Below, one piece after another: positions 1-33,774 of a stretch of DNA of 33,774 bases (its first letter is position 1; every line of letters begins with the position of its first letter). The notes under the pieces were generated by a model that saw only the letters and a list, made by a program, of their open reading frames with translations, had not been told where the DNA came from and searched no databases. This DNA is from a virus. Location of the stretch: the IMG/VR virus record IMGVR_UViG_3300008266_000391, positions 1 through 33,774 of that record, one strand, 5' to 3'. Position numbers and translations under genes: made by a program.

Positions 1-1
1 G

Positions 2-3000
2 ACGACGGAAGACACGCCTGCGGATCAGCAAATTGTGGTCTTAGCGGGATCGCAAGCTAGGCTTCTAGCTCAAGAGACACGCGGCGACTTCACCCCCCGC
101 GCCGACCGCAACGTGGTCCGTCTCTTCGAAAGCGCCAACCTCTCGACCCTCGCTCACGAAGGATCGCACTGGTATCTCGACACCCTCTGGCGGATGTCGA
201 AGACCGAGAACCCGCACCCGTTCGTGCTGGAGCAGCTTGCAGCCGTCCTCGAATGGCATGGCAAGTCCCCGAACTGGGACGCGATGTTCAACGCGGACGG
301 CTCGTTCACGAAGGAAGGCGTCGAGCTGCAAGAGGCATTTGCCGAGACGTTCGAAATCTATCTCCGCGAAGGCAACGCGCCAACGACTGCGCTGCGCTCA
401 GTGTTCGCCTCGTTCAAGCAGTGGCTGCTGAACCTCTACAAGAGCGTAGAGGGCGTGTTCATGATGCGCGATCTGAGGACCGGCGCCTACACGCAGCGCG
501 CCAATCTGGACCGCGTAAAGATCAACGACGAAATTCGCCAAGTGTTCAAGCGGATGCTCGCGAGCGACGAGGCGATCAATGCCGTTCACAGCGGCCTGGC
601 CCGTGACGGCGAGGCAATGGCGCAGGCCATCCTCAAGGCGCAAGACCCCAAGGGCCTGTGGAAGCCGGAACGCAAGGAGAAGTTTCTCACGCGGATGAGG
701 GAGCGGTACGCTGCGGCCCGTGAGCGAGCCAGCGCGGCGCACACTGCACGCCTCATTGAAGAATACTATCGCAACGAGCAGGCGATAAACTCTGCCGAGG
801 AGCGCGAAGTCCGTCTCGAAGTCCAGTCCGAGATCGACGAGCGGCCTGAACAGCGGGCGTATTTCTGGCTCTCGACGGGCCAGTATCGCGACACGCGCGA
901 GGCGCAGGCAGAGGAAGCTGCTGCCGAGGATGAAGCGATGCGGTCGCTGCCGCAGACCGTTAAATCAAAAGCCGTCGATAGCCTGCAGATGGTTGCAGAG
1001 CGTGGCGAGCGCACCCTCGCAGAACGGGTTGTGATTTCCGCGGCAGAGCGCGAAGCGATCAACGCCTCCGCTGCTGAGACGGGCCTTTCTGTGCGCGAGA
1101 TTACGGACGCCGTGCGCTCTCACAAGGCCGCGCACCCGATAGCTCAAGGCTGGGCTCCTCTGGTTTACGTGCGTACCGAGATCGATAAGGGCAAGGTTGC
1201 GCACCAGTACCAGAGCGTGCCGTATACCTTCAGCTCAGACGCCAACGGTAGACAGCTAGAGCCTGGAACTGCCGCTTACGATCGCCGTGTAGCTAGCGTT
1301 GCGCGCTCAATGGTTGAAGAGGTGCGCTCGATATTTCGCCGAGCCGCCAATGGCGACCAGAACGCGCTTAACATCCTCGCGCAGGCCGGTTGGTACAAGG
1401 CCATGCGGACGCGCCTGCGGCATGAGTTTGGGGGCCTCGGCGACCTTTTCGCGGATCTGCTCGGAGCCACCAGCCCGAACACGCCAGTGCGGGGCAACTG
1501 GGCTAACGCGGTCGAGGCGCTGCGTCGTGCTAGCCGTGGCGATTTCGACGGGTTGATCCTGCAGTGGGAAGCGTGGGCCGACAACCTTGATGCCGTCGAG
1601 ACCGACTTGCGCGCTTGGTTTAATGAGCGTTTGGATGAGGGTCTGAGCAAGAAGAAGATCAAGGGGTTACCTGAGTACGAAGAGAAGATCGCGGCAGTGC
1701 GCAGCGCTCGCAAGATGCCGGACGACCTGCTTCCGACCAAGGAGTCAAACGCCAAATACGGGTTCAACGGCGCTAACGTCATCCGTGCGATGGTTGACTT
1801 GTGGCGTGTCGTCAAGAACGCAGACCCGGACATTTCCCGTGGCGGTACGGCGCCCAAGGCGATCAACTTCAGCGGGAACCTGATTGGGTTCCGTTCCAGA
1901 GCCACGATCGATGTCTGGGCCGCGCGCCTGCTGCAGCGTCTGACCGGCGGGCGGCGTCTTCCCAGCATGGTCGAGAGCAGCCTCTCGGGAGATATGCGAG
2001 AGGACGGAACGACGACGCTGCAATTCGGGTTCGGGCAAGATGCGTTTAGCGCGGCGGTTGCCGCCATCCGCGCCGACCCCGAACTGCAAACAGACGCCGG
2101 TCTTGCTGAAATCAACGACGACGATCTGCAAGCCGTTGTCTGGTTCATCGAGAAAGAAATCTGGACGATCAACGACTGGACTAACGCGGCAGGCGAGGGC
2201 GGCTCATTTGAACTCGAGGCCAATCTTACCGGCACCTCTCAGCAGGATCGCGTCAAGGAACTTCGCAGGATTATTGACGCCTCCGCACCAACCGCGACCG
2301 TAACAGCGGCGAACCAGGATACGGCTCCAGCGCTGAAGGCGATCGAGGACCACGAGGCCAAGCACGCCGACGAGATCGAAGAGCTGCGCAAGCTGGAGTC
2401 GGGCGAGGTCAAGGGCTCCAAGAAGCGCATGGCAGAACTGGGCAAGATCGTTCGCCCGCCGGCTGAAGCAACCCGATTGCTTGCCAATGTGGAGCGGGCC
2501 AAGGCCAAGCTCGAAAGCCTCGCCTTGGAGAAGGTGGCGGCGAAGGGCGAACTCGCGGCGCTGGAGCGTGAGGTCGATCGATTTGTTGGTGGCCTGTCGA
2601 TCCAGATGTCGCAGGACACGCAGGGCATCGACTTTGTGCCGACCGATTCCGACATGGCGCGGCTGGGAGCTGCCGTCCGTCAGGCTATCTATGAGGCCGA
2701 CGACAAAAGCGCGGTGCTGGGCTCCAAGGCGCTATCGACTGAGGGACGTTACGGCGGGGCCGAGCGTTCGCTGGATCTCGAGGTAGTCGCGCGTGAGGGC
2801 TACAACGCCAACACGCTATGGCGTGAAATGCTTGTTCAGGCCCAAGCTGCCCGCCAGGACAGCACGTTCCTCTCGCGCGTTCTGCGGGCGGGTGAGGAGT
2901 TCGATCCGCTGCGGCACCGGCCCGGCGTCGAGATCTACCTTCGCAGCGCCGCATCGAAGGAACAACTTGAGAAGGTGCTGGCCGACCTGGCTAAAGAGGG

Positions 3001-3169
3001 TGTTGAGTTTTTGACCGTGATTGTTGACGGTCGCCGGATGGCCGAAAGCATGGGCGGGGCGATGCCAGCCGCTGTCGGCGTTCGCCTGCAGTATGTCCCT
3101 GAATTTGAACAGCGTTACGGCATGGACAACCTGAGTGGGTTGGACGAAAACAGAAGGCGGACGAGCTAG
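2..3169 (+). CDS. Giant polyvalent phage protein, N-terminal part with zincin metallopeptidase motif (5' partial)
   Basis: The frame is open from the first bases, so the true start lies upstream; a GTG at 35 is internal. Counting from that GTG, residues 41-45 are HEGSH, an HExxH zinc-metallopeptidase motif. About 60 residues later, AFAETFEIYL (101-110) supplies a likely third zinc ligand (Glu). Long charged helical stretches follow (roughly 790-870). The last ~150 residues form a compact domain containing DSTFLSRVL and VGVRLQYVPEFEQRYG. Such multi-domain proteins are known in phages and conjugative elements as polyvalent proteins, thought to enter the host with the DNA and act against host functions. 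The frame closes at 3169 after a basic tail (ENRRRTS), while the -1 frame continues with convincing protein sequence (ADELEAIADRVSETVEG). A lost base in the A-run at 3147-3150, or a frameshift, therefore probably separates this from the next gene. The metallopeptidase assignment is by motif only. Confidence 0.75.
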   Translation, partial: TTEDTPADQQIVVLAGSQARLLAQETRGDFTPRADRNVVRLFESANLSTLAHEGSHWYLDTLWRMSKTENPHPFVLEQLAAVLEWHGKSPNWDAMFNADGSFTKEGVELQEAFAETFEIYLREGNAPTTALRSVFASFKQWLLNLYKSVEGVFMMRDLRTGAYTQRANLDRVKINDEIRQVFKRMLASDEAINAVHSGLARDGEAMAQAILKAQDPKGLWKPERKEKFLTRMRERYAAARERASAAHTARLIEEYYRNEQAINSAEEREVRLEVQSEIDERPEQRAYFWLSTGQYRDTREAQAEEAAAEDEAMRSLPQTVKSKAVDSLQMVAERGERTLAERVVISAAEREAINASAAETGLSVREITDAVRSHKAAHPIAQGWAPLVYVRTEIDKGKVAHQYQSVPYTFSSDANGRQLEPGTAAYDRRVASVARSMVEEVRSIFRRAANGDQNALNILAQAGWYKAMRTRLRHEFGGLGDLFADLLGATSPNTPVRGNWANAVEALRRASRGDFDGLILQWEAWADNLDAVETDLRAWFNERLDEGLSKKKIKGLPEYEEKIAAVRSARKMPDDLLPTKESNAKYGFNGANVIRAMVDLWRVVKNADPDISRGGTAPKAINFSGNLIGFRSRATIDVWAARLLQRLTGGRRLPSMVESSLSGDMREDGTTTLQFGFGQDAFSAAVAAIRADPELQTDAGLAEINDDDLQAVVWFIEKEIWTINDWTNAAGEGGSFELEANLTGTSQQDRVKELRRIIDASAPTATVTAANQDTAPALKAIEDHEAKHADEIEELRKLESGEVKGSKKRMAELGKIVRPPAEATRLLANVERAKAKLESLALEKVAAKGELAALEREVDRFVGGLSIQMSQDTQGIDFVPTDSDMARLGAAVRQAIYEADDKSAVLGSKALSTEGRYGGAERSLDLEVVAREGYNANTLWREMLVQAQAARQDSTFLSRVLRAGEEFDPLRHRPGVEIYLRSAASKEQLEKVLADLAKEGVEFLTVIVDGRRMAESMGGAMPAAVGVRLQYVPEFEQRYGMDNLSGLDENRRRTS

Positions 3170-3186
3170 AAGCCATTGCCGATCGC

Positions 3187-6100
3187 GTGTCTGAAACCGT
3201 CGAAGGCGTTTCTTTTGCTGGTCAATTCTGGTACGATACGCAAGTGGCTTTCAGTCACCAGTATCAAGAGAAGATTGATGGCATCTCAGCTGGAATATCT
3301 GAAGGAAGCCCTGCAAAGGCGCCTGACGGCCAACGGTGGCAAGGAGACGCCATTCGTTCAGGGCTTGAGAGCGCAGATCGCCAGGTACGAGAAGCCGCGC
3401 GCGGAGAACCCGGTGGAGACGTTCTCGGTGGGGATGCGGGGACCGGCCCCCAAAGCCTAGCCCAAACCGTAGCCCCCCGCCAACTCGACGCGATGGGCTT
3501 CTACAGCGCAGCGCAGGAAGCCGCACAGCGCGTTCCCGATGGCATCTGGCAGATGGGCTGGCAGGCAGCGCGCAACTCGCTGGCGAAGGGCAGAGGAACG
3601 TCACGACCGACATTCGAAGAGCTTGACCAGCTCGGCCTTGATGACGCCGTGGCTGAAGCGCAGCGCGAGGCGGGCGAGCCGCTGAAAGGCGCTGAGCTTC
3701 GCTCCGTCGTTCTGGATATCATAGACGCCAACCGCATCATGATCGAGCGGGCAGACGCCATCTTCGATCCGGCGAAGGCGCGGGCTGCGATCCGCAAGAT
3801 GAACAAGCGGCAGCTTTGGGAGTCGCTCAGCCTGCATGATCGCGGCTGGTTCGCCAATCGCTGGGTTGAGCCCCGCGTTGAACGCGGCGTTCGCACATTC
3901 ACGCTGGACACGTCAGACGGAGACACAATCGTCCTTCAGTTCAAGGAAGACGAGATGGTGATCGGGTATAGCGGCGACCCGATGCGCGTCTCGTCAGTCG
4001 ATATTCCTGTCTACAGGAGTTTCACTCACCTGGGGCTCAAAGATAAGCCGCTGGTAGAAACCATCACTATCCGTCTTGGCGTTTATGAAGTCATCCCAGC
4101 GGCGGAGGCCGAAAACCTACTGCTCACGTCAAGCGTCAAGTACGCGGTCCAGAATCGGATTGGCGAGTTGTTTGCGGACCTTGGCGAAGAAACGGTCATT
4201 CGCAAGACGACACGCGAAGACTTGGCCGATAGCATTCCTCTCGTGGACAAGGGCTCGTATGGCAACGGCTCTCGGCGTCTGGAGCCCGAGGATTACGATC
4301 TTGACGGAGAGGCAACAAAGAGCGGCGAAATCCGCATGCTGCTCCCCGCTCGCTTTCATGATGACCTGACCGGGTCCACGCATTCCGGCGAGCCGGGCGA
4401 GGTCGTCAATATCCTCTGGTCTGTCCGCAAGGATGCTGATGGGAACAAGTCCCTCTTCCTGCGCCAGTTGCAGTCGGACGAAGCCCAGCAACTGCGCCGA
4501 GAAAAGGAGGCGATGCAGAGCAACCGAGAAAGCGAAATTCAGGTCTACATGACCCGCTTGGGCAAGACGCGCGCCGAGGCGGAAGAGGCGGTCCAGAACG
4601 ACATCGATTCCATGCTGACCGCGCCCCTGCTTGCGCGCACGTCCACTTGGGTCAACGCTGGTGTTCGGGCTCTTGTCTTTGAAGCGGCCAAGCAGCGGAT
4701 GGGCAGCGTGTCGGTTCCGACAGCGCAGACATCCACGATCATTCAGGGCAACGCTGACGCGGCGCAGCATTACGAAACCAACGTGCGCGGTGCGCTTGAG
4801 AAGATCGCGCGCCAGATGGGCGCCGAGGTCAAGGTCTCGACGGTGCAGTCTGCGGACTACCCGAACGGCGCAACCGTCTACACGATGCAGATCACGCCGC
4901 AGATGCGAGCGAAGATACTCTCCAGAGGCTTCCCGCTCTTCCAGACAAAGACCGGCAAGGGAACAACCACCCCGCCCGCTGATCTCCCCCTGATGCGCCT
5001 CAACCTGCAAGCCGTCCGCGAGCAGTATGGCGAACAGGCGCTGGCAGAAATCCCGCCCGAGGTTGCAGCCTTCAGCGCGACCGCGAACGATGTCGATATG
5101 TACCTTGCGACAGTCCGCGACATCCGCAAGACGCTGAACGAGACGCCGCCCAAGTCGCTGTGGAAATTCCTCTCGACGCCGCGCAACATCGGACAGGGCG
5201 AGGGCCGTATCAGCTACAGGGGCATCCGCGACACGGACGGCGAGATACTGAAGATCATTGGCGAGAAGAAGGCCGCGCGCGGGCTGATCGCAGACCCGAC
5301 GAAAGACAGCAAGCGCTCGCGCTCCTATGACATGCAGCAGGCCATCGAAGCCGCATGGGAGGCTGGCTATTTCGACGGGGAAGAGCTGCCGACGCCGGCG
5401 CAATTCCTCGACACGCTGCGCGCCGACATTGACGGGCAGGCCCCGCGCTACCGCCGCGACGACATCCCGACCGTCAGCATGATCGCCAACGCTGAACGCT
5501 GGGAAGCCTGGTTCGACCAGAACGACATCAACATCCACGAGAAGGATACAGCGGCCCTACGCGCCAAGCTGGCCGTGATGCTGACCGGACAGGGCGAGAA
5601 CGCGATCGGCCCGGATGAAGCAGCCCCGTTCTTCAAGATGCCCAACGGCAAAGCATTGCTCGACGGCCTGAAGCAAGGCCCGCTGCGCGACAAGCTGATC
5701 CGCGAGGAAACCCGCAGGCGCATGATCGAGCGCAACGGCGACGTGTTCCGGGACGGCACCATCATGGCGAAGGCAGAGGAATACGCCCGCAATGAGCTTC
5801 AGCATCGCCAGTGGGAGATCGAACTGGAGGCGCTTGCCGAGGCAGGCGGGCAGCGCATTGCGACGAACGCATTGAAGCAGCAGGCGATCGAGAACCTCCG
5901 CTCCAAGCAGGTCCGCGAGGTGCTGAACTACAACCAGTACCTCACGCTGGAACGCCGCTGGGCTGAGAAGGCGATCAAGGAGAAAGACCCGGCCAAGGCT
6001 GCGGAGTATGCGAAGTATCGGCTGCTGAATTCTTATATGTACTCGGAGGGCAAGAAGCTCGCGGAGCAGATCGAGAAGACCCGCAAGCACCTGCTCGCCT

Positions 6101-8544
6101 ATGAGAGCAAGTCCAAGCTGGCGCGGCTGTTCTCTGCCGGCAAGGAATACGCCGAGAACATGCGCGGGCTGCTGTCGGACTACCAGCTTCGCAACGAAAG
6201 CCGGAAAGCCGAGAACCAGCGGCAGGCGCGATCGGCATGGATACAGACGCAGATGGCGGGCATCGACCCGTTCGCAGCCTACGCCGATCCGACGCTATCT
6301 GTAGAGCAGCAGCAGATCGCCGCGGCTGAAGCGATCGAGCGCAGCAGCGTGCTTGCCCGCCTGTCCGAGGGCGTGGACGCACAGAACTACAAGTCGATCA
6401 CGGTGCAGGAGCTGCTTGCTGTTCGCGATGAGGCGGATCTCATCTGGAGGCTTGCGACTCTCAAGGACCGGCTGATCAAGGACGGCGAGCGGCGCAAGCT
6501 GTCGCTGGCGGCAGGCGACATTGCCGAATCCGTTGTCGCCAATCAGCCAAAGGAGCGCCCGCCCGAGCCTCTGGAAAGCAACCTGCCCGGCGAGAAGATC
6601 AAGCGCGCCGTCTCTGGCTTCATGGTGTCTCACCGCACGTTCCAGGCGCTGGCCCGGCAATTCGATGGCGGCAAGGATGGTGGAGTGTTCTGGCGCTACA
6701 TCGTGCGCCCGCTCAATGACGCTTTCGCCCGCAAGACGACGATGATGAAGCAAGTGGGCAAGGACATGGAGAAGCTGTTCTCCACGTTCACCCCGGCTGA
6801 GCTAGGCCGGTTCATGCGGGACCGGCAGACGATCGATCTCGGCGCAGGGCAGAAAGTCACGCTGACGACGCAGGGGCGTCTCGCAGTGGCGCTGAACGCA
6901 GGCAACGAGAAGAACCTCGCCCGCCTGATGGATTCGAACGGCTGGGATCGGCGTCAGGTCCAGGTCATCATCGACACGCTTTCCAAGAAGGAAATGGATT
7001 GGGTGCAGGCAACGTGGGATTATCTGGAGACATGGTATCCCGAGGCCGATCGCGTCCATGAGGCAGTACATGGCGCGCCAATGGATAAACAGGCGCCGCT
7101 TCAACTCGCGACCCGTTACGGCGTGTATCGCGGGGGGTACTTCCCGATTGCCTTCGACCCCCACAGGTCGAGCAAATCCGGGCAGCGGAAACTGGAGCAG
7201 GATGCGCAGGCGGCTGGCGGCGGCAGGGTTGGCACTCGACAGGAGCCGGGCTTCGCGAAGAAGCGCGTTAGCGGCAAGGTCACACTTCCGCTCAACCTTG
7301 ATCCGTTCTCGGTCATCCTGCGCCATCTGGATCAGGTCACGACATCGATTGCGACCGAGGAAGTGCTGCTTGATGTTGGCCGTCTGATCCAACACCCCGA
7401 CGTTGAGCGCGCAGTTATTGAGAGGCATGGCCGCGTCAAATACGACGAGATCATCGAGGCTGTTAAGGCAGCGAAGTTTGGCCTGCCGGTTGCACAGGGC
7501 GCCGTCGAGAAGATCCTGAACCACGTCCGAAACGGATCGACCGTCGCCAAGCTTGGGTGGAGCGTCAGCACGGCGATGCTTCAGCCATCTGGTATCTCCA
7601 ACTCCATCGTGCGCGTTGGTTTCCCGTGGATGATGCGCGGCTATGCCAGGATGCTGGGCGGCGCGGCGCAGATGGAAGGCTGGGCCAAGTGGGCGATGGC
7701 GCGCAGCGAGTTCATGCGCAACCGCCGCGAAAGCCAGAGCCCGGAACAGGTCAACCTTCTGGCGACACTGAAAGGCAACAAGCCGCTGGTCATGATCCAG
7801 CGCAGCGCGTTCCAACTGATGGCGCAGGTACAGTTCTTTTCCGTAGACCTGGCGACATGGTACGCAGGCTTCGACAAAGCGACCGCTGGTGGGGCAGACG
7901 AGGCGCTGGCGGTGTCGATGGCCGACCAGGCTGTCATTGATGCGCAGGGCGGTGGTGAAGCCTTCCAGACGGCGGGCATCCAACGCGGGTCGGTTGGCGT
8001 CAGGCTGCTGACCAACCTGATGAGTTATATGCTGACCACCTATCAGCTCAGCGTTCAAAGCGCTGCCAAGAAAGATCCGAACCTGCTTGTGAAGGTCGCG
8101 CGCATCTCGGCCGATATGGTCCTGCTCTGGTCGGTGCCGGTTGCTGCGACCTTGGCTATCCGCTTTGCGATCCAGGCTGCGATCGGCGGTGGCGACGATG
8201 ATGACGAAGAATACTGGTCGCTGGAAAACATCTCGCGCGAGCAGGCGTCGTTCATGATGTCGCCGTTCTTCGGACTGTCGCAGATCGCTGGGGCCGTGAA
8301 GACAGACCCGTACACCTATCGCGGGCCAGCTGGTCTCGACATGCTGGTGCAGTCATACAAGGCGATGGACGCTGCATCGCATGGCGATACCGAGCAGCTT
8401 CTGCGCCCGCTGAACCAGATGGTGGGCATGGCATTCCACCTGCCGGCCAACCAGATCGACAAGTCCGTGCGCGGATCAATCGCTCTGTGGAATGGTGAAA
8501 CAGATAGCCCTCTGGCCATTTTCTTTGGCCCGCCGCCGAAGTAG
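3187..8544 (+). CDS. Giant polyvalent phage protein, C-terminal part (LPD-type domains, membrane segment)
   Basis: A 1785-residue frame. GTG 3187 is nominal: the frame is open upstream to about 3148, where it continues the preceding protein, and ATG 3493 (MGFYSAAQEAAQ) is another possible start, without a clear ribosome site. Residues ~500-585 contain VSVPTAQTST and end in ITPQMRAKILSRGFPLFQ. This resembles the conserved module of large polyvalent proteins ending in 'ITPxMRxxxxxGxPLF'. A long alpha-helical, charged middle follows (~850-1150). The tail has a hydrophobic segment near 1640-1665 followed by GGGDDDDEEYW, and finishes with a Pro/Gly end (IFFGPPPK) typical of these proteins. It lies just upstream of the tail genes, so a virion-internal or injected role is likely. 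No enzymatic activity can be read with confidence. Residues ~30-95 overlap another small gene and look like a low-complexity linker. Confidence 0.8.
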   Translation: MSETVEGVSFAGQFWYDTQVAFSHQYQEKIDGISAGISEGSPAKAPDGQRWQGDAIRSGLESADRQVREAARGEPGGDVLGGDAGTGPQSLAQTVAPRQLDAMGFYSAAQEAAQRVPDGIWQMGWQAARNSLAKGRGTSRPTFEELDQLGLDDAVAEAQREAGEPLKGAELRSVVLDIIDANRIMIERADAIFDPAKARAAIRKMNKRQLWESLSLHDRGWFANRWVEPRVERGVRTFTLDTSDGDTIVLQFKEDEMVIGYSGDPMRVSSVDIPVYRSFTHLGLKDKPLVETITIRLGVYEVIPAAEAENLLLTSSVKYAVQNRIGELFADLGEETVIRKTTREDLADSIPLVDKGSYGNGSRRLEPEDYDLDGEATKSGEIRMLLPARFHDDLTGSTHSGEPGEVVNILWSVRKDADGNKSLFLRQLQSDEAQQLRREKEAMQSNRESEIQVYMTRLGKTRAEAEEAVQNDIDSMLTAPLLARTSTWVNAGVRALVFEAAKQRMGSVSVPTAQTSTIIQGNADAAQHYETNVRGALEKIARQMGAEVKVSTVQSADYPNGATVYTMQITPQMRAKILSRGFPLFQTKTGKGTTTPPADLPLMRLNLQAVREQYGEQALAEIPPEVAAFSATANDVDMYLATVRDIRKTLNETPPKSLWKFLSTPRNIGQGEGRISYRGIRDTDGEILKIIGEKKAARGLIADPTKDSKRSRSYDMQQAIEAAWEAGYFDGEELPTPAQFLDTLRADIDGQAPRYRRDDIPTVSMIANAERWEAWFDQNDINIHEKDTAALRAKLAVMLTGQGENAIGPDEAAPFFKMPNGKALLDGLKQGPLRDKLIREETRRRMIERNGDVFRDGTIMAKAEEYARNELQHRQWEIELEALAEAGGQRIATNALKQQAIENLRSKQVREVLNYNQYLTLERRWAEKAIKEKDPAKAAEYAKYRLLNSYMYSEGKKLAEQIEKTRKHLLAYESKSKLARLFSAGKEYAENMRGLLSDYQLRNESRKAENQRQARSAWIQTQMAGIDPFAAYADPTLSVEQQQIAAAEAIERSSVLARLSEGVDAQNYKSITVQELLAVRDEADLIWRLATLKDRLIKDGERRKLSLAAGDIAESVVANQPKERPPEPLESNLPGEKIKRAVSGFMVSHRTFQALARQFDGGKDGGVFWRYIVRPLNDAFARKTTMMKQVGKDMEKLFSTFTPAELGRFMRDRQTIDLGAGQKVTLTTQGRLAVALNAGNEKNLARLMDSNGWDRRQVQVIIDTLSKKEMDWVQATWDYLETWYPEADRVHEAVHGAPMDKQAPLQLATRYGVYRGGYFPIAFDPHRSSKSGQRKLEQDAQAAGGGRVGTRQEPGFAKKRVSGKVTLPLNLDPFSVILRHLDQVTTSIATEEVLLDVGRLIQHPDVERAVIERHGRVKYDEIIEAVKAAKFGLPVAQGAVEKILNHVRNGSTVAKLGWSVSTAMLQPSGISNSIVRVGFPWMMRGYARMLGGAAQMEGWAKWAMARSEFMRNRRESQSPEQVNLLATLKGNKPLVMIQRSAFQLMAQVQFFSVDLATWYAGFDKATAGGADEALAVSMADQAVIDAQGGGEAFQTAGIQRGSVGVRLLTNLMSYMLTTYQLSVQSAAKKDPNLLVKVARISADMVLLWSVPVAATLAIRFAIQAAIGGGDDDDEEYWSLENISREQASFMMSPFFGLSQIAGAVKTDPYTYRGPAGLDMLVQSYKAMDAASHGDTEQLLRPLNQMVGMAFHLPANQIDKSVRGSIALWNGETDSPLAIFFGPPPK
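3278..3460 (+). CDS. Small protein of 60 residues overprinted on the giant-protein junction
   Basis: ATG 3278 follows an AAGAGAAG ribosome-binding stretch at good distance and encodes MASQLEYLKEALQRRLTANG, then an amphipathic helix and a tail with ETFSVGMRGP. Third codon positions are mostly G or C in this frame (roughly three quarters by eye). In the overlapping long frame they are clearly less biased (about half), and that frame here reads as Gly/Ala/Asp-rich linker. This supports the small frame as the selected one over 3278-3460. The composition (short helix, basic middle, FSVGMR tail) resembles small proteins beside large phage structural genes, from memory only. Function unknown. It could instead be a displaced piece of the giant protein if two compensating frameshifts exist. 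Confidence 0.55.
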   Translation: MASQLEYLKEALQRRLTANGGKETPFVQGLRAQIARYEKPRAENPVETFSVGMRGPAPKA

Positions 8545-8554
8545 AATCAGCACC

Positions 8555-9133
8555 ATGATTTGTGCAGCGCCTGGATGTAGCAGCGAAGCGAAAACGCGCG
8601 GTCATTGCGCGCGGCACTATAGCAAGCTCCGCTACCACGGGGAGATTGAAGTCCGTCGCAACGCCAAGTTCGGACTTGGCGAAGAGTTCATTCGAATGGC
8701 TTTGGCGAGCGACACGACCGAGTGTCTTGAGTGGCCCTGCGGCTTGGACAAAGACGGATACGGGCAGGTGAACTATCAGGGGCGGCACGATCGAACGAAC
8801 CGGCTTGTGTGTCGCCTTGCGCATGGCGAGCCTCCGCACCCTGGCGCTCACGCTGCGCACGAATGCGGAAATCCAAAGTGCTGCAATCCGCGCCATCTCT
8901 CGTGGAAAAGCATCAAGTCAAACATGCACGATAAGTGGAAGCACGGCACCATGTACGCAGGTGCGCGCCACCACAAAACGAAACTGACTGAGGCTCAAGT
9001 TCTTAGCATTCTGAACGACAACCGAGGGCCGACTGCCATTGCCAAGGATTACGGCGTCACAAAAAGCGCCATCATAAACATTCGCCAAGGCAAGGCTTGG
9101 GCCATCCTAACCGGCATCCGCAAAGCCGCCTGA
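8555..9133 (+). CDS. HNH endonuclease with N-terminal zinc finger and C-terminal HTH
   Basis: A 192-residue protein; ATG 8555 is chosen over an upstream in-frame GTG at 8492, which would overlap the giant gene. Residues 3-28 form a small Cys/His finger (CAAPGC...HCARHY). The central HNH core reads CLEWPCGLDKDGYG, then AHECGNPKCCNPRHLSW, the HNH_3-type arrangement of free-standing phage homing nucleases. The C-terminus (TAIAKDYGVTKSAIINIRQG) is a helix-turn-helix likely used for site recognition. It sits between the giant protein and the tailspike, as expected for an inserted selfish nuclease gene. It has no coupling to its neighbours. Confidence 0.85.
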   Translation: MICAAPGCSSEAKTRGHCARHYSKLRYHGEIEVRRNAKFGLGEEFIRMALASDTTECLEWPCGLDKDGYGQVNYQGRHDRTNRLVCRLAHGEPPHPGAHAAHECGNPKCCNPRHLSWKSIKSNMHDKWKHGTMYAGARHHKTKLTEAQVLSILNDNRGPTAIAKDYGVTKSAIINIRQGKAWAILTGIRKAA

Positions 9134-9134
9134 A

Positions 9135-9281
9135 CTAACGCCGCGTCACTTCTTTCAGGAGTTCGCTTGCGAGGCTGCTGATCAGCGTTGCGGCCAACAC
9201 AATGACCACGACGCCAACGTACATCAAAAGCGTTCCCCAAAAGCCGCGCTTCGGTTTCCGCTTGGTTTTATCCGCTGACAT
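9135..9281 (-). CDS. Tiny single-span membrane protein on the opposite strand
   Basis: A 48-residue leftward gene between two rightward late genes. ATG at 9281 has GAGGG about eight bases upstream. The sequence starts with a strongly basic stretch (SADKTKRKPKRG), followed by one hydrophobic span (TLLMYVGVVVIVLAATLISS) and an amphipathic basic end (ELLKEVTRR). The positive N-terminus predicts the N-terminus in the cytoplasm. The opposite orientation inside the late operon suggests a separately expressed 'moron' gene, such as a lysogenic-conversion or superinfection-exclusion factor. That role is inference; no family was recognised. Confidence 0.65.
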   Translation of the reverse strand: MSADKTKRKPKRGFWGTLLMYVGVVVIVLAATLISSLASELLKEVTRR

Positions 9282-9366
9282 CTGCCGCCCTCATCTGCTG
9301 GGCGCAGGCTGAACCTACCCATTCTGAATAGTCAACAACCCCGCCCCTCGCGAGGAACGATAGCGC

Positions 9367-12285
9367 ATGACCCTTACAACAGCCTGCACCCCGCGTGTGG
9401 TCATAACTGGCAACAGCACGCTTGGGCCTTACAGCCTCGTCGATTCCAGCAGTGTCGCCATCAGGCTGGTGTCCACGGGGCATCTGAAGCTGACGCGGTA
9501 TGCAGCCTCGACCGATGACAACAACGATGGAACGCTGCTGGTTCTGAACACTGATTACACAGTGGGAGGTACGCAGGATGCGCGCACCTTCACGCTGATC
9601 GGATCGCAGGCGGTGCTGACATCCTCTCAGCGCATCGTGGCTGAACGGGTGCAGAGCTACACGCAAGACCTCGACCTGACGACGGGCGGTTCGTTCAACT
9701 CCTCCAGCCTCGAGAGCCGGTTCGACAAGCTCGCGGAGTTCCAGCAGGAACTGAAGGCGCGGCTGGATCGCGTGCCGGCGCTTCAGTTTGCGGACACAAC
9801 GGCGAACGTGGCGTTTCCCTCGCCGCCTACTTCGGGATCGGCGGTGCTGGGGCGTAGCTCTGACGGATCGCTCGTGCATCTCACGGCGGCTGATCTCAGC
9901 GCAGATGTCGTGCTGGGCAGCGGATGGGGCGATGCGCTGGCGACAGTGCTGGTTAACAATATCTCTGCGATGCTGGCGCTTGATCCTGCCGACAATCAGA
10001 TCATTCGTTTCACGGCATCCGGCGCAGAGGCCATTGACCAGGAAGATATCGAGGTCATCCCGACCGGAGAAATTACAGCCAACGCGATTGACGATCTGAT
10101 CGGCGGCTACCGCTGGAACAGCTCCAGCCTGTCCAGCACAATGGTTGTCACCACGAAGGCGTTCTCCAGCGGCGACATCAACGCGACCACGAACCGGCTT
10201 ACGTGGACGGCGCATTCCAGGTGGACCGGCGAGGGCGGCATTGTCTCGGCAGGGGATGGGCTGACGGCGCTCACGACCGTCTACTATCTCCGCTGGTACG
10301 ACGACAACACGCTGACGCTGCACCCGACGTGCGAGGATGCGCTGTCGGGGACCAACACGGTAGACATCACCGGCACGACCGGCTTCACGCTGAGCATCCT
10401 GCGCGACCCGCGTCAGGGCGTCTACAAGCTGCGGGCAGGCGCATCGCTCACCGGCTCTGGCGGCGCACTCGTTCGGCAGATCAACGGCGTTGTGTCCCCG
10501 CGCATGTTCGGCGCGACCTTGGCGGCGAGCGACAACTCGGCGGCAATCATGGCCGCGTTCAACTACATGCGGTACTCATGGAACGCCTCGCGCCATGCTT
10601 TCGACGCGGCTGTGGACTTTGAGGGCATCCAGTATTTCTGCTCGCGCCCGGTCCACATCTTCAACCTGCGCCAGCCGGATGCCAAGTTCGGGAACGGCGG
10701 CATCTACTCCACAGCTACCGGCAAGATTGCGCTCTGCCTCGCTGGCATGAACGCGCCGGTCATTGAGAACTTCGAAGTCTACGGCGACCAGACAAGTTCG
10801 CCCGCAGTCGGCATCTACTACGGTCGCAGCTTCGACGGCGCTTCCGCCCCCATCGCACCTGACGCCCGCATGTCGGATGTTCGCACGCAGGGGTTCTTCT
10901 CGCAGGCTGGCGCGGTCAACTTCGCGTCCGAAACCGATTCGCTGATCAATTGCTCGCACGACAACCAGCACCGAACACTGACGGCTGTTTCGTTCGCCTG
11001 TATCCGCAACATGCAGTCATGGGTGGATCAATTCGGCTCTGCCCTCACAAGCGATTTCGGCAACCTGCCGACGACGGCAAGCGGCAACCACAGCAACATC
11101 CTGCATATGTGGTCGCAGCACAGGGTGACGCGCAACAGCGTCATCTCGATGGCAATCAGCGGTATCACGAAAGCCAACCCCGCCGTGGTGACTGTGTCAT
11201 CGGCAGGGCTGACTGCAAGCGGCCTGACCAACGGCGATCCGATCTTCTTGGACATCGCCGGGATGACCGAACTTGTCGGCACGGTGCAGACCATCGCCAA
11301 CATCAACCTTGGCGCGGGTACGTTCGAGCTTTCCGGCATCAACAGCACGGCATACGGCACGTTCACAACCGGCTACGCACGCAACAAGACCGGCCCGTCC
11401 ATGCTGATCGGCGGCGCGTTCTCGGTGTTTGGCCGCACCTGCTATCACCTGACCTACGGCTCGCCCTCGATCATCTTCGACCTTCCGAACGGCACGCCTG
11501 ATGGGTTCGACTACGAGTTCCAGGACGAGAACAACCCCGACCAGCCGATCCTGTTCCGCGCTGGGTCTGGCGCGTATGCAATCCAAGGCTTCAGGGCGCG
11601 CATCGACTCGTGGTCGCAGAAATCAGCCAACAACATCATCGGTTATGAAGGCACGACCGGCACGGTTCAAATCCAGAACTTTTACCTGCATGTGGTCAAC
11701 ATGGCGACGGCCCCCGCCTCCGACATATTCGAGGACCCTGGCAAGTACACGCTTTACGGCGCAACACAGATTGTGCCTCTTGCGGCGGCGCTCAACACCA
11801 TATCGGCCTTCGCAGTCTATCGCGGCGAGACGACCGCATTCGACCGCACGCCCAAGACCATTGAGTACGGCGATGAAAGCGCCCTGACGGCAACGGTTGC
11901 CTACGCCACGCCGGGGACAAGTTCGTTTGTCTACACGCAGCAGACCTTCCGGGGCGAGCGGATCGGCGGGCGTTACTTTTTCACGATGCTGCTGGCGTTC
12001 ACGCCAACGAACGGCACGGCCAGCGGCGCGCTTGAAATTACGGTTGGGAGCCTGCCTTATCTGCCTGTGCAGGAAACGCCGCTGACGCTTGGACGTGCTG
12101 ACAATATCGACGTTCTTGGCGGCTCAAGCGACAATGCGTTGGGCGCGTACATGGACACGGACGGCAAGATCTACATCTGGCGCTTCCGTGACGCGACGAC
12201 CGGCGCACAGGCTGGCGTGGGCAGCATCCCGACCGGAACAGCAATCACGATCCAGATTTCAGGCCATTACGAAGTTGTTGACTGA
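9367..12285 (+). CDS. Tail fibre/tailspike with T7-type attachment domain and beta-helix
   Basis: A 972-residue virion protein. ATG 9367 follows GAGGAACG. Residues ~1-137 match the usual podovirus tail-fibre anchor pattern: a beta-rich segment, then ERVQSYTQDLDLTTGGSFNS and the helix ESRFDKLAEFQQELKARLDR. From ~375 the sequence VSPRMFGATLAASDNSAAIM resembles the start of pectate-lyase-like beta-helix tailspikes ('FGA..D.t.ai'), followed by several hundred Gly/Thr/Asn-rich residues. The last ~100 residues form a separate C-terminal domain (TPTNGTASGALEI ... GHYEVVD). The role would be host-surface binding and perhaps polysaccharide cleavage; catalytic residues cannot be assigned by eye. Confidence 0.85.
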   Translation: MTLTTACTPRVVITGNSTLGPYSLVDSSSVAIRLVSTGHLKLTRYAASTDDNNDGTLLVLNTDYTVGGTQDARTFTLIGSQAVLTSSQRIVAERVQSYTQDLDLTTGGSFNSSSLESRFDKLAEFQQELKARLDRVPALQFADTTANVAFPSPPTSGSAVLGRSSDGSLVHLTAADLSADVVLGSGWGDALATVLVNNISAMLALDPADNQIIRFTASGAEAIDQEDIEVIPTGEITANAIDDLIGGYRWNSSSLSSTMVVTTKAFSSGDINATTNRLTWTAHSRWTGEGGIVSAGDGLTALTTVYYLRWYDDNTLTLHPTCEDALSGTNTVDITGTTGFTLSILRDPRQGVYKLRAGASLTGSGGALVRQINGVVSPRMFGATLAASDNSAAIMAAFNYMRYSWNASRHAFDAAVDFEGIQYFCSRPVHIFNLRQPDAKFGNGGIYSTATGKIALCLAGMNAPVIENFEVYGDQTSSPAVGIYYGRSFDGASAPIAPDARMSDVRTQGFFSQAGAVNFASETDSLINCSHDNQHRTLTAVSFACIRNMQSWVDQFGSALTSDFGNLPTTASGNHSNILHMWSQHRVTRNSVISMAISGITKANPAVVTVSSAGLTASGLTNGDPIFLDIAGMTELVGTVQTIANINLGAGTFELSGINSTAYGTFTTGYARNKTGPSMLIGGAFSVFGRTCYHLTYGSPSIIFDLPNGTPDGFDYEFQDENNPDQPILFRAGSGAYAIQGFRARIDSWSQKSANNIIGYEGTTGTVQIQNFYLHVVNMATAPASDIFEDPGKYTLYGATQIVPLAAALNTISAFAVYRGETTAFDRTPKTIEYGDESALTATVAYATPGTSSFVYTQQTFRGERIGGRYFFTMLLAFTPTNGTASGALEITVGSLPYLPVQETPLTLGRADNIDVLGGSSDNALGAYMDTDGKIYIWRFRDATTGAQAGVGSIPTGTAITIQISGHYEVVD

Positions 12286-12311
12286 TTGTCGGCTTAATCA
12301 AGGAGCAAAGC

Positions 12312-12911
12312 GTGGATCTTCAGCCTGATATATCCAATCTGCTCGCCAAGTCTGGCGCGACGGTTCGCAAGGCCGGGGACGGGTGGATTGTCAGCAATGG
12401 CGCCAGAGCCTGTCACGGCGACACGCCAGCGCTGGCTGCTGAAGCGTTTCTTGTCGCCAGGCAACCAAGGCAGCGGGAAGTCATCGATCGCCTCACCGTG
12501 ATTGATACCGTCGTCGTCACTCACGAACCCGCGCCCAAGCCTGCGCCCGACATGCGGGACGTGGAACTAGCTGCGGCGCGTGCGGAGATCAACTTCCTGC
12601 GCTCCTGTCTGGACGAGTTGCAGAAGCCGCTTCCCGCCCCTGATGCGCTCATGAGCGATTGGGGGAACGTGGGCGCGGACGAGGACGCCGAAGCTGCTCT
12701 CACCACGGACGACCTTCTGAGTGCCGACAATGAGGCGGTTGCCGATGTGGTCGCCAAGCTTTCGCGCCAGCGTCGCAAGCGGTTCACAGAACTGCTCAAC
12801 GTGGAGCTTGCCGAGCTTCAGCAAAGCCGGAACGGCCCGCATGAAGACCGGAAGCGTGAGGCAAAGGTGGAGCGGTTGCTGGGTGTCTTCGCCCGCGTTG
12901 GCGAGATGTAA
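12312..12911 (+). CDS. Hypothetical late protein, 199 residues
   Basis: GTG 12312 with AGGAG at 12301-12305 fixes the start. The N-terminal ~55 residues look like a small folded unit (LLAKSGATVRKAGDGWIV). A Pro-rich acidic linker (HEPAPKPAPDM) and two predicted helical stretches follow; the second is basic (KLSRQRRKRFTELLNVELAE). No signal peptide or membrane segment is visible. It is the first of four genes between the tailspike and lysis genes, 26 bases after the tailspike. No family recognised; a tail-fibre assembly factor is possible from position alone. Confidence 0.75.
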   Translation: MDLQPDISNLLAKSGATVRKAGDGWIVSNGARACHGDTPALAAEAFLVARQPRQREVIDRLTVIDTVVVTHEPAPKPAPDMRDVELAAARAEINFLRSCLDELQKPLPAPDALMSDWGNVGADEDAEAALTTDDLLSADNEAVADVVAKLSRQRRKRFTELLNVELAELQQSRNGPHEDRKREAKVERLLGVFARVGEM

Positions 12912-12931
12912 TTCTACGAACGGGGCTGGGT

Positions 12932-13384
12932 ATGACGGAGACCTTAATTCGCGACCAGCTTGAGTTGGAGCGACAGCGGGACGCCTATGCGGCGCGGGAT
13001 AGGCTGGGCGCCCTAGAGCGCGACATCGCCGTCCTGAAGACGCGGTTCGAGGCGGCGGTTGACCAGATCCTGAAGGAACTTGCGAGAAGCGTTTCGCAGG
13101 AAGACCTAAAGGAAATTCGGCGCGAAACGCTTGAACTAAAGCGCGAGATCAGCGCCGAAATTCAAAGAGAAGTCGAGAAAATCCACATGGAATTTGAGAA
13201 ATCAAACGAGGCGTGGGCCGAGAAGATTCTGGTCGGCGCTAAGACGCTGAACGCTGAAGCGCAGCTCCAGCGGATGCAAGAAACGAAGCAGCTTGCGAGG
13301 CAGGTCGGGCTGACCGTCTTTGCAGCGGCGCTGAGCATCATCTGCACGCTGATTGTGTTCTGGATGACGACGGCGCGACCGTAG
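12932..13384 (+). CDS. Tail-anchored coiled-coil membrane protein
   Basis: A 150-residue protein starting at ATG 12932. Residues ~5-115 are a nearly continuous charged alpha-helix with heptad character (LGALERDIAVLKTRFEAAVD, then EIRRETLELKREISAEIQRE). One hydrophobic span lies close to the C-terminus (VGLTVFAAALSIICTLIVFW, ~125-145). This predicts a C-tail-anchored inner-membrane protein with a cytoplasmic coiled coil. The start context (GGGGCTGGG then ATG) is almost identical to that of the next gene. Function unknown. Confidence 0.8.
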   Translation: MTETLIRDQLELERQRDAYAARDRLGALERDIAVLKTRFEAAVDQILKELARSVSQEDLKEIRRETLELKREISAEIQREVEKIHMEFEKSNEAWAEKILVGAKTLNAEAQLQRMQETKQLARQVGLTVFAAALSIICTLIVFWMTTARP

Positions 13385-13403
13385 CGCAACACAGGGGCTG
13401 GGC

Positions 13404-14642
13404 ATGGCTAAGTTTCTCGATAATTTTCTGGCGTTCAAAAACGAGGCAGACGCAACGCGCAAGTTTGCGCTGTTCGCTGTCGTCATCATCACGCTGGGCC
13501 TTGCCTCGCTGAGTGTGACCGGCATCGTTGCAACCGCAAACTGGACATGGCTGTCAGCCCTTCCGACCGTGGGCCTGATCTTTGCCGTGCTCGGCGCGGA
13601 GCTGCTGGCAACCGTCGCATTTATCCGCATGCTCACCGCATCGACGCTGTGGCGCAAGGTGGCCGGCGCGTTCATCTTCGTGGGCCTTGCAGCCGTGGGC
13701 GTCCACAATGCCGAAAACGGGGCCAAGGTTGTCTGGCCGGATCGCTTCGCGGAAAGCTCTGCTTCGCTACAGGCCAAGGCGGAACTGGCAGGCGAGGAAG
13801 CCGGAACACTCGGCACGGCGCAGCAGGCGGCTATCAGCGGGACCGGCGCAGAGCTTGAGCGCGTCCGCGTCCAGATCGCGGAGCTTAAGACCGAACAGCA
13901 GATCATGGCGAGCATGTCGCCCGAGGGCATCAGCAAGGCGCAATCGCTTTTGCTCGCTCAGGGCCTCTACTTCGGCAGCGTGGACGGCATCCGGCAGGAC
14001 AAAACGGAAAGCGCCATGCGGGCGCGTGGCGAGGCTATCCAAGGCGAACTGGCGACCCTCAAGGCCCGCGAGGATGGGCTCATGCAGGGGCAGGCGAGCC
14101 CCGTACAGCAGGCCACCACGGATCGCAGGCTGTCCGAGATCGAACTAGCCGACAAGGCAAACGCCGCGTTCTGGGCGTGGCTCTGGCTCATCATCATGCT
14201 TTGCGTTCTTGAGGGCGCCCGTTCTCTCAGCCTGTGGGCGCTCATCACCGACATCAATTCCAAGGACGCACAACGCGACCGCGACTGGACGGATGAACTG
14301 GCAGCGCTCCGTCACCAGCAAGAGCGGGCGAAAATCATCGCAGAGACGAACGCTGCGGTTGCCGCCTATTCGGCTCCTGCCGCGCCTGTAGCAGCCCCGC
14401 CTGTAGCGGTTGAGCCTCCCCCGGCTCCCATCCAACCCCCGGAGCCAGAACCCGCACCAGAGCCCGTCCCTGACCCGGAGCCGCTCGTTCTGGTCGAGCC
14501 GGTAGCACCGGACAATCAGAAGTTCCGCGACATGGGCAAAGCCTCTGCCGACGCGAAGGCGGCAAAGAAGGCGAAGGAAGATGCTTACATTCCGGTCCCC
14601 TCGCTCGTCGCGCGGGACGCTCTCAAACAGGCGCAGGGGTAA
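13404..14642 (+). CDS. Multi-pass membrane protein with PG-binding-like motif and Pro-rich tail
   Basis: A 412-residue protein. Three hydrophobic segments at ~20-43, 52-76 and 85-103 come first. A long coiled-coil-like loop (~115-250) follows, then a fourth span at ~254-280 (AAFWAWLWLIIMLCVLEGAR). Inside the loop, AQSLLLAQGLYFGSVDGIRQ (179-198) has the 'Q..L...G.Y.G.vDG' pattern of PG_binding_1 repeats. This hints at contact with peptidoglycan if the loop is periplasmic. The C-terminal ~100 residues are a Pro/Glu-rich linker and a Lys/Ala-rich end. It is three bases upstream of the Hsp70 gene, so the two are surely co-expressed. No complete family recognised. Confidence 0.8.
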   Translation: MAKFLDNFLAFKNEADATRKFALFAVVIITLGLASLSVTGIVATANWTWLSALPTVGLIFAVLGAELLATVAFIRMLTASTLWRKVAGAFIFVGLAAVGVHNAENGAKVVWPDRFAESSASLQAKAELAGEEAGTLGTAQQAAISGTGAELERVRVQIAELKTEQQIMASMSPEGISKAQSLLLAQGLYFGSVDGIRQDKTESAMRARGEAIQGELATLKAREDGLMQGQASPVQQATTDRRLSEIELADKANAAFWAWLWLIIMLCVLEGARSLSLWALITDINSKDAQRDRDWTDELAALRHQQERAKIIAETNAAVAAYSAPAAPVAAPPVAVEPPPAPIQPPEPEPAPEPVPDPEPLVLVEPVAPDNQKFRDMGKASADAKAAKKAKEDAYIPVPSLVARDALKQAQG

Positions 14643-14645
14643 GTC

Positions 14646-16151
14646 ATGTATATTGGCATCGACTTTGGAAGCACGAACACCACGGCTGCGTTGTGGGACG
14701 GCAAGCTGAGGATGATCGAACTCAACGCGGCAGGCACGACCACCATGCCTACCGTCGTCACCATGATTGGCGAGACGGCGCTTGTGGGGGAAGAGGCTGT
14801 CGTCGCGGGCGAGAAAAACCCCGCCTACGATTTCAGGAACTTCAAGCGGATGATGTCGGAGCCGTGGCATCCAGACGAGGACACCGGAGCGCAGACGGCT
14901 GAAGAGATTGACCCCGAGACTGGCCTTGGCACGGGGATGCTGGCCTTCGTTGGCCCGCACGACCTGCACTACCTGCCGACCGAATTGTCTACCTACATCA
15001 TCAGCGCCATTGTTGACGCGGCGAACCAGTTCCTCAAGCCGCACGATGTAGTATCGGGCGCGGTGATCGGCGTCCCCGCCACCTTCACGCCAGACCAGAT
15101 TGAGGCGGTCAAGCAAGCGGCGCGAAACGCAGGACTCGAAAACGTCTACACGATCGAGGAGCCTGTGGCCGCGGCCATCGCCCATAACATCGATGCCCGC
15201 CGACCGGGGGCCACGTTTGTGGTGGATTTCGGCGGGGGTACGCTCGATACAACGCTCACCCGCAGCCGCGATGGCCTGATCAGCATTCTGGCGAAGAACG
15301 GCATTGCGGATCTCGGCGGTGCGGACTTTGACAAGCGCATCGCTGACTACGTCATCAACCTCTGGCGCTCGGAGTTCCGCAAGGAACTGGAAGCGGGGCA
15401 GGTAGCGGACAACGGACAGCTTGACCGCGTGATGCCGAAAATCCTGGCGGAAGCGGAGAGCGTCAAGAAGCGCCTCTCCGTCTATGAGGAGACCACGTTC
15501 AAGCTAGACCCGGTGTCGCGCACGATCGACGGCGTCAGTCTCCCGATGATCTACCCCGTCTCACGCGCCATCCTGAACGAACTGACGCGCGACCTGATCG
15601 ACAGGATGATTGCTGCCTGCAAGGCCACCATTGAGGACGCCATTCGCAAGGACGCCAAGTTCAGTGCGAGCGGAGACATCAAGGCCGTCCTGTGCGTTGG
15701 CGGCATGACCCGCGTCCCCGCTGTGCGCCAGGCCGTCGAGGACTTCTTCGGCAAGGCTCCGCGCAAAGACGAAAACCCCGAGCAGGTTGTCGCTCAGGGG
15801 TGCGCCATCAAGGCGGCGATCCTTGAGGGCAGGCGCCCAGATATCTCTCTGGCCGACATCCTGAGTTTTGACGTGGCGATCGAGGGGCTGAACAACGTGC
15901 CTGTGATGGTCATCCCGCGAGGAACATCGTTCCCGTCGAAGAAGACGCTGCCCGTCAAGACTTCCGAGGACGACCAGACCGAAATTTCCATGCGCCTGCT
16001 CTGGGCCACACGCCCGCGCGCGGAAGACTGCCACGTTCTTGATGCGCTCGACATTCCCGTGGACCCAGCGCCGGCAGGCGTCCAGCGGCGCAAGGTTGTC
16101 GTGTCGATTGACGACGAGGGACACCCTTCGATCGAGAGCGTTGCGGCCTAG
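14646..16151 (+). CDS. Hsp70/DnaK-family chaperone lacking the helical lid
   Basis: The ATPase domain is complete by motif. Phosphate-1 is GIDFGSTNTT (4-13), Lys67 is in NFKRMM (DnaK Lys70), and Glu172 is in EEPVAAAIAH. Phosphate-2 is VVDFGGGTLD with Thr199, and the adenosine motif is VGGMTRVPAVRQAVEDFFG (351-369). A linker-like ILSFD (405-409) leads into a beta substrate-binding domain (VMVIPRGTSFPSKKTLPVKT). The protein ends at 501 with VVVSIDDEGHPSIESVAA, which aligns with the last strand of the DnaK beta domain ('IDADGILHVSA'). The ~130-residue helical lid is therefore absent. It should still bind ATP and perhaps peptides, with weak substrate trapping. No DnaJ or GrpE gene is visible nearby. 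It lies between the membrane protein and the lysozyme in the late block; a role in virion assembly, membrane-protein handling or interference with host DnaK is inference. Confidence 0.93.
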   Translation: MYIGIDFGSTNTTAALWDGKLRMIELNAAGTTTMPTVVTMIGETALVGEEAVVAGEKNPAYDFRNFKRMMSEPWHPDEDTGAQTAEEIDPETGLGTGMLAFVGPHDLHYLPTELSTYIISAIVDAANQFLKPHDVVSGAVIGVPATFTPDQIEAVKQAARNAGLENVYTIEEPVAAAIAHNIDARRPGATFVVDFGGGTLDTTLTRSRDGLISILAKNGIADLGGADFDKRIADYVINLWRSEFRKELEAGQVADNGQLDRVMPKILAEAESVKKRLSVYEETTFKLDPVSRTIDGVSLPMIYPVSRAILNELTRDLIDRMIAACKATIEDAIRKDAKFSASGDIKAVLCVGGMTRVPAVRQAVEDFFGKAPRKDENPEQVVAQGCAIKAAILEGRRPDISLADILSFDVAIEGLNNVPVMVIPRGTSFPSKKTLPVKTSEDDQTEISMRLLWATRPRAEDCHVLDALDIPVDPAPAGVQRRKVVVSIDDEGHPSIESVAA

Positions 16152-16162
16152 GGGGCTTTACT

Positions 16163-17269
16163 GTGAACGAGCTACAATTCACGAACGCTTACGGGCTCCG
16201 GTTGATTCAGGAGTTCGAGGGCGAGCCGCGCCTTGCCGCGCGCCTGTGCGAAGGCGGGAGGTACGAGCTTGGCTACGGGATCACGTTTGATCTCGACGGC
16301 CAGCCGTTCACTGCAACAAGCACCTGCACGCCAGACTATGCAGACGCCCTGTTCCGCAATGCGCTGAAGTTTTTCGAGGATGGCGTGCGCCGCCTCGTGA
16401 CTGTCCCGCTCAACAGCAACCAGTTCTCGGGGCTCGTGGCGCTGGCGTGGAATATCGGGCTGGAAAATTTCCGATCCTCGACTGTCCTGCGGCGCGTAAA
16501 CGAGGGGCGGATGGAGGACGCTGCGGCCAGCTTCGGGATGTGGGTATTTGCCACTAAGGGTGGACACAAGCAGGCGCTGAGGGGGTTGCTACGCCGAAGG
16601 TATAGTGAAGCCGCCCTATTTCTGGGCTATTCATGGACAGAGGCTTGCGACAACGACGCCATCGCATTGCAACGGGAAATCCCCGCCTCGCTGCCTGGTA
16701 CAGATCGCGTGATCTACAAGACCGCGTTCAAGGACGTGCTCGCCGTGGCGCAACGCTACCCGCTCCCGCCTCTGGACGACGAGCTTGTCCTCTCCACCCC
16801 CATCAAAGCTGAGCCTGCGGTCGTGCCGATCGCAAGCAAGGCGGGCCAGCCGGTGCCGCTGCCCGGCCCAGCACCGGCTGCGCCTGCCCTCGAAAAACCG
16901 GCGCTGAGTGGTCCCGCGTCGGCTACGGCCCCTCCGGTGAAAGTCCCTGCTCCCCAGCGGGCGCCGGAGGGGACAAAGCCCCCCGATCCGCCTGTCCCAA
17001 TTGGCCAGCAGACTAGCGCCGTAGATGGCGCAAAGCGCTCTGAGGAATGGTCCAGCGGCACTAAGGCGATGTGGCAGTCACGGCGCTTCTACGGCCTCGT
17101 GCTGATCATGGCGGGCCGTCTCTGGATGCTCAAGACGGGCAGCAACGCTTTCCTCGGCGCTGTCTCTGATCCGCTCGTGATGGAATTTGTTGGCGGCTTC
17201 GGCGTGATGATTGCGGGCGAGCTTATCCAGAGCTGGGGACGCGCCAAAGCAAAGAAGGCGCTGCACTGA
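16163..17269 (+). CDS. GH24 lysozyme (endolysin) with C-terminal holin-like membrane domain
   Basis: A 368-residue protein from GTG 16163. Residues ~8-165 are a phage (T4/P22-type) lysozyme: LIQEFEGEP carries catalytic Glu19, GRYELGYGITF is the equivalent of 'TIGYGHT', and VPLNSNQFSGLVALAWNIG is the conserved helical pair. Cys29 sits at the T4 Asp20 position, a known D/C variation. Glu35 sits at the Thr26 position, which is unusual. A long Pro/Ala-rich linker (~215-290) leads to two hydrophobic segments (RFYGLVLIMAGRLWML, ~308-323; VMEFVGGFGVMIAGELIQSW, ~335-355) and a basic end, as in small holins. No N-terminal signal or SAR segment is visible. The stop overlaps the next start by one base. 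Confidence 0.88.
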   Translation: MNELQFTNAYGLRLIQEFEGEPRLAARLCEGGRYELGYGITFDLDGQPFTATSTCTPDYADALFRNALKFFEDGVRRLVTVPLNSNQFSGLVALAWNIGLENFRSSTVLRRVNEGRMEDAAASFGMWVFATKGGHKQALRGLLRRRYSEAALFLGYSWTEACDNDAIALQREIPASLPGTDRVIYKTAFKDVLAVAQRYPLPPLDDELVLSTPIKAEPAVVPIASKAGQPVPLPGPAPAAPALEKPALSGPASATAPPVKVPAPQRAPEGTKPPDPPVPIGQQTSAVDGAKRSEEWSSGTKAMWQSRRFYGLVLIMAGRLWMLKTGSNAFLGAVSDPLVMEFVGGFGVMIAGELIQSWGRAKAKKALH

Positions 17270-17568
17270 TGGTCCTCGCAACGATCTGGGAATTCCTCAA
17301 GAAAATCCCCGGCTGGATCTGGCTCGTGGTGGCGGGGCTGGTGGTCGGCTTTGCCTATGTCGAGCGCGAGAAATCCAGAGCGCGGAAGGAAGTGAACGAC
17401 CGACGCGACAAGGAAGCCGCTGAGGTTGAGCGTGAAGTCATCTCAAACATTTCGGAGAATACTGATGAAGTTGTCCGCGAGGCTGACGCTGTGCGCAGCC
17501 ATCCCTCTGCTAGCGTCCTGCCAAACCAGACCGGCGCAACCCTCAGCGACCCTCATTACCGCGACTGA
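17269..17568 (+). CDS. Rz-like inner-membrane spanin
   Basis: A 99-residue protein whose ATG overlaps the lysozyme stop. The N-terminal membrane span (GWIWLVVAGLVVGFAYVERE, ~15-34) is followed by a charged coiled-coil periplasmic domain rich in Lys/Glu/Arg. This is the standard i-spanin layout. The second half of the gene overlaps the o-spanin gene in another frame. Together they would fuse inner and outer membranes at the last step of lysis of a Gram-negative host. Confidence 0.85.
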   Translation: MVLATIWEFLKKIPGWIWLVVAGLVVGFAYVEREKSRARKEVNDRRDKEAAEVEREVISNISENTDEVVREADAVRSHPSASVLPNQTGATLSDPHYRD

Positions 17569-17743
17569 CAAGGCGATATGGCGCGAGGCGCTTTGCTCAA
17601 CCGGCAAGGCCATCCTGATTTCGCGCAACGATATCCTGACCCTCGAAACAGCCGAGCAGATTGGCGACCACAACCATGCGCTGTGGTGCGCCTGTGATCA
17701 TCTGCGGCCGGCAGGTTTCGACGTCAGCATCTGCAAAGTTTAA
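17465..17743 (+). CDS. Rz1-like outer-membrane spanin lipoprotein
   Basis: ATG 17465 lies inside the Rz-like gene in the +1 frame, with CGGAGAA just upstream. The 92-residue product begins MKLSARLTLCAAIPLLASCQ: a signal peptide ending in an LASC lipobox with Cys19 as the lipidated residue. A short Pro-containing stretch (TRPAQPSA) follows, and then ~65 residues with several cysteines (HALWCACDHL). The last part is longer than in lambda Rz1 and the cysteines could form disulphides. It overlaps the i-spanin by 104 bases and ends beyond it, an overlapped Rz/Rz1 arrangement. Confidence 0.88.
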   Translation: MKLSARLTLCAAIPLLASCQTRPAQPSATLITATDKAIWREALCSTGKAILISRNDILTLETAEQIGDHNHALWCACDHLRPAGFDVSICKV

Positions 17744-17775
17744 CCGCGCCACGGCGCTCAATGGAGGACGTGACT

Positions 17776-18015
17776 ATGGGCTTCAAAATTGTCCGTGAGG
17801 ACGGCAAGACGGATTGGGGCTCGCTCCGCGCCGTGTTCTACTGCCTGCTGGCAACCTGGATTGTCGGCGTCCGGCTGATGGGCCTCGACCCGTTTGACGA
17901 CCTCGTCGCGGGCCGCTTCGACCTCGGCGTCATTTTCGATCTGTTCGCGGTGATCGGCGTCTACCTGCTGTGCTGGCACGTCATGTATCCAAACAGGCCC
18001 AAGGTCAGCCTCTAG
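17776..18015 (+). CDS. Two-span membrane protein of the lysis cassette, holin candidate
   Basis: A 79-residue protein. ATG 17776 is preferred over an in-frame ATG at 17761 because GGAGG at 17763-17767 sits eight bases before it. Two hydrophobic spans are visible (SLRAVFYCLLATWIVGVRLM, ~16-35; GVIFDLFAVIGVYLLCWHVM, ~51-70), separated by an acidic loop (GLDPFDDLVAG). A basic C-terminus follows. Size, topology and position after the spanins fit a class II holin or an antiholin; no specific family was recognised. Confidence 0.75.
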   Translation: MGFKIVREDGKTDWGSLRAVFYCLLATWIVGVRLMGLDPFDDLVAGRFDLGVIFDLFAVIGVYLLCWHVMYPNRPKVSL

Positions 18016-18018
18016 TCG

Positions 18019-18102
18019 ATGCGTCTCAGCCCGGCCTCGCTCGCGGTCCTATCCGTGATTGTGGCCGGGCTCGTGGCGTCCTGCGTCTTGCTGGCAGGGT
18101 GA
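18019..18102 (+). CDS. Very short hydrophobic peptide, 27 residues
   Basis: ATG 18019 begins three bases after the previous stop and encodes one hydrophobic span (LAVLSVIVAGLVASCVLLAG) with LVASC, a lipobox-like stretch. No clear ribosome site is present, but close spacing to the preceding stop would allow re-initiation. It could be a lysis-accessory peptide or a chance frame. Confidence 0.35.
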   Translation: MRLSPASLAVLSVIVAGLVASCVLLAG

Positions 18103-18177
18103 GACAGACCGCCTAGCAACGCCTTGAATCTGCATGACGCTAGAATTGTCGCACCTTGCCCATAGCGCCTTGATTTC
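18103..18177. other. Intergenic region between lysis genes and integrase: candidate attP region
   Basis: This is the only non-coding gap beside the integrase 3' end. CGCCTTGA occurs twice as a direct repeat (18120-18127 and 18166-18173). TTTCTCAGG (18174-18182) recurs at 18242-18250 inside the integrase gene. GTCGCACCT (18148-18156) is mirrored by AGGTGCGAC (18248-18256). Such short repeats beside an integrase may be arm-type binding sites around a core site. No core can be assigned without the host junctions. Confidence 0.35.
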
Positions 18178-19326
18178 TCAGGCTTTGTCCTTTCCCCTAG
18201 GGACTGCCAGCGGATTTTTAAGCATCTGATTTCCTGACGTTTTTCTCAGGTGCGACAGCCCCGGCATTTGAGGGGCGACAGACCGGCCAAAAACAGCGCC
18301 CATTGCATCGTCTGCCAGACCGGCCCTCTGAGCCTTCGCGGTGTAGGTTGCGGCCTGCTGGTGCGTCGAGTGTCCGAGTACCGCCATGATCTGGTGCGGC
18401 GTGCAGCCTGCCTCAGCCATTCGTGCCGCTGTGGCCTTCCTGAGCCCGTGGAAGCTGCATTGCGGGTGCACCTGCGCCTCCCGGCACCATTCCCGAAACT
18501 TGTTCTGTAGCCCCTTTCCCGTGGCGAAGGGCTGGCCATAGGCCGTCTCGAGGTAGGTCAGGCCCTTGCCCTGCCATGCGTCCAGCGCGGCCCTGAGAGG
18601 CGGCGCAATCGGAACGTCGATCGCGACGGGCCGGCGCCCTGCGTTCTTCGCCTGGACGAAGCGCAAGCGTCCGTCGCGCTCATGCGGTCTGCCGATCTTC
18701 ACGGCGTCGCTGATGCGCTGGGCTGTGTAGAGCCCGATGGCGTAAGCCGTGCGTGCCTGCGTCCCGAGCGGGTGCTTTTCCTCATAAGCCTTGCAATCCT
18801 CAACCGTCCACGTCCTGTGACCTTCGGTAACGTTGGGCTTGCGCCTGATGCCTGCCGTTGGATCTGACGGAACCAACCCGTCATCGCAGGCCAGTCGGTA
18901 GACAGCTCGCAACGCGGCGAGGAAATCCTTGCCCTGCGCATAGGTCCGCGTCTTCACCCCTAGCCGGATCGTCATCGGGTCGATCATCGCGGGCAGGTGG
19001 CCTATCTTCTCGTCCAGCGCCTCAAGCAGCCTTTCGCGCGGGCGTTGCGTCAGTTTCCGGTCCAGCGCCTTGAAATCGCGGCTCGTCAGGTAGTGGCGCA
19101 CGATATAGCCGAATGTCCCCCGTCGCGGTCCTGTGGAGCGCACGGGCGGCGCGGGCTCGCCATTGCGGGCTGCGAAGTAGGCTAGGGCAAACTCCTCACT
19201 GCCGGGCTCGCCTTGCAGCCTGACGCGGGGCTTTCCCGGCGCCCTGAAATACCAGCGCACCTTGCCGTGTCGGCTCACGTCGCGCGTGATGCCTTTCCAT
19301 TCAATCGATGCCATATCCGGCCTCAC
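18178..19326 (-). CDS. int: Tyrosine recombinase (phage integrase)
   Basis: A 382-residue protein. GTG 19326 overlaps the excisionase-like stop as GTGA, the coupling used throughout this operon; ATG 19314 (MASIEWKG) is an alternative. The C-terminal catalytic domain shows Arg in LYTAQRISDAV, the HxxR box in FHGLRKATAARM, His in LGHSTHQQ and the nucleophilic Tyr in QAATYTAKAQ. The N-terminal part contains a core-binding helical domain (TFGYIVRHYLTSRDFKALDR). It would catalyse integration and excision at att sites. It is the last gene of the leftward operon, immediately beside the candidate attP. Confidence 0.95.
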   Translation of the reverse strand: MRPDMASIEWKGITRDVSRHGKVRWYFRAPGKPRVRLQGEPGSEEFALAYFAARNGEPAPPVRSTGPRRGTFGYIVRHYLTSRDFKALDRKLTQRPRERLLEALDEKIGHLPAMIDPMTIRLGVKTRTYAQGKDFLAALRAVYRLACDDGLVPSDPTAGIRRKPNVTEGHRTWTVEDCKAYEEKHPLGTQARTAYAIGLYTAQRISDAVKIGRPHERDGRLRFVQAKNAGRRPVAIDVPIAPPLRAALDAWQGKGLTYLETAYGQPFATGKGLQNKFREWCREAQVHPQCSFHGLRKATAARMAEAGCTPHQIMAVLGHSTHQQAATYTAKAQRAGLADDAMGAVFGRSVAPQMPGLSHLRKTSGNQMLKNPLAVPRGKDKA

Positions 19327-19535
19327 AGGCGAACCCCAGCGTAAGGGTTAGCCTCGACCGTTGGCAATTCGTTAAGCGTCTCTTCCAGTTCCGACCGCAG
19401 CCAGAACAGACGGCGCGTCTCAGGATACTGCCGCGCCTTGGGCATATGTCCGCGCTCAACGAGCTTGTCGAATGTCGTGGGGGATACCCCGACGAACTCG
19501 GCAGCCTGGCGTCGATTGAGCGCGAACGTGCTCAC
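19323..19535 (-). CDS. Excisionase-like small HTH DNA-binding protein
   Basis: A 70-residue protein from GTG 19535, overlapping the upstream stop as GTGA, with GGGGAG nine bases before. NRRQAAEFVGVSPTTFDKLV is a winged-helix/AlpA-type HTH, followed by a small wing (PKARQYPETRRLFWLRSEL). Directly upstream of the integrase, it is most likely the recombination directionality factor or a related AlpA-type regulator. Confidence 0.75.
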   Translation of the reverse strand: MSTFALNRRQAAEFVGVSPTTFDKLVERGHMPKARQYPETRRLFWLRSELEETLNELPTVEANPYAGVRL

Positions 19536-19894
19536 TTCTCCCCGCTCCCCGCTAGTGCTGCTGCGCGTCGGAGGTCGCCAAGCGTGAAGTAAGACTGGAT
19601 AGGCTCCCATCCAGGTCCCTGCGAGCACCACACTTCAGTGTCGTCGGGCGCGTCGTCGTCCCACGAACGGCATTCGCGAATGAACGGCTTCAGCGCCTCT
19701 CTAAGCGCAGCATTCTCCCGCTCCAGCTCGGAGAGGCGTCCATCGCCAGCCTCTGCAATGTACGCGGTGACGGCGGCGCGGGCGATTGGCAGCTTGTACT
19801 CAATGTGGATCGGGTGATGGCCGCTGATGCTAGGATCATGATCTATCAGCGCCCTTGCAGCCGCATCCAGCGCGCGGGGATCTAGCTCACTCAC
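19532..19894 (-). CDS. Hypothetical early protein, 120 residues
   Basis: GTG 19894 overlaps the preceding HNH stop (GTGA), with a purine-rich GGAGG stretch upstream. The sequence starts VSELDPRALDAAARALIDHD, has a coiled-coil leucine stretch (LSELERENAALREALKPFI) and ends in a short helical region. Small early proteins with this 'ALDAAARAL' start and a central coiled coil are common in phages of related hosts, from memory only. No function recognised. Confidence 0.75.
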   Translation of the reverse strand: MSELDPRALDAAARALIDHDPSISGHHPIHIEYKLPIARAAVTAYIAEAGDGRLSELERENAALREALKPFIRECRSWDDDAPDDTEVWCSQGPGWEPIQSYFTLGDLRRAAALAGSGEK

Positions 19895-20622
19895 TCCCCA
19901 CCCCCTCCCGCCAGCGCCTGAAGTGCGTTGCGTGTTGAACTGACGCCAAGCTCGCGCCTGATCCATTTCTTCACAGTCTCTTGGTGAACGCCCACGGTTG
20001 CGGCGATCTCGGAAACCTTCATGCCCGACCTAGCGAGCCGCATGATTTCTTTGTGGTCAGCGACAACCCTTGTGTTCACTCCCTGCTCGGCTGGCGTTGC
20101 CCAGCGGCAGTTCCCAGGTTCGTAGTTGCCGTCATTGTCGATGCGGTCGATGGAATGCTTAGGGGATGGTTTCGGCCCCATGTCATCGGCAAAGCATTGT
20201 CCACCGCTGCGAACGCCGTCGCCATTCAGCCAACGGTCACAGACCGTGATCCCGCGTCCACCGTATTGATGGTAGTTCCGGTTGCCGACCTCATAGCATC
20301 GACGCCGGATGTGCTGATGCGTGTAATACAGCGGGTGATGATGGTCGAACTGTTCAGGGTTTCGTACCTTGAACGGATGGTTCTGACAGCCGCAGCTTTT
20401 GGTGTTGCCACTTCGTAGGTTGTTTGCGCCTATCGCCTTCACGGTTCCGCATTCACACTTGCAATACCAGTACGATATCGGCCCTTGCTTGCGTGCTCGG
20501 CTTGGCGCTTTTTCAACGACGGTGAGTATTCCGAATTTAAGGCCGCGCATATCAGGCGTCCATCTGCCGCTCGGAAGCTGCATCATGGGCAGCTTCTGGC
20601 GCGTTGCTTTGCTCGCGCTCAT
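19891..20622 (-). CDS. HNH-type endonuclease with AP2-like and HTH regions
   Basis: A 243-residue protein. ATG 20622 overlaps the preceding stop as ATGA, so it is preferred to the start nine bases earlier. A Cys-containing N-terminal region (YWYCKCECGTVKAIGANNLR, then SCGCQ) is a zinc-ribbon-like finger. The nuclease core reads YGGRGITVCDRWLNG, then HSIDRIDNDGNYEPGNCRWA, characteristic of phage HNH proteins. The C-terminus holds an HTH (MKVSEIAATVGVHQETVKKW). Probably a homing or nicking endonuclease, yet translationally coupled on both sides. Confidence 0.85.
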   Translation of the reverse strand: MSASKATRQKLPMMQLPSGRWTPDMRGLKFGILTVVEKAPSRARKQGPISYWYCKCECGTVKAIGANNLRSGNTKSCGCQNHPFKVRNPEQFDHHHPLYYTHQHIRRRCYEVGNRNYHQYGGRGITVCDRWLNGDGVRSGGQCFADDMGPKPSPKHSIDRIDNDGNYEPGNCRWATPAEQGVNTRVVADHKEIMRLARSGMKVSEIAATVGVHQETVKKWIRRELGVSSTRNALQALAGGGGE

Positions 20623-21068
20623 TTCGCGCACTCCTCCAACCTCAACAGCGCGGCCCGTAGTTCAATTACGGGGCTCATGTCCCTGTCGAACTTGTGCTGT
20701 AGCGCCGGATGGATTGAGCCGTCAGGATCGACCCACCGGCTTTTGACTTCGGTTTCCAGATCGTCGGCGCACTCTTGAGCCAGCCGTGCAATCTCCAACA
20801 AACTCTCAAGCGAGTTCATCGCGGCGACGATGGCGGCGGCGTTGGCGCGGCCTACAACGTCAAGTGACGCCCCCTCGCCATTGTCCTCCAGCAGCACCAT
20901 GTCGCTGTTGAGCGTGTCGGCTATGATGCGACCGCTGGGCGCGTAGATATTGTAATAGTAGTCGCGCCGGTCGCTGTCCTGCACGCGCTGGCTGTCTTCA
21001 AACCAGTTGCCCGCCGTCGCCTTTGCGCGCAACTCTCGCAGGCGCGCGATCACATCACTTGCACTCAC
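20619..21068 (-). CDS. Ea22/ead-like early protein
   Basis: A 149-residue protein from GTG 21068, overlapping the upstream stop (GTGA). The segment GRANAAAIVAAMNSLESLLE is the pattern of Ea22-like proteins ('NAxxIAAxxxALpaLLe'). The first half contains a predicted beta region (DYYYNIYAPSGRIIADTL). Ea22 of lambda is an accessory early protein of poorly defined function. The resemblance is by motif only. Confidence 0.6.
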   Translation of the reverse strand: MSASDVIARLRELRAKATAGNWFEDSQRVQDSDRRDYYYNIYAPSGRIIADTLNSDMVLLEDNGEGASLDVVGRANAAAIVAAMNSLESLLEIARLAQECADDLETEVKSRWVDPDGSIHPALQHKFDRDMSPVIELRAALLRLEECAK

Positions 21069-21502
21069 CGCTTGTCTCCCATTCTCGCTTTGACCTGATC
21101 CCGATGCTTCTTTGAAAGCGGCGACACGTAATTGTCCGGCTTGCGTGACCATTGCGACGGCGCTTCCGATCTGCGGAGCTTCATCTCAGGGAAGGGGCGG
21201 CTGGGGATTGCCTTCTTGGGGCCTGCGCACGATTCACCGCGCAACCTGCGGCCTTTTGCAGATGCCTTCACATCCTTCGCGGTCTTCAGCTTGTGACAGC
21301 CGACACAGAGCAGTTGCCAGTTGTCGAGGGTATGGGCGCCGAGGTGATCAAGCGCCTGGATGTGGTCAACGGCGTACTCTCCAAGCTTGACCTTCTCCGC
21401 ACATGAGGCGCAGCGGCCATCGTACTTGATGAACACAGAGGCGACTTCTCGCGCTGTGAAGCTGCGGCGTTTCAGGGGCTTCGGGAGCGTGTCAATCGTC
21501 AC
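21065..21502 (-). CDS. HNH endonuclease
   Basis: A 145-residue protein from GTG 21502, overlapping the upstream stop (GTGA). The motif order is classical: CASCAEKVKLGEYAVDHI (zinc Cys pair and DH), HLGAHTLDNWQLLCVGCH (Asn and second Cys pair), then KLKTAKD. The C-terminal ~65 residues are basic and variable. The family includes McrA-like and phage HNH nucleases. Unlike the gene at 8555 it lacks a recognisable DNA-binding tail, so a role in DNA processing within this recombination operon is possible. Confidence 0.88.
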   Translation of the reverse strand: MTIDTLPKPLKRRSFTAREVASVFIKYDGRCASCAEKVKLGEYAVDHIQALDHLGAHTLDNWQLLCVGCHKLKTAKDVKASAKGRRLRGESCAGPKKAIPSRPFPEMKLRRSEAPSQWSRKPDNYVSPLSKKHRDQVKARMGDKR

Positions 21503-21828
21503 CGCACCTTCTCCGCCGCCCGAATGCTGCTCTGCTCAGTGCGCCACATGTCTATGATAGCGCTGGCCGCAGACAGGCGGTTGCGCCACATGTAGTCCAC
21601 TTCGCGGCAGGCTTTGACCTGCTCAAGATGCATGACGTAAGCTTGGTCTGCGCGGGCTTCCATCTCCTTCGCAGCGGCGGATTTCTCCTCGCTCTGAAGC
21701 ATCAGCCGCGCCATGACGGTCTTGGTCAGATCGTCCATGTGTTCGGCTGCGGCGCGGGCCTTTGAGGCTTCCTGCTGTGGATCGGTCAGGTAGCGCAGGG
21801 CCTGCTCAAGCATCTTGTCCGTGATCAT
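21499..21828 (-). CDS. Hypothetical helical protein downstream of recombination genes
   Basis: A 109-residue protein. ATG 21828 shares one base with the preceding stop (TGATG). It is almost entirely alpha-helical and charged (LTDPQQEASKARAAAEHMDD, then ARADQAYVMHLEQVKAC), ending WRTEQSSIRAAEKVR. Similar small helical proteins often follow single-strand annealing genes in phages of this group, from memory. A partner of the recombinase or of the gene just upstream is possible. Confidence 0.75.
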   Translation of the reverse strand: MITDKMLEQALRYLTDPQQEASKARAAAEHMDDLTKTVMARLMLQSEEKSAAAKEMEARADQAYVMHLEQVKACREVDYMWRNRLSAASAIIDMWRTEQSSIRAAEKVR

Positions 21829-22541
21829 CAGAGAACCCGTTCCTCGACAATCTCAACACCGGGGATCTCAATGGCAGCGCCTTTGGCATGGCGGATGTCC
21901 GAGTTCGCCAGCTTCTCCAGCGTGGCCCGCAGGTCGCCGCTATTGAGGTAGTGCATCGCCAGCTTCTGCCAGTCCGTGACCTTTGCGCTGCGCTTTGTCT
22001 TGAGCGACGTTGCAGCAAACCCGCCAGCGGCAGAGGATACGCGAGAGGCGGCAAGCGCCTGGCCCTCGGCAATCTTCGCCTCGACGTGCGCAGCCTTCAC
22101 GTCCACGGTCGGCGCGGTTGCAGCGAGGAACGGGTCTTCCTCCGGTTCTTCAGCAGCCTTGGCGGCGAGGCGTTCGGCTTCCTCCAGCTTGCGGCGGGCT
22201 TCCTCCGCGATGCGCTTGGCTTCGCGTTCGCGGGCGTCGAGGAAGGCGGCGAGCTTCTGCTTGAGCCCCTTGATGATCTTGTCGCATTCCTCGATCAGCG
22301 GCTTGTACGCGCCATCGATCTGCCGGCCAGCTTCAAGGTGCGGGCGCTTCTTGTCGTCGCGTGTGGCGTCGATCTCCTTCGCCAGCTTGCCGCCGTACCC
22401 GACATGATCGCGCACGAATTGCGCATTGCCCTCGGTGATCTCGGTGACGGCGTCGGCGTCGGCCTTGAAGCGCGCCAGCATCTCCCGATAGGCTTCGACA
22501 TCGTCGGCCCTGTTGTGTCCCGGTCCAATATCAGCGCGCAT
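21828..22541 (-). CDS. Coiled-coil protein paired with the ERF recombinase
   Basis: A 237-residue protein. ATG 22541 is chosen because AGGAGG sits nine bases upstream; an in-frame TTG at 22547 is less likely. The order is: an N-terminal helical region (~1-85), a long charged coiled coil (KLAAFLDAREREAKRIAEEA, ~95-130), an Ala-rich linker, and a C-terminal domain (KVTDWQKLAMHYLNSGDLRA then IPGVEIVEERVL). It overlaps the ERF gene by 11 bases. Equivalent proteins accompany ERF-type genes in many phages; the activity is not known to me. Confidence 0.8.
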   Translation of the reverse strand: MRADIGPGHNRADDVEAYREMLARFKADADAVTEITEGNAQFVRDHVGYGGKLAKEIDATRDDKKRPHLEAGRQIDGAYKPLIEECDKIIKGLKQKLAAFLDAREREAKRIAEEARRKLEEAERLAAKAAEEPEEDPFLAATAPTVDVKAAHVEAKIAEGQALAASRVSSAAGGFAATSLKTKRSAKVTDWQKLAMHYLNSGDLRATLEKLANSDIRHAKGAAIEIPGVEIVEERVL

Positions 22542-23307
22542 CTTCAAATGCCTCCTCGGCGTCTGCGCTTGCGCGCTCGTTGTGTTGCAAGCCCTCCATG
22601 AGTTCCTGGTAGGACTTGCGGATTTCGGCCTGCCAGTCTTTCGGCTGGAGCTTGACGCGCTCGGCGTTCATCCGGCCCCATTCCTTGAGGTCGCGCGTTG
22701 ACGTGAGGCGGCGCATCTCCTCGACCATCACGCCATAGTCGCCACGGGCGGCGCCCTTGCTCATGGTCTGGACGGGCGCAGACGCGGGGGGTCTTGCATC
22801 TGCGCCCGCCGCTTGCTGGCTCCTCACGGGAGAGGGTGAGGGAGCCGCATCCCTGCGGACTTCGTGGTGGTGGGCGTCGGCGTCGTTGTCGCCTTCGGTC
22901 GGGATGCAGAACGTCTGCATCGCCATGTATTTGTAGGCTGCGCTCATGGCCTTGTTCGTCGCCTTGTCGGCGCTGTCCATCGCCTCGCCATAGGTCGCGG
23001 CTGTGATGCGCGAGCCATCGACGGAGCAGATGATGTCGAACTCGACGTGGACGACGACGTAGAACAGGACACCGCCCTTCTGCGTGTCGCGCTCGGTCTT
23101 CTCGCGGGACAGGACGCGGGGGACGATGATCAGGTGATGCCTGGCAAGGATCGGCGCGAGTGCGTTGTAGACGTCATCAATGCCACGGAAGCTGTAGCCT
23201 TGCTGCTGGTTCTTCCGGTCCTTCGCGATGCCCTCGCGCCCCACGTCCTCCATCACGGCTGCGATAGCCTTGTAGACTTCGGGCAGGGCTCTCATATCGT
23301 CAGCCAT
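22531..23307 (-). CDS. erf: ERF-family single-strand DNA annealing protein
   Basis: A 258-residue protein from ATG 23307 (GGAG upstream). The ERF domain occupies ~8-150: YSFRGIDDVYNALAPILARH is the family signature, followed by VVVHVEFDIICSVDGSRI and GEAMDSADKATNKAMSAAYK. A low-complexity Pro/Ala/Gln linker (~150-185) leads to a C-terminal helical tail. ERF proteins anneal complementary single strands for phage recombination and circularisation. It lies within the leftward operon next to its coiled-coil companion. Confidence 0.93.
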   Translation of the reverse strand: MADDMRALPEVYKAIAAVMEDVGREGIAKDRKNQQQGYSFRGIDDVYNALAPILARHHLIIVPRVLSREKTERDTQKGGVLFYVVVHVEFDIICSVDGSRITAATYGEAMDSADKATNKAMSAAYKYMAMQTFCIPTEGDNDADAHHHEVRRDAAPSPSPVRSQQAAGADARPPASAPVQTMSKGAARGDYGVMVEEMRRLTSTRDLKEWGRMNAERVKLQPKDWQAEIRKSYQELMEGLQHNERASADAEEAFEDAR

Positions 23308-23494
23308 TTTTGGGCCACTCCTTCAAAATCTGTTCACGCTTGGCGTTGTCCGCAGCGATAATGCGGTGGATCTCGCAGACGATTTCCTCGATGCTAGCGG
23401 CCACCTCGTCGAGTTCAGCAGCGCTTGCGCCTATGCGCTTTGCTGCGATGCGGGCGTTGGACGTTGGGAATGGGATGACGTTAGAGGCGGTCAT
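23300..23494 (-). CDS. Small helical early protein, 64 residues
   Basis: ATG 23494 overlaps the preceding stop as ATGA; the 3' end overlaps the ERF gene by eight bases. After a short start (TASNVIPFPTSNARIAAKRI) the protein is one long acidic-to-basic helix (LDEVAASIEEIVCEIHRIIA). It may be a small regulator or partner of ERF; no family recognised. Confidence 0.75.
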   Translation of the reverse strand: MTASNVIPFPTSNARIAAKRIGASAAELDEVAASIEEIVCEIHRIIAADNAKREQILKEWPKNG

Positions 23495-23715
23495 GCTGTC
23501 CCCTTTGCGTGGCCAGCGGCGTCGATGGCGTCGAGTCGTGCATTGCAAAGGTCGCACTGCCGCTCGCAGACGCCGCACCCGCCATCATTGGAGGCCTCGC
23601 AGTAGCCTTCCATGCAGTTGATCACGTAGCCGGCGCCGGCACACTTCGGGCAGTCGTCTACCTCGCTCGCCACGTTGTAATCGATGTTGGTTCCGCCCAT
23701 GCGCGTCGGGAGCAT
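23491..23715 (-). CDS. Cysteine-rich zinc-finger-like protein, 74 residues
   Basis: ATG 23715 shares a base with the upstream stop (TGATG). Nine cysteines are arranged as C-x2-C (CPKC), a single Cys, then CEASNDGGCGVCERQCDLC. This suggests one or two zinc knuckles resembling the DnaJ Cys-rich type (CPKCAGAGYV is close to 'CxxCxGxG'). The end is helical (ARLDAIDAAGHAKGTA). Metal binding is inferred from the pattern. It is the only DnaJ-like element seen in the window, but it has no J-domain. Confidence 0.75.
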   Translation of the reverse strand: MLPTRMGGTNIDYNVASEVDDCPKCAGAGYVINCMEGYCEASNDGGCGVCERQCDLCNARLDAIDAAGHAKGTA

Positions 23716-23960
23716 CACTCGTCCTCCACGCGCCAGTCGGCCATGATCATGGTATTGACGACGGTGCTTGCGCTGAGAGGGGCCTCCGCGATGATCTTGC
23801 CCGAACCGGAGTGGTAAGGACCATCGGGCCGGTACCGGTACTGAAGCTCTTTCGTGAGCGGATCGTGTCGGTACTCCAGCTTGTAGCTTTCGCGCTGCGG
23901 AGGCGGGCCGAAACCGTGCGCCGGAGCCTGCGTCCACTTCAGGGGAAATTCGTCGGACAT
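23715..23960 (-). CDS. Hypothetical early protein, 81 residues
   Basis: ATG 23960 overlaps the preceding stop (TGATG). The protein is aromatic and Pro-rich (FPLKWTQAPAHGFGPPPQRE) with a beta-like middle (YRHDPLTKELQYRYRPDGPY) and ends in MADWRVEDE. No domain recognised. Tight coupling on both sides supports expression. Confidence 0.65.
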   Translation of the reverse strand: MSDEFPLKWTQAPAHGFGPPPQRESYKLEYRHDPLTKELQYRYRPDGPYHSGSGKIIAEAPLSASTVVNTMIMADWRVEDE

Positions 23961-24112
23961 CAGACCACCCCGACGCGCTGAAGCTGCTTGCGCCCGCGCA
24001 CAACAGCAGCGCGTTTCCGAGCCAGCTCTGTGCGCCTGAGACGTGCGAAAGCCTCGTCCAGCGGACAGACGGGACGGCGGGGGCGGAACTCGACGTGGAT
24101 GACGTTGCTCAT
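23960..24112 (-). CDS. Small basic protein, 50 residues
   Basis: A short gene fitting exactly between its neighbours: ATG 24112 overlaps the upstream stop as ATGA and its own TGA overlaps the next ATG. The product starts MSNVIHVEFRPRRPVCPLDE and continues as a very basic helix (RRTELARKRAAVVRGRKQL). The basic charge suggests nucleic-acid or protein binding; no family recognised. Confidence 0.65.
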   Translation of the reverse strand: MSNVIHVEFRPRRPVCPLDEAFARLRRTELARKRAAVVRGRKQLQRVGVV

Positions 24113-24333
24113 GTGCGCTCCTGCATCCGCTGGATGGCGATCTCTTCAAGGATGCGATACGGCGCGGCGTTGTGCCTTGCTGTGATTTCGAACAGGCCGG
24201 CGTCATCGCTGGCGGCGTTCACTTCGCGGTCATGCTCACGGATCAGCGCGCGGGCTGCTTCCTTTGTGAGTGCGAGCTTGATGACATGCTGCTCATCGCT
24301 GTTGGCGAAGGCGCGGAGTTGGTCGAGGGTCAT
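24109..24333 (-). CDS. Hypothetical helical protein, 74 residues
   Basis: ATG 24333 overlaps the preceding stop as ATGA. Mostly helical and acidic (MTLDQLRAFANSDEQHVIKL, then ARALIREHDREVNAASDDAG), ending in IQRMQERT. No recognised domain; it belongs to the run of small coupled early genes. Confidence 0.7.
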   Translation of the reverse strand: MTLDQLRAFANSDEQHVIKLALTKEAARALIREHDREVNAASDDAGLFEITARHNAAPYRILEEIAIQRMQERT

Positions 24334-24569
24334 GTGATTTCTTCCTTGATCTCGCTGAGAAGGCTCATGGCTGCGTTCGGGGCGGGCTCGCCGTAAGCGC
24401 CGTCAACAACGTCGCTGTAGGGCTCGATAAACTCGGCGCAGTCAGCGAGCAGTGCTTTGAGTTTTGCGATCTGAAGCCGCTGCTGGCCGACCTTCTTCGC
24501 CGCATCATCGAGCAGGCTGTGAAGGGTCTCGACGCGGTCTTCTGTGAGGTCGTGCTTGGTGAGGTTCAC
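24330..24569 (-). CDS. Hypothetical coiled-coil protein, 79 residues
   Basis: ATG 24569 overlaps the preceding stop as ATGA. A heptad-like helix spans ~12-48 (DRVETLHSLLDDAAKKVGQQ, then LQIAKLKALLADCAEFI). A short loop (YSDVVDGAYGEPAP) and a last helix follow. Small phage proteins of this shape are frequent; no function recognised. Confidence 0.7.
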   Translation of the reverse strand: MNLTKHDLTEDRVETLHSLLDDAAKKVGQQRLQIAKLKALLADCAEFIEPYSDVVDGAYGEPAPNAAMSLLSEIKEEIT

Positions 24570-24760
24570 GGTTCAAACTCCGATGTTGCGCCGGTCAGGA
24601 AAAACTGGTGTTCCAGGTCGTGAAGCTCGGCCCTGAGTTGGCGGATGTCGTCGCCGCTCATGTGCGGATCGCCTTGGGCTTCGTGCAGCGCCTCGCGAGC
24701 CTCTTGGATCTCAAGATCAAGCGCGCGGGCGAGGTTCCAGTTGGTGCGGTACAGGCTCAT
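24566..24760 (-). CDS. Hypothetical helical protein, 64 residues
   Basis: ATG 24760 overlaps the preceding stop as ATGA. Two helices are likely (ARALDLEIQEAREALHEAQG and GDDIRQLRAELHDLEHQFFL), separated by a DPHMSG turn: a helical hairpin. No family recognised. Confidence 0.7.
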   Translation of the reverse strand: MSLYRTNWNLARALDLEIQEAREALHEAQGDPHMSGDDIRQLRAELHDLEHQFFLTGATSEFEP

Positions 24761-24978
24761 GCTGCCCCCCGCGATTCATGAAACTGCTGAAACGTGTCGT
24801 TGAGCACTGCCACGACCATGTAGGCGTCATGACGACTTTCGAACTGGCCGATCACGCGCTTGTCGCCAGTCTTGCGAACGATGCGATAGGACGTACCCAG
24901 ACCGTTCGGGGTAATGACTTCGAACGGGCCAAGCGCGGCAACGTCCTTGGCGTGAAGCTGCATGTAAGCGGGGATCAT
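24757..24978 (-). CDS. Hypothetical alpha/beta protein, 73 residues
   Basis: ATG 24978 overlaps the preceding stop as ATGA. Beta strands are suggested by FEVITPNGLGTSYRIVRKTG and RVIGQFESRHDAYMVVAVLN, with a final helix. This resembles small 'nucleotide modification-associated' or DUF-type early proteins, but no specific family can be named. Confidence 0.7.
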   Translation of the reverse strand: MIPAYMQLHAKDVAALGPFEVITPNGLGTSYRIVRKTGDKRVIGQFESRHDAYMVVAVLNDTFQQFHESRGAA

Positions 24979-25340
24979 GCTGCCACCTCATCGCGGCGCT
25001 GGTCGCGGCGGTAGTCAGCGATAGCCTCAGCCTCGGCCTCACGCGCATCGCCCACGTAAATCTCGTAAGCGCGCCATGCGTTGCGATCGATCTCCGCGCG
25101 CTCAACTGTGCTGGTTGCTTTGCCGGGGAGAGCTTCGAATGCGGAGGCTGCGAACAGCGCGCCTTCCGTGTCAGGCATCTCTTTGGCGATCTGCTCAACG
25201 AGGGCGTCAAACACGCCGCGAGCTTCGCGACCGGGAAGGCCGACCTCCATCGCCTGCTCAATGGCGATCCAGAGGCGGCTGCCAGCGTGTGCGCCGTTCA
25301 GCGCGATCTTGTCGGCTTCGATTTCTGCGGCGGTGGTCAT
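24975..25340 (-). CDS. First gene of the leftward early operon, hypothetical, 121 residues
   Basis: ATG 25340 has GGGAG about eight bases upstream and lies some 22 bases after the predicted leftward transcription start. An in-frame upstream start would run through the operator and is rejected. The protein is helical (GSRLWIAIEQAMEVGLPGRE, then GVFDALVEQIAKEMPDTEGA) with a charged C-terminus (YRRDQRRDEVAA). As the most promoter-proximal gene it should be the earliest and strongest expressed of its operon. No family recognised. Confidence 0.78.
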   Translation of the reverse strand: MTTAAEIEADKIALNGAHAGSRLWIAIEQAMEVGLPGREARGVFDALVEQIAKEMPDTEGALFAASAFEALPGKATSTVERAEIDRNAWRAYEIYVGDAREAEAEAIADYRRDQRRDEVAA

Positions 25341-25368
25341 CTGGTGGCTCCCAACTGGTGTGAGAGCA

Positions 25369-25397
25369 ATGTGCACTAGGTGCACGTCACCTTGCAA
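25369..25397 (-). promoter_or_regulatory. Predicted leftward early promoter (PL-like)
   Basis: On the minus strand TTGCAA (25397-25392) and GCACAT (25374-25369) are separated by exactly 17 bases. The 15-bp palindromic operator fills the spacer and -10 region. The same layout (17-base spacer, GCACAT -10) occurs at the divergent rightward promoter. The predicted start is near 25362, giving a short leader to the gene at 25340. Confidence 0.6.
25371..25385. promoter_or_regulatory. Operator O1, palindrome GTGCACTAGGTGCAC
   Basis: A 15-bp imperfect palindrome (six of seven arm positions pair) overlapping the leftward promoter. An identical copy lies at 25830-25844 in the rightward promoter. A protein bound here would block polymerase. 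The likely ligands are the neighbouring XRE repressor and the Cro-like protein. Confidence 0.7.
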
Positions 25398-25406
25398 GCT
25401 TTATTT

Positions 25407-25421
25407 GTGCACCGGATGCAC
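25407..25421. promoter_or_regulatory. Operator O2, palindrome GTGCACCGGATGCAC
   Basis: A variant of the same 15-bp palindrome (six of seven arm positions pair), 36 bases from O1, just upstream of the leftward -35 and next to the repressor stop. It could allow cooperative binding with O1. Confidence 0.6.
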
Positions 25422-25427
25422 TTTTAT

Positions 25428-25751
25428 TCAAGCGGACTTTTTCGATGTGTTAGTGAGTGCCTGGAGAACGGCTTGCGCTTTGGGGCGTTCGGCTGGCGGG
25501 ATGCGCTCCCAAATGGTCCAGATCGCGTCCGGGGCTGTGGGATCGCGCACAAGCAGGTCAGCCGGTTCGCACATCAGCGCATAGGCTGCGGCTTCCAGAA
25601 AAGCTTGATGATAGTCTAGTTTGCCGTTTTCGATCTTGGAAACAATTGTGCGGTCAATGCCTATCCGGTCGGCAAGCCCTTCTTGGGTGATGCCGCGGTG
25701 CTTGCGCCATTCCTTGAGGAAGATGCGCTGCCGCTGTTGTTTCTTGATCAT
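25428..25751 (-). CDS. XRE-family phage repressor (short, CI-like)
   Basis: A 107-residue protein from ATG 25751. An HTH_XRE domain occupies ~10-62 (LKEWRKHRGITQEGLADRIG, then DRTIVSKIENGKLDYHQAFL). A short helical tail (IPPAERPKAQAVLQALTNTS) follows. It lacks the S24/LexA peptidase domain of lambda-type repressors, so RecA-stimulated self-cleavage is not expected. It is transcribed divergently from the Cro-like gene and is flanked on both sides by the shared palindromes, as expected for the lysogeny repressor. Alternatively it is an HTH regulator of another kind using the same operators. Confidence 0.85.
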   Translation of the reverse strand: MIKKQQRQRIFLKEWRKHRGITQEGLADRIGIDRTIVSKIENGKLDYHQAFLEAAAYALMCEPADLLVRDPTAPDAIWTIWERIPPAERPKAQAVLQALTNTSKKSA

Positions 25752-25789
25752 GGCGGCATCGTTCGCCCCCGCTCATTCCCGTCTATGGC

Positions 25790-25802
25790 ATGTGATGCAC
25801 AT
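25790..25802. promoter_or_regulatory. Small palindrome ATGTG-ATG-CACAT, possible O3
   Basis: Perfect five-base arms in the region between the divergent repressor and Cro-like genes. It contains ATGCAC, the right half of the operator consensus, so it may be a degenerate site used in repressor autoregulation. Weaker than the other three sites. Confidence 0.4.
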
Positions 25803-25817
25803 TTCTCTCGCCCCCTA

Positions 25818-25846
25818 TTGACGACCGACGTGCACTAGGTGCACAT
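25818..25846 (+). promoter_or_regulatory. Predicted rightward early promoter (PR-like)
   Basis: TTGACG (25818-25823), a 17-base spacer and GCACAT (25841-25846), with the operator inside. The predicted start near 25853 coincides with ATG 25854, and no ribosome site precedes that ATG. The first gene may therefore be translated from a leaderless transcript, as lambda cI is from PRM. The match at -10 is poor by the sigma-70 standard; it is supported mainly by its twin at 25369-25397. Confidence 0.55.
25830..25844. promoter_or_regulatory. Operator O4, second exact copy of GTGCACTAGGTGCAC
   Basis: Identical over 15 bases to O1. Read in the direction of each promoter, similarity extends outward: both have GACGTGCAC, three differing bases, then GTGCACATT. 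This matched context at two divergently acting promoters is strong evidence for a real operator. Confidence 0.75.
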
Positions 25847-25853
25847 TCCGGTC

Positions 25854-26078
25854 ATGACATTCGCCAAGTGGTTAGAGCTTTCGCATATCGATGACGCCAA
25901 AGCGGCGCGCATGTTTCGCCGTGACCGCGCACATATTTCAAAGCTGCGCCGGGGCAAGGTTACACCGTCTTACGAGCTTATGCTTGTAATTCGTGACGTA
26001 TCCGACGGCGCTGTGACGCTTGATAGCTGGGCGCCAGAGGCTTCGCGCGCTTCCCGTAAGGGAAGGGTCGCAGCATGA
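25854..26078 (+). CDS. Cro-like small HTH regulator
   Basis: A 74-residue protein. ATG 25854 is chosen; the upstream in-frame GTG 25839 lies within the operator. An HTH is visible (IDDAKAARMFRRDRAHISKL, then RRGKVTPSYELMLVIRDVSD). First gene after the rightward promoter and divergent from the repressor, it fits a Cro role: repression of the repressor gene and of the early operons. Its stop overlaps the next ATG (ATGA). Confidence 0.75.
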   Translation: MTFAKWLELSHIDDAKAARMFRRDRAHISKLRRGKVTPSYELMLVIRDVSDGAVTLDSWAPEASRASRKGRVAA

Positions 26079-26191
26079 CCCACCCCCATTCCAATTCGCG
26101 CGTCCCCCAAACCCGCGCGAACAGCAGCCGGGCGTCCAATCCCCCCGGAACCCCCGCCCGGCTGCTGACCCCTTCGCAGGAGGCTGCGTGA
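26075..26191 (+). CDS. Short Pro/Ser-rich peptide, 38 residues
   Basis: ATG 26075 overlaps the Cro-like stop and the TGA overlaps the next ATG (TGATG). The product is Pro-, Ser- and Arg-rich without predicted structure (THPHSNSRVPQTRANSSRAS). The exact coupling on both sides argues for translation, if only to pass ribosomes to the next gene. Composition argues against a folded protein. Confidence 0.4.
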   Translation: MTHPHSNSRVPQTRANSSRASNPPGTPARLLTPSQEAA

Positions 26192-26442
26192 TGGGGAAGG
26201 GCGCCGCCCTCAGACTTGTCGTGGCTGCCTTGGTTTTCATTGCGGGCGGCGTTCTGACTTTGGCCTATTGGGCGCTGTTGTCGCTTGGCTGGGTCAGGGG
26301 CGGGCCTGCACTGACCACATTCTCCGACGCGCTGGGCGTTTACCTCGTCTGCGTTGCGGGCTGCGGACTTTACGTCTTCATCGGTTCGTTCCTGCTCACC
26401 TGTGTGGGGCTCGATCCGTTCAACGACAAACCCGACCCCTGA
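26191..26442 (+). CDS. Two-span membrane protein, early, 83 residues
   Basis: ATG 26191 has AGGAGG seven bases upstream. Two hydrophobic spans are present (LRLVVAALVFIAGGVLTLAY, ~8-30; LGVYLVCVAGCGLYVFIGSF, ~48-68), with a short loop and a Pro/Asp tail. Expressed immediately after Cro, it could be an exclusion or host-takeover protein. No family recognised. Confidence 0.7.
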   Translation: MGKGAALRLVVAALVFIAGGVLTLAYWALLSLGWVRGGPALTTFSDALGVYLVCVAGCGLYVFIGSFLLTCVGLDPFNDKPDP

Positions 26443-26452
26443 AACGAACGAA

Positions 26453-26473
26453 CCCGGCGCTGTGAACGCCGGG
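26453..26473 (+). terminator. GC-rich hairpin before the methylase gene, possible weak terminator
   Basis: CCCGGCG and CGCCGGG form a perfect seven-base stem around the loop CTGTGAA. It lies 10 bases after a stop codon and 46 bases before the methylase start. No T-run follows, so it would be an inefficient terminator or an mRNA-stabilising or processing element. It is the only sizeable break between the Cro block and the downstream early genes. Confidence 0.45.
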
Positions 26474-26519
26474 CTCGCCAAAACTGTCAGCCAATCACTC
26501 GCGATGGAACCGCGATCAT

Positions 26520-27749
26520 ATGACCGACTTCAAGACAATACCTGAAAAGTTTGACCGTTCCACGGCGCCTGCTGCGCTCCGCTACGGATCTGTCTGTTCC
26601 GGCATCGAAGCCGCGTCCGTCGCGTGGGAGCCGCTGGGCTGGAAAGCCTCGTTTCTCAGCGAAATCGATCGCTTTCCCCGCGCCGTCCTGTCCCATCATT
26701 ATCCGAAAGTACCCCTTCATGGCGACTTCACTTCGATCCAGGCGGGAGACTACGACCCAATCGACCTTCTGGTCGGAGGAACACCTTGCCAGTCTTTCTC
26801 AGTCGCCGGCCTCCGAGGCGGATTGGCAGACGACCGTGGTAACCTGGCGCTTGAATATCTTAAGCTGGCTCAACGCCTGCGCCCCAAGTGGCTGGTTTGG
26901 GAGAACGTCCCCGGCGTCCTGTCATCGGCTGGAGGACGGGATTTTGGTGCCGTACTCGGAGGGTTGGTCGAACTCGGGTATGGGTTCGCCTACCGAGTGC
27001 TTGACGCTCAGTTCTTCGGAGTACCACAGCGCCGCCGCCGTGTGTTCGTTGTCGGATATCTTGGAGACTGGCGACGTGCCGCAGCGGTTCTTTTTGAGCG
27101 CCACAGCCTGCAAGGGCATTCTCCGCCGCGCAGGGAAACGGGGCAAAGAGCTGCCCCCACAATTAGCGCACGCACTGAGGGCGGTGGGGGCCTCGGAACG
27201 GGCTTCGACCTCGACGGCGGCGTGATCGAGTGGCCCCCGCAAGTCGCGCCGTCCCTCTATGCAAAATTCGGCAACAAAATGGGGCTGGAGAACCAGCATC
27301 TTGACAGCCTCAAGGGCGGGTTATTCACGTTTGCCATTCAGGAACGCGCCGTCAGCGAGAACTTGGAGAATGGCCCGCAAGGCAAAGGCTACCAGCCTGA
27401 TGCGGCCTACACGCTAGAGGCGCGCAACAAAGTTCAGGCGGTCGCCTTCACGCAAAACCAGCGTGATGAAATTCGCGAACTTACGGTTGCAGGCGCACTC
27501 TCTGCCGAACCCGGCATGAAGCAGCAGACATACGTGCAAACGTCTGCCGTTCGCCGCTTGACGCCTCGCGAGTGCGAACGCCTCCAAGGCTTTCCCGACG
27601 ATTACACGCTGATCAGCCATCGCGGAAAGCCTGCCGCTGACGGCCCCCGCTACAAGGCGCTTGGGAACTCAATGGCCGTGCCAGTGATGCGCTGGATTGG
27701 TGAGCGCATCGCCACGGTCGAAGCCCGCCAGCAGGTGAGGGCAGCATGA
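26520..27749 (+). CDS. C5-cytosine DNA methyltransferase (orphan Dcm-type)
   Basis: A 409-residue enzyme with the C5-methylase motifs in order: I (YGSVCSGIEAASVAW, 22-36), IV (GGTPCQSFSVAG, catalytic Cys90), VI (ENV, 128-130), VIII (QRRRR, 170-174), IX (RLTPRECERLQGFPDDYT) and X (GNSMAVPVM). The target-recognition stretch (~190-340) is Gly-rich (ISARTEGGGG) and unlike well-known specificities. It transfers methyl groups from SAM to cytosine, probably protecting phage DNA from restriction or regulating genes. No standard partner restriction enzyme is visible, but a PD-(D/E)xK-like nuclease lies two short genes downstream. The stop overlaps the next start. Confidence 0.95.
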   Translation: MTDFKTIPEKFDRSTAPAALRYGSVCSGIEAASVAWEPLGWKASFLSEIDRFPRAVLSHHYPKVPLHGDFTSIQAGDYDPIDLLVGGTPCQSFSVAGLRGGLADDRGNLALEYLKLAQRLRPKWLVWENVPGVLSSAGGRDFGAVLGGLVELGYGFAYRVLDAQFFGVPQRRRRVFVVGYLGDWRRAAAVLFERHSLQGHSPPRRETGQRAAPTISARTEGGGGLGTGFDLDGGVIEWPPQVAPSLYAKFGNKMGLENQHLDSLKGGLFTFAIQERAVSENLENGPQGKGYQPDAAYTLEARNKVQAVAFTQNQRDEIRELTVAGALSAEPGMKQQTYVQTSAVRRLTPRECERLQGFPDDYTLISHRGKPAADGPRYKALGNSMAVPVMRWIGERIATVEARQQVRAA

Positions 27750-27958
27750 CCAGTGAAATCCAGACACGCGCCGACGAACTCCGAGCCATCGCTGCCAAGT
27801 GCAGGACGCTGAACGATTTCGCCCGCGTCACCGGCTTTAGCATGGAAATAGCCAGGCATACCCGAGACATCCTCGCCCTCAACCTCCCCGACGCACGCCT
27901 TCAAACAGGCCCACGCACAGAGGCGCGATCCGTCCCGAAGCCGGTGAAGCGCAAATGA
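27746..27958 (+). CDS. Hypothetical small protein, 70 residues
   Basis: ATG 27746 overlaps the methylase stop (ATGA). Helical N-terminus (ADELRAIAAKCRTLNDFARV), then TGFSMEIARHTRDILALNLP, which could be a short HTH, and a disordered basic tail (RSVPKPVKRK). Possibly a small DNA-binding protein; no family recognised. Confidence 0.65.
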   Translation: MTSEIQTRADELRAIAAKCRTLNDFARVTGFSMEIARHTRDILALNLPDARLQTGPRTEARSVPKPVKRK

Positions 27959-28044
27959 GCCCCACCGAGAAGCCTGTCGAAGAATTTCCGCTGAAAGAGC
28001 CGTGGCCGTTCGATGCCCCGTGGGATGACGACGATGGCGCATGA
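27955..28044 (+). CDS. Short acidic peptide, 29 residues
   Basis: ATG 27955 overlaps the preceding stop (ATGA). The peptide is acidic and aromatic/Pro-rich (EKPVEEFPLKEPWPFDAPWD, then DDDGA). Its 3' end overlaps the nuclease gene start. Small size limits confidence; coupling at the start is the main support. Confidence 0.45.
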   Translation: MSPTEKPVEEFPLKEPWPFDAPWDDDDGA

Positions 28045-28525
28045 TTTCAAGCCGCTCAAGTTCGCGATACCGGGCGCGCTGGCGGAGCTTCCGGTGCAGA
28101 CCGATCGTATGCGCAGGCTCCAGGCGCTTTGCGCATCCTGCGATTCCGTCATCGAAAAGGACATGGCGCAGGCGCTGATCGACAATGCCGATCTGTGCGC
28201 TACCGGAGCCCCTACGGTGATGACGCCTAGGGGAACGATCGAAGGCCCCGGCAAGCTTGTCATTGTCTCCCAGCACGGTCTGGGGGGGCGCTTCCGGGCA
28301 GACTTCGCGCTGAGCATGGAAGGCGGGCGCAAGGTCATCATCGAGTGCGACGGCATCGAGTGGCACGACCGCACGAACCAGCAATTCATTTCCGAGCGCC
28401 AGCGCGAACGGGACATCCTCATTCTTGGCTGGCCGGTGATGCGCTTCACGGGCGCCGAGCTGATGCGCGATCCGAATGCGTGCGCGGCTGACGTTGCCGC
28501 TTACCTGTGCGGGGCTGCGTCATGA
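28025..28525 (+). CDS. DUF559/Vsr-like nuclease of the PD-(D/E)xK fold
   Basis: 166 residues from ATG 28025; ATG 28034 and ATG 28013 are alternative starts. The second half reads FRADFAL, then GRKVIIECDGIEWHDRTNQQ, then ERQRERDILILGWPVMRFTG. This follows the DUF559/very-short-patch-repair-like pattern: Asp, E-x-D-G-x-x-H, RD..L...G..V.RF. Asp of DFAL and Glu/Asp of ECDG would bind the metal. The first half is unique and includes a CASC pair. The position close to a C5-methylase recalls Dcm-Vsr pairs, but a self-contained anti-host or DNA-processing nuclease is equally possible. The stop overlaps the next start (ATGA). Confidence 0.7.
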   Translation: MTTMAHDFKPLKFAIPGALAELPVQTDRMRRLQALCASCDSVIEKDMAQALIDNADLCATGAPTVMTPRGTIEGPGKLVIVSQHGLGGRFRADFALSMEGGRKVIIECDGIEWHDRTNQQFISERQRERDILILGWPVMRFTGAELMRDPNACAADVAAYLCGAAS

Positions 28526-29409
28526 GCGAGATCAACGCCATGATCCGGCACATGCGGGCGAAGGGCATTGACTGCCACGTCATCCTCGAAGCCGTCGAAG
28601 CTCTGTCCGAAGCGAAGAACGAAGCCATCGAAGAACGCCGTGCCGCCGACCGTGCGCGCAAGGCGAGACAGCGGATGGCGCAGCGCCAAGCATTGAAAAC
28701 ACAGGAATTGAGTCACGTGACACCTGCGGAATCCGCGGACATCTCGGACCAAATTTCTTCCCCCCCGGTTTCCCCCCTTTTTCCTTCCCCCAAACCCCTA
28801 ACCAATAACCCCCCTTTATCCCCCCCAACTTCTCAGATTTTGGAAGCGCGCGAACCCAAATCGAAGCGGGCAAAAGCCACCAGGCTCGCAGCCGATTGGG
28901 TTCTTCCGAACGAATTTGCCGAATGGGCGCGCGATTACCGCGACCCGGCTTTCCCAGAAAAAAACCTAACCGACGAGGAAATCGCCCGTGAAGGACATAG
29001 CATCGCTGACTGGTCGGCTAACTCAGCAAACGGGGCCAAGGCCGACTGGTTCGCAGCCTGGCGAAACTGGATACGCCGCGCGGCCCCCACGATCCTACGG
29101 GCTCGACCACGAGCCGATCGCGCCCCCGGCTTCGCTGCCAACCGTCGTCCGAACGCCGCGCCGCAATTTGCCCCAAACGTCAGTCTTTTCGATGCCCTCG
29201 CAATCGCCGGAGCTTCGGCAGGTAACGCTGGGCATGACGCAGGACGGTGGCCGGATCACGGCAATGGTTCTGGCTCGGCGCAGCGACCTGTCCTCGCTGA
29301 AGTCATCGATCGAGATGATCCGCGCGGAACTGGCGCCTCCCGGCCCGGAAGTGATTTCGGCGGAACTGGCGCGACTATTCTCGCACTACCCACAGCAGCA
29401 GTCCGGTAA
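28522..29409 (+). CDS. Phage replication protein with DnaT-like C-terminal motif
   Basis: A 295-residue protein; ATG 28522 overlaps the nuclease stop. Layout: a helical basic N-terminus (~1-55), a Pro/Ser linker (~75-105) encoded by an extreme C-rich tract, then WVLPNEFAEWARDYRDP and NGAKADWFAAWRNWIRRAAP. The latter is the 'W.aaWrnWirra' motif found at the end of DnaT-like and other phage replication proteins. The final ~70 residues overlap the next gene in another frame and have weaker codon bias, so the effective domain probably ends near residue 200. It likely acts in origin binding or primosome loading. Confidence 0.65.
   Translation: MSEINAMIRHMRAKGIDCHVILEAVEALSEAKNEAIEERRAADRARKARQRMAQRQALKTQELSHVTPAESADISDQISSPPVSPLFPSPKPLTNNPPLSPPTSQILEAREPKSKRAKATRLAADWVLPNEFAEWARDYRDPAFPEKNLTDEEIAREGHSIADWSANSANGAKADWFAAWRNWIRRAAPTILRARPRADRAPGFAANRRPNAAPQFAPNVSLFDALAIAGASAGNAGHDAGRWPDHGNGSGSAQRPVLAEVIDRDDPRGTGASRPGSDFGGTGATILALPTAAVR
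28760..28826. repeat. C-rich/G-rich tract with six C-runs, G-quadruplex potential, candidate origin
   Basis: The + strand carries C-runs of 7, 6, 5, 4, 6 and 7 (28760-28766, 28772-28777, 28787-28791, 28795-28798, 28809-28814, 28820-28826), separated mostly by T and A. The minus strand is therefore a G-run array able to form G-quadruplexes. It lies inside the replication-protein gene, the position of the lambda origin within gene O. Strand asymmetry of this degree is not seen elsewhere in the window. Confidence 0.6.
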
Positions 29410-29788
29410 CAACATGACCGTCGCCGCTGACTGGATGGACGACCTCAGCACGGTAAGCGCCAAGGGCTTCGTGGAAGCCTGCCGGCAGTGGCGCCGCGCC
29501 GCCAACGCCTTCAAGCCATCGCCCGGCCAGTTGCTCGTCCTGATCGAGAAGATCGAAGCGCCTTACCGCGACCGCCTGGAAGCGCTTGAGGAAATGGAAA
29601 TCGAGACGGAGCGCATGTCGCCCCGTGAACGGCTGAACCACCTTCACCAGTGGCTCTACGAGCTTGAGCTGGGGATGGTCCCTTACGACGTCCACGCCAA
29701 GGGCCACGACGAAATCCAGCACTACCTCGCGAGCGAGACGGCGCTGGTCAAAGCAGAAATCCAACAACTCGAAACAGGGCAGGGCTAA
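29192..29788 (+). CDS. Replication-associated helical protein (helicase-loader-like)
   Basis: 198 residues from ATG 29192; ATG 29234 is an alternative, and no strong ribosome site precedes either. Third codon positions are GC-rich in this frame through the overlap with the preceding gene, supporting it as the coding frame from ~29190. ISAELARLFSHYPQQQ, then KGFVEACRQWRRAANAFKPS and PGQLLVLIEK form a pattern often seen in proteins next to phage replication initiators ('A...W.r...FfPs.geL'). A charged C-terminus follows. No Walker motif is present, so it is not itself an ATPase. Confidence 0.65.
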   Translation: MPSQSPELRQVTLGMTQDGGRITAMVLARRSDLSSLKSSIEMIRAELAPPGPEVISAELARLFSHYPQQQSGNNMTVAADWMDDLSTVSAKGFVEACRQWRRAANAFKPSPGQLLVLIEKIEAPYRDRLEALEEMEIETERMSPRERLNHLHQWLYELELGMVPYDVHAKGHDEIQHYLASETALVKAEIQQLETGQG

Positions 29789-29790
29789 CC

Positions 29791-30151
29791 ATGACCACGT
29801 TCAAAGCGACCATCAGCGAAGTTCAGTCCGTTGTGGCTGAGATCCACAACATCCCGCGTGAAGCTCTCAAGAGCAATTGCCGCAAGCGCATCTGGGCCCG
29901 CGGATCGCAAGATCAAGGCGAACGAAGCGACCGACCCGAAGCTTGCAGCGCGCCTTGCCGAATGCCGCGCACGGATCGCGGCGCTTGTCTCCCTGCGCAT
30001 CGGCAAGCTGCTGGTGATGCAATCGGGCGGCTCGTCCTCCGACTGGACCCCGCCGCCTCCGATGCAGCTTTCGAAACCGGATGTTGTTGTGGCGTCGATC
30101 GACATGATCTCGTGGCGTGCGCTGGGCGGCGAAGTCCGCGTTGCAGCATGA
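29791..30151 (+). pseudogene. DnaA C-terminal-domain-like gene with internal deletion and frameshift
   Basis: ATG 29791 encodes TTFKATISEVQSVVAEIHNI, then PREALKSNCRKRIWARG, closely like the start of the DnaA DNA-binding domain ('V...y.i....l....R.r.ia.PRqiamyL'). The +1 frame then carries ADRKIKANEATDPKLAARLA, which fits the end of the same domain ('HTTVlhA.rKI......d..l'), and runs to a stop at 30151 that overlaps the RusA start (ATGA). The ~35 residues with the helix-turn-helix and the 'GxRDHTTV' signature are missing between them, around 29895-29905. The first frame stays open and runs in frame into RusA, so a 259-residue fusion could be made. The alternative is a new short protein by chance. 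Confidence 0.6.
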
Positions 30152-30570
30152 CCTGGACCCTGAAAGACATCGAAGCCCGACCGCACGTCAAGCTGTCCAC
30201 GCCGATCCGGTTCAAGCCAGCGGCTGACGTGGTGTCGGTACAGCTTACCATGCCGCCGAGCGTGAACGCTTGCTGGGCGAACGTTCCCAAGAAGGGGCGC
30301 GTCAGATCCACGGCCTACCGTCGCTGGTCGAAGCTGGCGACACAGGAGCTTCAGCAGCAACAGGCGGGCAGGGTAGCGGGCAAGTTCTGTATCGTCATCA
30401 CCGCCAAGCGCACGAAGCGCAAGCGGGACATTGATAATTTGGTGAAGCCGATCCTCGACCTGCTGGCAGGCGTCGTCACCGAGGATGACGCGGAATGCGA
30501 GCGCGTGTCTGCGGGATGGGCTGACGAGGGACCGGAAGGCGTCCGCATCGACATCCGGAGGGCAGCGTGA
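30148..30570 (+). CDS. rusA: RusA-family Holliday junction resolvase
   Basis: A 140-residue protein from ATG 30148. The core motif KRDIDNLVKPILDLL (92-106) supplies Asp94, Asp96, Lys100 and Asp104, with TEDDAE (111-116) giving the further acidic residue of the RusA active site. LTMPPSVNACW near residue 35 is the usual N-terminal strand ('P.sxNxxw'). E. coli RusA is 120 residues. It cleaves four-way junctions made during phage recombination and replication, complementing ERF. The upstream frame is open and in phase, so an N-terminally extended form is possible. Confidence 0.93.
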   Translation: MTWTLKDIEARPHVKLSTPIRFKPAADVVSVQLTMPPSVNACWANVPKKGRVRSTAYRRWSKLATQELQQQQAGRVAGKFCIVITAKRTKRKRDIDNLVKPILDLLAGVVTEDDAECERVSAGWADEGPEGVRIDIRRAA

Positions 30571-30980
30571 TGGACACGAAGATGACCCGGCGTCCCGAGT
30601 TCCTCGCTGCGCAGATGCGCCAGCGCAAGAAGGATGCGGCGGAAGCCCTCGCGCGCGGCGAATGCATGATGGACCTGTCGAAGAAGTGGGGCGTCTCAAG
30701 GCCCTGCGTCTCCGAATGGTGCGCAAGAAACATCAGCCGGGAGGACCGCCGCGCGCTTGCGGAAAACGGATACGCAAAGAGCGACCACAACCGCAACGTG
30801 TTCGGGACATCGGATCGCCTGGAGCTTGTGGCGCTCTGCCGCGAGAAGGGCTGGACCGATGCGCGCATCTCTCGTGCGCTTGGCATCAGCCGCGCCGGTC
30901 TTTGCCAATGGCTGAAGCGCAACGCACCGGACGGCATAGACGACGCCCTTTCCGACTACCGCGACGAGGAGGCCGCGTGA
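30570..30980 (+). CDS. Double helix-turn-helix DNA-binding protein
   Basis: A 136-residue protein; ATG 30570 shares a base with the RusA stop (TGATG). Two HTH motifs are visible: CMMDLSKKWGVSRPCVSEWC (32-51) and DARISRALGISRAGLCQWLK (98-117). Both resemble the resolvase/transposase-type HTH ('a..lgvS...v..W'). No catalytic domain follows. As an early protein late in the operon, it could be a regulator of middle or late genes. Confidence 0.75.
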   Translation: MDTKMTRRPEFLAAQMRQRKKDAAEALARGECMMDLSKKWGVSRPCVSEWCARNISREDRRALAENGYAKSDHNRNVFGTSDRLELVALCREKGWTDARISRALGISRAGLCQWLKRNAPDGIDDALSDYRDEEAA

Positions 30981-31243
30981 TGACCAGCACCTATTACCCC
31001 AAGCCCCGCCTAGTCGAACGCTGGAGCCCGAAGGCTAAGGGTCCGAACGAGTTCTGCCAGAAGACGAAATACGACCAGCAGCAGAGGCTCCGTTACCTCT
31101 GCCAAGCGCCGACGCTCGACGGCAAACAATACTGCGACACCTGCTTCAAGGAAACGCTGACAGGCGGGGACCGCAAGCCGCCAGAGGCTGTCGCGATCGA
31201 GCCGCTTCACTGGACGAACGATAAGCCGCGCAAACGCGCCTAA
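30980..31243 (+). CDS. Small Cys-containing protein, possible GcrA-tail-like zinc site
   Basis: An 87-residue protein. ATG 30980 overlaps the preceding stop, with GAGGAGG upstream. Cys26, Cys41, Cys52 and Cys55 (FCQKTK, YLCQAPTLDGKQYCDTC) could bind one zinc ion. The spacing and the 'C.aP.l.Gk.YC..c' pattern recall the C-terminal end of alphaproteobacterial GcrA regulators ('FCG.p...g.pYC..H'). The GcrA N-terminal HTH is absent, so this is only a resemblance. Confidence 0.6.
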   Translation: MTSTYYPKPRLVERWSPKAKGPNEFCQKTKYDQQQRLRYLCQAPTLDGKQYCDTCFKETLTGGDRKPPEAVAIEPLHWTNDKPRKRA

Positions 31244-31267
31244 CGCACACAATCAGAGGGACCACAG

Positions 31268-31999
31268 ATGACACTGCTTGAAGAACTGAAAGAGCGCCGC
31301 ACAGCAGTAAGCGCGGAGATGGACCGCCTCGAAGACGTGGGGCGCGACATTGACCGCGAATGGAAAGCGCAGGAGTGTCTGTTCGGAGATCTGGACACGG
31401 CAATCCGTGCGCTTGATCCGCTTGATCCGCCAATTGAAGAAGAAATGTTTGGCGACGAGGACGAGCCCGCCCCCATCGTCAACACCGATGAAGGCTGGGA
31501 GCTAGAGCCCGCCCTGATCGACGAGCCCGACGACGCCAGCGAGTTCGCTGAGAGCGAGGGCGATGTACCAAACGAGATCGAAGCTTCGGCGTCCGGTGCC
31601 ACCTTGCCCACCAATGACGCCTGCGCCCTCCCCGGCGGGGTCGAAGAAAGCCGGGACCAATCCGACGACGAAGCCGAACGAGCCGCAGCCATAGAGCTGA
31701 CTGCTGACGTTGAGCCCGAAATCCAGGCGCTCATCGAAAGCGGTGAGCACTCCTACGACGAGGTTGCGGCCATCGCGTACCCGGAGCCGCAATGGAACGA
31801 GCCCCAGCCGACCGAGGGATACGCGCCTGTCGTTGATAACGCCGAGGCGCACATCCAGGCCGTAGAGGCTGAACGCTATGCCCAGCCGACGAACCCCGAT
31901 GCTGACTTCTGGGCGCGTGGACTAGCCCCGTCTGAGCCCGAGAAGAAACACCGGTTCAGCATCTTCGGCCACAAGCGCGAGACGGAGGAGGTTTCCTGA
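31268..31999 (+). CDS. Acidic protein with coiled-coil start and disordered middle
   Basis: A 243-residue protein; ATG 31268 follows GAGGGA. Residues 1-45 are a charged coiled coil (LLEELKERRTAVSAEMDRLE). The middle (~50-215) is very rich in Asp, Glu, Pro and Ala (EEEMFGDEDEPAPIV), and the end is basic (KKHRFSIFGHKRETEEVS). The strongly acidic middle could act as a DNA mimic or as a flexible scaffold. No family recognised. Confidence 0.7.
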   Translation: MTLLEELKERRTAVSAEMDRLEDVGRDIDREWKAQECLFGDLDTAIRALDPLDPPIEEEMFGDEDEPAPIVNTDEGWELEPALIDEPDDASEFAESEGDVPNEIEASASGATLPTNDACALPGGVEESRDQSDDEAERAAAIELTADVEPEIQALIESGEHSYDEVAAIAYPEPQWNEPQPTEGYAPVVDNAEAHIQAVEAERYAQPTNPDADFWARGLAPSEPEKKHRFSIFGHKRETEEVS

Positions 32000-32103
32000 T
32001 GGATTGGATCAGTCAGGGCTTTTTCGTGTCGCTCGTGCTGCTGGGCATCTGCCTCGCGCTCCCCGCCATTTCGTTCGTCGCTAGATCGTGGAGGAAGCCG
32101 TGA
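31999..32103 (+). CDS. Tiny single-span membrane protein, 34 residues
   Basis: ATG 31999 shares one base with the preceding stop (TGATG), with GGAGG eight bases upstream. The product is one hydrophobic span (GFFVSLVLLGICLALPAISF) followed by a basic end (ARSWRKP), so the N-terminus should face outwards. First of three consecutive tiny membrane genes. Confidence 0.65.
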   Translation: MDWISQGFFVSLVLLGICLALPAISFVARSWRKP

Positions 32104-32204
32104 GCTGGGAAGGCTGGACCCTCATGGGGTTGCTCGTGGCCGGCACGATCGGCGGGCTGTGGCTCTGGACCAAGTACGGATCGCAGGGTGGGCACGACAC
32201 ATGA
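32100..32204 (+). CDS. Tiny single-span membrane protein, 34 residues
   Basis: GTG 32100 overlaps the preceding stop as GTGA, with GGAGGA a few bases upstream. One hydrophobic span (WTLMGLLVAGTIGGLWLWTK) is followed by a short polar tail. Second of the three tiny membrane genes; no homologue recognised. Confidence 0.6.
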   Translation: MSWEGWTLMGLLVAGTIGGLWLWTKYGSQGGHDT

Positions 32205-32350
32205 GGATATCCGCACTCTGCATCCTCGGCCTTGTGGCGCTGTTTCTGTACGCGCCGCAGTCGCTGAACATCATCCTGTCAGGCTTCGGCATCCTCGCCC
32301 TGAGCCTGCTCGCGATCGGTTCCATTTTTCATGAAAGGCGCAGAAGATGA
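32201..32350 (+). CDS. Tiny two-span membrane protein, 49 residues
   Basis: ATG 32201 overlaps the preceding stop (ATGA). Two hydrophobic segments (ISALCILGLVALFLYA and LNIILSGFGILALSLLAIGS) are followed by a basic end (HERRRR). The shape is holin-like, yet the gene lies in the early operon. Third of the tiny membrane genes, coupled to the NusG-like gene. Confidence 0.65.
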   Translation: MRISALCILGLVALFLYAPQSLNIILSGFGILALSLLAIGSIFHERRRR

Positions 32351-33039
32351 ACGGGGCTCAAGGGGCGGTGCTGTCTAACAGGCAACGGAAGATCCGGCGT
32401 CAACGCAGCGTGCAGCCAGTTGCACAGAGGTCAATGCCGGAAGTCATCCGGCCTCAATCTCTGGTAACGCGCGCCGTGATCGAGCCGGAAAACCTCCGCT
32501 GGTTCGCAATGTGCGTCCAGTCGGGCAAAGAGGAGCGCATCGTGCAGGTGATGGACCTGTGCAGCATCCCGGCAGCAATCCCGACCGTGCCGCGGCACCG
32601 GGTCAGGCGCGGCAAGGTGTTCCGCTGGCGCTCGCCCGTCGCAGGTGGTCTGGTCATGGTCGGCTTTCCCGGTACGGCGCAGATCAACTGGCACGAGCTG
32701 ACCCGGTTCTCGCTGGTCCACGGCTTCGTGAAGCTCAACGGTAGCCCGCGTCAGATCCCGTGGAGCGCCGCTTACGAAGAGGACGGCAAGGTGAAGCGCG
32801 GGGGCGTCGAGACGCTTCTCGCTGATCTGGAAGCCGTCAGGGTCAACGCGGCCAAGTATATCCGCCTGCGCCCGGCTTACGAACAGGGCGACGTGGTCTG
32901 CATCGAGGATGGCCCCTTCGCCGGCCATCGGGGCGAGGTTATCGCAAGCACGAACCTGGACGTGCAGGTGCTGCTGACGTTGTTCGGGCGAGCGAACCCG
33001 ATCACCATGCCGATTGGCGATGTAGTGAGGGCGGCATAA
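32347..33039 (+). CDS. NusG/RfaH-family transcription factor (phage paralogue)
   Basis: A 230-residue protein; ATG 32347 overlaps the preceding stop (ATGA). A basic N-terminal extension (~1-45: NRQRKIRRQR) precedes an NGN-like domain (~50-145), with RWFAMCVQSGKEERIVQVMD as its first strand and helix and GGLVMVGFPGT as the usual 'rpLFPgYvFv' position. A C-terminal KOW motif follows (YEQGDVVCIEDGPFAGHRGE, 178-197), then VQVLLTLFGRANPITMPIGD. NusG proteins bind the polymerase clamp; specialised paralogues such as RfaH suppress termination in chosen operons. Placed last in the early operon, just before a promoter with a structured leader, it is a good candidate for the phage's late or middle antiterminator. 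Confidence 0.88.
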   Translation: MNGAQGAVLSNRQRKIRRQRSVQPVAQRSMPEVIRPQSLVTRAVIEPENLRWFAMCVQSGKEERIVQVMDLCSIPAAIPTVPRHRVRRGKVFRWRSPVAGGLVMVGFPGTAQINWHELTRFSLVHGFVKLNGSPRQIPWSAAYEEDGKVKRGGVETLLADLEAVRVNAAKYIRLRPAYEQGDVVCIEDGPFAGHRGEVIASTNLDVQVLLTLFGRANPITMPIGDVVRAA

Positions 33040-33058
33040 CTGTCCACAACTCAACTGG

Positions 33059-33087
33059 TTGACGAACCGTCCGACCCCATACACAAT
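33059..33087 (+). promoter_or_regulatory. Predicted promoter after the NusG-like gene
   Basis: TTGACG (33059-33064), a 17-base spacer and CACAAT (33082-33087), a good -35 and fair -10. The start would be near 33094, giving a leader of about 130 bases before the next gene. It is the only promoter-like pair seen in the 185-base gap from 33040 to 33224. Confidence 0.55.
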
Positions 33088-33160
33088 AGGTGTCAAGGGT
33101 ATGTTGGGCTTTAAAGTTGGCGGCAAGCTCCCCAGCATCCCGATGAATTGGCGCCGGATC

Positions 33161-33198
33161 GGCAATGCCAAATTTCATCGCGTTTGGAAAATATTGCC
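33161..33198 (+). promoter_or_regulatory. Leader hairpin upstream of the last gene
   Basis: GGCAAT (33161-33166) pairs with ATTGCC (33193-33198), and inside it CCAAA (33168-33172) pairs with TTTGG (33183-33187). This gives a bulged stem with a 10-base loop. It could be an antitermination or pausing signal read by the adjacent NusG-like protein. No T-run follows the stem directly. Confidence 0.45.
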
Positions 33199-33205
33199 TA
33201 AAATC

Positions 33206-33223
33206 GGAGAAGGGGGCTTCTCC
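33206..33223 (+). promoter_or_regulatory. Hairpin containing the Shine-Dalgarno of the last gene
   Basis: GGAGAAG (33206-33212) and CTTCTCC (33217-33223) form a perfect seven-base stem with a GGGG loop, ending one base before ATG 33225. The GGAG ribosome site is inside the stem, so folding would hide it and limit translation. Confidence 0.5.
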
Positions 33224-33224
33224 C

Positions 33225-33774
33225 ATGATGCTCAGCTTCGCTGATTACTTCTGGGTGCTGCTGGCCTTGGCCTGCGCCATAGCATTCGGGGCCTATTTCT
33301 TCAGCAAGACCCGCATTGAACCCCGCGGCATTGTCCGCGCCAACGATGTGACGGACGAGAAGCTGAGGCAGGCCGTTATCCGTGCCGTCAAAGGCGTCGA
33401 TGTCGCCTCAATGCCCCGCGAACAAGCGGAGCGGCATCTTGAGGAGTTATCCCGGCACGCCACGGCTAGAGAATACGCCGAGATTTACGCCCAGCCGGTC
33501 GAGGTTACGGAAACCTGGCCCGACGCGCGCTGCATCATTTCAGGCAACATTGCCGTCATTGACCTTTGGGTAGGCCATCGGATCGTGGGCGACCGAGAGG
33601 GCATCAAGCCTATCCAGGTAGAGGTAAACCGGCAGGCAACGCTAAAGCTGGAAACCCGGCGCCCGCTCAAGGAAGCGTGGTCCGACATCACCAGCCCGCC
33701 AGCGAAGTCTGAGCCTGTCGCGCCCCGGCTGAAGGTTGCATCTGCATCGTCCAGCCCCCCGCCATCCACAACCC
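33225..33774 (+). CDS. Membrane-anchored hypothetical protein (3' partial)
   Basis: Open from ATG 33225 (or ATG 33228) to the window edge, 183 residues seen. One N-terminal hydrophobic anchor is present (YFWVLLALACAIAFGAYFFS, ~8-27). A soluble region follows with helices (TDEKLRQAVIRAVKGVDVAS, then AERHLEELSRHATAREYAEI), then a probable beta region (ARCIISGNIAVIDLWVGHRI). The visible end is Pro/Ser-rich (SASSSPPPS). It is the first gene after the new promoter, with its ribosome site in a hairpin. No family recognised. Confidence 0.7.
   Translation, partial: MMLSFADYFWVLLALACAIAFGAYFFSKTRIEPRGIVRANDVTDEKLRQAVIRAVKGVDVASMPREQAERHLEELSRHATAREYAEIYAQPVEVTETWPDARCIISGNIAVIDLWVGHRIVGDREGIKPIQVEVNRQATLKLETRRPLKEAWSDITSPPAKSEPVAPRLKVASASSSPPPSTT

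Follow-up and report, generated by a model that had tools for sequence, protein, structure and literature searches.

The window analysed here is the whole of a 33,774-base virus record (IMGVR_UViG_3300008266_000391), from a phage whose integrase, Erf-like and repressor-like genes mark it as temperate. On the forward strand it carries a membrane protein, an Hsp70 and a lysozyme encoded one after the other, with the following features.

13404..14642, + strand: partner membrane protein, 412 aa, directly 5' of the Hsp70 gene (AF2 helices, hydropathy)
13920..14024, + strand: PG_binding_1-like segment of that protein, residues 173-207 (weak profile match)
14475..14639, + strand: its C-terminal tail module, approximately residues 358-412, co-varying with the Hsp70
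14586..14606, + strand: YIPVPSL, proposed ligand of the substrate-binding domain (SBD), resembling the Zuo1 LP-motif SLPLPTL (PMC7083937)
14646..16151, + strand: lidless Hsp70, 501 aa (PF00012, E=1.5e-88; AF2 pLDDT 90.3; TMq 0.86 to 4b9q)
14646..15839, + strand: its nucleotide-binding domain (NBD), aligned with E. coli DnaK, catalytic residues retained
15840..15857, + strand: its interdomain linker DISLAD, residues 399-404, aligned with DnaK 388-393 (DVLLLD)
15858..16148, + strand: its SBD-beta, ending in its own last strand, without a lid (DnaK alignment and AF2 model)
16163..17269, + strand: lysozyme with a Pro-rich linker and hydrophobic C-terminus, SpmX-like in layout (PF00959, E=1.6e-26)
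17269..17568, + strand: i-spanin-like reading frame, N-terminal TM segment and charged periplasmic part (sequence, hydropathy)
17465..17743, + strand: o-spanin-like lipoprotein (lipobox LLASC) in a different frame, overlapping the i-spanin
17761..18015, + strand: small 2-TM protein, possible holin (hydropathy)

The lysozyme, the spanin-like genes and the 2-TM protein 3' of the Hsp70 gene suggest that its setting is a lysis cassette, in which the holin candidate is a guess from its two TM segments only. Spanin genes of the same kind are found in the related records L041, L042 and L055. The hydrophobic C-terminal domain of the lysozyme comes in several unrelated types, freely reassorted between phages. 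A coiled-coil protein of 150 aa whose C-terminus is a TM anchor (12932..13384, + strand; hydropathy) is conserved in most relatives, encoded just 5' of the membrane-protein gene.

Further genes of the window stand apart from this region. Two adjacent giant genes (35-3169 and 3187-8544) match consecutive parts of the uncharacterised 2,231-position phage family phrog_9880, as if one gene had been split in two, and an HNH endonuclease gene lies at 8492-9133. The probable tail fibre at 9367-12285 is 87% identical over its first ~180 residues in L018, the rest showing no similarity found. The product of 26520-27749 is DNA methyltransferase-like, also matches a DNA primase family profile, and has an apparent insertion relative to several methyltransferase families.

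Typical Hsp70s are promiscuous, have a lid and are driven by J-proteins. The first-pass annotation of this DNA had placed the 501-residue reading frame exactly and had read all Hsp70 ATPase motifs in it, and the catalytic positions of DnaK are indeed matched one for one: D8, N13, K70, E171, D194, T199 and D201 of DnaK correspond to D6, N11, K67, E172, D194, T199 and D201 of the window protein, and K70, E171, D194, T199 and D201 (DnaK numbering) are invariant in 22 relatives. With these residues intact, ATP hydrolysis looks possible. The Pfam HSP70 match reaches 298 bits (cut-off 20.6; E=1.5e-88) and covers profile positions 2-483 of 599, that is, the NBD and SBD-beta; phmmer matches DnaK and mortalin across residues 3-493, and identity to E. 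coli DnaK is 33.5% over residues 3-492. The AF2 model, built with the 22 relatives at a mean pLDDT of 90.3, fits DnaK structures, with ATP-bound open DnaK (4b9q) among the best at TMq 0.86. These Pfam and structural matches are clearly to Hsp70 and led to rejection of a non-chaperone actin-fold ATPase, which had been raised as a counter-reading. The NCBIfam DnaK equivalog scores, at 287.6 and 281.8 bits, fall far short of their cut-offs (648 and 822.55), and the named matches of a viral fold library search were only Hsp70s of giant viruses and closteroviruses, together with actin-like proteins.

The C-terminal end required some correction. The lid is absent, as first proposed, but the protein does not stop at the end of the strand equivalent to 'DGILHVSA': the last strand in the model spans residues 494-497, so that the stop falls inside it and the end of DnaK beta-8 is missing besides the lid. 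The segment ILSFD, earlier taken for the linker, aligns instead with SBD strand beta-1, the true linker being D399-ISLA-D404. A split gene, or a lid in another frame downstream, was likewise rejected, since the lysozyme reading frame, whose sole Pfam match is PF00959, begins at 16163, already 12 bp past the Hsp70 stop. In an engineered DnaK without its lid, peptide affinity is reduced and on and off rates are 10-100 times faster, as cited in PMC7083937; by analogy with those published data, fast substrate release by the phage protein is plausible.

The positions through which DnaK is contacted by J-proteins are not kept. In DnaK, R167 is joined by a critical salt bridge to D35 in the HPD motif of the J-domain, whose H33 contacts L391, with a further contribution from E217 (PMC13012618). 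In the alignment with E. coli DnaK, R167, N170 and E217 become Y168, E171 and S213 in the window protein. Among the 22 relatives, the R167 position holds E (15), D (3), Y (2), S or K, the N170 position D, H, E or R, the E217 position never E, and the L390 position mostly T. Two lid-bearing phage Hsp70s from the same scan, L009 and L010, retain the J-contact segment RIINEPT. The lidless Hsp70 is thus, on its residues, probably J-protein-independent, and J-proteins would not be expected to act on it. P143 is invariant among the 22 relatives and D393 is retained in 17 of them; therefore, communication between the domains may survive. Deletion of the DnaK 208-211 loop was dropped as a sign of J-independence, because mortalin also aligns there without a gap. 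The first-pass annotation had noted the lack of DnaJ and GrpE, and neither co-chaperone was found when the window and about 20 relatives were scanned: PF00226 (DnaJ) gives zero matches in the 21 records scanned and GrpE is found neither in the window nor in the related records tested, positive controls being detected for both. HMO-2011-type phages, met in the literature, have a polymerase with a DnaJ domain; that J-domain is absent here.

These observations bear on the suggestion that the protein competes for host J-proteins or, more broadly, that it serves counter-defence by titrating host DnaJ, GrpE or substrates. Host chaperones do matter in phage conflict, DnaJ being involved in the sensing of phage by bNACHT25 (PMC12169576). 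However, R167, N170 and E217 are lost in all 22 relatives, the window protein has no PADLOC match, and the gene is tightly linked to that of a membrane protein within a lysis cassette, which makes such a hijack of host chaperones very improbable.

The lidless Hsp70 in a lysis cassette is a recurrent family, not a one-off. When IMG/VR was searched with the Hsp70 and with the protein encoded upstream of it, 31 contigs (counting the window) showed a membrane-protein gene followed by those for the Hsp70 and the lysozyme; these sequences are metagenomic and phylogenetically non-independent, some contigs being near-duplicates and the Hsp70 being cut by the contig end in two. All complete Hsp70s are lidless and measure 484-513 aa, and exactly one is present per record in the 18 such records scanned whole. 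The usual membrane-protein gene lies directly 5' in 30 contigs, and in the remaining one its place is taken by a substitute whose tail is of the same kind, so that a tail of the Hsp70 type is followed by the Hsp70 in 31/31, with the lysozyme next wherever the contig extends far enough. The recurrence of an identical gene order across 31 viral contigs led to rejection of host contamination. Among 50,697 phage records, none matches the upstream membrane protein. As for viral Hsp70s, a survey from 2026 includes a single Caudoviricetes sequence, with bacterial DnaK homologues >96% identical (PMC12978162). Host searches gave none in genome_contigs, where only a distant Janthinobacterium Hsp70 matched, and none in 399 genomes of the phylum of that Hsp70; in a class sample around an SpmX-bearing genome, only PG-binding fragments matched.

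The partner membrane protein is predicted (AF2, hydropathy) to consist of three TM segments, a helical or coiled-coil segment, a fourth TM segment, a Pro-rich disordered linker and the C-terminal tail, a topology that would place the coiled coil in the periplasm and the tail in the cytosol. A fold search with it gave no significant match. Its similarity to PF01471 is weak (E=2.2e-4 in the homologue P0004, below the curated cut-off, with 2/20 members matching), and genome matches are confined to the segment of residues 173-207.

Natural exchanges separate the tail from the rest of this protein. The Hsp70s of L007 and L008 are 95% identical, and their upstream genes and tail are common to both, but where L007 has residues 1-315 of the membrane protein, L008 has an unrelated 4-TM protein of similar topology. 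The two membrane proteins align only over their last 54 residues (61% identity, E=2e-19), and a profile comparison outside the tail found no similarity. Conversely, the membrane-protein core is present in L055, L056 and L087 with a different, longer tail and no Hsp70 in the whole record, and that alternative tail is found in L088 and L089 on another unrelated 4-TM protein, again without Hsp70. Thus tail type, and not the core, predicts the Hsp70: 31/31 with a tail of the Hsp70 type have it, and 5/5 with the other tail do not. The rest of the lysis cassette is retained in the relatives without Hsp70, so the latter is accessory. Their alternative cytosolic module, of approximately 110 residues (YYRDKIAGWMVAHNQGVPTVTIANGSGLTVAQMR) and with no Pfam match, occurs on two unrelated 4-TM cores, in the following genes.

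L055:5935-7296
L087:2635-4044
L088:5179-6558
L089:2597-3991

The same association appears in sequence distances. Pairwise identity distances were compared across 19 phages; against those of both Hsp70 domains, the last 42 aa of the membrane protein give r=0.96 and its core r=0.44-0.46, values drawn from non-independent distances with all segments measured alike. Along the membrane protein, r in 42-residue windows jumps from 0.28 (316-357) to 0.93 (358-399). For the lysozyme, r is 0.73 in the catalytic part and 0.14-0.16 in the C-terminus, and its first 42 aa, as close on the DNA as the tail, give 0.52. Individual pairs follow this pattern: the window and L014 share 95% identity in the core, 35% in the tail and 22% in the SBD, L020 and L030 share 96, 28 and 26%, respectively, and L025 and L031 are 98% identical in tail and NBD and 50% in the lysozyme. 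Tails and Hsp70s form at least five matched types. On the core tree the five types need seven changes against a minimum of four, which indicates more than one joint move of tail and Hsp70; the sister of the window on that tree is L014 (support 95/96), yet both tail and Hsp70 differ between them.

Since the two genes are adjacent, linkage contributes to this co-segregation, and it could be argued that a recombination hot spot in the repetitive Pro-rich linker moves tail and Hsp70 without any interaction between their products. The breakpoint of the correlation does fall in the Pro-rich stretch, and HNH endonuclease genes, which could drive the exchange of modules, are inserted in Hsp70 junctions of L001 (1296-2018, between membrane protein and Hsp70) and L015 (3660-4253, - strand, after the Hsp70). 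Nevertheless, the lysozyme is equally near on the other side and is exchanged more freely, L008 retains the tail on an unrelated protein, and, to judge from a dN/dS of 0.07 at dS 1.3 among B-type tails, the tail peptide itself is under strong purifying selection. Hitch-hiking without interaction is accordingly regarded as improbable.

The co-segregation of the neighbour's cytosolic tail with the Hsp70 fits best with one function already suggested in the first-pass annotation, that of a dedicated chaperone for a phage membrane protein. In the reading preferred here, which is reasonably probable, the phage-specific, lidless and probably J-independent Hsp70 would serve a single phage membrane protein as its dedicated partner. 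Like the LP-motif of Zuo1 in Ssz1, the tail would dock in the Hsp70's open substrate groove, acting there as a built-in ligand whose high local concentration makes a lid unnecessary. Once docked, it would keep the ATPase on the inner membrane, below the peptidoglycan, as part of an ATP-responsive complex under the cell wall; since the ATPase residues are intact and hydrolysis, unlike in Ssz1, looks possible, the nucleotide state could control docking. Physical docking of the tail on the Hsp70 is likely, and its taking place through the SBD groove rather than another surface is somewhat favoured.

The candidate ligand differs between tail types: YIPVPSL in the window, and LLVIGP, VLILAD, LIVIPSF or IPI, VPV and IPM cores in relatives. 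Examples of tail peptides for window-type and B-type pairs are KEDAYIPVPSLVARD and KTERLLVIGPVST. No site other than YIPVPSL in the six frames of the window matches the post hoc pattern [ILV]P[ILV]P[ST][ILVF]; a loose regular expression, drawn up for the tail motif after the fact and incomplete, was not used as evidence. A rough home-made DnaK-motif score ranks the tail ligand first among sites in types B, C and D, but neither in type A, to which the window belongs, nor in type E. The resemblance to Zuo1 is best taken as an after-the-fact analogy, unequal across tail types.

Another account is that the Hsp70 binds the tail transiently, only for the folding or insertion of the membrane protein and with no regulation. 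This help with assembly is the main rival to a role in lysis: the co-segregation fits it equally well, and the adjacency of the genes, with the Hsp70 start overlapping the membrane-gene stop in several relatives, suggests coupled synthesis. Yet membrane proteins with the same core and topology but another tail manage without Hsp70, so the fold itself does not need one, and client sites are seldom restricted to one co-evolving terminal peptide. A purely client relationship is for these reasons considered unlikely. It has less in its favour still that the tail anchors the Hsp70 at the membrane to act on the lysozyme, the spanins or the holin; in every lineage the Hsp70 gene does separate those of the membrane protein and the lysozyme, but the type of lysozyme is swapped more freely than that of the Hsp70, and such recruitment is rated as distinctly unlikely.

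For the dedicated pair, tuning of lysis would be the likeliest role because the Hsp70 sits in the lysis cassette, and a part in the timing or gating of lysis is accordingly entertained as a possibility, if a doubtful one. More tentative is a modular envelope switch, where a PG-facing membrane protein with exchangeable cytosolic modules would carry a terminal peptide holding the lidless, J-independent Hsp70, whose nucleotide state would control lysis, relatives substituting the ~110-residue domain within the protein. A viral parallel to the Ssz1-Zuo1 pair would place an Hsp70 in phage lysis, of which no description was found in the literature searched. The five or more matched pair types make specificity testable by simple swaps, and the L007/L008 domain swap and the Hsp70-less relatives are ready-made natural controls.

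Several known systems offer points of comparison. The muramidase domain of the window lysozyme matches SpmX and the GTA endolysin BgtA far below both curated cut-offs (NF051871 and NF058676), and the layout of a Pro-rich linker and a hydrophobic C-terminus is like that of SpmX. With DnaK, the phage Hsp70 shares domain order, catalytic residues and fold, but it has neither the lid nor the J contacts; the DnaK variant without its lid represents the same truncation in principle, engineered there and natural and conserved in phages here. Full-length phage DnaK proteins, known from moraphages, some of which encode DnaJ as well (PMC12619734), and represented by L009 and L010, which keep the lid together with RIINEPT, are also phage Hsp70s. 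The HSP70h of closteroviruses (PMC12978162) is similarly virus-encoded, diverges at its C-terminus and has p61 as its specific viral partner, although it belongs to plant RNA viruses, where it acts in movement and at the virion tail, and there is no sign of common acquisition.

The closest parallel is with Ssz1 of the fungal ribosome-associated complex, an Hsp70 without a lid whose groove is filled by the SLPLPTL of its partner Zuo1 (PMC7083937). Both cases would combine a lidless Hsp70, a present SBD-beta and a Pro-containing hydrophobic peptide from the terminus of a fixed partner, peptide binding being predicted for the phage. Ssz1, however, binds but does not hydrolyse ATP, whereas the catalytic residues of the phage protein are intact, and Zuo1 is a ribosomal J-protein while the phage partner is a membrane protein without a J-domain. 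The parallel is one of analogy and does not imply kinship. The phages appear to keep only the ATPase and the open groove, to lose the J interface, and to tie the Hsp70 to the peptide of one membrane protein; if this is true, they would provide a viral parallel to Ssz1-Zuo1 and show that evolution has twice produced a lidless Hsp70 with its own ligand built in.
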